Positions 1 through 64,000 of a stretch of DNA of 64,000 nucleotides are shown here, in pieces. A program made the position numbers and the translations under genes. Below the pieces are notes generated by a model. The model searched no databases. It worked only from the letters and a program-made list of their open reading frames with translations, and had not been told where the DNA came from. The stretch's first letter is position 1, and the number at the start of each line of letters is the position of its first letter. Source of the DNA: Amnibacterium sp. (GTDB taxonomy: Bacteria > Actinomycetota > Actinomycetes > Actinomycetales > Microbacteriaceae). The stretch spans positions 1 to 64,000 of the forward strand of contig JAICSU010000002.1 of NCBI GenBank assembly GCA_025936735.1, given 5' to 3'.

Positions 1-291
1 CTGCCGCGTCCCGCCGAGGACGCCACCTACGACTACGCGCCCGTGCCGGCGGACATCCGTGCGCGCGTCGTCCGGCTGGCGGAGGCGTGCGAGGCGGCGG
101 GCACCAGCCTGCCCGTCGCCGCGACCCGGTTCCCGCTGCGGAACCCGCAGGTCGTGTCGGCGGTGCTCGGGCTGCGCAGCCCGGACGAGGTCGCCGAGGC
201 CGTCCGCCGCGCCACGGTGCCGCTGTCCGACGGCCTCTGGCCCACGCTCGTCGACGCGGGTCTGCTCGACCTGAGGGAGGGGGAGCGATGA
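1..291 (+). CDS. Aldo/keto reductase, C-terminal part (truncated by window start)
   Basis: Frame +1 open from base 1; C-terminus ...[36 protein letters not shown]... typical of aldo/keto reductase (L-fucose/D-threo-aldose dehydrogenase-like) C-termini; stop overlaps the ATG of the next gene. Confidence 0.7.
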
Positions 292-1601
292 CCCGGATCA
301 CCGGCATCCGCACCCACGACGTCCGCTTCCCGACCTCGCTGTCGCAGGACGGCTCGGACGCGATGAACAAGGAGACCGACTACTCGGCGGCCTACGTGGT
401 GCTCGAGACGGACGAACCCGGGCTCGCCGGCCACGGCTTCACCTTCACGATCGGGCGCGGCAACGACCTGTGCTGCCTCGCGGCCGAGCAGCGCGGCCGC
501 CCCCTCATCGGGCTCGACGTCGACGAGGTGGTCGGCGACCTCGGCCGCACCTACCGGGACCTCGGATCGGACAGCCAGCTGCGCTGGCTCGGACCGGAGA
601 AGGGCGTCGTGCACCTCGCGATGGCGGCGGTGATGAACGCCGTCTGGGACCTCGCCGCCCGCCGCGCCGGCAAGCCCCTCTGGCGGCTGCTCGTCGACAT
701 GACGCCCGAGCAGCTCGCCGATTCCGCCGACCTGCGGTACCTGTCCGACGTGCTGACCCGTGACGAGGCGGTCGCGATGCTCGCCGAGCTCGCGCCCACG
801 CGGGAGCAGCGCGTGGCGCAGCTCGAGGCCGCGGGCGGCTATCCCTGCTACACGACGAGCGCCGGGTGGCTCGGCTACAGCGACGACAAGCTGCGGCTGC
901 TGCTCCGCGAGGCCGTCGACGCCGGCTACCGGCACGTGAAGCTGAAGGTCGGAGCCGACCTCGACGACGACGTGCGGCGCCTCACCATCGCCCGTGAGGT
1001 CATCGGGTGGGACGCGAACCTGATGATCGACGCCAACCAGGTCTGGGACGTGCCGGAGGCGATCCGGTGGATGGAGCGCCTTGCCGAGTTCCGGCCGATG
1101 TGGATCGAGGAGCCGACGAGCCCGGACGACGTGCTCGGGCACGCGGCCATCCGGCGCGCCGTCGCGCCGATCGGCGTGGCCACCGGAGAGCACGGCATGA
1201 ACCGGGTGCTGTTCAAGCAGCTCTTCCAGGCGGAGGCGATCGACTACTGCCAGCTCGACTCGGCCCGCCTCGCGAGCGTCAACGAGATCCTCGCCGTGTA
1301 CCTCATGGCGAAGAGGTTCGGGGTGCCCGTCTGCCCGCATGCGGGCGGCGTCGGGCTCTGCGAGCTCGTGCAGCACCTGTCGATCTTCGACTTCGTCGCC
1401 ATCTCCGGCACCCTCGACGACCGCGTGACCGAGTACGTCGACCACCTGCACGAGCACTTCACCGACCCCACCGTCGTCGTCGACGGCCGCTACCGGCTGC
1501 CCACCGCGCCCGGCTACAGCGCGCGGATGCACGACGCCTCGGTCGCCCGCTTCACCTTCCCCGACGGCGAGTACTGGGCGACGGCGGGCCTCCCCGCCTG
1601 A
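288..1601 (+). CDS. Enolase-superfamily dehydratase, L-fuconate dehydratase-like
   Basis: [42 protein letters not shown]...; [53 protein letters not shown] motifs of the mandelate racemase/L-fuconate dehydratase group. Confidence 0.8.
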
Positions 1602-1612
1602 CCGCCTCCGTT

Positions 1613-1676
1613 CGCGAGCACCTCACGGACACGCGAGCGCGCTGCAGGCTGCTCGCGTGTCTGCAGGGTGCTCGCG
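1613..1676. terminator. Long imperfect hairpin between convergent genes (candidate bidirectional terminator)
   Basis: CGCGAGCACC (1613-1622) / GGTGCTCGCG (1667-1676) and GACACGCGAGC (1628-1638) / GCTCGCGTGTC (1651-1661), nested. Confidence 0.6.
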
Positions 1677-1683
1677 ATGCGCG

Positions 1684-3501
1684 TCAGACGAGGAGCTGGC
1701 TCGCCGCCAGCTCGCGGTAGAGCGGGGACGACTCGACGAGCTCCTCGTGGCGCCCGGTCGCGACCGTGCGGCCGCCGTCCACCACGACGATCTGGTCGGC
1801 GTCCACCACCGTCGAGAGGCGGTGGGCGATCACGATCACCGTCCGGCCGACCGATGCGGTCTGCAGCGACTCCCGCAGCAGCTGCTCGTTGCGCCCGTCG
1901 AGGTTCGACGTGGACTCGTCGAGCAGCAGCACCGGCGCGTCCGCCAGCAGCGCCCGGGCGATCGCGAGCCGCTGGCGCTCGCCGCCGGAGAGCAGCACGC
2001 CCTCCTCGCCGACTGGCGCGTCGAGGCCCTGCGGATGCTTCAGCACGGCGGCCCGCAGGTTCACCGCGTCGAGCGCGTCGAGGCAGTCCGCCTCCGTGGC
2101 GAGCGGCGCCGCGAGCACCAGGTTCTCCCGGATCGTCCCCGCGAGCGCCGGCGCGTCCTGCTCCACGTAGCCGAACTGGCTGCGCAGGACCTCACGGGGG
2201 AGCCGTCGGATGTCCACGCCGCCGAGCCGCACGGTGCCGGCGTCCACGTCGTAGAAGCGCTCGAGCAGCGACAGCATCGTGCTCTTGCCGGCGCCGGACG
2301 GCCCGACGAGTGCGGTGCGCGTGCCGCGCGGCACCGCGAAGGACACGTCGTGCAGCACGTCGATGAGCGAGCCGTCCTCGCCCCGGTAGGCGAAGGAGAC
2401 GTGGTCGAACTCGATGGCCGGCGCCGTGGGGGCGCCGGCCGCGTTGGCCGGGCCGGCGAGCGTCGCGTCCGCGGGATCGGCGGCGGTCTCGCTCGGGAGG
2501 TCGAGCACCTCCGTGATCCGCCCGAGCGCCCCGAGCGCGGATGCGACCGAGCTCGCCGCCCCGAACGCCTGCCCGAGCGGCATCACGAGCAGGAACAGGA
2601 AGAAGAGGAACGCCGACAGGTCGGCGATGCTCGTGGCCCCGGCCGCGACCTGGAAGCCGCCGACGCCGATCACGACGAGGAACGCGAGGTTCAGCGTCAG
2701 GCTGGCGACCGGCACGACGGGCGCGGAGGCACCGGCGACGCGCAGCCCGGCCACCCAGGCCTCCTTCGCGACGCCCACGACGGCCTCGGTCTCGCGGTGG
2801 GTCGCGCCGGATGCGCGGATCGTGCGGACCGCTCCGATCGACCGCTCGACCTCCGCGGTGAGCCTGCCGACCGCGTCCTGCTGCTGCCGGCTGGCCGTGC
2901 GGATGCGCCGAGCCAGGCCGCCGACCACGAGGATCGCGAACAGGATGATGACCACGGTGATCCCGAGCAGCAGCGGGTCGAACACGAGCATCCCGATCAG
3001 CGCACCGACGAAGGTGATCGCGCCGCCCGCCGCGTCGACGAGGCCCTGGGTGAGCACCGCGTAGAGCAGCGTCGTGTCGGTGCCGATGCGCGAGACGAGG
3101 TCGCCGGTGCGCCGGCGGTCGAAGTCGGCGACGGGCAGCCGCAGCAGGTGGCGGATGAGCCGCTGCCGGGCGGTGAGCACGACCGAGGTCCCGGTGCGCT
3201 GCAGGAGGTAGTGCTGGATCCCGTTCGTGATCGCGGCGAAGGCGACGACGGCCGCGATGATCGCGATCAGGCCGCCGAGCGGCTGGTCGTGCTGCACGCG
3301 CTGCACCACCTGCTGCAGGAGCAGCGGCTGGGCGAGCGACGCGAGCGCGCCCAGCACGCTGATGCCGATCACGACGCCGAGGACGCCGCGGTGCTCGCGG
3401 AGGTAGGGGAGCAGGTCGGTGAACCGGGCACGGGGCCCGGCCTCGGCGCGCATGCGGCCGAACCGGCGGGTGGAGGTGGTGGTCGTGGTTGCTGTGGTCA
3501 T
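1684..3501 (-). CDS. ABC transporter, fused permease and ATP-binding protein (exporter type)
   Basis: 605 aa; N-terminal TM region; GPSGAGKST Walker A, LSGGERQRLAIARALL signature, VLLLDESTSNLD Walker B. Confidence 0.9.
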   Translation of the reverse strand: MTTATTTTTSTRRFGRMRAEAGPRARFTDLLPYLREHRGVLGVVIGISVLGALASLAQPLLLQQVVQRVQHDQPLGGLIAIIAAVVAFAAITNGIQHYLLQRTGTSVVLTARQRLIRHLLRLPVADFDRRRTGDLVSRIGTDTTLLYAVLTQGLVDAAGGAITFVGALIGMLVFDPLLLGITVVIILFAILVVGGLARRIRTASRQQQDAVGRLTAEVERSIGAVRTIRASGATHRETEAVVGVAKEAWVAGLRVAGASAPVVPVASLTLNLAFLVVIGVGGFQVAAGATSIADLSAFLFFLFLLVMPLGQAFGAASSVASALGALGRITEVLDLPSETAADPADATLAGPANAAGAPTAPAIEFDHVSFAYRGEDGSLIDVLHDVSFAVPRGTRTALVGPSGAGKSTMLSLLERFYDVDAGTVRLGGVDIRRLPREVLRSQFGYVEQDAPALAGTIRENLVLAAPLATEADCLDALDAVNLRAAVLKHPQGLDAPVGEEGVLLSGGERQRLAIARALLADAPVLLLDESTSNLDGRNEQLLRESLQTASVGRTVIVIAHRLSTVVDADQIVVVDGGRTVATGRHEELVESSPLYRELAASQLLV

Positions 3502-3508
3502 CGCTCGT

Positions 3509-3724
3509 TCATCGTCGTCCGTACCGTTTATGGACTGCCTGACGGGTCACCCCGAGCAGGGTCGCGATGAAGGCCCACGACGCCCCGGCGACCCGGGCCC
3601 GCCGTACCGCGACGGCCTCCGCGCGGTCGAGCTCCCGGCGCTGCGCGGCGATCCGCTTCAGCGTCGCCATCGGGTCGTCCGATTCCGCGGCCGCGACCGT
3701 CACGGCGTCCTCCATCTCCGACAT
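3509..3724 (-). CDS. Small helix-turn-helix protein (71 aa)
   Basis: MSEMEDAVTVAAAESDDPMATLKRIAAQRRELDRAEAVAVRRARVAGASWAFIATLLGVTRQAVHKRYGRR; SWAFIATLLGVTRQAVHKRYG is a compact HTH; directly upstream of and co-oriented with the ABC exporter. Confidence 0.75.
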   Translation of the reverse strand: MSEMEDAVTVAAAESDDPMATLKRIAAQRRELDRAEAVAVRRARVAGASWAFIATLLGVTRQAVHKRYGRR

Positions 3725-3726
3725 GT

Positions 3727-3742
3727 GTCAACTCTAGTTGAC
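3727..3742. promoter_or_regulatory. Inverted repeat GTCAACT-CT-AGTTGAC, candidate operator
   Basis: Read directly; sits 2 nt upstream of the small HTH protein ATG (3724, minus strand). Confidence 0.6.
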
Positions 3743-3776
3743 GGATGAGGGGGAACCGTACCGAGCGCGCCGGCTG

Positions 3777-3796
3777 GCGTCAACTTCGGTTGACGC
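3777..3796. promoter_or_regulatory. Inverted repeat GCGTCAAC-TTCG-GTTGACGC, candidate operator
   Basis: Perfect 8-4-8 palindrome sharing the GTCAAC/GTTGAC half-site with 3727-3742; in the divergent HTH/pobA intergenic region. Confidence 0.6.
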
Positions 3797-3804
3797 TTCG
3801 TCGC

Positions 3805-3819
3805 TTCCGCTGAACGGAA
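3805..3819. promoter_or_regulatory. Inverted repeat TTCCG-CTGAA-CGGAA upstream of pobA, candidate IclR-type operator
   Basis: Read directly; 5-5-5 inverted repeat about 60 bp upstream of the pobA start. Confidence 0.4.
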
Positions 3820-3878
3820 CTCACACCGCGGTCCCTGCCTGCACCTGGCACGGTGGACGCGACGCGAAGGAGCGGCCA

Positions 3879-5066
3879 GTGAGCGAGCGGACCACCGTGG
3901 CGATCGTCGGCGCGGGCCCGGCGGGGCTGCTGCTCGGCCACATCCTCGCCGCCGGCGGCGTGCCGTTCGTGATCGTGGAGAACCGCTCCCGCGAGCACGT
4001 CCTCTCCCGCATCCGGGCCGGCGTGCTGGAGCAGTCGTCCGTCGACGTGCTCGACCGGTTCGGGCTGGCCGAGCGGCTGCACGCGGAAGGCCTCGTGCAC
4101 GGCGGCATCCATCTGCAGGTCGAGGGCCGCCGGTTCCACGTCGACTTCGAGGACCTCGTCGGCCGCACGGTCACCGTCTACGGCCAGCAGCAGGTGGTCC
4201 TCGACCTCATGCGCCGCCACGACGAGCTCGGCAGCACCGTGTACTACGACGCGAGCGACGTGACGCCGGTCGACGTCGACGGTGACGACCCCCGCCTCCG
4301 CTTCGTCGTCGACGGCGAGCAGCACGACGTCGCCGCCCGTTTCATCGTGGGCGCCGACGGGTACCACGGGGTGTGCAGGACGGTGATCCCGCCCGAGGTG
4401 CTGCGGCCCTCCGAGCGCGCCTACGACTGCGCCTGGCTCGGTGTCCTCGCGGACGTCGCGCCCAGCACCGAGGAGCTCATCTACTCCCTGCACCCCGACG
4501 GCTTCGCGATGCACTCGATGCGCAGCCCGTCCGTCAGCCGCCTCTACCTGCAGGTCGACCCCGGCGAGGACCTCGCCGACTGGAGCGACGAGCGGATCTG
4601 GGCCGCTCTCCAGGAGCGGCTCGGCAGCCCGGGCTGGACGCTCACCCCGGGGCCCATCACGGAGAAGTCGATCACGCCCATGCGGTCCTCCGTGGCCCGG
4701 ACCCTGGCGTACGGGCGACTGTTCCTCGCCGGCGACGCCGGTCACATCGTGCCGCCCACCGGAGCGAAGGGGCTGAACGCCGCCATCGCCGACGTCGCGA
4801 TGCTGGGCGACGCCCTCGTCGCCGCGGCCGGCGGGAGCGAGACGGCCCTCGCCTCCTACAGCGATCGTGCTCTCGCCCGGCAGTGGAAGATCCAGTACTT
4901 CTCCCAGTGGATGACCGACATGCTGCACATCCCCGGGCCGGCCTCGCCGCCCGAGGAGCGGGACTTCCGCTACCGCAGCCGCGTGGGCCAGCTCGACTTC
5001 GTCACCGCGTCCCGCTTCGCCCAGCAGACCCTCGCCGAGCAGTACACCGGATTGGCCATCCCATGA
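3879..5066 (+). CDS. pobA: 4-hydroxybenzoate 3-monooxygenase
   Basis: GTG start with RBS GAAGGAG; VAIVGAGPAGLLLGHIL FAD motif, RIRAGVLEQSSVDVLDRFGL, VGADGYHGVCR, GRLFLAGDAGHIVPPTGAKGLNAAIADV; full-length match to the PobA family. Confidence 0.92.
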   Translation: MSERTTVAIVGAGPAGLLLGHILAAGGVPFVIVENRSREHVLSRIRAGVLEQSSVDVLDRFGLAERLHAEGLVHGGIHLQVEGRRFHVDFEDLVGRTVTVYGQQQVVLDLMRRHDELGSTVYYDASDVTPVDVDGDDPRLRFVVDGEQHDVAARFIVGADGYHGVCRTVIPPEVLRPSERAYDCAWLGVLADVAPSTEELIYSLHPDGFAMHSMRSPSVSRLYLQVDPGEDLADWSDERIWAALQERLGSPGWTLTPGPITEKSITPMRSSVARTLAYGRLFLAGDAGHIVPPTGAKGLNAAIADVAMLGDALVAAAGGSETALASYSDRALARQWKIQYFSQWMTDMLHIPGPASPPEERDFRYRSRVGQLDFVTASRFAQQTLAEQYTGLAIP

Positions 5067-5821
5067 GCGACGAACCCACCCAAGCCGACATCGACGCCGA
5101 GATCGCCGAGGCGCATCGCGCCCCGGGCGGACGGCCCGCGCGGCATCCGTCCCGCGACTTCCCGCCCTACCGATCGAGCGCCCTCCGGCACCCGACGCAC
5201 GAGCTCGTCCGCGTCGACCCGGAGGAGATCGAGCTCGCCGCGCCCGCCTTCGGGCACGTCGACGTCGACCCGTACGAGAACGACCTGACCATCCAGCACG
5301 CGGGGGAGCCGCTCGGGGAGCGGATCATCCTCACCGGCCGGGTGCTCGACGGGGAGGGGCGCCCCGTGCGCAACCAGCTCGTCGAGGTCTGGCAGGCGAA
5401 CGCCTCCGGCCGGTACGTGCACAAGCGCGACCAGCATCCCGCGCCGCTCGACCCCAACTTCACCGGCGTCGGCCGGACGCTCACGGACGACACCGGCGCC
5501 TACCGGTTCGTCACCATCAAGCCCGGGCCCTACCCGTGGCGCAACCACCGCAACGCCTGGCGCCCCGCCCACATCCACTTCTCGCTGTTCGGCAACGCCT
5601 TCACCGAGCGGCTCGTCACGCAGGTCTACTTCCCGGGCGATCCGCTGTTCGCGCTCGACCCGATCTACCAGTCGATCCCGGACCAGGCCGCGCGCGACCG
5701 GCTCGTCGCGACCTACGATCACGATCTGACGGTGCCCGAACGGGCGACCGGCTACCGGTGGGACATCGTGCTCACCGGCGCGACCGCGACATGGCGGGAG
5801 GACGACCATGGCGAGCGCTGA
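5063..5821 (+). CDS. pcaH: Protocatechuate 3,4-dioxygenase beta subunit
   Basis: LVEVWQANASGRYVHKRDQHPAPLDPNFTGVGRTLTDDTGAYRFVTIKPGPYPWRNHRNAWRPAHIHFSLFG; overlaps the pobA stop. Confidence 0.93.
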   Translation: MSDEPTQADIDAEIAEAHRAPGGRPARHPSRDFPPYRSSALRHPTHELVRVDPEEIELAAPAFGHVDVDPYENDLTIQHAGEPLGERIILTGRVLDGEGRPVRNQLVEVWQANASGRYVHKRDQHPAPLDPNFTGVGRTLTDDTGAYRFVTIKPGPYPWRNHRNAWRPAHIHFSLFGNAFTERLVTQVYFPGDPLFALDPIYQSIPDQAARDRLVATYDHDLTVPERATGYRWDIVLTGATATWREDDHGER

Positions 5822-6437
5822 CGAGGAGCGGCTCACCGCCCCCGAGCAGCTCGCGCGCGACGAGCCCCTCACCGGAGGCCCGGAGCTCGTGCAGACCCCG
5901 TCGCAGACCGTCGGCCCCTTCTTCGCGTTCGCGCTGCCGTTCGACGGGGGGCCGTTCCTCGTGCCCGCCGGCGCCCCGGGCGCGATCCGCCTGCACGGCG
6001 CGGTGCTCGACGGTGCGGGCGCGCCGGTGCCCGACGCCCTGATCGAGGTGTGGCAGCGGGACGCGGACGGCCGCGTCGTCGCCGAGCCGGGCAGCCGCCG
6101 GCGGGAGCGGGGCGCGTTCACCGGCTTCGGCCGGGCGGCGGCCGAGGTCGACGGCTCGTACGAGTTCCGAACCGTGCTGCCCGGGCCGGATGCGGCCGGC
6201 GCCCGCTGGGCGCTGCTCACCGTGTTCGCGCGCGGCCTCCTGCACCACCTCTTCACCCGGGTCTACTTCGTCCCGGAGGGCGAGGACGAGCCCACGGACG
6301 CGCTCCTCGACCGGCTCCCCGCCGAGCGCCGTCGCACGCTGATCGCTCGGGAGTCGACCGACGGCGCCTACCGTTTCGACGTGCGGCTGCAGGGCGAGGA
6401 TGAGACCGTGTTCCTCGACTACCCCGGGCCGCGATGA
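5808..6437 (+). CDS. pcaG: Protocatechuate 3,4-dioxygenase alpha subunit
   Basis: QTPSQTVGPFFAFALP..., ALIEVWQRDADGR..., intradiol dioxygenase alpha family; 14 nt overlap with pcaH. Confidence 0.92.
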   Translation: MASADEERLTAPEQLARDEPLTGGPELVQTPSQTVGPFFAFALPFDGGPFLVPAGAPGAIRLHGAVLDGAGAPVPDALIEVWQRDADGRVVAEPGSRRRERGAFTGFGRAAAEVDGSYEFRTVLPGPDAAGARWALLTVFARGLLHHLFTRVYFVPEGEDEPTDALLDRLPAERRRTLIARESTDGAYRFDVRLQGEDETVFLDYPGPR

Positions 6438-7744
6438 CCCCGTCCGTCGACCTCGGCCTGCTCGATCCCGCCACCGGCAGCGCCGCCGCCGCGATCTCGG
6501 ACCACGCCTACGCCGCGGCGATGGTCGACGTCGAGCTCGCGCTCGTGCGGGCCCTCGTGGCGGTCGACGCCGCGCCGGAGCGGGACGAGGGGTGGGCCAC
6601 GGACGCGGTGGATGCCGACGCCCTGGCCGTCGGGGCGCGGGCGAGCGGCAACCCGGTGATCCCGCTGCTCGCGCAGCTGCGGAGGGCGGCCCCGCCCGAG
6701 GTGGCCGAGGTCCTGCACCTCGGCGCGACGAGCCAGGACGTGCTCGACAGCGCCACCATGCTCGTCGCCGCTCGAACCCGGCAGCGGATCGACGCGGCAC
6801 TGACCCCGGTCCTCGCGGGGCTCGCCGCGCTCGCCGACCGGCACCGGGCCACGCCCGCCGTCGGTCGCACGCTCGGCCAGCAGGCCGCGCCGACCGTCTT
6901 CGGCCTCCGCATAGCCGTGCTCCTCGACGGGGTGCGGCGTGCCGCACAGCACCTCGACGCGCTCGAGCTGCCCGCCCAGCTCGGCGGATCCGTCGGCACC
7001 CTCGCCGTGCTCAGCGACCTGCTCGGGGTCCAGCGCGCCGACCAGGTGCGCCGCCGCTTCGCCGAGGAGCTCGGCCTCGCCTTCCGGCCGACCGTCTGGC
7101 ACGTCGAGCGCGGCCCCGTCGCCGAGCTCGGCGCGGCGCTCGCCGTGCTGATCGGTGCCCTCGGCCGCCTCGGCCTCGAGGTCGCGCAGGGCACCCGCGC
7201 CGAGCTCGGGGAGCTCGAGCTGCGCCTGGGGGCGGACGAGGGCGGGTCCTCCGCGATGCCGCAGAAGCACAACCCGGTGCCCGCGATCCTGCTCGTCGCC
7301 GCCGCGCGGCGGGCGCCCGGGCTCGCCGCGACCCTGCTGGGCGCGCAGCTCGCCCTCGACGACCGGCCTCCGGGCGAGTGGCACGCGGAGTGGCAGCCGC
7401 TGCGTGAGCTGCTGCGGCTCGCGCTCGAGTCCGCCGTGCTGGCCGCCGAGGTCGTCGCCGCCCTCGAGGCGGATCCGGGCCGCCTCACGGGCCATCTGGA
7501 TGACGGCCACGGCGCCGTGCATGCGGAGCGGGCCCAGTGGGCGCTCGTGCCCCACCTCGGCCGCGCCCGCGCCCAGGAGCTGGTGCGCGCGGCCCTCGGC
7601 GCCCGCGACTTCGTGCCCGCGCTCCTCGCCTCGCTGGCGGACCAGCCGGAGGCGGCGGACCGCGTGCGCGCCGTCACCGATCCACGGACGCCCGTCGGCC
7701 TCGCCGGCCCGATGATCGACGCCGCCGTCGGGAGCGCGCGGTGA
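6434..7744 (+). CDS. pcaB: 3-carboxy-cis,cis-muconate cycloisomerase
   Basis: HLGATSQDVLDSA, GGSSAMPQKHNPV fumarase/ASL signature; ATGA overlap with pcaG. Confidence 0.92.
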   Translation: MTPSVDLGLLDPATGSAAAAISDHAYAAAMVDVELALVRALVAVDAAPERDEGWATDAVDADALAVGARASGNPVIPLLAQLRRAAPPEVAEVLHLGATSQDVLDSATMLVAARTRQRIDAALTPVLAGLAALADRHRATPAVGRTLGQQAAPTVFGLRIAVLLDGVRRAAQHLDALELPAQLGGSVGTLAVLSDLLGVQRADQVRRRFAEELGLAFRPTVWHVERGPVAELGAALAVLIGALGRLGLEVAQGTRAELGELELRLGADEGGSSAMPQKHNPVPAILLVAAARRAPGLAATLLGAQLALDDRPPGEWHAEWQPLRELLRLALESAVLAAEVVAALEADPGRLTGHLDDGHGAVHAERAQWALVPHLGRARAQELVRAALGARDFVPALLASLADQPEAADRVRAVTDPRTPVGLAGPMIDAAVGSAR

Positions 7745-8904
7745 CGCCCGTGCTGCGCGGCGTGGTGGATCCGACGTCCGCCCCCGGATCCGCCGCCCCG
7801 CTCCTCGTGCTCGGGCCCTCGCTCGGCACCACCGCCGACACCTGGTCCGCCGCCGCGGAGCGGCTGAGCGCCCGGTATCGCGTGCTCCGCTGGGACCTGC
7901 CCGGCCATGGCGCGAGCCCCGCGGCGGCCGGCCCGTTCTCGGTCGCGGACCTCGCCCGCGGGGTGCTCGCTCTCGTCGATTCGCTCGGCGACCGGCGCTT
8001 CACCTACGCGGGCGTCTCGCTCGGCGGTGCGGTCGGCATCGAGCTCGCCCTGATGGTCGGGCCCGACCGGCTCGACGGGCTGGCCGTGATCTCCTCGGAC
8101 GCCCGGATCGGTGAACCCGACGCGTGGCGGGAGCGTGCCGCCCAGGTGCGCCGCCAGGGCACGGCCGGCATGGTCGCCGGGAGCGGGCGCCGATGGTTCT
8201 CCCCGTCGTTCCCGACTCGGGACCCGGACGCGGTCGGGATAGCCCTCGCGGACCTGCTCGATGTCGACGACGAGTCCTACGCCCTCTGCTGCGAGGCCCT
8301 CGCCGACTTCGACCGGCGGGACGACCTCGACCTGCTCGACGTCCCGGCCGTGGTGGTCGCCGCCGACAGCGACCCCGTCGTCACCGCGGCCGACGGCGAG
8401 GCGCTCGCCGCCGCCATCCCCGGTGCCGTGGCGCTCGTGCTCGCGGACACCGGCCATCAGGCGCAGCTCGAGCGGCCGGACGCCGTCGCTGCGGCCGTGC
8501 TCGACCACCTGCCCCAGACGGGGGATCGGTACGGCGCCGGCCTCGCGGTGCGCGGCGCGGTGCTCGGCGAGGACTACGTCGAGGCGTCCTTCGCCGCCAT
8601 CACGCCCGAGACGGCGGACTTCCAGCGCTTCATCACGGAGACGGCGTGGGGGTCGGTCTGGACGCGGCCGGGGCTCGACCGGCGCATGCGCAGCGCCGTC
8701 ACCATCTCGAGCCTCGTCACCGGTGGCCACTGGCACGAGCTCGAGCTGCACCTCCGGGCGGGCCTCACGAACGGCCTGAGCCGCGAGGAGCTGGCGGAGA
8801 TCCTGCTGCACACGTCGATCTACGCGGGCGTGCCCGCCGCGAACACGGCGTTCGGGCGGCTGAAGCGGGTGCTCGCGGAGCACGACGACACGGACGAGAC
8901 GTAA
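7741..8904 (+). CDS. pcaDC: Fused 3-oxoadipate enol-lactonase / 4-carboxymuconolactone decarboxylase
   Basis: GTG start overlapping the pcaB stop; N-terminal alpha/beta hydrolase (WDLPGHGASP, YAGVSLGGAVGIEL) then CMD domain (RYGAGLAVRGAVLGEDYVEASFAAITPETADFQRFITETAWGSVWTRPGLDRRMRSAVTISSLV). PcaL-type fusion. Confidence 0.9.
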   Translation: MTPVLRGVVDPTSAPGSAAPLLVLGPSLGTTADTWSAAAERLSARYRVLRWDLPGHGASPAAAGPFSVADLARGVLALVDSLGDRRFTYAGVSLGGAVGIELALMVGPDRLDGLAVISSDARIGEPDAWRERAAQVRRQGTAGMVAGSGRRWFSPSFPTRDPDAVGIALADLLDVDDESYALCCEALADFDRRDDLDLLDVPAVVVAADSDPVVTAADGEALAAAIPGAVALVLADTGHQAQLERPDAVAAAVLDHLPQTGDRYGAGLAVRGAVLGEDYVEASFAAITPETADFQRFITETAWGSVWTRPGLDRRMRSAVTISSLVTGGHWHELELHLRAGLTNGLSREELAEILLHTSIYAGVPAANTAFGRLKRVLAEHDDTDET

Positions 8905-8914
8905 GGAGGCTCGG

Positions 8915-9694
8915 ATGGACAAGCGAGTGGGGAGCGCCGCGGAGGCGGTCGCGGACATCCCGAGCGGGGCGTCGATCGCGGTCGGGGGCTTCGGCCTGAA
9001 CGGCGTGCCGATCGAGCTGATCCGGGCGATGCTCGCCGGCGACGTGAAGGACCTCGAGGTGGTGTCGAACAACTGCGGCGTCGACGGCTGGGGGCTCGGG
9101 CTCCTGCTCGCCGACGGCCGCATCCGCCGGGTGATCGGCTCCTACGTCGGCGAGAACAAGGAGTTCGCACGCCAGTACCTCGGCGGTGAGCTCGAGGTCG
9201 AGCTCACCCCGCAGGGCACACTCGCCGAGCGGCTGCGGGCCGGCGGTGTGGGCATCCCGGCCTTCTACACGGCGAGCGGCGTGGGCACGATGGTGTCGGA
9301 GGGCGGCCTGCCGTGGCGCTACGACGCCGACGGCGAGGTGCTCGTCGCCTCCCCGCCGAAGCCCACCGCGGAGTTCGACGTGTTCGGCAGCGCCAAGGAG
9401 TACGTGCTCGAGACGGCGATCCGCACGGACTTCGCCCTCGTCCGCGCGACCAAGGCGGACCACCACGGCAACCTCGTCTTCGAGAAGTCGTCGCGGAACT
9501 TCAACCCGCTCGTCGCCATGGCGGGCCGGGTCACGATCGCCGAGGTCGACGAGGTGGTGGAGCCCGGCGGGATCGACCCCGACGCGGTGCACCTGCCGGG
9601 CATCTACGTCGACCGGGTCGTGCAGCTGACCCCGGAGCAGGCGAACGACCTGCCCATCGAGAAGCGCACCGTGCGCACGCGACAGGAGGCCTGA
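8915..9694 (+). CDS. pcaI: 3-oxoadipate (3-oxoacid) CoA-transferase subunit A
   Basis: [33 protein letters not shown]..., CoA-transferase subunit A family. Confidence 0.88.
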
Positions 9695-9696
9695 GG

Positions 9697-10356
9697 ATGC
9701 CGCTCACCCGGGACCAGATGGCGGCGCGAGCCGCGCTCGAGCTCCAGGACGGCTCGTACGTGAACCTCGGGATCGGGCTGCCCACGCTCATCCCGAACTT
9801 CGTGCCGGAGGGCCGCTCGATCGTGCTGCATTCCGAGAACGGCATACTCGGCGTCGGTCCCTACCCCTGGGAGGGCGAGGAGGATCCGAAGCTCATCAAC
9901 GCGGGCAAGGAGACGGTCACGATCCTGCCGGGCGCGGCGTTCTTCGACTCCGCGACGAGCTTCGGCATGATCCGCGGCGGCCGCATCACTGTGGCCGTGC
10001 TCGGCGCGATGCAGGTGTCGGAGCACGGGGACATCGCGAACTGGGCCATCCCGGGCAAGCTCATCAAGGGCATGGGCGGCGCCATGGACCTGGTAGCCGG
10101 TGCGAAGCGGGTCATCGTGCTGATGGAGCACGTCGCGAAGTCCGGGGACCACAAGATCCTCGCCGAGTGCACGCTGCCGCTCACCGGCCGGGCCTGCGTC
10201 GACCGCATCATCACGGACCGCTGCGTGTTCGACGTCACGGACGACGGCCTGCTGCTCATCGAGCTCGCGCCCGGCGAGACCGTCGACTCGATCCGCGAGC
10301 TGACCGGCTGCGATTTCGCCGTCGCCGAGCCGCTCGCCTCCGAGGTGCCCGCGTGA
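9697..10356 (+). CDS. pcaJ: 3-oxoadipate (3-oxoacid) CoA-transferase subunit B
   Basis: [39 protein letters not shown]; subunit B SENG motif. Confidence 0.88.
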
Positions 10357-11567
10357 CGGAGCTGCGCGAGGCGGTCGTCTGCGCCCCCGTGCGCACGCCC
10401 GTCGGCCGCTACGGCGGTGCGCTCGCGCCGGTCCCGGCGCAGGCCCTCGCCACGACGGTGCTCACCGCGCTGCTCGACCGCTCCGGCCTGCGCGGGGACG
10501 CCGTCGACGACGTGATCGTCGGCCAGTGCTACCCCACGATGGAGGCGGCCCCGATCGGCCGGGTCGCCGCCCTCGACGCCGGGCTGCCCGTCACCGCCAC
10601 CGGCTACCAGCTCGACCGGCGCTGCGGATCCGGCCTGCAGGCGGTCGTGAACGCGGCGATGCAGGTGCAGACCGGCGTGTCGGACGTCGTGATCGCCGCC
10701 GGCGTCGAGTCCATGAGCAACGCGCCGTACTACACCGAGGAGGGCCGCAGGGGCCTGCCGCCCACCGCCCTCGTGCTGCACGACGCGTTGAGCCGCGGCC
10801 GCGAGCGGGCCGGCGGCCGGTTCCATCCGACGCCCGACGGCAACATCGGCACCGCCGAGACGCTGCGCCGCGAGTACGGCATCTCGCGGCAGCGGCAGGA
10901 CGCGTACGCGCTGCAGTCGCACCGCCGGGCGGTCGCCGCGCAGGAGGCGGGCGCGTTCGACCGGGAGATCGTGCCCGTCACGGTGCCGGGGCGGAAGGGG
11001 GACCTCACCGTGTCGCGCGACGAGCATCCGCGGGCCGACACGTCGCTCGAGGCGCTCGGTGCGCTCCGTCCCGCGCTCGGCCGGTCCGACCCGGACGCGA
11101 CGGTGACCGCGGGCAACGCGAGCGGCCAGAACGACGCCGCGGCGGCCTGCATCGTGACGACGCCGGAGCGCGCGGCGGCGCTCGGGCTCACGCCGCTGCT
11201 GCGCCTCGCGACCTGGGCCGTGGCGGGCGTCGAGCCGGAGCGGTTCGGCATCGGGCCCGTGCCCGCCGCGCGCCGAGCCCTCGAGCGGGCCGGCATCGGC
11301 TTCGAGGATCTCGACGTGCTCGAGCTGAACGAGGCGTTCGCCGTGCAGGTGCTCGCGTGCCTCGACGAGTGGGGGATCGAGGACGCCGACCCTCGGCTCA
11401 ACCCTCGCGGCAGCGGGATCTCCCTCGGTCATCCGCTCGCCGCGACGGGCGTGCGGATGCTCGCGACCCTCGCGTACGAGCTCCACGACCTCGATGGCCG
11501 GTGGGCGCTCGAGACGATGTGCATCGGCGGGGGCCAGGGCCTCGCGGCGGTCTTCGAGCGCGTCTAG
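10353..11567 (+). CDS. pcaF: 3-oxoadipyl-CoA / acetyl-CoA acetyltransferase (thiolase)
   Basis: [75 protein letters not shown] thiolase signatures; GTGA overlap with pcaJ. Confidence 0.9.
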
Positions 11568-11575
11568 AGCCGAGG

Positions 11576-11626
11576 GTTGCCACTTCTTGCGGTCTTGACG
11601 GCCTCAAGACCGCAAACAGTGGCAAC
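11576..11626. terminator. Near-perfect 51-nt palindrome between convergent pcaF and IclR gene
   Basis: GTTGCCACTTCTTGCGGTCTTGA-CGGCC-TCAAGACCGCAAACAGTGGCAAC; about 21 of 23 stem pairs. Confidence 0.7.
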
Positions 11627-11671
11627 AGTCGGGCGGAGGTCGGGTCGGTCGTGGGGCGGGTCGGGCGGAGG

Positions 11672-12439
11672 TCAGGCCGGGCGGTCGGCCGCCACCGCGC
11701 GGCCGATCGCTCGCGCGGTCGTGAGCAGGGCGGGCACGAGCGGCCGGGAGTCGGTGTCCATCGCCCCGACGACCGAGACGGCGGCGACCGGCGTGCCGCG
11801 CACGACCACCGGTGCCGCGATGGAGACCTGCCCCGGCGTCAGGTGGCCGCGCAGCTCGCACCAGCCCGACCGGCGCGCGAGCGCCACCGCCGCCCGCAGC
11901 CGGTCGCCGTCGCCGATCGTGTCCGGCGTGATCCGCTCGAGCGGTCCCGCCGCGAGCCGGTCGAGCACGTCCGGAGCGGCTTGCAGCAGCACGACGCCCC
12001 CGCTGGTGGCGTGCGCCGGCAGGCGGCCGCCCGGCCTGCTGCGCAGCTGCACCGCCGTGCGGGCGCGCAACCGTTCGACGACCACGACCTCCGTGCCGTC
12101 GAGCACGAGCAGCTGCACGTTCTCGTGGGTGACCTCGTAGAGGTCCTCGAGGTACGGCAGCGCGATCTCCCGCAGGCCGTGGCCGCGCGGGGCGAGGGTG
12201 CCGAGCTCCCAGAGCTTCAGGCCGATGCGGTAGCGGCCGTCGGGGGAGCGCTCGAGCACCCGCTCCCGCTCGAGCTGGCCGGCGAGCCGGTGCGCGGTGG
12301 TCAGCGGCAGGCGGCAGCGCTGCGCGAGCTGGGTGAGGGTCAGCCCCTCGGCGGGGGCGGTCCCGAACGCGCCGAGCACAGCGGAGACGCGGGCGACGAC
12401 GCCCGGGCCGGCGACGTCGTCAGCCGGGGACGCCGACAC
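11672..12439 (-). CDS. IclR-family transcriptional regulator (candidate PcaR)
   Basis: LTQLAQRCRLPLTTAHRLAGQLERERVLERSPDGRYRIGLKLWELG HTH; C-terminal SIAAPVVVRGTPVAAVSVVG effector domain; faces the pca operon. Confidence 0.85.
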   Translation of the reverse strand: MSASPADDVAGPGVVARVSAVLGAFGTAPAEGLTLTQLAQRCRLPLTTAHRLAGQLERERVLERSPDGRYRIGLKLWELGTLAPRGHGLREIALPYLEDLYEVTHENVQLLVLDGTEVVVVERLRARTAVQLRSRPGGRLPAHATSGGVVLLQAAPDVLDRLAAGPLERITPDTIGDGDRLRAAVALARRSGWCELRGHLTPGQVSIAAPVVVRGTPVAAVSVVGAMDTDSRPLVPALLTTARAIGRAVAADRPA

Positions 12440-12983
12440 GGAACACCCGCAGCTGCAGGGCGAGGGTGGCGTAGTAGCCCACGAGCGTCGTGAGCTCGAA
12501 GACCACGCGCTCCCCGAGCACGGGGGCCGATGCCGCCCATTCCGCATCGGACACGTCGCCGGCCGCTATCGCGCGCGCCAACCGCAAGGCGGTGATCTCC
12601 ACCGCGTCGCCCGTCTCGGGCACCTCGCCGCGGGAGAGGGTCCCGAGCTCGTCGTCCGTCAGCCCCACGCTGCGCCCGACCGCCTCGTGGGCGTGCCGCT
12701 CGAAGGCGGAGTCCCAGCGCGCCGCGACGAGCAGGATCGCGCCCTCGCGGATCCGCGGTGGGAGGGAGGTCGCGTATCGGATCGCTGCGCCGAGGCGTTG
12801 CAGCGCGTCGCCGAGCTCCGGCGCGAGCAGGAACGCGTTGAACGGGCCGAGCAGCGCTCCGTCCGGTCCCGTGAGCGCGAAGTGCTGCGGGCCGGTCGCG
12901 CGAGGTCCCCCTGCGATCGCGTCGTACAGGGTGCGCTGCGCGGGGTCGAGCACGTCCGGTAGCGGCGAGGGGATGCGGCTCAC
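12420..12983 (-). CDS. Carboxymuconolactone-decarboxylase-family protein (orphan)
   Basis: LLGPFNAFLLAPELGDALQRLGAAIRYATSLPPRIREGAILLVAARWDSAFERHAHEAVGRSVGLTDDE; CMD-like fold without an AhpD CxxC; overlaps both neighbouring IclR genes. Confidence 0.75.
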   Translation of the reverse strand: MSRIPSPLPDVLDPAQRTLYDAIAGGPRATGPQHFALTGPDGALLGPFNAFLLAPELGDALQRLGAAIRYATSLPPRIREGAILLVAARWDSAFERHAHEAVGRSVGLTDDELGTLSRGEVPETGDAVEITALRLARAIAAGDVSDAEWAASAPVLGERVVFELTTLVGYYATLALQLRVFRVGVPG

Positions 12984-13780
12984 GCGGCGACCAGTCTGAG
13001 CCCGATCTCGCGGGCCGCCTGCCGGGTCCGGTCCAGGATGGGCCCCCGAAGGGCGGCGACGTCCTGCCGGGCGGCGGAGACCGCCACGTTGATCGCCGCG
13101 ACCGGAGTGTCGCTCCCGCCGAAGATCGGGACCGCGACCGAGCGCAGGCCGAGCGCGAGCTCCTGGTCCTGCACCGCGAAACCGGCCTCGCGGATCTCGG
13201 CGAGCTGCGCGTCGAGCTGCTCCCGCGAGGTCACGGCGTTCGGTCCGTGTCCCGGCCCGAACGCGTCCGGCCCGAGCCGGGTCGTGATCTCGTCCGCGGG
13301 CAGGTAGGCCAGCAGGAGCTTGCCCATCGAGGTCCACACGGCGGGCAGTGTGGAGCCGACCTGGATGTTGGCGGTCACGAGGTCGGCGTTGCGGAGACGG
13401 GCGAGGTAGAGCACCTGGTCGCCCTGCAGCACACCGAGGTTCACCGTCTCGCCGGTCGCGGCCGCGAGCGCGCGGAGGGGCCGTTCGCTCGCCTCCACGA
13501 GGCCGGCGCCGCGCAGGGCGGACGAGCCGAGGGTGAGCACGGCGAGACCGGGACGGATGTTGCCGTCCTCGTCGCGCTCGAGGAACCCTTCCTCCTCGAG
13601 TGTCGCGACGATGCGGAACGCCGTCGGCATCGGCACGCCCGTGCGGTCCACGATCTCGCGCAGCCGCAGCGATGTCGTCGACTCGTCGAAGAGCCGCAGC
13701 ACCTGCAAGCCCTTCGCGAGGGACTCGATGCGGTACTGGTTCTTCGACGACCCGTCGAAGGGCTGCGTCTCGGCGCTCAT
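12980..13780 (-). CDS. IclR-family transcriptional regulator
   Basis: YRIESLAKGLQVLRLFDESTTSLRLREIVDRTGVPMPTAFRIVATLEEEGFLERDEDGNIRPGL; IclR C-terminal domain. Confidence 0.88.
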   Translation of the reverse strand: MSAETQPFDGSSKNQYRIESLAKGLQVLRLFDESTTSLRLREIVDRTGVPMPTAFRIVATLEEEGFLERDEDGNIRPGLAVLTLGSSALRGAGLVEASERPLRALAAATGETVNLGVLQGDQVLYLARLRNADLVTANIQVGSTLPAVWTSMGKLLLAYLPADEITTRLGPDAFGPGHGPNAVTSREQLDAQLAEIREAGFAVQDQELALGLRSVAVPIFGGSDTPVAAINVAVSAARQDVAALRGPILDRTRQAAREIGLRLVAA

Positions 13781-13940
13781 GAGTCCCTCCTCGGGGAACT
13801 GTCGCGCGCCGTTCCTGGGATACCGGGCGACACGCCGTCGTGCCGGCGGCTGCCGCGGCGCGTCGGCGGATCTCTCCGGAACGGTGCGATTCGGATGCGG
13901 TCCGGGCGCTGCGCACGGTAACGACGAGCGACCGCGGATG

Positions 13941-14750
13941 TCAATGGCGAACCGCCCCGGTGACCCTGCTCGTGAAGGCGAGCGCGGTCGCGAACAGGCT
14001 CGCGATGTCGGCGGCGCCGCGCCAGAAGTGGCCTGCTCCGGGCACGCGGATGAACTCGGCAGGCACGCCGTGCGCCGTGAGCGCCGCGACGAGGGCCTCG
14101 CTCTGCGCGATGGGGATGAGCTCATCCGCCTCCCCGTGCGCGACGAGGAAGGGCGGCAGTCCGGCGCGCACCTGGCGGGCGGGGCTTGCGGCCTCGGCGA
14201 GGTCGGGCCGCTCCCCGACGGGGCCGCCGAGGAGCCCTGCTTCCCGGGTCAGCGCGTCGCGGTCGAACCGGTCCGGATCCGCCGGGAACAGGTCGCGGCC
14301 CAGGCGGGTGAGGTCCGCAGGGCCGTACCAGTCGACGACTCCCGCGATACCGGTCGGCTCCCGGATGGCGGCGAGCGCGGCGAGGTGGGCTCCCGACGAT
14401 TCGCCCCACAGCACGAGCCGCGCCGGGTCCACGCCGTACTCGGCTCCGTGCTCCCGCAGCCAGTGCACCGCGGCGACGACGTCGTCGACCGGTGCGGGGA
14501 ACGGCGCCTCGCCGCTCAGGCGGTGGTCGACCGCAGCGACGGCGAACCCCGCAGCGGTGATCCTGCCGAACGAGTCGGCGTCGCCGAGACCGGGAGTGAA
14601 GGTGCGGCGGCTGCCGAGCCGCCACCCACCTCCGTGCACGAACACGACGACCGGCGCCGGACGCGCGTCCGGCAGGTGCAGGTCGAGGCTCAGCGGCCGG
14701 AAGCCCGGGAACTCCGCGAAGACGACGTCGCGGACGACCTCGGCCGTCAC
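13941..14750 (-). CDS. Alpha/beta hydrolase (HSL/esterase type; candidate depside esterase)
   Basis: VVVFVHGGGWRLGSR oxyanion motif, LVLWGESSGAHLAALAA nucleophile elbow; GTG start overlaps the stop of the upstream cupin by 4 nt. Confidence 0.8.
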   Translation of the reverse strand: MTAEVVRDVVFAEFPGFRPLSLDLHLPDARPAPVVVFVHGGGWRLGSRRTFTPGLGDADSFGRITAAGFAVAAVDHRLSGEAPFPAPVDDVVAAVHWLREHGAEYGVDPARLVLWGESSGAHLAALAAIREPTGIAGVVDWYGPADLTRLGRDLFPADPDRFDRDALTREAGLLGGPVGERPDLAEAASPARQVRAGLPPFLVAHGEADELIPIAQSEALVAALTAHGVPAEFIRVPGAGHFWRGAADIASLFATALAFTSRVTGAVRH

Positions 14751-15319
14751 GGGGTCTGGTCGAAGCGGAACTCCGGCCGGAAGAGGGTGCCGTACTTCTC
14801 GCCCGCGGCCTGCATCTGCTCGCGCGACGGCACGAAGACCTCGTCGCGACCCGGGATGCCGGGTGTGTCGGTCTTGCGGCCCATCGCATGGAAGAACCGG
14901 CCGAAGCCCGCGGTCGAGGTACCGAGCACCTTCGAGGTCGCTTCGAACCGGTAGGCGTGCACGACGTTCTTCGGCACGTAGGCGAAGTCGCCGGTCGAGA
15001 GGATCCGGTCGGCCTTCGTGCCGTGCTCGTCGTCCATCCACACGTGCACGGTGCCGTCGACGACGTAGAAGATCTCGTGCGTCCACAGGTGCAGGTGCGC
15101 CGGGATCATGCTGCCTGCGTGGCCCTCGGCCGTGAAGACGTCGTACTGGCCCTCGGTCTCGTCACCGGAGAGCAGGATCGTGAACAGATCGCCGAACAGC
15201 ACCGACTTCTCACCCTCGCCCTGCTGGAGGGTGAAGGGCACGGGCCGGCCGGGCAGCACGCCCGGGAACTGGTCGCGCTCCGCGGACTCGTCGACGCGGG
15301 GCGGGGTGTCGATCGTCAT
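14747..15319 (-). CDS. Quercetin 2,3-dioxygenase-like monocupin
   Basis: 190 aa; LFGDLFTILLSGDETEGQYDVFTAEGHAGSMIPAHLHLWTHEIFYVVDGTVHVW...GDFAYVPKNVVHAYRFEATSKVLG; 3His-1Glu cupin ligand pattern HxHxxxxE...H as in bacterial QueD-type monocupins. Confidence 0.72.
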   Translation of the reverse strand: MTIDTPPRVDESAERDQFPGVLPGRPVPFTLQQGEGEKSVLFGDLFTILLSGDETEGQYDVFTAEGHAGSMIPAHLHLWTHEIFYVVDGTVHVWMDDEHGTKADRILSTGDFAYVPKNVVHAYRFEATSKVLGTSTAGFGRFFHAMGRKTDTPGIPGRDEVFVPSREQMQAAGEKYGTLFRPEFRFDQTP

Positions 15320-15427
15320 GGGCTGGACCTCCTCGTTGAAGTGACCGGGACAGGCTGGCCGCTACCCCGGGTCTCCCGCCAGTCCGGATCCGCTACTCGG
15401 CGATAGGCGGAGGCTACCGTTGCGCGC

Positions 15428-16324
15428 GTGGACGTCCCCATCTCGGCCCTCTCGTCGTTCTGCGTGCTCGCGGAAGAGCTGCACTTCGGGCACGCCGCCG
15501 CACGCCTACGGATGGCCTCGCCGTCGCTCAGTCAGCAGATCGCGCGCCTCGAGTCGCAACTCGGCGTGCGCCTGTTCGACCGGACCCCCCGCAGGGTGGT
15601 GCTGACCGAGGCGGGGAGGGAGCTGCTGCCCCTCGCGCTCGAGGTGCGGCGGGGGCATCGCGCCGTGCTCGATTGGGCGTCGGCCCGCAGCGGGAGCGCG
15701 GAGCAGCGCTTGCGCGTCGGGGTGGTGGCCGCGGGCGCCGGCGAGCTGACGACCGCGGTGCTCGCGCAGGCGGTGCAGCGGATGCCGCGGTTACGCCTCG
15801 AGATGCGCCGGCTCGGCTTCTTCGACGCTCCGACCGAGCTGCTCGCGGGCACGGTGGACGTCGCGTTCGCGCCCGCGCCCCTGCCGCTGCCGCCCGGGGT
15901 GCGGGCGCGGGAGGTGACCCAGGAGGGCCGCGTGCTGGTCGTCGCCCGCGACCATCCGCTCGCCGGGCGATCGTCGGTCGGCATCGGGGAGCTGTCGGAC
16001 GAGACGTTCATCGCGCCCGCCGGCGGGGAGAAGGCGGTGCTCGACTGGTGGCTGGTCGATCCTCGACCGGACGGCGGCCACCCGCGTCGGGGGCCCGTGG
16101 CCGACGACATCGAGGGCATCCTCGAGCTCTGTGCCGCGGGTGTCGGGGTGAACATCGCGGCGGCGTCCGTGGAGGGTCACTACCGCCGGAACCAGGTGGC
16201 GTTCATCCCCATCCGCGACATCCCGCCGGCGTCCATCGTGCTCCTGGTGCTCGAGACCCGCGACGAGCCCGAGGTGCTCGCCTTCGAGCGGATCGCCCTG
16301 GAGCTGTCCGGCCGCGCCGGTTGA
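15428..16324 (+). CDS. LysR-family transcriptional regulator
   Basis: LSSFCVLAEELHFGHAAARLRMASPSLSQQIARLESQLGVRLFDRTPRRVVLTEAG; divergent from the cupin gene. Confidence 0.88.
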   Translation: MDVPISALSSFCVLAEELHFGHAAARLRMASPSLSQQIARLESQLGVRLFDRTPRRVVLTEAGRELLPLALEVRRGHRAVLDWASARSGSAEQRLRVGVVAAGAGELTTAVLAQAVQRMPRLRLEMRRLGFFDAPTELLAGTVDVAFAPAPLPLPPGVRAREVTQEGRVLVVARDHPLAGRSSVGIGELSDETFIAPAGGEKAVLDWWLVDPRPDGGHPRRGPVADDIEGILELCAAGVGVNIAAASVEGHYRRNQVAFIPIRDIPPASIVLLVLETRDEPEVLAFERIALELSGRAG

Positions 16325-16349
16325 CAGGGGGCCCGCGCAGCCCTACCTT
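16321..16349 (+). promoter_or_regulatory. Candidate promoter TTGACA-N17-TACCTT for SDR operon
   Basis: TTGACA 16321-16326, TACCTT 16344-16349; immediately followed by an inverted-repeat motif. Confidence 0.5.
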
Positions 16350-16375
16350 GAAACTCGCTTTCGCAGAGTGAAGCG
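16348..16375 (+). promoter_or_regulatory. Shared operator motif, copy A
   Basis: TTGAAA-CTCG-CTTTC-GCAGAGT-GAAGC; same architecture as 22008-22035 and 31473-31500. Confidence 0.5.
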
Positions 16376-16390
16376 CAAAGGAGCGAGCCG

Positions 16391-17158
16391 GTGGAGGACG
16401 ACCGAACGGGAGCCGGCTGGCTCGGTCTCGAGACCAGTCGGGTGCTCGTCGCGGGCGCGGGAGGCATCGGCGCCGCCTGTGCCAGCGCCTTCGCGGAGGC
16501 CGGAGCCCGCGTCGCCGTGGTGGACCGCAGCGCGGAAGCTCTGGCGGAGCTCGCCGCGTCCTTCCCCGGCGACCTCGTGGCCATCCAGGCCGACCTCACG
16601 GAGCACGGGGCCGGAGCGCGCGTGGTGGGCGACGTGCTCGAGCGACTCGGTGGCCTCGACGTGCTGCTCCACGCGGTCGGCATCAACGACCGCCGGCCGA
16701 TCCTCGACTTCACCGAGGACGAGTGGGACCGGATCCTCCAGGTCAACCTCACGACCCTCTTCGGCCTCGCGCAGGCGGCTGGGCGGCACATGGTCGAGCG
16801 GCGCTCGGGCCGGGTGCTCGCGCTCTCCTCGGTCTCCGGGCTGCTCGCCCACCACTCGCACGGCCCGTACGCCGCGTCGAAGGGCGGGATCAACCAGCTG
16901 CTGCGGGTGATGGCCCGCGAGTGGGCGCCGTACGGAGTGACGGTCAACGCGCTCGCACCCGGCTACATCGAGACGCCGCTCACCGCGCACCACCTCGCGC
17001 AGCCCGGCAAGCGCGACGAGCTCGAGTCCCAGGTGCCCGCCGGGCGCCTCGGCACCCCCGGGGAGCTCACCGGGCCGGCGCTCTTCCTCTCGTCGCGCCA
17101 CGCGCAGTTCATCACCGGGCACGTGCTGTACATCGACGGGGGCCGCACGCTCGTCTGA
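16391..17158 (+). CDS. SDR-family oxidoreductase
   Basis: VLVAGAGGIGAACASAFAEAGARVAVVD, NDRRPILDF, SSVSGLLAHHSHGPYAASKGGINQLLRVMA (S-Y-K), PGYIETPLT. Confidence 0.87.
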   Translation: MEDDRTGAGWLGLETSRVLVAGAGGIGAACASAFAEAGARVAVVDRSAEALAELAASFPGDLVAIQADLTEHGAGARVVGDVLERLGGLDVLLHAVGINDRRPILDFTEDEWDRILQVNLTTLFGLAQAAGRHMVERRSGRVLALSSVSGLLAHHSHGPYAASKGGINQLLRVMAREWAPYGVTVNALAPGYIETPLTAHHLAQPGKRDELESQVPAGRLGTPGELTGPALFLSSRHAQFITGHVLYIDGGRTLV

Positions 17159-17192
17159 GCGCGGCCGACCACTCACACGAAGGAGTCGACTT

Positions 17193-17987
17193 GTGACGGA
17201 AGCGGAGGGCGCGCGGATCTTCCCGCGGTTCGCCGGCAAGACCGTGCTCGTGACCGGAGCCGGGACAGGGGTCGGGGCGGAGGTCGCGGTGCGCGCGGCG
17301 CAGGAGGGGGCGCGGGTCGCCATCCACTACCGCAGCTCGAAGGCCGGCGCCGAGGAGACGCTGCGGCGCGTGCGGGAAGCCGGGCAGGAGGGCGTGCTCG
17401 TCCAGGCCGACATCTCGTCCTGGGACCAGATCAAGCGGATGGCGAACGAGGTCTGGGAGGCGTTCGGCGGCCTCGACGTCCTCGTCAACAACGTCGGCGA
17501 CGTCTCGAGCGAGCAGATGTCGTGGCGTGAGCTGACCCAGGAGGCGCTCGACGCGGTGGTCGACGTCGACGTGAAAGGCACTCTGCTCATGACGCACGAG
17601 TTCGGCGAGCGGATGCTCGAGCAGGGCCACGGCAGCATCATCAATGTCGGCTCCACCGTCATCGTGCGCGGCTCGCCCCGCGCCCCCCAGTACGCCGCGG
17701 CCAAGTACGCGATCCTCGGCATCACCAAGTCCTACGCGAAGGTGCTCGCACCCGCCGTCCGGGTGAACACGTTCGCGCCCGGCTTCATGGAGACCGAGCG
17801 GCTGCTGAACCGCGCGGACTGGAAGAGCGGCCGCCGCGAGGTGCTGCTGTCGCAGACGCCGATGGGCGTCATCCCGCCGCCCGAGTTCGTGGCGGGGACG
17901 TGCCTCTGGCTCGCCACCGAGGAGGCGGCCCATCTCACGGGCTCGTACCTGCTCGCCGACGGCGGCTTCAACATGGTCGGCGCCTGA
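17193..17987 (+). CDS. SDR-family oxidoreductase
   Basis: VLVTGAGTGVGAEVAVRAAQEGARVAIHYR, LVNNVGDV, NVGSTVIVRGSPRAPQYAAAKYAILG; GTG start with RBS GAAGGAG. Confidence 0.87.
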   Translation: MTEAEGARIFPRFAGKTVLVTGAGTGVGAEVAVRAAQEGARVAIHYRSSKAGAEETLRRVREAGQEGVLVQADISSWDQIKRMANEVWEAFGGLDVLVNNVGDVSSEQMSWRELTQEALDAVVDVDVKGTLLMTHEFGERMLEQGHGSIINVGSTVIVRGSPRAPQYAAAKYAILGITKSYAKVLAPAVRVNTFAPGFMETERLLNRADWKSGRREVLLSQTPMGVIPPPEFVAGTCLWLATEEAAHLTGSYLLADGGFNMVGA

Positions 17988-18017
17988 CGCCCATCCGGAC
18001 GAGGAAGTAGGAACAGC

Positions 18018-18899
18018 ATGAAGCTCATCACATTCGACGAGGGCCGCGTCGCCCGGCTCGAGGGCGACGACGTCATCGAGCTCGACGTGCCGTCCACCCG
18101 CGAGTACTTCGAGCGCGGCGGCGAGGTGCGCGAGACGGGGGAGCGCCTGCGGCTGCAGGACGTCCGGCTGCGCGCCCCCATCCGGCCGAAGAAGTTCTTC
18201 CACACCGCGGGCAACTTCGCCTCGCATCACGAGGAGCTGACGGCGGTCAACTGGTCGCATCCGGTGCACAAGGGAATCGTGTTCTTCCAGAACGTCGACG
18301 CGATCATCGGCCCGGACGACGACATCGTCTACCCCGCGACCCTGACTAAGGAGATGGACTACGAGCTGGAGCTCGCCGTGGTGATCGGCAAGGCGGGCAA
18401 GTTCTTCGGACCCGACGAGGCCGAGTCCTACATCGCCGGCTTCACCGTGTTCAACGACATCACCGCGCGCGACATCCAGCGCCGCGAGATGCAGTCGGGC
18501 GTCTTCTCGTTCAGCAAGGGCATCGACACCTTCTGCCCGATCGGCCCGTGGATCGTGACGGCGGACGAGATCGACGACTACCAGCAGCTCGCCATGCGCC
18601 TCCGCGTGAACGGCGAGGTGCGTCAGACCGGCAACACGAACGACATGAAGCTGACGCTGCCGCAGCTGATCTCGTACCACTCCCCGCAGGGCTACAGCGC
18701 GGGCGACCTCATCACGACCGGCACCGTGTCCGGCGTGGCCGCCGTCCAGCCGAACCCCTTCGACTTCTACCTGCGGCCCGGCGACGTGGTCGAGGCGGAG
18801 ATCGACGGCGTGGGAACGCTGCGCAACCGCGTGGTCACGTGGGAGGACGCGTACGGGGAGCCGGAGCCCACGGCGGCGAACGCCGCATCCGCCCTGTGA
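18018..18899 (+). CDS. Fumarylacetoacetate hydrolase (FAH)-family protein
   Basis: MDYELELAVVIGKAGKFF, GFTVFNDITARDIQRREMQSGVFSFSKGIDTFCPIGPWIV, GDLITTGTVSGVA; FAH-family metal site. Confidence 0.85.
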   Translation: MKLITFDEGRVARLEGDDVIELDVPSTREYFERGGEVRETGERLRLQDVRLRAPIRPKKFFHTAGNFASHHEELTAVNWSHPVHKGIVFFQNVDAIIGPDDDIVYPATLTKEMDYELELAVVIGKAGKFFGPDEAESYIAGFTVFNDITARDIQRREMQSGVFSFSKGIDTFCPIGPWIVTADEIDDYQQLAMRLRVNGEVRQTGNTNDMKLTLPQLISYHSPQGYSAGDLITTGTVSGVAAVQPNPFDFYLRPGDVVEAEIDGVGTLRNRVVTWEDAYGEPEPTAANAASAL

Positions 18900-18909
18900 G
18901 GGCGGCACT

Positions 18910-19764
18910 GTGAGGCTCGGGAACGCCGGCGGCCGCCTCCTCCTCGTCCGTGGGGAGGACCGGGGGATCGATGTGGCCGTCGCCAGCGGCGGCCGCTTCG
19001 GTCCGGACCCGCACGACGCGCTCGACCGGTGGGCCGAGTTCGCGGCCTGGGCGGCCGCCTGCACCGCGGAACCGGACGTGACGTTCACGCCCGCCGAGCT
19101 GGGACCGCCCGTCCCGCGCCCCGCGCAGGTGTTCGCGATCGGGATCAACTACCGGGAGCATGCGGACGAGGCGGGCTACCCGCCCGCGAGCATGCCGGTC
19201 ACCTTCACCAAGTTCCCGACCTGCCTCACGGGCCCGGACGCGGTCGTCGAGCTGCCCACGCCGACCGTCGACTGGGAGGTCGAGCTCGTCGTGGCGATCG
19301 GACTCCGCGCGGAGCGGGTCGGACGGGCGGACGCCTGGGCGCACGTCGCGGGCCTGACCGTCGGCCAGGACCTCTCCGAGCGCACCAGCCAGCTCGAGGG
19401 CACGCGACCGCAGTTCAGCCTCGCGAAGTCGTATCCGGGCTTCGGCCCCACCGGCCCGTGGCTCGTGACGCCCGACGAGCTCGACGACCCCGCTGATCTC
19501 GCGATCTCCTGCTCCCTCGGCGACGAGGTCCTGCAGGAGAGCCGCACCTCGCGGATGATCTACGACATCCCCGAGCTGATCGCGCGCCTCTCGGCGGTCT
19601 GCCCGCTGCTCCCCGGGGACCTGATCTTCACCGGCACCCCCTCCGGGATCGGCAACGCCCGCACGCCGAAGCGCTTCCTCGTCGGCGGCGACGTGCTCAC
19701 CACGACCATCGAGGGGCTCGGATCGCTCCGCACGCGGTTCACCGGCCCGAGGGAGGCGGCATGA
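18910..19764 (+). CDS. Fumarylacetoacetate hydrolase (FAH)-family protein (second paralogue)
   Basis: VFAIGINYREHADEAGY, VDWEVELVVAIG, GLTVGQDLSERTSQLEG, FSLAKSYPGFGPTGPWLVTPDE, GDLIFTGTPSGIG. Confidence 0.87.
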   Translation: MRLGNAGGRLLLVRGEDRGIDVAVASGGRFGPDPHDALDRWAEFAAWAAACTAEPDVTFTPAELGPPVPRPAQVFAIGINYREHADEAGYPPASMPVTFTKFPTCLTGPDAVVELPTPTVDWEVELVVAIGLRAERVGRADAWAHVAGLTVGQDLSERTSQLEGTRPQFSLAKSYPGFGPTGPWLVTPDELDDPADLAISCSLGDEVLQESRTSRMIYDIPELIARLSAVCPLLPGDLIFTGTPSGIGNARTPKRFLVGGDVLTTTIEGLGSLRTRFTGPREAA

Positions 19765-20660
19765 GCGAGCCGTACGACCTGGCGCTGCGCGCCCCGGACC
19801 ACGACTTCCGGATCCGCGTGTACCCGGCCGCCGAGCCGACCGGCGCTGCGCTCGTCTGGCTGCACGGGGGCGCGTTCATGTTCGGCACGATCGACATGCC
19901 GGAGGCGGACGAGGTCGCTCGGCGGCTCGCCGCGCTCGGGGTGCCGGTCGTCTCCGTCGACTACACCCTCGCGCCGCTCGCCGCGCTGCCCGAGTACCCG
20001 GAGGACCCGCCGGAGGGCATGCCGTCGCCGGAGCAGATCCGGGCGGAGCTCGCCGCCGCCGGCCCGCGGGCCCGCTTCCCCGTGGCGTCGCTGCAGACCG
20101 TCGCCGCCTTCGACTGGGCCGTCGAGCACGCCGCCCAGCTGGGCGCCGATCCGAGCCGGATCGCGCTCGGCGGCGCCAGCGCGGGCGGCAACCTCGCGGC
20201 CGGGGCCGCCGTACGGCTGCGCGACCGCGGCGACGCTGCGCCGGTCGTCCTGCTGCTCGCCTACCCGGTGCTCCACCGCGTCCTGCCCGACGCGGACGAG
20301 GAGCTGCTCGGCCTGCTCGAGGGGCTTCCCGAGCCGCTCACCTTTCCGCCGGACGAGGTGCGGGCGTTGAACCTGAATTATGTGGGGGACGAGGAGCTCC
20401 TCGTAGACCCGGCCGCCTTCCCCGCGGGTCACGACGCCCGTGGACTGCCGCGGACGGTCCTGGTGACCGCCGACAGAGACCGGCTGCGCAGCTCCGCCGA
20501 GGCTTTCGCCGCCGAGCTGGCCGTCGCCGGCGTCGACGTGGTCCTGCAGCGGGAGCACACCGCCCTGCACGGATTCCTGAACGAGGTCGGGCATCCGGCC
20601 GCCACCCGCGCGATCCGGCGGTTCGCGTCCGAGCTCGACCAGACCAGGAGCACCCCGTGA
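19761..20660 (+). CDS. Alpha/beta hydrolase (HSL-type esterase)
   Basis: ALVWLHGGAFMFG, RIALGGASAGGNLAAGAAVRLRDRG, catalytic His region HTALHGFLNEVGHP; ATGA overlap upstream. Confidence 0.85.
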   Translation: MSEPYDLALRAPDHDFRIRVYPAAEPTGAALVWLHGGAFMFGTIDMPEADEVARRLAALGVPVVSVDYTLAPLAALPEYPEDPPEGMPSPEQIRAELAAAGPRARFPVASLQTVAAFDWAVEHAAQLGADPSRIALGGASAGGNLAAGAAVRLRDRGDAAPVVLLLAYPVLHRVLPDADEELLGLLEGLPEPLTFPPDEVRALNLNYVGDEELLVDPAAFPAGHDARGLPRTVLVTADRDRLRSSAEAFAAELAVAGVDVVLQREHTALHGFLNEVGHPAATRAIRRFASELDQTRSTP

Positions 20661-21901
20661 CCGATCGACCCTTTCCCGCCGACTTCCTCTGGGGCGTGGC
20701 GACCGCCGGCCACCAGAACGAGGGCGACAACACGACCAGCGACACCTGGTTCCTCGAGCACGTGTCCCCGACGATCTTCCGGGAGCCCTCCGGGAGGGCC
20801 TGCGACGGCTGGCACCGCTGGCCGGAGGACCTGGACCTCGCGGCCGCGATGTCCCTGAACGCGTACCGGTTCTCCGTCGAGTGGGCCCGGGTGGAGCCCG
20901 AGGAGGGCCGGTTCGACGAGGCGGCGCTCGACCACTACGAGGCCCTCGTCGACGGGTGCCTCGAGCGGGAGCTGGCGCCGGTCGTCACCTTCAACCACTT
21001 CACGGCGCCCCACTGGTTCGCCGCGAAGGGCGGCATGCTCGCGGACGACGCCGCCGACCGCTTCGCCCGGTACTGCGACGCGGTGATGGCACGGTTCGGC
21101 GACCGGATCGCGTTCGCCCTCACCCTGAACGAGCCGAACCTGCCGCGGCTGCTCGCGTGGGTGCTGCCCGACGCGGTGGTCGACATCACCCGGGCCACGC
21201 TGCGAGCCGCATCGGAGGCGGCGGGGGTCCCGCGCTACCGCGCGTCGAACGTCGTGCAGCCGGAGGACTACGAGGCCATCGAGGACGGGCTGACCCGGGC
21301 GCATGTCGCGGGGAAGGCGGCGATCAAGGCGCGCCGGCCCGACCTGCCCGTCGGCTTCTCGATCGCGATGGTCGACGATGTCGCCGCGCCCGGTGGCGAG
21401 GCGCTGCGCGACCGGAAGCGGGACGAGGTCTACGGGCGCTGGCTCAACCTCGCGCGTGACGACGACTTCGTGGGCGTGCAGAACTACGAGCGGGTCGTCT
21501 ACGGCCCGGACGGTCCGGTAGCCGCGCCCGAGGGCGCGGTGCTGAACGAGATGGGCTCGGCGGTGGAGCCGGCCTCCCTCGGCGGAGCGGTGCGATACGC
21601 CCACCACAGAACGGGCGTACCCGTGTTCGTCACCGAGCACGGCGTCGGCACCGAGGACGACGCGATCCGTGTCGGCTTCCTCCGGCCGTCCCTCGACGGG
21701 CTCGCCGACGCGATGGCGGACGGCGTTCCCGTGCTGGGGTACTGCCACTGGACCCACCTCGACAACTTCGAGTGGGTCGGCGGATACGGGCCCAAGCTCG
21801 GCCTGCATGCCGTCGACCGCGCGACGTTCGAGCGCACGCCGAAACCGAGCGCCGCGGAGTACGGCCGACTCGTCGAGCAGCACCGCAGGCCCCGGACCTG
21901 A
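20657..21901 (+). CDS. GH1-family glycosidase (beta-glucosidase-like)
   Basis: FPADFLWGVATAGHQNEGDN, YRFSVEWARVEPEEG, VVTFNHFTAPHWF, FALTLNEPNLP (acid/base), VFVTEHGVGTEDD (nucleophile), GYCHWTHLDNFEW. Confidence 0.85.
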   Translation: MTDRPFPADFLWGVATAGHQNEGDNTTSDTWFLEHVSPTIFREPSGRACDGWHRWPEDLDLAAAMSLNAYRFSVEWARVEPEEGRFDEAALDHYEALVDGCLERELAPVVTFNHFTAPHWFAAKGGMLADDAADRFARYCDAVMARFGDRIAFALTLNEPNLPRLLAWVLPDAVVDITRATLRAASEAAGVPRYRASNVVQPEDYEAIEDGLTRAHVAGKAAIKARRPDLPVGFSIAMVDDVAAPGGEALRDRKRDEVYGRWLNLARDDDFVGVQNYERVVYGPDGPVAAPEGAVLNEMGSAVEPASLGGAVRYAHHRTGVPVFVTEHGVGTEDDAIRVGFLRPSLDGLADAMADGVPVLGYCHWTHLDNFEWVGGYGPKLGLHAVDRATFERTPKPSAAEYGRLVEQHRRPRT

Positions 21902-22007
21902 TCCGCGAGCCCTCGGGGCCGCGCCGGGTCCGCAGCCCTCGTTGGGGGCCGTGCGGGGAGCCGTCGGCCTCCTCAGCGTGTCGCCACGACGGCGCCACAT
22001 CCGGAGC

Positions 22008-22035
22008 GCTTTCGCATCATGAAAGCCCTTTTCAA
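22008..22035. promoter_or_regulatory. Shared operator motif, copy B (inverted orientation)
   Basis: GCTTTC-GCATCAT-GAAAGC-CC-TTTTCAA; reverse complement TTGAAAA-GGG-CTTTC-ATGATGC-GAAAG. Confidence 0.5.
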
Positions 22036-22057
22036 AAACGAGCCAACCTGGTAGAAC
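22029..22057 (+). promoter_or_regulatory. Possible promoter TTTTCA-N17-TAGAAC upstream of peptide-type ABC operon
   Basis: 17-nt spacing; weak -35 resemblance. Confidence 0.3.
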
Positions 22058-22134
22058 CGTCCGGGACATCCCGTAGCACCTCGGTGCGGCGGCACTCAGC
22101 ACACGATCTGCGCAAGGCGAAGGAGCCCATCCCC

Positions 22135-23721
22135 ATGAACCGACCCCTACCGCTTCTGGCGGAGCCGAAGCGCTCGGCCTGGTTCCGTGCCGGCGCCGCA
22201 GCGGCGATCGTCGCGATGTCCGCGGGCCTGACCGCGTGCTCGGGTGCCGGCGGTTCCGGCAGCGCCGACGCGTCCGCCACCTCGAAGGTGACCATCGGCG
22301 AGAACGCGGATGCGGCCCCGAACGGTTACGACCCGATGCTGTACTCGGCGGGACAGTTCAACTTCTTCGCCGGTCTCTACGACTCGCTCTTCGTCACGGA
22401 CGCCACGGGCGCCGTCAAGCCGAGCCTGGTCTCCTCGTTCACGAGCAGCAAGGACAACAAGACCCTCACGCTGAAGCTGCGCTCCGGTGTCAGCTTCACG
22501 GACGGCTCCAAGCTCACGGCCGCGCTCGTCAAGCAGAACCTCGATCGGCGCTCCGACTCGACGCTTGCCGCGTACGGCCAGATCTCGAAGACCGGCAGCA
22601 GCGCGATCACGAACATCGCGACGCCCGACTCCAGCACGGTGGTGATCAGCTGGGCGCAGCCGCAGGCGAACGGCGGGAGCGCCCTCGCCGACGAGCCGGG
22701 CGTCATCGTCGGCAGCAAGGGGCTCGCGAACCCCTCCTCGCTGAAGACCGCCCCCGACGGCTCCGGCCCGTACACGCTCGCCACCTCCGGGACCACGCGC
22801 GGCAGCAGCTACACGCTGACCAAGAACACGAAGGCGTGGAACGCCAAGGCGTTCCCGTACAGCACGGTGGTGTTCAAGGTCATCACCAACCCCCAGGCGC
22901 TCGCGAACGCGGTCGCATCGGGCCAGGTCGACCTCGCCGGGCAGCTGGACGGCACCACATTGGGCGTCGTCAAGGGGAAGAAGACCCTCACGCAGGTCGG
23001 CGGCACCATCGTCGGCTTCCCGGTGGCGGACAAGCTCGGCAAGACGAACCCCGCGTTCGCGAAGGTGGCCGTGCGTCAGGCGCTCAGCTACGCGATCGAC
23101 CGCGCGACGGTCGTGAAGGACCTGCACCCTGGCGCGAAGGCGACGGCGCAGCTGTTCCCGTCGACCGCCGTCGGGTTCGACCCGGCCCTGAACACCGCCT
23201 ACGCGTACAACCCCGCGAAGGCGAAGCAGCTTCTCGCGAGCGCCGGCTACCCGAACGGGTTCACGATCAAGCTCACCGTGCTCGGCTCGCCGACGAACGA
23301 CGAGATCGCCGTGCAGCAGCAGTGGGCGAAGGTCGGCGTGAAGCTCGCCTTCGTCACCGCCACCTCGACGGATGCGGTCTTCGCCGCGGCACAGACCCAG
23401 CCGCTCCTGTTCGGGCCGTTCAGCATCGGCTCCAACCCGGCCGGCTTCGTCGCGGGCGTCGTCTACGGGGGCTTCATGAACCTGCAGCACGCGACCGACC
23501 CGAAGATCCAGGCGGCGCTCGGCGGCGCGCTCGGCGCGACGGGGGCCGCCCAGAAGACAGCTCTCACGCAGCTGAACGCGGCGATCACGAACGACGGCTG
23601 GTACATCCCGATCTACGAGTCGTTCAACTACTTCGGGTACGACGCGAAGAAGGTCGCGAAGCCGGCGCTGTACGCCAACTACGGTCAGATCGTGCTCTCG
23701 AGCGTGAAGCCCGCGAGCTGA
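22135..23721 (+). CDS. ABC transporter substrate-binding protein, peptide/nickel (family 5) type, lipoprotein
   Basis: Signal with lipobox ...MSAGLTACSGAG; ENADAAPNGYDPMLYSAGQFNFFAGLYDSLFVTD...; SBP_bac_5 family. Confidence 0.87.
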   Translation: MNRPLPLLAEPKRSAWFRAGAAAAIVAMSAGLTACSGAGGSGSADASATSKVTIGENADAAPNGYDPMLYSAGQFNFFAGLYDSLFVTDATGAVKPSLVSSFTSSKDNKTLTLKLRSGVSFTDGSKLTAALVKQNLDRRSDSTLAAYGQISKTGSSAITNIATPDSSTVVISWAQPQANGGSALADEPGVIVGSKGLANPSSLKTAPDGSGPYTLATSGTTRGSSYTLTKNTKAWNAKAFPYSTVVFKVITNPQALANAVASGQVDLAGQLDGTTLGVVKGKKTLTQVGGTIVGFPVADKLGKTNPAFAKVAVRQALSYAIDRATVVKDLHPGAKATAQLFPSTAVGFDPALNTAYAYNPAKAKQLLASAGYPNGFTIKLTVLGSPTNDEIAVQQQWAKVGVKLAFVTATSTDAVFAAAQTQPLLFGPFSIGSNPAGFVAGVVYGGFMNLQHATDPKIQAALGGALGATGAAQKTALTQLNAAITNDGWYIPIYESFNYFGYDAKKVAKPALYANYGQIVLSSVKPAS

Positions 23722-23797
23722 TCCTCACCGGGGCGGTCCGCGACGCGGGCCGCCCCGTCCTCGGCGACGACGCTGAAGTAGAGAGAGGGGGGCGACG

Positions 23798-24739
23798 ATG
23801 CTCTCGTACGTGGGCCGGCGCCTCGCGCTGGCGGTCGGCACGGTTCTCGCAGCGGTGGTGATCAGCTTCCTGCTCGTCCACGCCACGCCCGGCAGCCCCG
23901 GCGCGGTGGTGCTCGGGCCGAGCGGGACCGCGGCGCAGATCGCCGCGAAGAACCACGAGCTCGGCTGGGACCGACCCCTGGTCGTGCAGTTCGCCGACTA
24001 CCTGGGCCACCTGATCCGCGGGGATCTCGGGACCTCGTTGATCGACGGTCGCTCCATCGCGGGAGACCTGGGTGCACGCCTGCCCGTCACCGCATCGATC
24101 GCCGTGCTCGCGACGCTGCTGTCCGGCGTGCTGGGCGTGGTGCTCGGGGTGACGGCGGCCGTGCGCGGCGGCGTGCTCGCCCGCGTCATCGGCACCGGCA
24201 GCGGGATCGCCCTCAGCCTGCCCGCGTTCTGGGTGGGCATCCTCTTCGTCTACGTGCTCGCCCTGCAGCTCGGCCTGCTGCCGGCGACCGGGTACGTCCC
24301 CTTCACCGAGAACCCCGTCGGATGGCTCGGCAGCCTGCTGCTGCCCGTGCTCGCCCTGACGGTCGGCGGCGCGGCGATCATCGCCCGCACCGCCGCCGCC
24401 GGGATGCGAGACGCCCTCGCGCAGGAGCACATCCGCACGCTGCGCGCGCTCGGTACCCCGACGTGGCGGATCCGCTACATCCACGCGCTGCGCTTCGCGA
24501 GCGTGCCGGTCGTCTCCGTGCTCGGCATCCAGTTCATCGGGCTCTTCGGCGGTTCGGTGATCATCGAGAACCTCTTCGCTCTGCCCGGCCTCGGGCAGGC
24601 CAGTCAGGCGGCCGTGTCCGCCCACGACTTCCCCGCCCTGATCGGGGTCGTCGTCGTCGCGACCGTCGTCGTGGTCGTCACCAACCTGCTGCTCGACCTC
24701 GTGGTCGCGGCGCTCGATCCGAAGGTCCGTACCGCATGA
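23798..24739 (+). CDS. ABC transporter permease, DppB-like
   Basis: MLSYVGRRLALAVGTVLAAVVISFLLVHATPGSPG...; LRALGTPTWRIRYIHALRFASVPVVSVLG EAA-like loop. Confidence 0.88.
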   Translation: MLSYVGRRLALAVGTVLAAVVISFLLVHATPGSPGAVVLGPSGTAAQIAAKNHELGWDRPLVVQFADYLGHLIRGDLGTSLIDGRSIAGDLGARLPVTASIAVLATLLSGVLGVVLGVTAAVRGGVLARVIGTGSGIALSLPAFWVGILFVYVLALQLGLLPATGYVPFTENPVGWLGSLLLPVLALTVGGAAIIARTAAAGMRDALAQEHIRTLRALGTPTWRIRYIHALRFASVPVVSVLGIQFIGLFGGSVIIENLFALPGLGQASQAAVSAHDFPALIGVVVVATVVVVVTNLLLDLVVAALDPKVRTA

Positions 24740-26706
24740 GCGTGCTGCCCCTCGACGTGGCCGACGAGGTCGCCACCGAACCCGCGCAGCCGTCCCGGCG
24801 TCGCCGCCCGCCCGGCTTCCTGCAGCGACCCGGCGGGCTGCTCGGTGCGGTCTGGTTGGTCCTCGTCGTGATCGCGTCGTTCACCGCGCCGCTCTGGCGT
24901 CCCTACGGCGTCGCCACGCAGGACCTCGCCCACCGGCTGGCACTGCCCTCTGCGGCGCACCTGCTCGGCACCGACCCGCTCGGCCGCGACCTGCTCAGCC
25001 GGCTCGCCACCGCGGGCGCCGAGCCGCTGCTCGCCTCCGCCGTGACGGTGCTCGTCGCGTTCGGCATCGGCCTGCCCCTCGCCCTGATCGCGGCCGAGCG
25101 CGGCCCGCGGGTCGAACGGGTCCTCAGCCGCACGACCGAGGTGTTCCTCGCCCTGCCGCTGATCATCATCCTGCTGGCGGTGATCGGCGTGATCGGTTCG
25201 CGGACCTACGTCGTCATGGCGGTGCTCGGGGTGCTCATCTCCGCCGCCGTCTACCGCATCATGCTCGGCGTCGCGCAGTCCGTGCGGCAACGGCTCTACG
25301 TCGACGCCGCCCGCGTGAACGGCCTCGGCTCGCTGCGCGTCAACCTCGTGCACGTGCTGCCGTCGATGGCGACCGTGGCCGCCGTGCAGGCGGCGCAGCT
25401 GTTCGGCATCGGCCTGCTCATCAACGCCGGGCTCTCCTTCCTCGGCTTCGGGCCGGCGGAGCCGCAGCCGAGCTGGGGCCTCATGATCCAGGACGCCAGC
25501 GCGCACGTGTACGACGACCCCTGGCTCATGGTGCCCAGCGGACTCGTGCTCTCGCTGACCGTCGTCGCGGCCAACGAGCTCGTGGACGCCATCGCCGGCA
25601 GGACGACGAAGGGGCGGGTCAGAACCCGCACGCGCCCGGTCGCCCGCGTCGCCGCCGTGGACAGGGGCGGCCGCGCGTCCGCCGCCCTCGAGGTGCGCGG
25701 CCTCACCGTCGCTGTCGACGGCGGTCCCACCCTCGTCAGCGGCGTCTCCTTCCGCGTCCAGCCCGGTCGCGTGCTCGGGTTGGTGGGCGAGTCCGGCTGC
25801 GGCAAGACCATGACCGCGCGGTCGCTGCTCGGCCTTCTGCCGGAAGGCGTGTCCGTCGCCGGAGGCGCGATCCTCTGGCAGGGGCGGGATCTCGCGGGCC
25901 TCTCGGAGCGGGAGCTGAATGCGGTCCGGGGCCGGGAGATCGCGATGATCTCGCAGGAGCCGATGGTCGCCCTCGATCCGATGTTCTCGATCGCCTACCA
26001 GCTGGTCCGGCCGCTGCGGCGGTTCCGATCGATCGGCCGCGGGGAGGCCAGGCGCGTCGCCGCGGAGCTGCTGAGCCAGGTGGGGATCGTGGACCCCGAG
26101 CGCGTGCTGCGCAGCTACCCGCACCAGCTGTCGGGCGGGATGGCGCAGCGCGTCGCGATCGCGCTCGCTCTGACCGGCCGCCCGAAGCTGCTCGTCGCGG
26201 ACGAGCCGACCACGGCGCTGGATGTGACGGTGCAGGCGGAGATCCTCAGCCTCCTGCGCGGCCTCGTGCAGGAGATCGACCTCGCGGTCGTGATCGTCAG
26301 CCACGACCTCGGCGTCGTGGCGGACATCTGCGACGACGTCGCGGTCATGTACGCCGGCGAGGTGGTCGAGTCCGGGACCGCGGCGGCGGTGCTGGACGAC
26401 GCGGCGCATCCGTACACGATGGCGCTGCTGAGGGCGAACCCGCATGTCGCCGAGGGGCATGCCGTCCCCGTTCGTCTCGCCTCCATCGCCGGCACCGTGC
26501 CCGCACCGGGGTCGTGGCCCGCCGGCTGCCGGTTCGCCGGCCGCTGCCGGTTCGCGAGCGACGCATGCCGGGTCCCGTTCGTGCCGCTGCCCGCGCACGG
26601 CGGCGGATCCGTCCTCTGCATCCGTGCCGAGGACCTCGCCCGTGAGAACGCGACGTGGGAACGGGAGCGGGCCGGCGCCGAGGTCGGCGCGGAGGTGCGG
26701 GCATGA
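24736..26706 (+). CDS. Fused DppC-like permease and DppD-like ATP-binding protein
   Basis: N-terminal HLLGTDPLGRDLLSRL, YVDAARVNGLGSLRVNLVHVLPS, LSFLGFGPAEPQPSWG; C-terminal GLVGESGCGKTMTARSLLG, LSGGMAQRVAIALAL, LLVADEPTTALDVTVQ; one uninterrupted frame. Confidence 0.88.
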   Translation: MSVLPLDVADEVATEPAQPSRRRRPPGFLQRPGGLLGAVWLVLVVIASFTAPLWRPYGVATQDLAHRLALPSAAHLLGTDPLGRDLLSRLATAGAEPLLASAVTVLVAFGIGLPLALIAAERGPRVERVLSRTTEVFLALPLIIILLAVIGVIGSRTYVVMAVLGVLISAAVYRIMLGVAQSVRQRLYVDAARVNGLGSLRVNLVHVLPSMATVAAVQAAQLFGIGLLINAGLSFLGFGPAEPQPSWGLMIQDASAHVYDDPWLMVPSGLVLSLTVVAANELVDAIAGRTTKGRVRTRTRPVARVAAVDRGGRASAALEVRGLTVAVDGGPTLVSGVSFRVQPGRVLGLVGESGCGKTMTARSLLGLLPEGVSVAGGAILWQGRDLAGLSERELNAVRGREIAMISQEPMVALDPMFSIAYQLVRPLRRFRSIGRGEARRVAAELLSQVGIVDPERVLRSYPHQLSGGMAQRVAIALALTGRPKLLVADEPTTALDVTVQAEILSLLRGLVQEIDLAVVIVSHDLGVVADICDDVAVMYAGEVVESGTAAAVLDDAAHPYTMALLRANPHVAEGHAVPVRLASIAGTVPAPGSWPAGCRFAGRCRFASDACRVPFVPLPAHGGGSVLCIRAEDLARENATWERERAGAEVGAEVRA

Positions 26707-27728
26707 GCGCGCTGGCCGCGTCCCCGGCCCCGCCGGCGCTGGAGATCCGCGACCTCGTCGTCCGCTACGGCGCGTCCCGCGCGGCCAAGCGGAACCCGCC
26801 CGCCGTCGACGGGGTCAGCTTCGACATCCGGCCGGGGGAGACCGTGGGGCTCGTCGGGGAGTCCGGCTCGGGCAAGTCGACGATCGGCAAGGCCGTCCTC
26901 GGCCTGCAGCCGCCGAGCGCGGGCACCGTGCGGCTGAACGGCCAGGACATCACGCAGTCGTCGCTGAAGCAGCGCAGGCGGCTGGCGGTCGACCTGCGGG
27001 TGGTCTTCCAGGACCCGTACTCGTCCCTGAATCCCACCCGGACGATCGGGCAGACGCTCGTCGAGCCGCTCCGCGTGCTCGGCGTGCCCTCCCGCGAAGG
27101 GGAGCGCCGGGCCCGCGAGACCCTCGAATCGGTCGGCCTGCCCGCCGACACCGTCGAGCGGTACCCGTCCCAGTTCTCCGGTGGCCAGCGGCAGCGGATC
27201 GCCATCGCGCGAGCGCTGGTCTGCGACCCGAAGGTCGTCGTGCTCGACGAGCCGGTCAGCGCGCTCGACCTCTCCACCCAGGCCACGGTGCTCAACCTCC
27301 TCGCCGACCTGCGCGACCAGCGCGACCTCGGCTTCCTCTTCATCGCCCACGACCTGGGCGTCGTCCGGTTCCTCGCGCAGCGCGTGGTCGTGCTCTACCG
27401 CGGCCAGGTCATGGAGTCGGGCTCGGTCGAGCCGGTGACGCAGGCGCCCCGGCATCCGTACACGGTCGCGCTCACCTCGGCGGCGCCGGTACCGCGGCCG
27501 GCGGAGCAGACGGCGAGGCGGCAGGCACGCGAGGCGTTGGGCTTCCGCACGGCGGGCGCCGCCGCCGGGTCCTCCACCGGCTGCCCCTTCGCCCCGCGAT
27601 GCCCGCTCGCCACCGAGGAGTGCCGGACCGAGCGGCCGCTGCTGCGTCGCGTCGAGCAGAGCCTCACCGCGTGCCACCACGCCGAGCAGGTGGCCGCGCT
27701 GACCGGGGCGGCCGGGGTGCGGCCATGA
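26703..27728 (+). CDS. ABC transporter ATP-binding protein, DppF-like
   Basis: GLVGESGSGKSTIGKAVLGLQ, FSGGQRQRIAIARALV, VVVLDEPVSALDLSTQ, C-terminal CPFAPRCPLATEECRTERP Oligo_HPY. Confidence 0.9.
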   Translation: MSALAASPAPPALEIRDLVVRYGASRAAKRNPPAVDGVSFDIRPGETVGLVGESGSGKSTIGKAVLGLQPPSAGTVRLNGQDITQSSLKQRRRLAVDLRVVFQDPYSSLNPTRTIGQTLVEPLRVLGVPSREGERRARETLESVGLPADTVERYPSQFSGGQRQRIAIARALVCDPKVVVLDEPVSALDLSTQATVLNLLADLRDQRDLGFLFIAHDLGVVRFLAQRVVVLYRGQVMESGSVEPVTQAPRHPYTVALTSAAPVPRPAEQTARRQAREALGFRTAGAAAGSSTGCPFAPRCPLATEECRTERPLLRRVEQSLTACHHAEQVAALTGAAGVRP

Positions 27729-28570
27729 CCTCGGACTCGGGCCTGCGTGTCGCGGCGAAATGCCGGGTGATCCTCGACAACGACTGGGCGGGCGACCCCG
27801 ACGGACTCGTCGCGCTGGCGCACCACCTGCTCTCGCCGGCGAACCGGATCGAGCTCGTCACGAGCTCCTTCCTCAACCCCGTGTTCGAGTCGCCGGGCGG
27901 TGCGCGGCGGGGTGCGGCGCTCGCCGAGGATCTTCTCGACCTCATCGGCCCCGCGGAGCGACCGCCCGTGGTCGCCGGGTCCGAGGCCGCGCTCGGCCAC
28001 TCGTCCAGCGCCGCTGCGGAGGCGATCGTCGAGACGGCGCGTCGCGACGATCCGCTGCCGCTGCTCCTCGTCTGCGCCGGCCCCCTCACGAACGTCGCGG
28101 AGGCCTTGCGGCTCGATCCCGGCATCGCCGGCCGCATGACGCTGGTCTGGGTCGGGGGCGCGGCCCCCGACCGCGGGTTCGAGTACAACCGGGACACCGA
28201 CCCCGCCGCCGCCGATCTCGTGCTCGCTCAGGCGGGGCTCCCGATCGTGTCGTTCCCGCTCGAGGCGTACGAGCGCTGCGCGTACTCGGTCGCCGAGCTC
28301 GAGCAGGACCTGCGAGGCTCGGGTCGCGTCGGTCGGTGGCTGTGGCAGCGGTTCGTCGGCCTGCCGCTGCCGGAGGGGTTCCCGATCGGCGCCACCTGGG
28401 CGCTCGGCGACAGCCCGCCGCTGCTCGTGACCGCGCTGACCGAGGCCTCGAGCACCTTCGTCGTGGAGCCGACCGGCCCGGGGGAGCGCCGCCGGTGCAC
28501 GGCGGTGGACTTCCGGCTGCTCGTCGGCGACCTGCTCGCCCGGCTGCGGCTGCACGAGGCGGCGACCTGA
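27725..28570 (+). CDS. Nucleoside hydrolase-like protein (divergent metal motif)
   Basis: CRVILDNDWAGDPDGLVALAHHLLSP (in place of DTDxGxDD), LLVCAGPLTNVAEALR, MTLVWVGGAAPDRGFEYNRDTDPAAADLVL. Confidence 0.75.
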   Translation: MTSDSGLRVAAKCRVILDNDWAGDPDGLVALAHHLLSPANRIELVTSSFLNPVFESPGGARRGAALAEDLLDLIGPAERPPVVAGSEAALGHSSSAAAEAIVETARRDDPLPLLLVCAGPLTNVAEALRLDPGIAGRMTLVWVGGAAPDRGFEYNRDTDPAAADLVLAQAGLPIVSFPLEAYERCAYSVAELEQDLRGSGRVGRWLWQRFVGLPLPEGFPIGATWALGDSPPLLVTALTEASSTFVVEPTGPGERRRCTAVDFRLLVGDLLARLRLHEAAT

Positions 28571-28594
28571 CGTCGCCACCTCGAGGCCGCCGTT

Positions 28595-28630
28595 CCGGCC
28601 GTAGGGCGCCGTCCCGGCCGTAGGGCGCCG
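28595..28630. repeat. 19-bp period tandem duplication (CCGGCCGTAGGGCGCCG x2)
   Basis: Units 28595-28611 and 28614-28630 in the convergent intergenic region. Confidence 0.7.
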
Positions 28631-28663
28631 ACCGGCGTGTCGACCTTCACGCGGGACGGCTGC

Positions 28664-31327
28664 CTACACGCTGGGCATCCGGAGGTCGCCATCTCCAGCG
28701 GTGCCGAACCGGTGGGTCCCGGGCCCTACGATGACGGCCGCGGCGCCGGGCGGGGTGACCTCGCACTCGGTGCCCGGCGGCACCTCCACGTCCAGCACGA
28801 CGCCCTGCTCCACCCGTCTCCACGCGCTGCGGATCCGGCCGTAGGGCGAGTCGTGCGTGGCCTCCGCCCACTCGAGCCGCGCATCCGGCACCGGTGCGAT
28901 CGCGAACCGGCGGTACCCGGGCTCGAGGGTCCGGATCCCGGCGGTGTACCGGTGCAGGAACGCGATCACCGCGCCCTTCGAGTAGTGGTTGTGCGAGTGC
29001 GAGGGCATCCCGTCTGCGTCGTAGCCCTCCCACCGCTCCCAGATCGTGGTCGCGCCCCCGTCGATCATCTTCAGCCAGCTCGGCCACGTGTCCTGGAAGA
29101 GGAGGTCGTAAGCGACGTCGGCTCGGTCCGCGTCGGCGAGGGCGGGGAGCAGGAGCGGCGTCGACAGGAATCCGGTCGTGAGGTGGCCGCCCGCCTCGCG
29201 CACGAGGGCGGCCAGCTGATCCGCCACCGCCCGTCGGGCCTCATCGGGCAGGAGGTCGAAGACGAGCGCCCGCACGCAGGTCGCCTGGGTCGCCGGCGTC
29301 ACCCGTCCCGCCCCGTCGAGGAACTCGGTCGCCCAGGCCTCGCGCACCCGGTCGGAGTAGGCGGCGTAGCGCCGCGCCTCCTCCTCGCGACCGAGGACCT
29401 CCGCGATGCGCGCCGCGAGGCGGGTGGAGTGGCGCAGGTAGGCCGTCGCGACCTCGCTCTTGTCCGCCGCGACGAACGCCGGGAAGCCGAGCCGCTCCAC
29501 CTCCGGCTCCGGCTCGAGCCACTCGCCGAACGAGAAGCCCGCGTCCCAGAGGTACTCCTCGTGCGGCAGGGCCGTCGGCCGCGCGGCGACCCGCTCGGGG
29601 TGCCGCTGCTTCCGGGCGATGGTGGCCGCCCGGGAGAGCCACCGGACGAGCGCCGGCCAGGCCTCCTCGAGGATCCCGGTGTCGCCGTAGGCGAGGTACT
29701 GCTCCCAGGGCAGGATCGCGATCGCGTCGCCCCATCCGGCCGACCCGGCGAGGAAGGCGTTCGGACCCTCCCGGCCCTCGAAGCGCGGTTCGGGCGCGGT
29801 GTTCGGCAGCACCCCGTCCGGCCACTGCCCGGCGACGAAGTCCCGCAGCCACTTCGTGCCGAAGCCCGCCACGTCGAACAGGAACGCGGCGGACGGGAAG
29901 AACAGCTGCCAGTCGCCGGACCAGCCGGCGCGTTCCCGGGTCGGGCAGTCGGTGGGGATGTCGCACGCGTTGGCGAGGAAGCTCCCCCGGGCCGCCTCGT
30001 GCAGTCGGTCGATCCGCAGGTCGCTGCACGCGAAGGTGCCGGTCGCCGCCAGGTCGGTGTGCACGACGACGGCCGTGACGTCGGCCGGATCCAGGAAGTG
30101 GTCCAGCCCCTCGACCGCGACGTAGCGGAACCCCTTGGTGCTGTGGCGGGGCTCGACGACCGCATCCGGCTCGTCGCCGACCAGCACGGTGTCGACCTGG
30201 CCGGCAGGCAGCGGGTGCGGCAGCATCGGCACGTCGGGCACGATGTTCGCCTGCGTCAGGTCGCCGGATGGATCGAGCGCCTCCCCGTAGGTGAGCACCA
30301 GGCGGGACCCGGCGGCGCCGAGGCCGCCGAGCCGGATCCAGCCGTTGCTGTTGCGTCCGACGTCGACGATCTGGCGCGCTCCGACTCGCGACACGGCGAC
30401 CGCCGGCAGGGTTCCGACGCGCCGGACGGGCGGGGCGGGGGAGGCGACCAGGTTCTCGAGGCCGTAGTCCGCGACGCGGACCGGCTGCCACGTGTCCAGA
30501 GGGCCGGGGTGGCCGAGGTCGAGGGTCTCACCGTCGATGAGGTCGGCGAGATGGCGGGAAGGCGCCGAGGTCCACGCGCCGTCGGTCGCCACGGTGGTCC
30601 GCGCGCCGTCGGCGTCCTCCACCTCCAGCTGGGCGAGCAGTCCCGTCGCGTCGCCCCACTGACCGGAGGCGCGGAAGAGGCCGACCTGGCCGCGCCACCA
30701 GCCGTCGGACACCTCGACCGCGAGCTCGTTCCGCTCGCCGGTGCGGATGAGGCCCGTCACGTCGAACGTCTGCACCTGCAGGCGGTGCTCGTACTGCGTG
30801 TACCCCGGCGTCAGCTCCATGTCGCCGACCCGGACGCCGTTCAGGTGCGCCTCGTAGACGCCGTGAGCCGTGATGTACAGCCGCCCTCGAGCGACCGTGG
30901 CGGGAGCGAGGAAGGTCGTGCGCAGCCAGTTGGTGGGCCGGGAGCCGGCCGCGGCCCGTTCGGGTTCGAGGGGCTCGATCCATCGGGCCGACCAGTCCGC
31001 GGGGTCGAGGAGGCCGCATTCCCAGGAGGAGTCGTCCGACCAGGCGGTCCAGCCATCCTCGGTCAGGATGCGCACCCGCCAGAGGATGCGCTCGCGGCTC
31101 GAGGTCGGAGGGAGAGGTGCCGACACGAGCACCGACTCGCGCGACGCGACGAGGCCGGTGCGGGACCGCTCGCCGCCGCGCTCGGCCTCGATCTCATAGC
31201 CGCGCTGGGCGGGGCTTCCGGCCGGGAGCAGCCAGGACAGGCGGGGGAGGCGATCGCCGATCCCGAGCGGCGTGACGAGATGCTCGACGCGGAGTCCGTG
31301 CGGGCGGCTCTGCTGCATGCGCGCCAT
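28664..31327 (-). CDS. GH78 alpha-L-rhamnosidase
   Basis: 887 aa; LYITAHGVYEAHLNGVRVGDMELTPGYTQYEHRLQVQTFDVTGLI, DVGRNSNGWIRL, HSTKGFRYVAVEG, ACDIPTDCPTRERAGWSGDWQLF, SHNHYSKGAVIAFLHRYTAGI. Confidence 0.92.
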   Translation of the reverse strand: MARMQQSRPHGLRVEHLVTPLGIGDRLPRLSWLLPAGSPAQRGYEIEAERGGERSRTGLVASRESVLVSAPLPPTSSRERILWRVRILTEDGWTAWSDDSSWECGLLDPADWSARWIEPLEPERAAAGSRPTNWLRTTFLAPATVARGRLYITAHGVYEAHLNGVRVGDMELTPGYTQYEHRLQVQTFDVTGLIRTGERNELAVEVSDGWWRGQVGLFRASGQWGDATGLLAQLEVEDADGARTTVATDGAWTSAPSRHLADLIDGETLDLGHPGPLDTWQPVRVADYGLENLVASPAPPVRRVGTLPAVAVSRVGARQIVDVGRNSNGWIRLGGLGAAGSRLVLTYGEALDPSGDLTQANIVPDVPMLPHPLPAGQVDTVLVGDEPDAVVEPRHSTKGFRYVAVEGLDHFLDPADVTAVVVHTDLAATGTFACSDLRIDRLHEAARGSFLANACDIPTDCPTRERAGWSGDWQLFFPSAAFLFDVAGFGTKWLRDFVAGQWPDGVLPNTAPEPRFEGREGPNAFLAGSAGWGDAIAILPWEQYLAYGDTGILEEAWPALVRWLSRAATIARKQRHPERVAARPTALPHEEYLWDAGFSFGEWLEPEPEVERLGFPAFVAADKSEVATAYLRHSTRLAARIAEVLGREEEARRYAAYSDRVREAWATEFLDGAGRVTPATQATCVRALVFDLLPDEARRAVADQLAALVREAGGHLTTGFLSTPLLLPALADADRADVAYDLLFQDTWPSWLKMIDGGATTIWERWEGYDADGMPSHSHNHYSKGAVIAFLHRYTAGIRTLEPGYRRFAIAPVPDARLEWAEATHDSPYGRIRSAWRRVEQGVVLDVEVPPGTECEVTPPGAAAVIVGPGTHRFGTAGDGDLRMPSV

Positions 31328-31428
31328 CCTCCTTCAGGTCGCGGCGGCCTGCCGCCGGCCTCCTTGGGCGGCCGGAAGCAGGGGCGTGTGCCGCTCGGCT
31401 CGGGCTCCGCGATGGACGGTGATCCGTG

Positions 31429-31457
31429 TTGACAGCGGGCCACCTGGCCCCTACGGT
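31429..31457 (+). promoter_or_regulatory. Candidate promoter TTGACA-N17-TACGGT
   Basis: TTGACA 31429-31434; TACGGT 31452-31457; upstream of the LivG-like gene. Confidence 0.5.
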
Positions 31458-31472
31458 GACCACCAGCCACCT

Positions 31473-31500
31473 TGAAAACTTACTTTCGTCTGTCGAAAGT
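31473..31500 (+). promoter_or_regulatory. Shared operator motif, copy C
   Basis: TTGAAAA-CTTA-CTTTC-GTCTGTC-GAAAG(T); ACTTTC-N7-GAAAGT is a perfect inverted repeat. Confidence 0.55.
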
Positions 31501-31523
31501 ACCGGATCGGCGATGGAGGCGCA

Positions 31524-32276
31524 ATGACGCGACTGCTGGAAGTCGACCGGCTGCGGGTGACGTATGGGGCCGTGGTCGCGGTGAACGACGTCTCCCTCGC
31601 CGTCGACTCCGGCGAGGTCCTCGGCCTCATCGGGCCGAACGGCGCGGGCAAGTCGTCCTTCATCGACGGCCTCACCGGTGGCATCCGCCGCGGCGGGTCG
31701 GTCCGGTTCGAGGGCGCCTCGCTCGACGGCCTGCCGCCGCACAAGGTGAGCCGCCGGGGGCTCGTGCGCACCTTCCAGTCGGTGGAGCTGTTCGGTGATC
31801 TGACCGTGGAGGAGAATCTCCGACTGGCCGCCGACCGCCCGACGGGGTTCGATCTCCTCCGCGACCTCGTCGTCCCGTCCCGGCCGCGCGGGCTCGATGA
31901 CGTCCGCTGGGCTGCGGCCGTCTGTGGGCTCGAGGACGCGCTCGACGCCTTCCCGAGCGAGCTGAGCCACGGCCGGCGCAAGCTCGCGGGCGTGGCGCGG
32001 GCGCTCGCCATGCGCCCCCGGCTCGTGCTGCTCGACGAGCCCGCAGCCGGCCTCGACACCGAGGAGAGCGTCGCGTTCGGCGAGCGGCTGCGGTCGTTGC
32101 CGGCGAACGGCGTGAGCGCGCTACTGGTCGACCACGACATGGAGCTCGTGCTCGGCGTGTGCGACCGCATCACGGTGCTCGATTTCGGGTCCGTGCTCGC
32201 CACCGGCAGCCCGGCCGAGATCCGCGCGGATCAGAAGGTCATCGACGCCTACCTCGGGGGCAGCCGTGCCGCGTGA
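31524..32276 (+). CDS. ABC transporter ATP-binding protein, branched-chain amino acid type (LivG-like)
   Basis: GLIGPNGAGKSSFIDGLTG, LSHGRRKLAGVARALAMRPRLVLLDEPAAGLD. Confidence 0.88.
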   Translation: MTRLLEVDRLRVTYGAVVAVNDVSLAVDSGEVLGLIGPNGAGKSSFIDGLTGGIRRGGSVRFEGASLDGLPPHKVSRRGLVRTFQSVELFGDLTVEENLRLAADRPTGFDLLRDLVVPSRPRGLDDVRWAAAVCGLEDALDAFPSELSHGRRKLAGVARALAMRPRLVLLDEPAAGLDTEESVAFGERLRSLPANGVSALLVDHDMELVLGVCDRITVLDFGSVLATGSPAEIRADQKVIDAYLGGSRAA

Positions 32277-33066
32277 GTCCGCCGTGCTCGAGGTGACCGA
32301 CCTCACCGCCGGCTACAACGGCCTGGCGGTCGTGCGTGGCGTGACCGTGACGGTGGGCCGGGGCGAGGTGGTCGCACTGCTCGGGCCGAACGGGGCAGGC
32401 AAGACGACGACCCTGAAGGCCGTCGCAGGCCTCCTGAAGCCGCTCGGGGGCACCATCAGCGTCGACGGCGCCGCCACGGCCGGTCGTCCCGCCCACGTCC
32501 TCGCTCGACGGGGCGTGGCGCTCGTGCCCGAGGACCGGGCGATCTTCGCCGACCTCACCACGCGCGAGAACCTCCGTGTCGCCGCCTCGGGCAAGGCGAA
32601 GGATCGCGAGGCGGAGGTCCTCGACCTGCTGCCGGAGCTGCGCAAATGCCTGAACCGGAAGGCCGGCCTGCTGTCGGGTGGCGAGCAGCAGATGCTCGCC
32701 GTCGGCCGGGCGCTTGTCGGCCGCCCGAAGCTGCTGGTGGTCGACGAGATGAGCCTCGGGCTCGCGCCGGTCGTCGTCCAGCGGCTGCTGCCCGTGCTGC
32801 GCGACGTAGCGGCGCGCGGGACCGGCGTGCTCGTCGTCGAGCAGCACGTGCACCTCGCCCTCGAGGTCGTCGACCGGGCGTACGTGCTCACGCACGGGCG
32901 CCTCGTCATGGAGGGCACGGCCGAGCGGCTGCGCTCCGACGAGGGCCTGCTCGCCGCCTCGTACTTCGGTGACCAGCGCGCCGCCGAGCGGCTGGTCGCG
33001 TCCTCGGGTGGCTCCGCGGAGTCGCCCGAGGCGGCACCGCTCGAACCTCGCGGCCCCCTTCCCTGA
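32266..33066 (+). CDS. ABC transporter ATP-binding protein, branched-chain amino acid type (LivF-like)
   Basis: LLGPNGAGKTTTLKAVAGLLKPLGG, LSGGEQQMLAVGRALVGRPKLLVVDEMSLGLAPVVV. Confidence 0.9.
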   Translation: MPRESAVLEVTDLTAGYNGLAVVRGVTVTVGRGEVVALLGPNGAGKTTTLKAVAGLLKPLGGTISVDGAATAGRPAHVLARRGVALVPEDRAIFADLTTRENLRVAASGKAKDREAEVLDLLPELRKCLNRKAGLLSGGEQQMLAVGRALVGRPKLLVVDEMSLGLAPVVVQRLLPVLRDVAARGTGVLVVEQHVHLALEVVDRAYVLTHGRLVMEGTAERLRSDEGLLAASYFGDQRAAERLVASSGGSAESPEAAPLEPRGPLP

Positions 33067-33118
33067 ACTCCGGCACCGCCGGACCCGCACCATCCCTGCA
33101 CTGCACGAAGGAGCGCAC

Positions 33119-34417
33119 ATGCACATCAACCCGAGATCCCGTGGAACGGCCGCAGCCGCAGCCGCCGCCGGGCTCCTGCTCGCCCTGACCGCCTGCTCGT
33201 CGAGCGGCGCAGGCTCCGGTGGTTCGTCTTCACCTGCGTCCGCGTCCTCGTCCTCCGGCACCGGCTCCGCCCCCGCCGCTGATGTGCTCGGTACCGCGAA
33301 GAAGGCGGCCGGCTCGCCGGTCGTGCTCGGCGTTCTCAACATCGAGTCCGGCCCCGTGACGTTCCCCGAGGTCTACCAGGCGGAGCAGGCCGCCGTGGCC
33401 TACGTCAACGACTACAAGGGCGGCATCGGCGGGCACCCGATCAAGCTCGTGCACTGCGCGACCGACGGCCAGCCCTCGACCTCCCAGCGCTGCGCGAACC
33501 AGATCCTCGACCAGAAGCCGGTCGCGATCCTCGGCGCCGCCGACACCGGATCGCCCGGCGCGATCCCGGTCTACCAGCGGGCGAACCTGCCCTACCTCGG
33601 CGGGATCGCGTTCACGCCGGTCGAGCAGAACGACCCCGACGCGGCCATCTTCTCGAGCATCTCGACGGGCGACAACGCCGCCATGGCGGTCTACGCCGCG
33701 AAGAAGCTCGGCGTGAAGAGCGCCGCCGTGATCTACACGTCGGACACGCAGGGCACGGCCAGTGCGCTCGGCACGATCGTCCCCACCATGACGAACGCGG
33801 GCATCACGAAGATCACGAAGATCGCCGTGCCGCCGACCTCCTCCGACGTGTCATCCGCGGTCGCCACCGCCACGAGCGCGTCTCCGGACCTCGTCTACGT
33901 GGACACTCCCGCGGCCTGCCCGAACGTCCTGTCCTCGCTGAAGCAGCTGGGCTACACCGGGAAGATCGCGGGCATCGATCCGTGCACCGCCCCGAAGGCG
34001 ATCCAGGGCGCCAACGGCGGAGCCGAAGGGCTCTACTTCGCCGCTCCCGTCCTCGACCCGTTCTCCACCGACAAGGACGCCCAGATCTACCAGGCGGCCC
34101 TGAAGAAGTACGCGCCGGCGGACATCGCACTGGACTCGCTCGCGACCATCGGCTTCCAGTCGGTGATCAACGTGCAGGCGGCGCTCGCGAACTTCACCAC
34201 GGCGGACCTCACGAAGGACAAGATCCTCGCCGCGTTCCGCACGGGCAGCGACCACCCGAACTTCATGGGGCATCCGTACACCTGCGACGGCAAGGCGATG
34301 GCCGGAGCGACCGCCGTCTGCAACGCCTACGAGCAGATCCGGCAGCTGAAGGGCGGCAAGCCGACGGTCGCCACGCAGTGGGAGACCGCGGGCACCTACT
34401 ACAAGCCCGCCCACTGA
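33119..34417 (+). CDS. ABC transporter substrate-binding protein, branched-chain amino acid type (lipoprotein)
   Basis: Lipobox LLLALTACSSSG; VLGVLNIESGPVTFPEVYQAEQAAVAYVNDYKGGIGGHPIKLVHCATDGQPSTSQRCANQILDQ. Confidence 0.88.
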   Translation: MHINPRSRGTAAAAAAAGLLLALTACSSSGAGSGGSSSPASASSSSGTGSAPAADVLGTAKKAAGSPVVLGVLNIESGPVTFPEVYQAEQAAVAYVNDYKGGIGGHPIKLVHCATDGQPSTSQRCANQILDQKPVAILGAADTGSPGAIPVYQRANLPYLGGIAFTPVEQNDPDAAIFSSISTGDNAAMAVYAAKKLGVKSAAVIYTSDTQGTASALGTIVPTMTNAGITKITKIAVPPTSSDVSSAVATATSASPDLVYVDTPAACPNVLSSLKQLGYTGKIAGIDPCTAPKAIQGANGGAEGLYFAAPVLDPFSTDKDAQIYQAALKKYAPADIALDSLATIGFQSVINVQAALANFTTADLTKDKILAAFRTGSDHPNFMGHPYTCDGKAMAGATAVCNAYEQIRQLKGGKPTVATQWETAGTYYKPAH

Positions 34418-34449
34418 GCCGGATCGCACCGGATCGACGAGGACGCTCT

Positions 34450-36540
34450 GTGAACCTGGTTCTGCTCTTCCTGCTGCTCGGCCTCGGGGCCGGCGGGGTG
34501 TACGCCCTGCTCGGCCTCGGGCTGGTGCTGAAGTACCGCGCGACCCAGGTCATCGACTTCGCGCATGCATCGGTCGCGATGTTCAGCGCCTACGTCTTCG
34601 TCAACCTGCGGTCCACCGGGCGGCTCGAGCTGCCCTGGATCCTGCTCCCGCACGAGATCCCGATCGCGAGTGCCGGCATCGACGTGCTGCCGGCGCTCGC
34701 GATCACCCTCGTCTACGGCACCCTGCTCGGCTACGTGCTGTTCCTCGTCGTCTACCGGCCGCTGCTGCGGGCGGCGCCCCTCACGAAGGTGTGCGCGTCC
34801 GTCGGCGTCATGCTCGGGCTCGAGGCGATCGCGGTCCTGAACTTCGGGACGACGTCGCTCGCGACCGGTCCCGTGCTGCCGAGCGTCCCGATCCGGATCG
34901 CGTCAGTCGCCTTCCCGTCCGACCGGCTCGTGCTGCTCGGGATCGTGGTCGCGGCGGCCCTCGCCCTGCTGGCGCTCTACCGGTTCACGCGGTTCGGGCT
35001 CGCGACCCGCGCGAGCGCCGAGAACGAGACCGGCGCGGCGCTCATCGGGATCTCGCCGACCGCGATCGCCACGCGGAACTGGGTGATCGCCAGCGCCTTC
35101 GCCGCGCTGTCCGGCATCCTCATCACGCCGATCTCGTCCCTCGACCCGACGTCCTACACACTGTTCGTCGTCCCGGCGCTCGGGGCCGCCCTCGTCGGCC
35201 GGTTCGCATCGTTCCCCTGGACGGCGGGAGCGGGGATCGCGCTCGGGATCTTCCAGTCCGAGGTCACACTCCTGCAGGCCCAGGTGCCGTGGATGCCGCG
35301 CCAGGGCCTCGGCGACGGCGTCCCCTTCCTCCTCATCCTGATCGCGATGACGGTCAGCGCCCGCCGCCTCGGCGTCCGCGGTGACCCCGGCACGATGCGG
35401 AACCCGTCGCTCGGGCGACCCACCCGCCCGCTCGCGACGAGCATCGTCTGCCTCGTCCTCGGCCTGATCGTGCTGGTGGCCCTTCAGGGCTCCTTCCGCG
35501 CGGCGTTCATCTCGTCCCTCATCACGACGTGCATCTGCCTCTCCCTCGTGCTGCTCACGGGGTTCGTCGGCCAGGTGTCGCTCGCCCAGATGTCGTTCGT
35601 GGGCTTCTCCGCCTTCGTGCTCTCGCAGCTCGGGGCCATCGCCGGGCTGCCGTTCCCGATCCCGGCCCTGCTCGCCGCGCTCACGGCCGTGCCGCTCGGC
35701 GTGCTCATCGGCCTGCCCGCGCTCCGGGTCCGCGGCGTCAGCCTCGCCGTCGTGACGCTCGCCGTGGCGGCCGCCATGGATGCCCTGGTGTTCAGCAACG
35801 CCGCCTTCAGCGGCGGGCTCGGCGGCCGCACGATCGGCTCGCCGACCTTCTTCGGCATCGACCTCGGCATCGCCCAGGGCCACGACTACCCTCGCGTGAT
35901 CTTCGGCGTCGTGGTCCTCGTCGTGGTCGTCCTCGTCGGGTACGGCGTCGCCCGCCTGCGGACCAGCTCGACGGGACGGGTGCTCGTGGCCATCCGCTCC
36001 AACGAGCGCGCCGCCGCGTTCGTCGGCGTCGACGTCGCCCGCATGAAGCTGTTCGCGTTCGCCCTCTCCTCCTTCATCGCCGGGCTCGCCGGGAGCCTCC
36101 TCGCCTATGACCAGGGCACCGTCTCGAGCGCGTCGTTCGCGACCTTCACCTCGCTCACGGTGCTCGCGATCGCCTATGTCGCCGGCATCGGCCGCATCGC
36201 GGGCGCCGTCATCGCGGGCCTCATGTTCGCGTCGGACGGCCTCTTCGTCTCGTTCCTCGACGCGTGGCTGCACATCGGCCAGTACCAGCAGATCGTGGCG
36301 GGCGTCGCGCTCGCGTTCACCGCCATCCAGAACCAGAACGGCGTCGCCGCCGAGCTGGCGGGGGAGAAGGGCCTGGCGCTGCGGATCGCGCGCCTGCGCG
36401 ACCGCATCCTCCCCGTGCGGTGGTTCGGGGGCGCCGCTCCCGCGCCCCTGCGCACCCGGTCGACATCGGATGTGACGAGGACGGCGGCCGCCGAGCCGGC
36501 GGTCGCAGTGAAGGAGGAGGCCGGTGCCCGAAACCCGTGA
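34450..36540 (+). CDS. Fused LivH-LivM branched-chain-type ABC permease
   Basis: N-terminal LLGLGAGGVYALLGLGLVLKYRATQVIDFAHASVAMFSAY (LivH) and C-terminal FVGQVSLAQMSFVGFSAFVLSQ...GRVLVAIRSNERAAAFVGVDVARMKLFAFALSSFIAGLAG (LivM) in one frame. Confidence 0.9.
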   Translation: MNLVLLFLLLGLGAGGVYALLGLGLVLKYRATQVIDFAHASVAMFSAYVFVNLRSTGRLELPWILLPHEIPIASAGIDVLPALAITLVYGTLLGYVLFLVVYRPLLRAAPLTKVCASVGVMLGLEAIAVLNFGTTSLATGPVLPSVPIRIASVAFPSDRLVLLGIVVAAALALLALYRFTRFGLATRASAENETGAALIGISPTAIATRNWVIASAFAALSGILITPISSLDPTSYTLFVVPALGAALVGRFASFPWTAGAGIALGIFQSEVTLLQAQVPWMPRQGLGDGVPFLLILIAMTVSARRLGVRGDPGTMRNPSLGRPTRPLATSIVCLVLGLIVLVALQGSFRAAFISSLITTCICLSLVLLTGFVGQVSLAQMSFVGFSAFVLSQLGAIAGLPFPIPALLAALTAVPLGVLIGLPALRVRGVSLAVVTLAVAAAMDALVFSNAAFSGGLGGRTIGSPTFFGIDLGIAQGHDYPRVIFGVVVLVVVVLVGYGVARLRTSSTGRVLVAIRSNERAAAFVGVDVARMKLFAFALSSFIAGLAGSLLAYDQGTVSSASFATFTSLTVLAIAYVAGIGRIAGAVIAGLMFASDGLFVSFLDAWLHIGQYQQIVAGVALAFTAIQNQNGVAAELAGEKGLALRIARLRDRILPVRWFGGAAPAPLRTRSTSDVTRTAAAEPAVAVKEEAGARNP

Positions 36541-37495
36541 CATCCCGCTCGCCGAGGCGCGAGCGCTGGTCGCCCGTGCCGTCGACAAGGCCGAGCAGCT
36601 CGGCCTCCGCGGCGGCATCGCGGTGGTCGGGGGGACCGGCGCCCTGGTGTCGACCTCGCGGATGGACCGCGGCGGTGCCGGCGGCATGGCCCGCGCGCGG
36701 TCGAAGGCCTGGATCTCGGCGACGCAGCAGATCCCGAGCGCCGAACACCTGCAGCGGATGAACTTCGTCTCCCCGCCGGTGGAGAAGGGCTTCGTGCTCT
36801 GCTCGCCCGAGGCCGCCTTCCCCGGCGCCGGCGGCATGCCGATCGTCGACGGCGACGAGGTGATCGGCGGCATCGCGGCCTCCGGCGCGACCGTCAGCCC
36901 CTTCTTCCCTCAGGGGGTCGAGCAGGAGCGGATGATCGCCGAGGGCCGGCCCGCCAACCCCGAGGACCTGCTCATCCACTACGCGCTCGGCCTGCCCTAC
37001 GTCGGGCAGCACGGCGACGACGTCGAGCGCTGGGCGCGCAGCTTCGGCCCCTTCCCGGAGGACGCCCCGACGGGCATGGGCATGGCGGAGGCGCCGCGTG
37101 CCGCCCGGCAGCAGGAGCTGGCGCAGGCCATCCGGCTCGCCGACGCCGTGATGGCGGAGGCCGAGCGCCGCGACGCTCTCGTCGCCGTCGCGGTGGTGGA
37201 CCGCCGAGGCGACCCGATCCAGCAGGACGGCATGGACGGGTCGCCCACCGCCGCGGGGTTCCTCGCGCCCGCGCTCGCCGCCACGGCCGCGACCTTCGAG
37301 CTGCGCAGCGACGAGGTCGCCGGGCGGGTTCCGCAGGCGATGCTCGACCGGCTGCTGCCCTACGCGACCGCCACCGTCGCCGGCGGCGTGCCCGTCGTGC
37401 GCGACGGGCGCGTGGTCGGCGGCCTCGGCGTCGCCGGCACGGATCCGGCGCTGGCGGCGGAGATCGCGGTCGCCGCGCTCGAGGTGACCGCATGA
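36524..37495 (+). CDS. Tandem GlcG/HbpS (DUF336)-like two-domain protein
   Basis: Two similar segments: LAEARALVARAVDKAEQLGLRGGIAVVGGTGALVSTSRMD...GGMPIVDGDEVIGGIAASG and LAQAIRLADAVMAEAERRDALVAVAVVDRRGDPIQQDGMDG...GGVPVVRDGRVVGGLGVAG. Confidence 0.75.
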   Translation: MPETRDIPLAEARALVARAVDKAEQLGLRGGIAVVGGTGALVSTSRMDRGGAGGMARARSKAWISATQQIPSAEHLQRMNFVSPPVEKGFVLCSPEAAFPGAGGMPIVDGDEVIGGIAASGATVSPFFPQGVEQERMIAEGRPANPEDLLIHYALGLPYVGQHGDDVERWARSFGPFPEDAPTGMGMAEAPRAARQQELAQAIRLADAVMAEAERRDALVAVAVVDRRGDPIQQDGMDGSPTAAGFLAPALAATAATFELRSDEVAGRVPQAMLDRLLPYATATVAGGVPVVRDGRVVGGLGVAGTDPALAAEIAVAALEVTA

Positions 37496-38439
37496 CGGCG
37501 GCCACCCGCGTCTGCGTGGTCGGCAGCGGTGCGATCGGAAGCCTCTTCGCCGCGCATCTCGGACGCCTGCCCGACGTCGACGTCTGGGCCTACGACGTCT
37601 CGCCGGCACACGTCGACCGGATCAACGCCGACGGCCTGCGGATCACCGGCGCCGCGGAGTTCCGCGCGGAGGTGCACGCCACCACCGACCCGTCCCGCAT
37701 CCCGCCCTGCGACCTCGGGATCGTGGCGGTGAAGTCCGCCTACACGAGAGCGGCGATCGCGGCGACCGCGCCGGTCTTCGAGGACGCCGCCGTGGCGAGC
37801 GTGCAGAACGGCCTCGGCAACGAGGAGCGCATCGCCGAGGCCGTCCCCCGCGTCATCCGCGGCACGACCCTCGCGGCGGGCGCCATCACGGCGCCGGGCG
37901 TCGTGCGGTACGACGCGACGGGCGGCACCTGGTTCGGCCCCTTCGAGCCGAAGCCCGCGCGGATGGGGGAGGTGACGCTGCTCGCCGACCTGCTCGAGCG
38001 CGGCGGGATGACGGCGGCGGGACTGCCCGACGCGCGCGGCGCGCAGTGGACGAAGCTGCTGTTCAACGTCGGCACGAACGCACTCGGGGCGGTCACCGGC
38101 CTGCCGATCGGCCCGATCGGCACCGACCCCGCCGTGCGTGGGCTCGCGAGCCGGCTCATCGAGGAGGGCCGCCGGGTCGCGCACGCCCTCGGCATCACGC
38201 CCGACGCCGATCCCGAGGCGATGATCGACGACGCGGTGGCCCGCGCCTTCGGGCACCGAGCGAGCATGCTGCAGGACGTGACGGCCCATCGGGTCACCGA
38301 GGTCGACGTGCTGAACGGCGGCATCGTGGCCGCGGCCCGAGAGGCGGGCCTCCACGCGCCGCTGAACGAGGCGATGGTCGCCCTCGTCCACGGCATCGAG
38401 GCGAGCTGGTCGCTCGAGCACGACGGGAGCCACGCATGA
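37492..38439 (+). CDS. Ketopantoate reductase (ApbA/PanE)-family protein
   Basis: CVVGSGAIGSLFAAHLGRLPDVDVWAYD, VAVKSAYTRAA, VASVQNGLGNEERIAEAVP, LLFNVGTNALGAVTGLPIG. Confidence 0.85.
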   Translation: MTAATRVCVVGSGAIGSLFAAHLGRLPDVDVWAYDVSPAHVDRINADGLRITGAAEFRAEVHATTDPSRIPPCDLGIVAVKSAYTRAAIAATAPVFEDAAVASVQNGLGNEERIAEAVPRVIRGTTLAAGAITAPGVVRYDATGGTWFGPFEPKPARMGEVTLLADLLERGGMTAAGLPDARGAQWTKLLFNVGTNALGAVTGLPIGPIGTDPAVRGLASRLIEEGRRVAHALGITPDADPEAMIDDAVARAFGHRASMLQDVTAHRVTEVDVLNGGIVAAAREAGLHAPLNEAMVALVHGIEASWSLEHDGSHA

Positions 38440-39080
38440 GGCTCACGCACCTCGGTCACGCCTGCCTGCTCGTCGAGACCGGGTCCGCCCGCCTGCTGTT
38501 CGATCCGGGTGTGCTCTCGGACGGCTTCGAGACCGTCGAGGGCCTCGACGCGATCCTCGTGACCCACCAGCACGCGGACCACGTCGATCCGCGGGTGGTG
38601 GCCGAGCTCAGGCGGAGGAGTCCGGATGCCGTGCTCGTCGCCCACCCGGCGACGATCGCGGCCGTCGGGCTCACCGGGGCGACTCCGGCCGTCCCCCGAG
38701 ACGAGCTGCGCATCGGCGGCAGCACTGTGCAGGTGCGCGGCGGCAGCCACGCCCTCATCTATGAGGACTTCCCGGACGCCGAGAACCTCGCGTTCCTCGT
38801 CGACGGCGGCGCCTTCCTGCATCCCGGTGACTCCTTCGAGCGCCCGGACGTGCCGGTCGAGGTGCTCGCCGTGCCCGTCGCGGGACCGTGGGTGAAGGTA
38901 GGCGATGCGATCGCCTACCTCCGTGCCGTCGCCCCGCGGGTGGCGGTGCCGTTCCACGACGCCGACCTGGCGGACACGACCACCGCGTTCGAGATGCTGC
39001 GGATGTTCACGCCGGAGGGGAGCGCGTTCGTCCCGCTGCGTCGCGGCGAGGCGACGGATCTGGGGGAGGAGCAGGCGTGA
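38436..39080 (+). CDS. Metallo-beta-lactamase-fold metal-dependent hydrolase
   Basis: LTHLGHACLLVETGSARLLFDPG, ILVTHQHADHVDP, FLHPGDSF. Confidence 0.87.
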   Translation: MRLTHLGHACLLVETGSARLLFDPGVLSDGFETVEGLDAILVTHQHADHVDPRVVAELRRRSPDAVLVAHPATIAAVGLTGATPAVPRDELRIGGSTVQVRGGSHALIYEDFPDAENLAFLVDGGAFLHPGDSFERPDVPVEVLAVPVAGPWVKVGDAIAYLRAVAPRVAVPFHDADLADTTTAFEMLRMFTPEGSAFVPLRRGEATDLGEEQA

Positions 39081-39994
39081 AGGTCCTGGGACTGTCGGCG
39101 GGCAACGCCGGTGGCAGCGCGGAGATCCTGCTGAAGGAGGCGCTGCGCGCCGCGCAGGAGGTCGGCGCGACGCCGGAGCTCGTCCGCATCGGCGACCTCG
39201 AGCTCGCCACGGGGCCCGGCGCCGACCGCGACGACGCCCAGTGGTTCTGGGACCGCCTGATGGAGAGCGACGGCCTCATCGTCGCGAGCCCGATCTACTC
39301 CCGCACGGTGCCGGGGATCCTGCGGCTGCTCGGCGACAAGATCTCGGGTCCGCAGGCCGACGTCGCCTTCACCGCCGAGCTGCTCCGGATGCGCGCCGAC
39401 GGCGCCGAGATCGCCGTCGACTTCCCGATCGACGAGCGGGTGCTGAAGCCACGCGTCGCCGGGTTCCTCGCCGTCGGCGGCTCCCTGCCGACCTACTGGA
39501 AGACCCTGGCGCTGCCGCTCATGCACACCCTCACCGCGTCCGCGCAGATCGCGGTCGTGGACCAGGCCGAGTTCGCGGGCGCCGGCAGCCCCGCCTCGAT
39601 CGTCCTCGACCCCGACGCCCTCGCCCGGGCCGCCCGGCTCGGCAGGAACGTCGGCGAGCAGCTCGGCAGGCCCTTCGACGAGGCCGAGTACCGCGGCGAG
39701 CCCGGCCTGTGCCCCGTGTGTCACCTCTCCGTGTTCGCCTTCCGCGGCGGCGCGGCCGTCGAGTGCGCCGCCTGCGGTGCGGGCGGCACCCTCCGCACTG
39801 AGAACGGGGCGCTCCGCGTCGAGTTCTCCCCGGAAGGGCTAGCGCAGTCCGTCATCGCCCTCTCGGAGAAGCACGCCCACTTCCAGGAGGTCCAGGAGAC
39901 CGCGGCGCGGCAGGCCGCGTACCGCGCCGAGATCGAGCGGCGGACGGCCGAGTACCTCGCGTGGGATCCCCGGATGGTGCCGGAGCGCGGATGA
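39077..39994 (+). CDS. NADPH-dependent FMN reductase/flavodoxin-family protein with C-terminal zinc-ribbon-like segment
   Basis: VLGLSAGNAGGSAEILLKEALRAAQEVGA, DGLIVASPIYSRTVPGILRLLGDK; C-terminal CPVCHLSVFAFRGGAAVECAACG. Confidence 0.8.
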   Translation: MKVLGLSAGNAGGSAEILLKEALRAAQEVGATPELVRIGDLELATGPGADRDDAQWFWDRLMESDGLIVASPIYSRTVPGILRLLGDKISGPQADVAFTAELLRMRADGAEIAVDFPIDERVLKPRVAGFLAVGGSLPTYWKTLALPLMHTLTASAQIAVVDQAEFAGAGSPASIVLDPDALARAARLGRNVGEQLGRPFDEAEYRGEPGLCPVCHLSVFAFRGGAAVECAACGAGGTLRTENGALRVEFSPEGLAQSVIALSEKHAHFQEVQETAARQAAYRAEIERRTAEYLAWDPRMVPERG

Positions 39995-40034
39995 GGCCGG
40001 CGATCGCAGGACGCCGGGCGCGGGCGGTGCCCGC

Positions 40035-40874
40035 ATGACGGTGATCGACGACCTGAACGGCTCGATCCCGGAGTCGGCAGCGGTGCAGCGGCGCCTCTGG
40101 AGCGCGGATCCGGAGGGCTGGGCCGCCTTCAGCGAGCCGCACACGCGGCCCCTCTTCCTGGCCGTGCTCGACGCGGTCGGCGCCGGCCCGGGCATCCGCC
40201 TGCTCGACCTCGGCTGCGGCACCGGCCTGCTGCCCGCACTCGCGCACGGCCGCGGCGCCGAGGTCCTCGGCCTCGACATCGCCCCCGCGCTGCTCGCGGT
40301 GGCCGAGCGGCTCGTCCCCGAGGCCGAGCTCCACGTCGCCGACCTGCAGCGGCTGCCCTTCCCCGACGAGTCGTTCGACGCGGTCACGGCCGTGAACGCG
40401 TTCCAGTTCGCGGCCGATCCGGTCGCGGCGTTCGGCGAGGCGGCGCGCGTGCTGAGGCCGGGCGGCCGGCTCGGCGTGGGGCTCTTCGCCGAGCCCGATC
40501 GAGCCGAGTCGACCGCCGTGCATCACGCGATGTCGCGGCTCAGTCCGCCGGCGCGAGCCGGCGATCACGCGCCGTACGCGCTGTCCGAGGGCGACAACCT
40601 CCCCGGAGCGCTGCGGTCCGCCGGGCTGGTGGTCACGGACGACGGCGAGGTCGAGTGCGTCTGGGCCTACCGGAGCCAGGACGACGCCGTGCACGGTCTG
40701 ATGGGATCCGCCGGCGGCACTCGAGCCGTCGAGCACGCCGGGGCCCGCGCCGTGGCCACCGCGATCCGCGCGGCACTCGCGCCGTTCACCGATCGCTCCG
40801 GAGCCGTGGCCATGCACAACATGTTCCGCTGGGTGCTGGCGACGAAGCAGGAGGACGTGATGATGAATGGCTGA
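40035..40874 (+). CDS. Class I SAM-dependent methyltransferase
   Basis: IRLLDLGCGTGLLPALAHGRGAEVLGLDIAPALL, LPFPDESFDAVTAVNAFQFAADPVAAFGEAARVLRPGGRLGV. Confidence 0.88.
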   Translation: MTVIDDLNGSIPESAAVQRRLWSADPEGWAAFSEPHTRPLFLAVLDAVGAGPGIRLLDLGCGTGLLPALAHGRGAEVLGLDIAPALLAVAERLVPEAELHVADLQRLPFPDESFDAVTAVNAFQFAADPVAAFGEAARVLRPGGRLGVGLFAEPDRAESTAVHHAMSRLSPPARAGDHAPYALSEGDNLPGALRSAGLVVTDDGEVECVWAYRSQDDAVHGLMGSAGGTRAVEHAGARAVATAIRAALAPFTDRSGAVAMHNMFRWVLATKQEDVMMNG

Positions 40875-41373
40875 GGCGCCGAGCCGTGGCCTGCACCACA
40901 TCGCCTACTGGACCGATGACCTCGCGATCGCGATGGCGGACGCCGAGGCGCTGCTCGGGGTCGGTCCGTTCCGGGTCATCGACCGCGTGCCCCTCCGGAG
41001 CTTCCGCTTCCAGGGAGAGCCGGCCGTGCTGGACCATTCCGCGGCCTTCGCCGCGTGGGGGCCGGTGCTCCTCGAACTGAACCAGGTGCACGACGTGCAG
41101 CCGCCGGAGCTGCGCGCCGCGCTCGGCATCTCGCCTGGGTCGGTCAGCCACGTCTCGTGGTGGACGGACGACCTCGAGGCGGAGTGCCGGCACATGGCCG
41201 CGAGCGGGTGCGCCCTGCTCACGACATCCGTCGGGGGAGCGGTTGCGGGCTGGTTCGAGGGTGGCCGCCTGTTCGCGCATCCGGTGGAGATCCATCGACC
41301 CACGCCCGCCGTCCGCGCCATCTGGGACTCCCTGCTCCCACGGGCGTCGAGCCGGCGCGATCAGAACGGGTAG
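40867..41373 (+). CDS. VOC-family (glyoxalase/bleomycin-resistance/dioxygenase fold) protein
   Basis: GLHHIAYWTDDLAIAMADAEALLGVGPFRV and second module SVSHVSWWTDDLEAECRHMAASGCALL. Confidence 0.8.
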   Translation: MAEAPSRGLHHIAYWTDDLAIAMADAEALLGVGPFRVIDRVPLRSFRFQGEPAVLDHSAAFAAWGPVLLELNQVHDVQPPELRAALGISPGSVSHVSWWTDDLEAECRHMAASGCALLTTSVGGAVAGWFEGGRLFAHPVEIHRPTPAVRAIWDSLLPRASSRRDQNG

Positions 41374-42836
41374 CGCTCGATCTCGCCCTGCGCGGTGATC
41401 CACCGCGTCTCCGTGAAGGCCTCCGCGTTCGCCTCGAACCCGCCGAACCGCGCGCCGGTGCCGGAGGCGGCCACGCCGCCGAACGGGGCCACGGACTCGT
41501 CGTCGACCGTCTGGTCGTTGATGTGGACGATGCCGCTGGGCAGCCGCTCCGCCAGGCGAAGGCCGCGCATCACGTCGCGGGTCAGGATGCCGAGGGACAG
41601 CCCGTACTCGCTGCGGTTCACGATGTCGACGAGCTCCTCCTCGCCGTCGAAGCGCAGCACGGGCGCGACGGGGCCGAAGACCTCCTCCGCGAACGCGCGG
41701 CTGTCGGCGCGGACCCCGGCGAGCACGGTCGGCCGGTAGAAGAGGCCCTCGTAGGTGCCGCCGGCCGCGAGCCGAGCGCCTGCATCCACGCTGGCCGTGA
41801 CCAGCTCGTGCACGTGGTCCCGCTGGTGCTCGTCGATGATCGGCCCGAGCGCCACGTCGGAGGTGCGCGGGTCCCCGACCGGCAGCCGGTCCGCGGCCGC
41901 CGCGAGGCCCTCGACGTAGCGGTCGTAGAGGGAGGCGGCCACCAGATGCCGTCCCGCCGTCATGCAGATCTGGCCCTGGTGCAGGAACGATCCCCAGGCG
42001 CCCGCACTGACGGCAGCGTCGAGGTCGACGTCGTCGAGCACGACGAGCGCGTTGTTGCCCCCGAGCTCGAGGTGCACGCGCTTCAGCAGCCGGCCCGCCT
42101 GCTCGCCGACGCGGCGGCCGGCGGCGGTCGAGCCGGTGAACGAGATCACCCGGACGGCCGGATGGGTGACGAGCGCCTCACCGACGTCCGCGCCCCCGGG
42201 CAGCACCGAGAGCAGCCCGTCCGGCAGACCCGCCTCCGCGAGCAGGGCGGCCAGGAACAGGCCGCCGCTGACGGCGGTGCGGGGATCCGGCTTCAGGACG
42301 ACGGCGTTGCCGAGCGCGAGGGCGGGGGCGACGCTGCGCATCGACAGGATGCCGGGGAAGTTGAACGGCGAGATGACGCCCACCACGCCGACGGGGACGC
42401 GTTGCGCGAGGCTCAGCCGCGGCTTCGTGGAGCGCAGGATCGACCCGGTCGGGGCGAGCGCGAGCGCGGCCGCGAGGTGCAGCTCGGCGGCGACGAGGCC
42501 GACCTCGAAGCCGGCCTTGCCCTGGGCCGAACCGGCCTCCTTCACCAGCCAGTCGGCGTACTCGGCGGCGTTGGCCTCGAGCAGCCGTCCCGCCTCGCGG
42601 AACACCCTGGCCCGCTCGTCGAAGGGCGCGTCGGCCCACGCCCGCTGGGCGGTGACGCCTGCCGTCACCGCGCGGTCGACGTCGGCGGCGTCCGCGACGC
42701 CGAACCGGCCGAGCTCCGAGGCGTCGGAGGGGCACACGATCGGCCGGGCGCCGCCCGCGCCCGGCTGCCATCCGCCGCCGAGGAAGAGTCGGCCGTCGGC
42801 GGAATCGGTATCGAAGAGGGTCATTCTCGGCTCCAT
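41361..42836 (-). CDS. Aldehyde dehydrogenase, benzaldehyde/vanillin dehydrogenase-like
   Basis: GVVGVISPFNFPGILSMRSVAPALALGNAVVLKPDPRT, VHLELGGNNALVVLDDVD, FLHQGQICMTAGRHLV catalytic Cys region. Confidence 0.87.
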   Translation of the reverse strand: MEPRMTLFDTDSADGRLFLGGGWQPGAGGARPIVCPSDASELGRFGVADAADVDRAVTAGVTAQRAWADAPFDERARVFREAGRLLEANAAEYADWLVKEAGSAQGKAGFEVGLVAAELHLAAALALAPTGSILRSTKPRLSLAQRVPVGVVGVISPFNFPGILSMRSVAPALALGNAVVLKPDPRTAVSGGLFLAALLAEAGLPDGLLSVLPGGADVGEALVTHPAVRVISFTGSTAAGRRVGEQAGRLLKRVHLELGGNNALVVLDDVDLDAAVSAGAWGSFLHQGQICMTAGRHLVAASLYDRYVEGLAAAADRLPVGDPRTSDVALGPIIDEHQRDHVHELVTASVDAGARLAAGGTYEGLFYRPTVLAGVRADSRAFAEEVFGPVAPVLRFDGEEELVDIVNRSEYGLSLGILTRDVMRGLRLAERLPSGIVHINDQTVDDESVAPFGGVAASGTGARFGGFEANAEAFTETRWITAQGEIERYPF

Positions 42837-42893
42837 CGCCGGGACGTCATCGACCGGCTGAGCGGAGTGTAGGCGCCGCCGTCGGGGGCCGCC

Positions 42894-43865
42894 TCAGTCC
42901 TCCTCGTCGCCGATGGCCTCGAGCTCGGCGCGCATCAGCACGAGGTCGCGGGCATGACGGTCGAGCCGGCGGTCCTCGTCGCTCACGAGCGGGATCGGCG
43001 GGACCGCGGAGGCGTTCCCGTCCGCGCCGGGGCAGACGGAGATGGTCATGCACTGGGTCGTGAGCGCCGGCTCGCCGCCCGTGACCGGCCGCGACCGGAC
43101 GTGGGTGGCGAGATGGATGCTGTGCGGGCCGGTGTGCAGGATGCGTGACTCCACCTCGACGACCGTGCCGATCGCGATCGGCCGGTGGAAGTGGATGCCG
43201 CCGGCGTAGACGCTCACGGTCGGCCGCCCGGTCCAGCCGGTCGCGCAGGCCTGCGCCGCCTCGTCGATCCACCGCATCACGGTGCCGCCGTGCACGGTGC
43301 CGCCCCAGTTCACGTCGGTGGGCTGCGCGAGGAAGCGCAGCACCAGGCGCGGCGCCGTGCCCGCCTCGGTGTAGGTCTCGGCCTCCATGGCCGATCGGAT
43401 GCGCGCCCGCGCCGCGACCCGCTGCCGCCCGCGGTCCGTGAGGTCGAGCTCGGCCATGCTGGCCGGCAGCCACGGGGGCACCGGCCTCGGTCGCCGCTCG
43501 TCGTCGACGGCGACGAACACGAGCAGGCACCGCGTCGCCCGCTCGTATCCGCCGACGGTCGGATCCGCGGTGGCGACCGTGACGAGCACCTGCATGCTCG
43601 TGCGACCCGTCGAGATGATCCGCGCCTCCGCCTCGACGAGGTCGCCGACCCGGATCGGCCGCGCGAAGTGCACATCACCGACGTACGCGGTCACGCAGTA
43701 GGAGCCGCTCCACGCCGCAGCGCAGGCGAAGCCCGCCCGGTCGATCCACTCGAGCACGCGGCCGGCCTGCATCGAGCGCCCGTCGACGCCCGCATCGGCC
43801 GGCAGGGCGAGGAAGCGGAGGGTCGTGCGGCCGCGCTCGGTGCCGAGAGCCGTGCCGAGGCTCAC
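42894..43865 (-). CDS. Acyl-CoA thioesterase, double hotdog fold
   Basis: Two hotdog modules: [50 protein letters not shown] and [53 protein letters not shown] start overlaps the PEPCK stop. Confidence 0.85.
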
Positions 43866-45703
43866 GCGTACGAGCCGAGCCGCCAGCGCAGCTGCTGGAG
43901 CCGGCGCGTGAGCGCCCGCGGCACGCGGTCCCCGAAGCGGCTGAAGAGCCGCTCGATCTCGTCGCACTCGTGTCGCCAGCCGGCGGCGTCGACGGTGAGC
44001 AGCTCGCGCACGTCGGCGTCGGGCAGCTCGAGGCCCGCGAGGTCGAGGTCGTGCCGGTACGGCAGCAGCCCGATCGGGGACGAGACGGCGTCGGCCTCCT
44101 CCTCGATGCGGGCGACGACCCATTCGAGCACCCGGATGTTGTCGCCGTAGCCGGGCCAGAGGAAGCGGCCGTCGGCGCCCTTGCGGAACCAGTTGACGCG
44201 GAAGATCCGCGGCGCCTTCGCCCCGAGTCGCTCGCCGACCCGCAGCCAGTGGTTCCAGTGCTCGGCCATGTCGTAGCCGCAGAACGGGAGCATGGCGAAC
44301 GGGTCGAACCGCAGCTCGCCGACCGGGCCCTCCGCGGCCGCGGTCTGCTCGCTCGCGATCGTGGCGCCGAGGAACACCCCGTCGACCCAGTCGGCCGCCT
44401 CGGTGATGAGCGGGACGTTGTGCGCCCGCCGGCCGCCGAAGACGATCGCGTCGACCGGCACGCCGTCCGGGGAGTCCCAGTCGTCCGCGAGCACGGGGCA
44501 CTGCTCCGCCGACACGGTGAAGCGGGCATTCGGATGCGCGGCGGGCCGGCCGGAGTCCGGCGACCACGGCTCGCCCCGCCAGTCGATCAGGCCCTCCGGC
44601 GGCGTCGGCGTCATGCCCTCCCACCACACGTCGCCGTCCGGCCGCAGCGCGACGTTCGTGAAGATCGTGTTGCCCCACATGGTCGCCATGGCGGCCGGGT
44701 TGGTGCTCTCGCCGGTCCCGGGCGCGACGCCGAAGAAGCCCGCCTCGGGGTTGATGGCCCGCAGCCGCCCATCGGGCCCCGGCCGGAGCCAGGCGATGTC
44801 GTCCCCGATCGTCTCGACCCGCCAGCCGGGCCTGCTGGGCTGCATCATCGCGAAGTTCGTCTTGCCGCAGGCCGACGGGAAGGCCGCGGCGACGTGGTAG
44901 ACGCGGTTCGCCGGCGACGTGAGCTTGATCAGCAGCATGTGCTCCGCGAGCCAGCCCTCGTCACGGCCCATCACGGACGCGATGCGCAGCGCGAAGCACT
45001 TCTTCGGGAGCAGGGCGTTCCCGCCGTACCCGGAGCCGTACGACCAGATCTCCCGGGTCTCCGGGAAGTGGGCGATGATCTTCACGCTGTTCGAGGGCCA
45101 CGGCACGTCGGGGATGCGCGTCCCGGAGTCGTCCACGAGGGGCATGCCGACGGAGTGCACGGCGGGGACCCACGACGTGTAGCCGTCGATCTCGGCGAGG
45201 GCGGCCGCGCCCATCCGCGTCATCAGGCCGAGCGAGAGCACGACGTAGGGGGAGTCGGTGACCTGCACGCCGAGCTGCGAGAGCGCTCCGCCGACCGGCC
45301 CCATCGAGAACGGCAGCACGTACATCGTGCGGCCGCGCATGGCGCCCGCGAACCGCTCGGTGAGCTCCTCGCGCATCTCGGCGGGGTCGCGCCAGTTGTT
45401 GGTGGGGCCGGCGTCCGCGGGCGAGGCGGAGCAGATGAACGTGCGGTCCTCGAGGCGGGCGACGTCCGCCTCGTCGCTGCGGGCGAGGTAGCTGTTCGGC
45501 CGCCACTCGGGGTTCAACCGGATCAAGGTGCCGTCGGCGACCATCGCCTTGGCCATCCGGTCGGCTTCCGCGGCGCTGCCGTCGCACCAGACGACACGGT
45601 CCGGTTCGGTGAGGGCGGCGACGCTGCCCACCCAGTCCTCGAGTGCTGCGCGGCCCTGGAACCGGGCGGCGGACGGAGCGAAGGGGACGGGCAGTACGGA
45701 CAC
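43862..45703 (-). CDS. pckG: Phosphoenolpyruvate carboxykinase (GTP)
   Basis: [78 protein letters not shown] start with RBS GGGAGG. Confidence 0.93.
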
Positions 45704-45781
45704 GGTGCCTCCCGAGGCAAGAATCGGCTTGTCTTCCACTGTTGCGCCATCGGTGGCTGTCGTACAGGCTGAGGAACCGAG

Positions 45782-45797
45782 AAGATCGGGCGATCTT
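45782..45797. promoter_or_regulatory. Inverted repeat AAGATCG-GG-CGATCTT in pckG/RamB-like intergenic region
   Basis: Perfect 7-2-7 arms, 18 nt upstream of the regulator GTG. Confidence 0.45.
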
Positions 45798-45815
45798 TCC
45801 GAACGGAGAAGAAGC

Positions 45816-47240
45816 GTGGATGCCCTCCTCGTCGGACGACAGATCCGAGCGCGGCGCAAGGCCGCCGGCCTCACGCTCGACGGCCTCGGCGCGAGGGCCG
45901 GCATGGCGGCGAGCCGGCTCTCGCTCATCGAGAACGGCCGGCGCGAGCCCCGGCTGTCGCAGCTCGCGTCGATCGCCGCCGCACTCGGCGCCGAGGTGCC
46001 CGCGCTGCTCGCCGACGAGGCTCCGGACGAGCGGACCGCCCTCGAGGTCGAGCTCGAGCGCTTCCAGCAGGAGCCGCTCTACACGGAGCTCGGCCTGCCC
46101 GCCGTGCCGGCGTCGCGGAGCCTCCCGCAGGACGCGCTCGAGGCGCTCGTCGGCCTGCACCGCGAGCTGCGGCGCCGAGCAGAGCAGGCGATCGCGACGC
46201 CGGAGGAGGCCCGCAGGGCGAACACAGCCATCCGGCGGGCGAGCCGTGAGCGGAACAACCACCTGCCCGAGATCGAGCGGGCCGCGCTCGACCTGCTCGC
46301 CGTCGTCGGCCACGAGCGCGGCGCCCTCACCCACCGGTCCGTCGGGCTGATGGCGAAGCACCTCGGCTTCTCGATCATCCACGTGAACGACCTCCCGCAC
46401 TCGACCCGGTCCGTCACCGACCTCGAGAACGGCCGGATCTACCTGCCGCCCGCATCCATCCCCGGTGGCCACGGCCTGCGCGCCCTCGCCCTGCAGGCGA
46501 TGGGGCACCGGGTGCTCGGGCACCACGAGCCCCGCGACTACGCCGAGTTCCTGCAGCAGCGGCTCGAGATCAACGCCTTCGCCGCCGCCTGCCTCATGCC
46601 GGAGCCGGCGAGCGTGGAGTTCCTCACCGCCGCGAAGCAGCGACGCGACATCGCCGTCGAGGACTTCCGCGACGCGTTCGGCGTCACCCACGAGGCCGCG
46701 GCGCTGCGACTCACGAACCTCGCCACCGTGCACCTCGACCTACGGCTGCACTTCCTCCGCGTCGCGGGCGACGGCTCGATCACCAAGGCGTACGAGAACG
46801 ACGACCTGCCGCTGCCCGCCGACGTGTCCGGCTCGGTCGAGGGTCGCTTCGTGCACCCCGCGTGGGCCGCCCGCGCCGCCTTCGAGCGCACCAACCGGAC
46901 GACCGAGTTCTACCAGTACACCGACACCCCTGCCGGGACCTTCTGGTGCTCCACCCAGACCGGCACCTCGGCGTCCGAGGAGTTCTCGATCACGGTCGGC
47001 GTGCGGTTCGCGGACGCGAAGTGGTTCCGCGGCCGGGAGACCGCCCAGCGGGCGGACGCGCGGGTCGCCGGCGCCCGCAGGGACGGCCGGGACGCGGAGC
47101 TCGCCCGGCAGTGGCGCGGGAAGGCGTGGCCCAGCGCGAAGCTGCACGCCCACATCCTCTCGCCGCTGCCCACCGGGACCTTCCCCGGCGTCGACGACGC
47201 GGAGGTCTACCGCTTCCTCGCGTCCCACGCGAGCCGGTAG
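45816..47240 (+). CDS. XRE HTH + ImmA/IrrE-type transcriptional regulator (RamB-like)
   Basis: [96 protein letters not shown]; short-chain fatty acyl regulator family. Confidence 0.85.
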
Positions 47241-47330
47241 CGGGGCGGCGCCATGCGTGCGCTCGGATCATGATCGACGTCGGAGGGCGGCGCGCTAGCC
47301 TGCGCTTCATCCTCTGACGGAGGAGCGGGC

Positions 47331-48518
47331 ATGGCCGAGGCGTTCGACCCGCGGCGCTGGCGGATCGGTGCCCGTCGCGTGCTGCACTGGGTGTGGCCGT
47401 CCTCGCCGACCACCTGGCGGGAGGTGCCGGCGCGGCTGCGGCCCGAGGCGGGCCAGATCGCGCGCCTCACTGTCGCCGCCGTCGTGGCCTACGCGGTCGC
47501 CGACGTCGTCTCGCCGGGCATCCTCGACCTCACCGCGCCCCTGACCGCGCTGCTCGTCGTGCAGGCGTCGACGGTCGGCACCCTGCGGATGGGGGTGGTC
47601 CGCGTCGGCGCGGTGCTCACCGGCGTGCTCGTCGCGGTGGCGGTCTCGACCTGGATCGGCCTGTCGTGGTGGAGCCTCGCCCTCGTCATCGCCGCGTCCC
47701 TGGCGCTCGCCAAGCTGCTCCGCCTCGGCGAGCAGTCCCTCGAGACGCCGATCAGCGCGATGCTCATCCTCGCGGTGTCGTCGCACGACCTCGCGGCCCA
47801 GGTGCGCATCGTGAACACCCTGATCGGCACGGCCGTGGGGATCCTCTTCAGCCTCCTGGTACCCGTCGCGATCCCGAACCGCACCGCGGGCGACGCGGTG
47901 CGGCGGGTGGCGCGGTCGCAGGCGGCGCTGCTCGACGAGGTCGCCTCGACCCTCGGCGCCCGGCCGCCGGATCCCGAGGAGCTCGAGGCGTGGAGCGCCT
48001 GGGCGGAGCACATCGGCGCGGAGGTCATCGAGGCGTCGCTGGCCATCCGCGCCGTGGAGGAGGCGCGGCGCCTGAACCCGAGGGCGCTCGGCGCCGCCGC
48101 CCTCCATCCCGTGCTCCGCGCCGCGCTCGGCCGCCTCGACCGCTGCCTCGCGGCGGAGCGGGCCCTGCTCGTCGTCATCGGCGCTCAGGAGGCCGCGCCG
48201 AGGAGCGAGTCGTCCGGGCCGACGGCCGGCGAGGTGCGCCGCGTCTTCGCGGTGGTGCTCGACGACATCGCCGACGCCCTCCGCACGTACGGCGACGGGA
48301 TCGGGGCCGCCGACCACGGAGCCGACCGCGGGGCCGCCCTCGCCCGCACCCTCGACGCCGTGCGGGAGACGCGCGCCGTGCTGACCGAGCTGCTGCTGCT
48401 CGACGTCGATCCCCGCGAGCAGCCCGACCTCTGGATGCTGCAGGGCTCGGTGCTCGCCGCCGTCGACCACGTGCTCACCCAGCTCGACGAGGTCGAGGAC
48501 GACGTCGCGTCCCGGTGA
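47331..48518 (+). CDS. FUSC-family / aromatic-acid-exporter-like membrane protein
   Basis: RLTVAAVVAYAVADVVSPGILDLTAPLTALLVVQASTVGTLRMGVVRVGAVLTGVLVAVAVSTWIG; multi-TM followed by a cytoplasmic helical domain. Confidence 0.75.
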   Translation: MAEAFDPRRWRIGARRVLHWVWPSSPTTWREVPARLRPEAGQIARLTVAAVVAYAVADVVSPGILDLTAPLTALLVVQASTVGTLRMGVVRVGAVLTGVLVAVAVSTWIGLSWWSLALVIAASLALAKLLRLGEQSLETPISAMLILAVSSHDLAAQVRIVNTLIGTAVGILFSLLVPVAIPNRTAGDAVRRVARSQAALLDEVASTLGARPPDPEELEAWSAWAEHIGAEVIEASLAIRAVEEARRLNPRALGAAALHPVLRAALGRLDRCLAAERALLVVIGAQEAAPRSESSGPTAGEVRRVFAVVLDDIADALRTYGDGIGAADHGADRGAALARTLDAVRETRAVLTELLLLDVDPREQPDLWMLQGSVLAAVDHVLTQLDEVEDDVASR

Positions 48519-48524
48519 GCGGGG

Positions 48525-51419
48525 TCACCACCCGTCCGTCAGCGCCCGGTCGAGGGCGTCGACGAAGGCGTCCGCGCTGCGCTCGCTGATGCAGAGCGGC
48601 GGCTTCACCTTGAGGATGTTCTGCCGGTCGCCCGTCGGCTGCACGACCACGCCGAGCTCGAGCATCCGGTCGCAGATCCGCGCCGTCTCCGCCGTCGCGG
48701 GCGTGAGCGACGCCCGGTCGCGCACCAGCTCGACGCCCTGGTACAGACCTCGTCCGTGCACCGCGCCGATCAGCGGATGCCGGTCCCGCAGCGACTCGAG
48801 CCGCCGGTGCAGCCGGTCACCGACCTGGCGGGCGTGCTCCATCAGGCTCTCGTCGGCCATCACGGCGAGCACCTCGCACCCGATGCGGGCGGACAGGGTG
48901 CTGCCGCCCGCCGACGAGAAGAAGGAACCCTGCGCGGCGAGCGCGTCCGCGATCTCCCGCCGGGTGATCACCGCGCCGAGCGGATGGCCGTTCCCCATCG
49001 CCTTCGCGATCGTGATGACGTCGGGCAGCACGCCCTCGTGCTGCTGGTAGCCCCAGAAGACATCGCCCTGGCGGCCGTAGCCGACCTGCACCTCGTCGTC
49101 GATGCAGATGCCGCCGTGCCGGCGGACTGCCGCGTGCACGGCAGCGAGGTAGCCGGGCGGTACCTCGATCGCGCCCGCGTTGCCGTTCCGCGGCTCCGCG
49201 AGGAACGCGCCGAGGGGCCTGCCCGCGGCGGTGAGCCGGTCGATCTCCGCCACCGCGTCCGCCGCATAGCGGGCGCCGGCATCCGGGCCGCGGTACCGCC
49301 CCCGGTAGGCGTTCGGCGCGTCGACCACGTGGACCCAGCCCGGCCGCGTCGTATCCGCGAGCGGGTTGTCCGACACCGACGTGGAGACGGCGTCCGAGGC
49401 GAGGGTCCAGCCGTGGTACGACTCCCGCACGACCAGCGCGTCCTCCCGCCCGGTGAACGCACGGGCGAGTCGCAGCGCGAGATCGACGGCCTCGCTCCCG
49501 CTGTTCACGAGCAGCACGGTGTCGAACGGTTCGGGCACGGTGGCGAGGAGCCGCTCGCTGAGGTCCGCGACGGCGCCGTAGTGGAAGCGCGAGTTGGTGT
49601 TCAGCATCGACCACTGGTCGGCGGCCGCCGCCGCGATCCGCGGATGCGCGTGGCCCACGGCGGTGACGTTGTTCACCATGTCGATCAGGTGCCGCCCCGA
49701 GGTGTCGATCAGGAACTCGCGCCAGCCCCGCTCGATCCGGGGCGGTTCCGCGTAGTAGTGGGCCTGCAGCGCCGAATAGCTGCGGACGCGGCGGGCGAGC
49801 ACCCGCGCGGCGGCCTCCTCGGCGGCGGCGGGCACGAGGCCGAGCAGCGGCGACGGGTCGGGGCAGCGCGCCGCCCACGCGTCCAGCTCGGTCGCCGGGA
49901 CGAAGCGGGGCGGATCCGACCGGCCGCCGGGCACCACGGCCTGGATCCACACGGAGCCTGCGGCCGTGCCGAGGCGGTCGCCGGCGGAGACCGTCCCGTC
50001 GGGCCGGTCGCGGAGGAGGCCGTCGAGCCTCAGCTCGAGCCGGTCGCCGAGAAGGCGGAGGCCCTCGCCGGCCGCCAGGACGCGACCGGCGAACGGCGCG
50101 GTCAGGGGCTGCGGCCGGGTGAGTCGCAGCTCGATGCCGAGGGCGACGTTCCGCGGTTCCTCGGACGCCGGGGCGCCGCTGCGGGTCAGCCGGGCCTCGC
50201 CGTAGCGGGTGGCGGCGGCGCCGCCGGCCGCAGCGGCCGCATCGAGCAGCCGTTCCTCCGTCGCGCGGCCGCAGTCGAGCCAGTCGCCGGCGTGCAGCGC
50301 CCGGCTCGACCAGCCGAGATCGATCACGGCGGCTGGGACCGGGAGCAGCGTCGCCGGCGCGGCCGGGAGCACCGGCGCTGCGACGGGGCGGCCGAGGTGC
50401 CGCCGGATCGCCGCCGTCGCCACCGCCGCGTCGAAGTCCGCCGGTACGGCGAACATCCGCCACTCCCGGTCCCGCGCGGCATCGGCATAGGCGTTCTCGG
50501 GATCGATCGCCACCTGCTGCTCGCCGGACACGACGAGCGTCGCGCCGCGCAGCACGAGCAGCGGCCACACCGCGGCGATCTCGTCGTCGGTGAGCCCGAC
50601 CCGGGCGTCGAACGCGGCGAGCACCGGCAGCACCGCGAGCGGCGATCCGGGGTCGTGGTGGAACACGGCGCTGCACGCCACGGCGACCTCGGCGACCCGC
50701 CACCCGAGCGCCGCGTCCCCGAAGTCGATGACCCCGGTGATCCGCGGGCGTCCGTCGTCGCCCGGCTCGGCGACGGTGTTGTCGTCGGTCAGGTCGCCGT
50801 GCACGACCTGCAGCGGCAGGCGGTCGACGAGCGGGGCGAGCGCCGCCGAGGCCGCGGCCGTGGCCGACGCGACCTGCGCGCGGCGCTCCTCGTCCCCGAC
50901 AAAGGGCAGCAGGTCAGCCACGACCTGCTCCGCATGCCGGAGGTCCCACTGCAGTCGCCGGTCGAACCCGGGGTGCTCGACCGGCGCGAGCGCCTGGACC
51001 ACGGCGCCGGCGACGTCCCCCAGCTCCCACGCGGTCGCCGGCGCCAAGTAGCGCCGGTCGGTGAGCGGTGCGCCGTCGACGAACGTGAGCAGCCGGACGA
51101 CGTGCGGCAGGCCGTCGAGCTCGACCACGGGGCACTCGGCCCCGTCCCGCGCCGGAACCGGGACGGGGCAGCGGATGCCGTGGGCCGCCACGGTGCGCAT
51201 GGCGAGGTTCTGCGCGGCCGCCTCGGCCGGCCGGAACGCGGGGTTCGCCACCTTGAGCAGGAACGGGCCGCGCGCACCGTCGATCCGGAAGTTGCGGTCC
51301 TGCTGGCTGCCGAGCTCCTGCATCTCGCCGGACACGCCGAACAGCCGCTCGGCGAGCGAGCGGGCGAGATCGAGGTCCACCTGGGGCCGGGGGAGACCGC
51401 CGAACGCGGGATCGCTCAT
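48525..51419 (-). CDS. Multidomain APH-type phosphotransferase + biotinyl-lipoyl/M23-like segment + class III PLP aminotransferase
   Basis: N-terminal QVVHGDLTDDNTVAEPGDDGRPRITGVIDFGDAALGWRVAEVAVA; middle RPQPLTAPFAGRVLAAGEGLRLLGDRLELRLDG; C-terminal HPRIAAAAADQWSMLNTNSRFHY, ICIDDEVQVGYGRQGDVFWG, ITIAKAMGNGHPLGAVI. Confidence 0.88.
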   Translation of the reverse strand: MSDPAFGGLPRPQVDLDLARSLAERLFGVSGEMQELGSQQDRNFRIDGARGPFLLKVANPAFRPAEAAAQNLAMRTVAAHGIRCPVPVPARDGAECPVVELDGLPHVVRLLTFVDGAPLTDRRYLAPATAWELGDVAGAVVQALAPVEHPGFDRRLQWDLRHAEQVVADLLPFVGDEERRAQVASATAAASAALAPLVDRLPLQVVHGDLTDDNTVAEPGDDGRPRITGVIDFGDAALGWRVAEVAVACSAVFHHDPGSPLAVLPVLAAFDARVGLTDDEIAAVWPLLVLRGATLVVSGEQQVAIDPENAYADAARDREWRMFAVPADFDAAVATAAIRRHLGRPVAAPVLPAAPATLLPVPAAVIDLGWSSRALHAGDWLDCGRATEERLLDAAAAAGGAAATRYGEARLTRSGAPASEEPRNVALGIELRLTRPQPLTAPFAGRVLAAGEGLRLLGDRLELRLDGLLRDRPDGTVSAGDRLGTAAGSVWIQAVVPGGRSDPPRFVPATELDAWAARCPDPSPLLGLVPAAAEEAAARVLARRVRSYSALQAHYYAEPPRIERGWREFLIDTSGRHLIDMVNNVTAVGHAHPRIAAAAADQWSMLNTNSRFHYGAVADLSERLLATVPEPFDTVLLVNSGSEAVDLALRLARAFTGREDALVVRESYHGWTLASDAVSTSVSDNPLADTTRPGWVHVVDAPNAYRGRYRGPDAGARYAADAVAEIDRLTAAGRPLGAFLAEPRNGNAGAIEVPPGYLAAVHAAVRRHGGICIDDEVQVGYGRQGDVFWGYQQHEGVLPDVITIAKAMGNGHPLGAVITRREIADALAAQGSFFSSAGGSTLSARIGCEVLAVMADESLMEHARQVGDRLHRRLESLRDRHPLIGAVHGRGLYQGVELVRDRASLTPATAETARICDRMLELGVVVQPTGDRQNILKVKPPLCISERSADAFVDALDRALTDGW

Positions 51420-51656
51420 GCGTTCAGCCTTCCGCATGTCGCCGCCTCGCCCGATCGGGGTGCCGGCGAGGCGGGAGCCTCGCGGCCCCGACGCCCCCCG
51501 TCCGGGGGACAGGGCGGTGGGACTGTCCTGACTGATCGATGAGAACCCGCCGAAGGAGGCGTATGCAGGCTGCCGTCAGGTGGTCGAGTGATGCATACCG
51601 CCCGCACCGGGCGGTCGCCTCGCACGGGACCCCGTGCGCGACTGAAGGAGAACATC

Positions 51657-51941
51657 ATGGGTTGGCTCTGGTCCATCGTCGTGCTGATCGTCATCGGCCT
51701 CATCGCCGGGTTCATCGCACGAGCAGTCGTGCCTGGCCGGCAGCACATGGGCATCGGAGCGACGATCCTGCTCGGTGTCATCGGCTCGTTCGTGGGCGGT
51801 TTCCTCGGCGCCCTGATCTTCCGGCACGACATCCAGGACGGTCTGCTCCAGCCGTCCGGCATCATCGGCTCCATCATCGGCGCGATCATCGTGCTGCTGA
51901 TCTGGCTCGCCATCAGGGGCCGCCGCGGCGCGCGCGTCTGA
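51657..51941 (+). CDS. GlsB/YeaQ/YmgE-family stress-response membrane protein
   Basis: MGWLWSIVVLIVIGLIAGFIARAVVPGRQHMGIGATILLGVIGSFVGGFLGALIF. Confidence 0.88.
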   Translation: MGWLWSIVVLIVIGLIAGFIARAVVPGRQHMGIGATILLGVIGSFVGGFLGALIFRHDIQDGLLQPSGIIGSIIGAIIVLLIWLAIRGRRGARV

Positions 51942-51954
51942 CTCTCCCGCCCCC

Positions 51955-52022
51955 CACGCAGAACGGTCGCCCCGTCCCGCGTCGCCCCACCAGGGGCGCC
52001 GTGGGGCGGGGCGACCTGCGTG
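51955..52022. terminator. Long GC-rich hairpin between convergent genes
   Basis: CACGCA/TGCGTG outer arms, GGTCGCCCCGTCCC/GGGGCGGGGCGACC inner arms. Confidence 0.6.
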
Positions 52023-52049
52023 TGCAGGCGGGCGAGCGTACGGGTTGCG

Positions 52050-53288
52050 TCAGGCGCGGGCGCGGGGCACGAGCCGTTCGAGCTGCGTGACGTGCCGGGG
52101 CTCGAGCTCCTCGATCGAGTGCGCCCCGAGCAGCTTCATGGTCCGCACGATCTGGTCGGCGAGGATCGCGATCGTCCGGTCGACGCCCGCACGCCCACCC
52201 GCCATCAGCCCGTAGAGGTAGGCGCGGCCGATGAGGGTGAACTTCGCCCCGAGCGCGATCGACGCGACGATGTCCGCGCCGTTCATGATCCCCGTGTCCA
52301 CGAGCACGTCGAGGTCGCGGCCGACCTCCTTCACCACGTCAGGCAGCAGGTGGAACGGGATCGGCGCCCGGTCGAGCTGCCGGCCGCCGTGGTTCGACAG
52401 CACGATCCCGTCGACCCCGAAATCCGCGAAGCGCTTCGCGTCCTCGACGCTCTGCACGCCCTTGATCGCGAGCTTGCCGGGCCACAGCTCGCGGATGGTC
52501 TTCAGGTCGTCGAAGCTGATCGTGGGGTCCATCGCGAGGTCGAGCAGGTCGCCGACCGTGCCGCCGGTGGCGGTGAGCGATGCGAACTCGAGCTTCGGGG
52601 TGGTGAGGAAGTCGATCCACCACCACGGCCGCGGCGCCGCGTCGAGCAGGGTGCGCAGCGTGAGCTGCGGCGGGATGGAGAACCCGTTGCGCTTGTCGCG
52701 CAGCCGGGCGCCGGCGACCGGGGTGTCGACCGTGAAGAAGAGTGTCTCGTAGCCGGCCGCCGCCGCCCGCTCGACGAGGCCGTAGGAGATGTCCCGCTGC
52801 CGCATCACGTAGAGCTGGAACCAGTTGCGGCCGTCGGGGTTCGCCTCCTTCACGTGCTCGATCGACGTGGTGCCGAGCGTGGACAGCGTGAACGGGATGC
52901 CCGCCGCGTTCGCCGCGCCGGCGCCCGCGGTCTCTCCCTCGGTCTGCATGAGACGGGTGAACCCGGTGGGTGCGATGCCGAACGGCAGGGCGGACGGGGC
53001 GCCGAACACCGTCGCGGTGGTGTCGACGTTCGCGACGTCGCGGAGCACCTCGGGGTGGAACTCGACGTCCTGGAACGCCTGCCGCGCCCGGGCGATCGAG
53101 ATCTCCGCCTCGGCGGATCCGTCCGTGTAGTCGAACGCCGCCGTCGGCGTGCGCCGCTTCGCGATCCGCCGCAGGTCCTCGATCGTCAGCGCCGACTCCA
53201 GCCGCGCCTTCTTCCGGTCGAGCTCGGGCTTCTTGAACTGCAGGTACTCGAAGACGTCGGCGGCCTTCGGGAGCTGTCGCTGCACCAT
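52050..53288 (-). CDS. FMN-dependent alpha-hydroxy-acid oxidising enzyme (L-lactate dehydrogenase-like)
   Basis: [71 protein letters not shown]; LldD/MftD-like family. Confidence 0.85.
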
Positions 53289-53291
53289 GGG

Positions 53292-54725
53292 TCAGCCTTT
53301 CGGGTCGGCGCGGGTGCGCGGGGCGTAGGCGCGGAGGGGGAAGGAGAAGGCGACGACGCTGCGGAGCGCGTCGAGGTCCCCGGTCAGCAGGCCGTGGGTG
53401 CGGGCCTGCACGAGCAGGTTGCCGACGGCGGTGGCCTCGACGGGCCCCGCGACGACGGGCAGGCCGCACGCGTCGGCGGTCAGCTGGCAGAGCAGCTCGT
53501 TCTGGGCGCCGCCGCCGACGAGATGGACCGTGCGGATGGTGCGGCCGGTGAGCCGCTCGATGTCGCGGACGGCGTCGGCGTACGCGTTCGCGAGGCTCTG
53601 CAGGACGCTGCGCACGAACTCGCCGATGGTCGCGGGCGGCCGGACGCCCTGCTCGGTGATGAGCGCCTCGATGCGGCTCGGCATGTCCCCGGGCGGCAGC
53701 AGCCGCGGGTCGTTCGCGTCGAACACCGGCACGTCGGCCGGCGCGTCCGCGGCCTGCTTCAGCAGGTGCTCGAGGTCCTCCCGCTCGCCCACCTTGGCCC
53801 ACGCGCGGACCGACTCGGACAGCAGCCAGAGCCCCATCACGTTCTTCAGGAACCGGATGCGGCCGTCCACGCCGCCCTCGTTCGTGAAGCCCGCGAGCCG
53901 GGCCTCCTCGGTCAGGACGGGCGACGGCAGCTCCGTGCCGACGAGCGACCACGTGCCGCACGAGATGTAGGCGGTCTCGTCACCGGACGACGGGACGCCG
54001 ACGACCGCCGACGCCGTGTCGTGGGAGCCCACCGTGGTGAACGGGAAGGCGTGCCGGATGCCGAACTCCTCCCGCATGACGGGGGAGACGACGCCGAGGT
54101 CGGTGCCCGGCTCGACGATCGGCGGCAGCAGGTCGTAGCGGAGGCCGAGGCGGGAGAGCAGCTCGGCGTCCCACTCGTTCCCGCCCGCGAGGACGAGGCC
54201 GGTCGTGGAGGCGTTCGTCCGCTCGGCGACCTTGGTGCCGGTCGCCCACCAGCCGACGAGGTCGGGGATGAGCAGGAACCCGTCGGCGACCTCGAGCGCT
54301 TCGGAGGCGGCGGACGCGGCCAGCTGGAAGACCGTGTTGAAGGGGAGGTGCTGGAGGCCGTTGCGGCGGTACAGCTCGGCGGGACCGATCAGCGCGTGGA
54401 CCGCTCGGACGCCGAGCTCGGTGCGGTCGTCGCGGTAGTGGTACGGGTTGCCGATCAAGCGGTCGCCGAGCAGCAACGCGTAGTCCACCGCCCACGCGTC
54501 CACCGCGGCGCCGATCAGCTCGGGCTCCTCGCGGGAGGCCGCGCCGAGGCCGTTCATCGCCGCGGAGTAGAGGGAGAGGACGTCCCAGTGCAGCCCGTCG
54601 CGAAGCCGGACCGGGGTGTTCGGGAACCGGGCGACGGTCCGGAGCTTCACCTCGCCGTGCCCGACCGAGCCGAGGATCACTCTCCCGCTCGTGGCGCCGA
54701 GGTCGATCGCGGCGACGGTCTTCAT
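53292..54725 (-). CDS. rhaB: Rhamnulokinase
   Basis: VAAIDLGATSGRVILGSV, AWAVDYALLLGDRLIGNPYHYRDDRTE, FTTVGSHDTASAVVGVP, YISCGTWSLVGTELPSPVLTEEARLAGFTNEGGVDGRIRFLKNVMGLWLL. Confidence 0.93.
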   Translation of the reverse strand: MKTVAAIDLGATSGRVILGSVGHGEVKLRTVARFPNTPVRLRDGLHWDVLSLYSAAMNGLGAASREEPELIGAAVDAWAVDYALLLGDRLIGNPYHYRDDRTELGVRAVHALIGPAELYRRNGLQHLPFNTVFQLAASAASEALEVADGFLLIPDLVGWWATGTKVAERTNASTTGLVLAGGNEWDAELLSRLGLRYDLLPPIVEPGTDLGVVSPVMREEFGIRHAFPFTTVGSHDTASAVVGVPSSGDETAYISCGTWSLVGTELPSPVLTEEARLAGFTNEGGVDGRIRFLKNVMGLWLLSESVRAWAKVGEREDLEHLLKQAADAPADVPVFDANDPRLLPPGDMPSRIEALITEQGVRPPATIGEFVRSVLQSLANAYADAVRDIERLTGRTIRTVHLVGGGAQNELLCQLTADACGLPVVAGPVEATAVGNLLVQARTHGLLTGDLDALRSVVAFSFPLRAYAPRTRADPKG

Positions 54726-54746
54726 CCGGCCCTCCCCTCCGCGGCG

Positions 54747-54830
54747 GCATGAACGACGGAGTTCCCGTCGCCTGGAGAGGATGTCATGCGGATCCAGGGC
54801 CTGCTTCGCCGAGAAGTCCGTCGTTCATGC
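54747..54830. repeat. Perfect 14-bp inverted repeat with 56-nt spacer inside the rha operon
   Basis: GCATGAACGACGGA (54747-54760) ... TCCGTCGTTCATGC (54817-54830). Confidence 0.85.
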
Positions 54831-54858
54831 AGGAGCAGGTTCTGCATGAGCAGCCGCC

Positions 54859-56895
54859 TCATCGCAGGAACGCGGCAGCGACGCCCGCGTCGACGGGGAT
54901 GTGCAGCCCCGTCGTGTGGCTGAGGTCGGGGCCGGTGAGCACGGCGACCGCGTTCGCGACCGTCTCCGGCAGCACCTCGCGCTTGAGGATCGTGCGCTGC
55001 GCGTAGAACTTGCCGAGGTCCTCCTCGGGGATCCCGTAGGTCTTGGCGCGGTTCGCGCCCCAGCCGGAGGCGAAGATGCCGGAGCCGCGCACGACGCCGT
55101 CGGGGTTGATGCCGTTCACCTTCACACCGTGCTCCCCGAGCTCCACCGCGAGCAAGCGCACCTGGTGCGCCTGGTCGGCCTTCGTGGCGGAGTAGGCGAT
55201 GTTGTTCGGGCCGGCGAAGACGGAGTTCTTGCTCGAGATGTAGATCACGTCGCCACCCATGCCCTGCTCGATGAGCGCCTTCGCCGCGGCCTTCGAGACG
55301 AGGAACGAGCCCTTCGCCATGACGTCGTGCTGGAGGTCCCAGTCGGCCGCGGTGGTCTCGAGCAGGGGCTTGGACAGGGAGAGGCCGGCGTTGTTGACGA
55401 CGAGGTCGAGGCCGCCGAAGGCGAGCACGGTGGCGTCGATCGCGGCCTGCACCTGGGACTCGTCGGTGACGTTCGCGGCGACGCCGATCGCGACGTCGGC
55501 GGTCCCGAGCTCGGCGGCCGCGGCCTGCGCCTTGGCGAGGTCGAGGTCGGCGATGACGACGCAGGCGCCGTCCGCGGCGAGGCGGGTCGCGATGGCCTTG
55601 CCGATGCCGCTGGCCGCACCGGTGACGAGCGCGATCCGGGTCGCGTGGCTCTTCGGTCTCGGCAGCCGCTGCAGCTTGGCCTCCTCCAGCGCCCAGTACT
55701 CGATGCGGAACTTCTCCGTCTCGTCGAGGGGGGAGTAGGTGGAGACGGCCTCGGCGCCTCGCATGACGTTGATCGCGTTGACGTAGAACTCGCCGGCGAC
55801 CCGCGCGGTCTGCTTGTTCGCCCCGTAGCTGAACATGCCGACGCCGGGCACGAGGACGATCGCGGGATCCGCGCCGCGGATCGCGGGGGAGTCCGCCGTC
55901 GCGTGCCGGTCGTAGTAGGCCTGGTACTCCGCCCGGTACGCCTCGTGCAGCTCCTTCAGGCGCGCCACCTGCTCCTCGACGGTCGCCGTCGACGGGAGGT
56001 CGAGCACGAGCGGCTTCACCTTCGTGCGCAGGAAGTGGTCGGGGCAGGAGGTGCCGAGCGCCGCGAGTCGCGGATGCTCGGCGCGGGCCAGGAAGTCGAG
56101 CACCTCGGCCGAGTCGGTGAAATGGCCCACCGTGGGCCGGTCGTGGGAGGCCAGGCCGCGGATCGTCGGGGCGAGAGCCGCGGCGCGCGCGCGCCGTTCG
56201 GCGTCGGGCAGCGGCTCGTACCCGGGCAGCGCCGGGCCGAAGGGCTCGGGCTTGCCGTGCTCGGCGAGGTACGCCTCCGCCGTGCGGATGATCTCTAGCG
56301 AGTTCGCCTCCGCCTCCTCGCTCGTGTCGCCCCACGCGGTGATCCCGTGCCCGCCGAGGATCGTGCCGATCGCCTGCGGGTTCGCGCGCCGGATCTCCGC
56401 GATGTCCAGCCCGAGCTGGAAGCCGGGCCGGCGCCAGGGCACCCACACGACGCGGTCGCCGAAGATCTCGCGGGTCAGGCGCTCCCCGTCGGCGGCCGTC
56501 GCGATGGCGATGCCGGAGTCGGGGTGCAGGTGGTCCACATGCGCGGCGTCGACGAGGCCGTGCATGGCGGTGTCGATCGAGGGCGCGGCGCCGCCCCGGC
56601 CGAACAGGGTGTGGTCGAAGGCGGCGACCATCTCGTCCTCGCGGTCCACGCCGGGATAGACGTGCTGCAGCGCGCGGAGGCGGTCGAGGCGGAGCACCGC
56701 GAGACCCGGCTCCGTGAGAGTGCCGAGGTCCCCGCCCGAGCCCTTCACCCAGAGCAGCTCGACCGGCTCGCCGGTCACGGGATCCGTCTCCACGCCCTTC
56801 GCGGAGGTGTTGCCGCCCGCGTAGTTCGTGTTCCGCGGGTCGGCGCCGAGCCGGTTCGAGCGTGCGATCAGTTCGGCGGCGGTGGGGTTCGTCAT
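54859..56895 (-). CDS. Bifunctional rhamnulose-1-phosphate aldolase / short-chain dehydrogenase (RhaD-SDR type)
   Basis: N-terminal class II aldolase (NYAGGNTSAKG, DHLHPDSGIAIA, ILGGHGITAWGDTSEEA) fused to an SDR (ALVTGAASGIGKAIATRLAADGACVVIADLD, NNAGLSLSKPL, SSKNSVFAGPNNIAYSATKA). Confidence 0.92.
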   Translation of the reverse strand: MTNPTAAELIARSNRLGADPRNTNYAGGNTSAKGVETDPVTGEPVELLWVKGSGGDLGTLTEPGLAVLRLDRLRALQHVYPGVDREDEMVAAFDHTLFGRGGAAPSIDTAMHGLVDAAHVDHLHPDSGIAIATAADGERLTREIFGDRVVWVPWRRPGFQLGLDIAEIRRANPQAIGTILGGHGITAWGDTSEEAEANSLEIIRTAEAYLAEHGKPEPFGPALPGYEPLPDAERRARAAALAPTIRGLASHDRPTVGHFTDSAEVLDFLARAEHPRLAALGTSCPDHFLRTKVKPLVLDLPSTATVEEQVARLKELHEAYRAEYQAYYDRHATADSPAIRGADPAIVLVPGVGMFSYGANKQTARVAGEFYVNAINVMRGAEAVSTYSPLDETEKFRIEYWALEEAKLQRLPRPKSHATRIALVTGAASGIGKAIATRLAADGACVVIADLDLAKAQAAAAELGTADVAIGVAANVTDESQVQAAIDATVLAFGGLDLVVNNAGLSLSKPLLETTAADWDLQHDVMAKGSFLVSKAAAKALIEQGMGGDVIYISSKNSVFAGPNNIAYSATKADQAHQVRLLAVELGEHGVKVNGINPDGVVRGSGIFASGWGANRAKTYGIPEEDLGKFYAQRTILKREVLPETVANAVAVLTGPDLSHTTGLHIPVDAGVAAAFLR

Positions 56896-57251
56896 CGTCC
56901 TCGTGCTTCCGGGTCGTGCTGGTCGGTGAGCTGGTCCTCGAGGTGGAAGACCTCGGTCAGGTGAGGGGCGCTCGCGTCCGCGCGCCCGCCGAGGTCGGCG
57001 AAGAATCTCGCGGACTCGGCCTCCCACTCGGCCGTTCGCGGGTCGGCCGCCAGCGCGGCCGCACTGGCGGCGTCGTCGTCGGTCTCGTAGTACCCGACGA
57101 GCAGGCCGTCCTCACGCAGGAAGAGGGAGTAGTTGCGGCGCCCGGCATCGCGGATCGCGGCGAGCATGCCGGCTTCCACCGCGCGGTGGCGCTCGACGTA
57201 TTCGGTCATCAGCTCGGGTTCCACCTGCAGGCAGAAGCAGACCCTGGCCAT
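56892..57251 (-). CDS. rhaM: L-rhamnose mutarotase
   Basis: RVCFCLQVEPELMTEYVERHRAVEAGMLAAIRDAGRRNYSLFLREDGLLVGYYETDD; 4-nt overlap with the downstream gene. Confidence 0.92.
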   Translation of the reverse strand: MARVCFCLQVEPELMTEYVERHRAVEAGMLAAIRDAGRRNYSLFLREDGLLVGYYETDDDAASAAALAADPRTAEWEAESARFFADLGGRADASAPHLTEVFHLEDQLTDQHDPEARGR

Positions 57252-57318
57252 CAGCGGCTCGGCCGTCCGGGACGGACGAGGGATCGGTCGCCGCGGGTCC
57301 TCCGGCCCGGAATCCGCG

Positions 57319-58485
57319 TCACGCGCCCCATCCCGCCTGGCTGCCACCGATGCGGTCCGCTTCGATCCGCTCCTGGTGGCCGGACTCGGCGTAGGCCCGC
57401 ATGGGGTCGGCCGGCAGTCCGCGCGACTCGCGCCAGGCGGCGAGGTCGGGGCGCACGTCGCGGTAGAACGCGTCCATGTAGACCGAGTTGGCGCCGAGCA
57501 CGTCACCGGCGCGCTGCGCCGCCGCCAGGGCGTCGCGGTCGAGCAGCAGCGCCCGTGCGGTCATCTCCTGCACGTTCAGCACGCTGCGGATCTGACCGGG
57601 GATCTTCTTCTCGATGTTGTGGCACTGGTCGAGCATGAACGCGACGCCGCTGTCCTCGCCGTACCCGCCGCCCCGGATGACCTCGACGAGGATGCGGAAC
57701 AGCTGGAACGGATCCGCCGCCCCGACGATCAGGTCGTCGTCGGCGTAGAAGCGGGAGTTGAAGTCGAACGAGCCGAGCTTCCCGAGGCGCAGCAGCTGCA
57801 TGACGATGAACTCGATGTTCGTGCCCGGCGCGTGGTGCCCCGTGTCGAGGCACACGAACGCCTTCTCGCCGAGGGCGGCGACCTGGGCGTAGGAGGTGCC
57901 CCAGTCCGGCACGTCGGTGTGGTAGAACGCCGGCTCGAAGAACTTGTACTCGAGCACGAGCCGCTGCCCGTCCCCGATCGCGGCGTAGATCTCCTGCAGC
58001 GACTCCGCGAGCCGGTCCTGGCGGGCTCGCAGGTCGTCCTGGCCGGGGTAGTTCGTGCCGTCCGCCAGCCAGATCTTCAGATCCCGGCTACCGGTCTCGC
58101 CCATGATCTCGATGCAGCGCAGGTGGTGCTCGATGGCCTGACGTCGCACCGCGTCGTCCTGCGACGCGAGGCTGCCGAGCTTGTAGGCCTCGTCCTGGAA
58201 GGTGTTCGAGTTGATCGTGCCGAGCGCCACACCGAGGTCCTCCGCGTGGCGCCGCAGGGCGGCGAAGTCCTCGACCTCGTCCCACGGGATGTGCAGCGCG
58301 ACGGACGGCGCGAGGCCCGTCAGCTCGTGCACCTTCGCGGCATCGGCGATCTTCTCGAACGGGTCGCGCGGCACACCGGCCTGCGGGAACACCCGGAAGC
58401 GGGTCCCCGAGTTGCCGAACGCCCAGGACGGCAGCTCGATCGCCTGCTGGGCGAGCGCGGCGGAGACTTCGCTGAAGGACGGCAT
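57319..58485 (-). CDS. rhaI: L-rhamnose isomerase (RhaI type)
   Basis: IELPSWAFGNSGTRFRVFPQAGVPRDPFEKIADAAKVHELTGLAPSVALHIPWD, LVLEYKFFEPAFYHTDVPDWGTSY, VCLDTGHHAPGTNIEFI. Confidence 0.93.
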   Translation of the reverse strand: MPSFSEVSAALAQQAIELPSWAFGNSGTRFRVFPQAGVPRDPFEKIADAAKVHELTGLAPSVALHIPWDEVEDFAALRRHAEDLGVALGTINSNTFQDEAYKLGSLASQDDAVRRQAIEHHLRCIEIMGETGSRDLKIWLADGTNYPGQDDLRARQDRLAESLQEIYAAIGDGQRLVLEYKFFEPAFYHTDVPDWGTSYAQVAALGEKAFVCLDTGHHAPGTNIEFIVMQLLRLGKLGSFDFNSRFYADDDLIVGAADPFQLFRILVEVIRGGGYGEDSGVAFMLDQCHNIEKKIPGQIRSVLNVQEMTARALLLDRDALAAAQRAGDVLGANSVYMDAFYRDVRPDLAAWRESRGLPADPMRAYAESGHQERIEADRIGGSQAGWGA

Positions 58486-58509
58486 CGTTCCTCGTTCGTT
58501 CGGGTGTCT

Positions 58510-58521
58510 TGAATCGTTTCA
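58510..58521. promoter_or_regulatory. LacI-type operator-like palindrome TGAATCGTTTCA
   Basis: 25 bp upstream of the rhaI ATG (58485, minus strand). Confidence 0.6.
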
Positions 58522-58581
58522 GAGGCTAGAGCATGGAGGCGGGAATCGGAAGGGGCGAGGGGCGGAAAACGGTCTCAGTTC

Positions 58582-58593
58582 TGAAGCGCTTCA
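58582..58593. promoter_or_regulatory. LacI-type operator-like perfect palindrome TGAAGCGCTTCA
   Basis: Second site upstream of rhaI. Confidence 0.6.
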
Positions 58594-58614
58594 TGCTCTG
58601 GTCGCGGCTCGCGC

Positions 58615-59400
58615 TCACCGGTACTCCGGCGGCGGGACCCGCGTGAACCACGCCAGCTCGTTGTCCCGCACGAACCGCGACAGCGTCGCCGATGCGGGTA
58701 GCACGGCGCCGGCGACTCCCTCGATCACGGCGAGGACCGGCGCAGCGCGGTCCCTGCTGGGTGCCGTGACGAGGTCGGCCAGGGCGTCGGCGAAGCCGGC
58801 CGGGGCGCCAGGGAGGTCCCGGACCCGCTCCAGCAACTGCTTCGGGCCCGGGTGCCGCACGTGCCCGACGGCGAGCAGCGTCCGCGCCGCGGCGACCGCG
58901 AGATGCACGGCCGCGTGGGCCGTGAGCAGCGGATCGGCGTGCTCGAGGCCGTGCGAGAGGAAGTACTGGCCGTGCAGTCGTGCCTGCGCGAGCTGGGATG
59001 CCGCGAGATCCTGCCACCGGGCCTCCGACACCACCGCGGCCCGGCGGAGCAGCTCGGGCAACCCGATTCCGCGGTCAATCAGGGATTTCGCTGTGGCGAG
59101 GCTGTCTCGCACCGGGTCGTCGCCGCGCTCCGCCGCGGCGGTGAGCTGCGCCACCGTGGCCAGCTTGACGTCGTAGTACCCGTGCTCGTAGCCGATCCCG
59201 TCGGTCTCGGTGTACATGATGCGTTCCGCGCGCACCGCGGCCTGCCACGTCGGCTCGTCGACCACGAGCACGAGGTCGACGTCGGAGTCGGGGCGCTCCT
59301 CGCCTCGCGCGAGCGAGCCCGTGAGGGCGAGGCCGAGCACCTCCGGTCGGCGCCCGGTCCGTGTCGCGAACCGCTGGATCGCCTCGTCGTGGTGCCGCAC
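58615..59400 (-). CDS. MNT-type nucleotidyltransferase-domain protein
   Basis: LGLALTGSLARGEERPDSDVDLVLVVDEPTW (GSxxRGxxxxxSDxDL); GTG start preceded by GGAGGAGG. Confidence 0.78.
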   Translation of the reverse strand: MRHHDEAIQRFATRTGRRPEVLGLALTGSLARGEERPDSDVDLVLVVDEPTWQAAVRAERIMYTETDGIGYEHGYYDVKLATVAQLTAAAERGDDPVRDSLATAKSLIDRGIGLPELLRRAAVVSEARWQDLAASQLAQARLHGQYFLSHGLEHADPLLTAHAAVHLAVAAARTLLAVGHVRHPGPKQLLERVRDLPGAPAGFADALADLVTAPSRDRAAPVLAVIEGVAGAVLPASATLSRFVRDNELAWFTRVPPPEYR

Positions 59401-59487
59401 CAGGGCCTCCTCCCTCAGTCCTTCGCATCGAACCCGGTCGAGGCCGATCCGTGACGCGCTCGTTACCTGATCGTTACCGTCGCCTCG

Positions 59488-59515
59488 TTGAATCCTGCGC
59501 TCAGGACCGTACCCT
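59488..59515 (+). promoter_or_regulatory. Candidate promoter TTGAAT-N16-TACCCT of sugar ABC operon
   Basis: Just upstream of a LacI-like palindrome at 59518-59533. Confidence 0.4.
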
Positions 59516-59517
59516 GC

Positions 59518-59533
59518 GTTGAAGCGTTTCAAC
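59518..59533. promoter_or_regulatory. LacI-type operator-like palindrome GTTGAAGCGTTTCAAC
   Basis: GTTGAA-GCGT-TTCAAC; directly downstream of the candidate -10. Confidence 0.65.
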
Positions 59534-59574
59534 GTCTCGACGGCGCCGTCCGGCGCTCTTACAAGGAGGTAAGG

Positions 59575-60918
59575 ATGATCCCTCGTACCAGGAAGGCGCG
59601 GGTGACCGCGGTGCTCGGTGGCGCTGCGCTGCTCGCGACCGCGCTCGCCGGATGCTCGTCCGGCAGCTCGAACTCCTCGAGCAGCAGCAGCGTGAGCGGC
59701 CCCGTGACGATCAAGCTGCTCGCCGGGGGGAACGACCCCGTCAGCATCGCCACCGCGAACGCCTACGTGAAGGGCTTCCACGCGGCCAACCCGAAGATCA
59801 CCGTCACTGTCGAGACCCGACCGGGCGGCACCGACGGCGACAACCTGATCAAGACGCGTCTCGCCACCGGCAACATGGACGACGTCTTCCTCTACAACTC
59901 CGGTTCCCTCTTCCAGGCGCTCGACCCCGACAAGACGCTGACGCCGCTGACGAACGAGCCGTGGGTGAAGAACGTCAGCAAGGACTTCAAGTCGGTCGTG
60001 AGCACGCCCAACGGGGTCTACGGGGCTCCGGTGGGCACGACCTTCGGCGGCGGCGTGATGTACAACAAGAAGGTCTACGCGCAGCTCGGTCTCAAGATCC
60101 CGACGACGTGGAACGAGTTCATCGCGAACAGCGAGAAGATCAAGGCGGCCGGCAAGGTCGCGGTGCTGCAGACCTACGGTGACACCTGGACCAGCCAGCT
60201 GTTCGTGCTCGGCAGCTTCGCGGACATCAGCGCGGTCGATCCCAAGTGGGCGTCCGAGTACACGGCGAACAACCCGAACGCGAAGTACTCGAAGGAGCCG
60301 GCGCTCGACGGGTTCATCCACACCGCGCAGGTGCACCAGCTCGGTCTGATGAACAAGGACTTCGCCTCGCTCACCAACGCCAACGGCCTCAAGGAGCTCG
60401 CCACCGGCGAAGCGGTGCAGTACCCGATGATCGGCGTCGTCATCGGCAACGTGCTGCAGACCAACCCGAAGCAGGTGAACGACATCGGGATGTTCCCCCT
60501 GCCGGCCGCCTCCGCCGCGGACACCCGGCTCACCATCTGGGAGCCGGGCGGCGCCTACATCCCGAAGACCACGACGGGTGACAAGCTGATCGCCGCCAAG
60601 AAGTTCGTCGCGTGGCTGAACTCGCCGGCCGGGTGCGCGATCCAGAACAAGACGGGCCTGCCTGCCGGCCCCTATGCGATCACCCAGTGCAAGGTGCCCA
60701 GCTCCGCCCCGGCCATCGCCGCCGACACCCAGAAGTACATCGACGAGGGCAAGTCGGGCCTGGCGCTCGAGTTCATCTCGCCGATCAAGGGACCGAACCT
60801 GGAGAAGATCCTGATCCAGGTCGGATCGGGCATCTCGACCGCCGCGCAGGGTGCAGCGCTGTACGACAACGATGTGAAGAAGCAGGCGCAGCAGCTCGGG
60901 CTGAAGGGCTGGAGCTGA
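59575..60918 (+). CDS. Sugar ABC transporter substrate-binding protein (lipoprotein)
   Basis: Lipobox LLATALAGCSSGS; extracellular solute-binding family 1 sequence; RBS AAGGAGGT. Confidence 0.9.
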   Translation: MIPRTRKARVTAVLGGAALLATALAGCSSGSSNSSSSSSVSGPVTIKLLAGGNDPVSIATANAYVKGFHAANPKITVTVETRPGGTDGDNLIKTRLATGNMDDVFLYNSGSLFQALDPDKTLTPLTNEPWVKNVSKDFKSVVSTPNGVYGAPVGTTFGGGVMYNKKVYAQLGLKIPTTWNEFIANSEKIKAAGKVAVLQTYGDTWTSQLFVLGSFADISAVDPKWASEYTANNPNAKYSKEPALDGFIHTAQVHQLGLMNKDFASLTNANGLKELATGEAVQYPMIGVVIGNVLQTNPKQVNDIGMFPLPAASAADTRLTIWEPGGAYIPKTTTGDKLIAAKKFVAWLNSPAGCAIQNKTGLPAGPYAITQCKVPSSAPAIAADTQKYIDEGKSGLALEFISPIKGPNLEKILIQVGSGISTAAQGAALYDNDVKKQAQQLGLKGWS

Positions 60919-61000
60919 CCGGTCCTCGGACCGCACCGGGGCCGGCGGGGACACCCGCCGGCCCCACCCCTGAAGCAAGCCGCTCGATGAGGAGTGCCCG

Positions 61001-61936
61001 ATGACCGCCAACACGACGTCCGCGGTGAAGCCCGCGGCGGCGTTCACCCGAACGGGCGGCGCGCCGAGCGCGCGTCGCAAGATGAAGTCGTTCTATCCGT
61101 CGTGGTTCTTCCTGCCGGCGATGGTCCTGTACGTCGTGTTCTTCGCCGTGCCGACGTTCGCGTCGTTCTACTTCTCGCTGACGCGCTGGTCGCTCTTCAA
61201 CATCCAGTTCATCGGGTTCGCGAACTTCGTCGAGTTCTTCCAGGACCCGCAGCTGGTCAACGGGTTCATCCACACCTTCGAGTACGGGTTCGTGACGAGC
61301 GCCGTGAAGGTGGTGCTCGGCCTCCTCTTCGCCCTGCTGCTGACCGGCCCCGTGATCGGGCGCGGGTATCTGCGCGCGGTGATCTTCTTCCCCGTGCTCG
61401 TCTCGACGATCGGGGTGGGGATCATGTGGAAGAACCTGCTCGACCCCTTCCATGGCATGGTCAACGCGGTGCTCGGGTTCTTCCACCTCGGGCAGCCGGG
61501 CTGGTTCACGGACCCGAAGCTGGCGCTCATGACGATCGCGGGCGTCGACATCTGGAAGGGCGTCGGCATCGCCACGCTGATCTTCATGGCCGGGATCGTC
61601 GCGATCCCCCAGGACTACTACGAAGCGGCGCGCCTGGACGGCAGCGGCTCGTGGCAGATCTTCCGCTCGATCACCCTGCCGCTGGTGCGGCCGGCGATGG
61701 GCACGGTGATCATCCTGTCGTTGATCGGTGGACTGCGATCGTTCGACATCATCTGGGCGACCACGGGTGGCGGGCCCGGCTTCACGAGCGACGTGATCGC
61801 GTCGGTGATCTACAAGGAGTACCAGGCCGGCTTCTACGGTCTCTCGACCGCCGGGAACGTGATCCTGTTCCTCGTCGTGACGGTGATCATGGTGCCGATC
61901 TCGGCCTTCCTGAACCGCCGGGAGGTGGACCTGTGA
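61001..61936 (+). CDS. Sugar ABC transporter permease (MalF-like)
   Basis: YEAARLDGSGSWQIFRSITLPLVRPAMGTVIIL EAA motif; 6-TM pattern. Confidence 0.9.
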   Translation: MTANTTSAVKPAAAFTRTGGAPSARRKMKSFYPSWFFLPAMVLYVVFFAVPTFASFYFSLTRWSLFNIQFIGFANFVEFFQDPQLVNGFIHTFEYGFVTSAVKVVLGLLFALLLTGPVIGRGYLRAVIFFPVLVSTIGVGIMWKNLLDPFHGMVNAVLGFFHLGQPGWFTDPKLALMTIAGVDIWKGVGIATLIFMAGIVAIPQDYYEAARLDGSGSWQIFRSITLPLVRPAMGTVIILSLIGGLRSFDIIWATTGGGPGFTSDVIASVIYKEYQAGFYGLSTAGNVILFLVVTVIMVPISAFLNRREVDL

Positions 61937-62760
61937 GGGCCGAACGCATCCGGGCTCGCGTCGTCGGGGTCGTCGCGATCATCGCCACGATCGTGGTCTT
62001 CATCATCCCCTTCCTCTTCGTCGTCGATCAGGCTGCGAAGACGCCCGCCGACGCCGCCTCGCTCGCGTTCTCGTGGCCGACCAAGTGGCAGTTCTTCGAG
62101 AACCTCGTGGGGGTGGTGCAGTACAACGGCGGGGTCATCTTCCAGGCGTTCATCAACAGCGCCGTGCTCACCGTGTTCTCGGTGCTCATCACCACCGTCT
62201 TCGCCGCCATGGTCGGCTACGTGCTGCAGCGGAAGCCGTCGCGCTGGAACCCGGTGATCAACTTCTTCGTGCTCGCCGGGCTCATCGTCCCGCCGGCCGT
62301 CGTCCCGACGATCTGGGTGCTGCAGGACCTCGGGATCTTCCAGACGATGCTCGGGATGATCCTCGTCGAGGCCACGTTCGGGCTGTCGTTCAACATCCTG
62401 CTGTTCCGCGCCTTCGTCGCCACGATCCCGAAGGAGCTGGACGAGGCCGCCGTGCTCGACGGCTCGGGCCCCATCCGGATGTTCTTCTCGGTGATCCTGC
62501 CCCTGCTGCGTCCCGTGCTCGCGACGGTGATCGTGGTGCAGGCCGTCGTCGTGTTCAACGACTTCGCCGGCCCTCTGTACTTCCTGCCCGGCCAGCCGAC
62601 GGTGCAGCTCACCCTCTACCAGTTCCAAGGACAGGCGCTCAGCTTCAACAACCTGCTGTTCATGGACATCCTGCTCATCACCATCCCGCCCCTGGTCCTC
62701 TACGTCTTCTTCAACCGGCAGATCGTCGCCGGTATGACCAGCGGCGCAGTCAAGGGCTGA
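61933..62760 (+). CDS. Sugar ABC transporter permease (MalG-like)
   Basis: LDEAAVLDGSGPIRMFFSVILPLLRPVLATVIVVQ EAA motif; FNRQIVAGMTSGAVKG* C-terminus; GTGA overlap. Confidence 0.9.
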   Translation: MRAERIRARVVGVVAIIATIVVFIIPFLFVVDQAAKTPADAASLAFSWPTKWQFFENLVGVVQYNGGVIFQAFINSAVLTVFSVLITTVFAAMVGYVLQRKPSRWNPVINFFVLAGLIVPPAVVPTIWVLQDLGIFQTMLGMILVEATFGLSFNILLFRAFVATIPKELDEAAVLDGSGPIRMFFSVILPLLRPVLATVIVVQAVVVFNDFAGPLYFLPGQPTVQLTLYQFQGQALSFNNLLFMDILLITIPPLVLYVFFNRQIVAGMTSGAVKG

Positions 62761-62803
62761 CCCGCCCCTCCTGCCCAACCCCACCTTCCGTCGAAAGGAA
62801 GCC

Positions 62804-64000
<1,197 letters not shown>

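Follow-up and report, generated by a model that had tools for sequence, protein, structure and literature searches.

The window analyzed here, 64,000 nucleotides of an Amnibacterium genome (GC content 72.7%; a draft of 2.9 Mb in 322 contigs, 84% complete), carries the overlapping genes of a cupin and an α/β hydrolase. The question is whether the two enzymes catalyze consecutive steps of flavonol breakdown, as an earlier note on this DNA had suggested. We consider it likely that they do, and that the pair forms the core of a flavonol-glycoside (rutin-type) utilization locus. The reference for comparison is QueD of Streptomyces sp. FLA (5FLI, 5FLJ), a Ni-dependent flavonol 2,4-dioxygenase. The loci surveyed in named genomes comprise 29 whose cupin shares at least 50% identity with that of the window, called close loci below, and 51 more distant QueD-type (Streptomyces-type) loci. 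The features of the window are collected in Table 1.

Table 1. Features of the window. The last column gives occurrence among the 25 full-length close loci, between which gene order is shuffled.
Feature	Position	Strand	Basis	Close loci
PobA (4-hydroxybenzoate 3-monooxygenase), PcaH, PcaG, PcaB, PcaDC, PcaI, PcaJ, PcaF	3738..11567	+	NCBIfam	
IclR regulator, PcaR/PcaU/PobR type	11672..12547	-	NCBIfam TIGR02431 5e-33, below cut-off	
CMD_b, carboxymuconolactone-decarboxylase-family protein	12420..13016	-	Pfam CMD 1.8e-6, above gathering	23/25
IclR_b, IclR regulator	12980..13780	-	Pfam	23/25
α/β hydrolase, proposed depside (2-protocatechuoylphloroglucinol carboxylate) esterase	13941..14750	-	GTG start, 269 aa; Pfam BD-FAE	
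QueD-type monocupin quercetinase (flavonol 2,4-dioxygenase), putative	14747..15319	-	ATG, 190 aa; phmmer, ligands, tree, Pfam Cupin_2	
LysR regulator, divergent, conserved with the pair	15428..16324	+	Pfam	24/25
SDR1 oxidoreductase	16391..17158	+	Pfam	17/25
SDR2 oxidoreductase	17193..17987	+	About 70-91% identical in relatives	23/25
FAH1, fumarylacetoacetate-hydrolase-family	18018..18899	+	Pfam 2.5e-67	22/25
FAH2, fumarylacetoacetate-hydrolase-family	18910..19764	+	Pfam 2.4e-57	22/25
Second α/β hydrolase (Abhydrolase_3)	19761..20660	+	Pfam	18/25
GH1 β-glucosidase-type glycosidase	20657..21901	+	Pfam 2.8e-58	19/25
Oligopeptide/dipeptide-type ABC importer (solute-binding protein, two permeases, ATPases), candidate glycoside importer	22122..27728	+	Pfam BPD_transp_1, ABC_tran, oligo_HPY	21/25 (DppB permease)
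GH78 α-L-rhamnosidase	28664..31327	-	Pfam Bac_rhamnosid6H 4.8e-94 and flanking domains	19/25
L-rhamnose catabolism: RhaI isomerase, sugar kinase, aldolase/SDR fusion, lactate-dehydrogenase-type protein	52050..58485	-	RhaI, TIGR02635 over cut-off; companion genes, Pfam	

In a phmmer search of PDB sequences, residues 18–186 of the cupin match QueD 5FLI with an E-value of 1.3e-37 and 40% identity over 168 residues. Both proteins are monocupins of about 190 residues with FGDL and VPKN..HAYR segments and a set of three His and one Glu metal ligands. The segment PAHLHLWTHE of the window cupin supplies H75-x-H77-x4-E82, and VPKNVVHAYR supplies H121. In the sequence alignment, these residues match exactly H69, H71, E76, and H115 of QueD, an enzyme that keeps little or no activity when they are replaced by alanine (PMC4416304). 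All four ligands are invariant across 10 relatives of the cupin. The matches in the PDB better than 1e-10 are quercetinases only, namely QueD, YxaG/QdoI of Bacillus subtilis (1Y3T, 2H0V, 8HFB; 5e-33 and homologous to the window cupin in both of its cupin domains), and a fungal quercetinase (6e-11); the next cupin follows at 1e-3.

A maximum-likelihood phylogeny of 89 rows, with long branches and few outgroup cupins, gives the same placement. The QueD-side clade holds 85 rows, including the window cupin, and excludes both domains of the bicupin YxaG with support of 98/87; the same split also sets two distant family matches apart. Within this clade, a Microbacteriaceae/Demequina group is sister to the Streptomyces QueD group, and the window cupin belongs to the former, its closest named relative being that of Amnibacterium sp. 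CER49 (90% identical). Since the AF2 model of the cupin has a pLDDT of only 36, the assignment is drawn from sequence. It is supported that the cupin is a QueD-type quercetinase, grouped with QueD and apart from non-dioxygenase cupins, and the coordinates and the HxHxxxxE...H and VPKNVVHAYR motifs read in the earlier note hold.

The hydrolase belongs to the BD-FAE/Abhydrolase_3 family of Pfam (BD-FAE, PF20434, 166 bits against a gathering score of 26.8; E 8e-49). Its catalytic apparatus is intact, with the oxyanion motif HGGG in HGGGW at residue 39, the nucleophile S118 in GESSG, and D209 and H241; ten relatives all have this S118-D209-H241 triad. The AF2 model (pLDDT 94.7) finds its nearest solved structures by Foldseek among acetyl xylan and carbohydrate esterases and Lip_vut4, with a heroin esterase and a feruloyl esterase (4zrs) lower among the matches. 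Inspection of the N-terminus reveals no apparent signal peptide, which fits a substrate that is an intracellular intermediate. The esterase fold is a common one, and this counts against reading a depside esterase from it.

The TGA stop of the cupin (14749-14747) and the GTG start of the hydrolase (14750-14748) share the four nucleotides GTGA, the overlap that the earlier note had described, and the LysR gene is divergent as it had stated. The arrangement of the pair is constant among the close loci: in 29/29, the hydrolase lies downstream of the cupin on the same strand. The two genes are directly adjacent in 28, and the remaining locus (L056) has a single gene between them. At the Streptomyces-type loci, a relative of the hydrolase is found downstream in 31/51, directly adjacent in 25. 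None is nearby in the other 20/51, contig ends among them. The coupling is therefore not strict in Streptomyces. Apart from the window, the exact 4-nt overlap was seen at no loci other than those of the closest relative (L029/L018) and, going by the gene calls, L038; at most of the others, the two genes overlap or are separated by anything from a few to some tens of nucleotides. It follows that the adjacency is conserved and the precise overlap mostly is not. Chance adjacency, given many esterases per genome, was considered as an explanation and is ruled out by the locus counts and by co-occurrence across genomes.

As for co-occurrence, a strong cupin match is present in 8/300 genomes of the same family. 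Among 180 same-family genomes, hydrolase matches with E ≤ 1e-60 occur in exactly the seven that are cupin-positive, and the best matches in the remaining genomes are 1e-45 or weaker. A sample of the phylum (n = 397) contains the cupin in three genomes, the window's own and two of Streptomyces type, with the hydrolase near the cupin in 3/3. PcaG is present in 8/8 cupin-positive same-family genomes against a background of 49/200 (Fisher 4e-5, from the 7 cupin-positives within the 200, a p-value that ignores phylogenetic relatedness). RhaI is over its cut-off in 8/8 against 112/200, a comparison that likewise takes no account of relatedness. FAH1 (E ≤ 1e-90) is found in 8/300 family genomes, 7/8 of them cupin-positive, an association with a Fisher value of 1.6e-12 over the 300 genomes, again ignoring relatedness.

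The Streptomyces loci bring the hydrolase next to QueD itself. The QueD sequence taken from the PDB alignment (5fli) shares 99% identity with the cupins at two loci, L062 of S. achromogenes and L076 of S. eurythermus, and at both the gene order is QueD, amidohydrolase, esterase. An amidohydrolase gene lies between cupin and esterase at six Streptomyces loci, and a different Amidohydro_2 gene is the one that intervenes in L056. The solved protein closest to one such Streptomyces amidohydrolase is the unassigned metal-dependent hydrolase 2f6k, followed by uracil-5-carboxylate, 5-carboxyvanillate, and γ-resorcylate decarboxylases. By these matches, the Streptomyces amidohydrolase belongs to a family of non-oxidative aromatic decarboxylases. 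Judged from family membership, a gene of this kind in this place would be expected if the hydrolase releases 2,4,6-trihydroxybenzoate. The pairing in function put forward in the earlier note gains support in that the hydrolase is a conserved partner of QueD and that several Streptomyces loci have the decarboxylase-family gene in between.

Unlike QueD, the window cupin falls in its own Microbacteriaceae/Demequina clade and lies within a glycoside catabolic cluster. Genes for LysR, IclR, CMD, SDR, FAH, permease, GH, and second-esterase proteins are each found near Streptomyces QueD in only 0 to 2 of 40 cases. The regulators also differ: in place of the LysR gene of the window, most Streptomyces-type QueD loci have a MarR-family gene (9412-9873 in L073, with similar genes at 33 other loci), as a rule divergently oriented, which possibly encodes a flavonoid-sensing regulator.

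The cluster of rhamnosidase, glucosidase, importer, and SDR/FAH/CMD genes is conserved with the pair in Microbacteriaceae and Demequina. Next to the pair, the window carries PobA and the Pca genes of the protocatechuate branch of the β-ketoadipate pathway. The NCBIfam models for PcaG, PcaDC, PcaIJ, and PobA score over cut-off, the last with PRK08243 (501 bits against 351) and not with TIGR02360 (432 against 539). PcaH (5312-5785) is a second, sub-cut-off match to the PcaG model. The equivalog models for PcaB and PcaF are below cut-off (273 of 355.75 and 354 of 597 bits), and the roles of these two genes are still supported because of their operon position. The N-termini of GH78 and GH1 show no apparent signal peptide, which makes import before deglycosylation likely. 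With rhamnose, glucose, and flavonol functions all represented, the gene set fits a rutin-like substrate, and this wider context of rhamnosidase, glucosidase, importer, PobA/Pca, rhamnose, and SDR/FAH/CMD genes considerably strengthens the reading of the pair.

From what is observed directly, namely the gene identities, metal ligands, catalytic triad, synteny, and co-occurrence, we infer all substrates and the order of reactions in the following scheme. The oligopeptide-type importer would take up the glycoside, and cytosolic GH78 and GH1 would strip rhamnose and glucose. Using O2, the cupin would cleave the C-ring of quercetin, or of kaempferol, to give CO and a depside ester, and the translationally coupled hydrolase would split the depside into 2,4,6-trihydroxybenzoate and protocatechuate (or 4-hydroxybenzoate). 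The B-ring acid would be used by the Pca pathway, after conversion by PobA in the case of the 4-hydroxybenzoate derived from kaempferol. The Rha genes would consume rhamnose, and the SDR1-SDR2-FAH1-FAH2-CMD module probably the A-ring acid. The two proposed steps of the pair resemble the fungal rutin pathway, in which quercetinase is followed by a depside esterase; 2-protocatechuoylphloroglucinol carboxylate has been reported from quercetin in Aspergillus (PMC4264116). For bacteria, a Pseudomonas transcriptomics paper mentions the depside esterase step, tied loosely to induced hydrolases, beside pirin-type quercetinases.

Two other readings of the pair were weighed. The hydrolase could remove acetyl, feruloyl, or coumaroyl groups from acylated flavonol glycosides, the cupin still being a quercetinase; the closest solved structures, the match to feruloyl esterase 4zrs, the BD-FAE family assignment, and the presence of glycosidases in the locus would all suit such an enzyme. 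This role nevertheless seems improbable, as the partner is kept at Streptomyces-type QueD loci that have neither GH78 (0/40) nor GH1 (1/40) nearby, and several of these loci pair it with the decarboxylase-family gene instead. The hydrolase also shows no signal peptide, and any deacylation could be done by the second esterase of the locus. It is less probable still that the cupin is a dioxygenase for another substrate, such as another 3-hydroxy-4-oxo heterocycle, whose product the hydrolase handles. An identity to QueD of only 40% leaves room for this, but the strong solved sequence relatives are all flavonol dioxygenases, and the neighboring α-rhamnosidase, β-glucosidase, PobA, and Pca genes fit flavonol glycosides.

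Taking the pair as quercetinase and depside esterase, there is the matter of the A-ring half of the flavonol. We tentatively suggest that CMD_b, SDR1, SDR2, FAH1, and FAH2 might constitute an undescribed oxic route for it, a possibility that we hold with some doubt. In this route, phloroglucinol would arise from 2,4,6-trihydroxybenzoate through decarboxylation by CMD_b and be reduced by one of the SDRs, and one FAH hydrolase would then act on dihydrophloroglucinol to open its ring. Oxidation of 3-hydroxy-5-oxohexanoate would fall to the other SDR, and the second FAH would cleave triacetate to acetoacetate and acetate. CMD_b was also considered as PcaC and rejected, PcaC being fused in PcaDC (7747-8904) and CMD_b being only a weak CMD-family match. 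The logic of the route would be shared with the anaerobic phloroglucinol pathway of Clostridium scatologenes, in which reduction of the keto tautomer by an SDR, hydrolytic ring opening, oxidation, and C–C cleavage lead to acetoacetate (PMC10470551). There, the cleaving steps are carried out by DPGC and the Zn-dependent lyase TAL (PMC10470551), whereas in the window two FAH-family hydrolases would serve. A search of the open-access literature found no FAH-based phloroglucinol route. The solved relatives of SDR1 and SDR2 are led by generic FabG-, gluconate-, and glucose-dehydrogenase-like matches, and none of the best 60 is named as a phloroglucinol reductase.

The same SDR/FAH genes could instead form a non-phosphorylating L-rhamnose pathway. 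Such a pathway also employs two SDRs, and L-2,4-diketo-3-deoxyrhamnonate hydrolase is among the best solved relatives of FAH1 and FAH2 and is their best NCBIfam match. The scores of FAH1 and FAH2, 169 and 179 bits, are however well below the cut-off of 500 for NF053535, and the presence of RhaI over cut-off in all cupin-positive genomes tested means that rhamnose already has a route. Genome G066 is informative here. On one of its contigs (C69, 3784-10102), SDR1, SDR2, FAH1, FAH2, IclR_b, and CMD_b are accompanied by genes for an ABC importer and a 3-oxoacid CoA-transferase; the genome has no cupin, no esterase at the module, no PcaG, no RhaI over cut-off, and no GH78 nearby. The rhamnose role is disfavored by this arrangement and appears unlikely. 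A module without the cupin looks self-contained, its substrate coming from flavonol cleavage or from outside. As a hypothesis, 2,4,6-trihydroxybenzoate or phloroglucinol fits as this substrate, with acetoacetate as the end product for the CoA-transferase. In the Streptomyces-type genomes G545 and G630, a search with FAH1 turned up nothing closer than sequences of about 36-42% identity, none of them near QueD, and so the module is not general to QueD bearers.

Two points are new in this analysis: nearly identical copies of QueD have the conserved esterase next to them, and the cluster includes a candidate A-ring module. QueD is well studied, yet the gene for the next bacterial step, the depside esterase, apparently lacks an assignment in the open-access literature; with the esterase a conserved neighbor of QueD copies of 99% identity, one assay could close this gap. 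The same literature yielded no Microbacteriaceae rutin cluster. The cluster, found in Microbacterium, Leifsonia, Agromyces, Demequina, Amnibacterium, and relatives, would be a marker for rutin-type flavonol use in plant- and soil-associated actinobacteria, and it offers candidate enzymes for oxic breakdown of the phloroglucinol ring. If the proposed A-ring role is true, the module and the quercetinase–esterase pair would make up a complete flavonol-glycoside catabolic unit.

Some further features of these loci deserve mention. The segment 31524-42836 of the window encodes a branched-chain-amino-acid-type ABC importer along with HbpS-like, ApbA, FMN-reductase, methyltransferase, VOC, and aldehyde dehydrogenase genes, a block that may likewise have a role in taking up or degrading aromatic compounds. 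Relatives of several of its genes adjoin the cupin, esterase, IclR, CMD, and PobA genes in a Lacisediminihabitans MAG (L038). An open reading frame at 27760-28623, between the importer and GH78, has no Pfam match and is 59% identical to its counterpart in an Amnibacterium relative (G016, L017). Another GH78-like rhamnosidase (L028, 16-1050) lies on the same contig immediately past the end of the window. A Microbacterium-like cupin-esterase-GH78 cluster on a contig filed as Stenotrophomonas maltophilia P13 is most likely the result of contamination or misbinning. Finally, the cluster of Microbacterium elymi contains several copies of CMD, Abhydrolase_3, and SDR1, which suggests local duplication.
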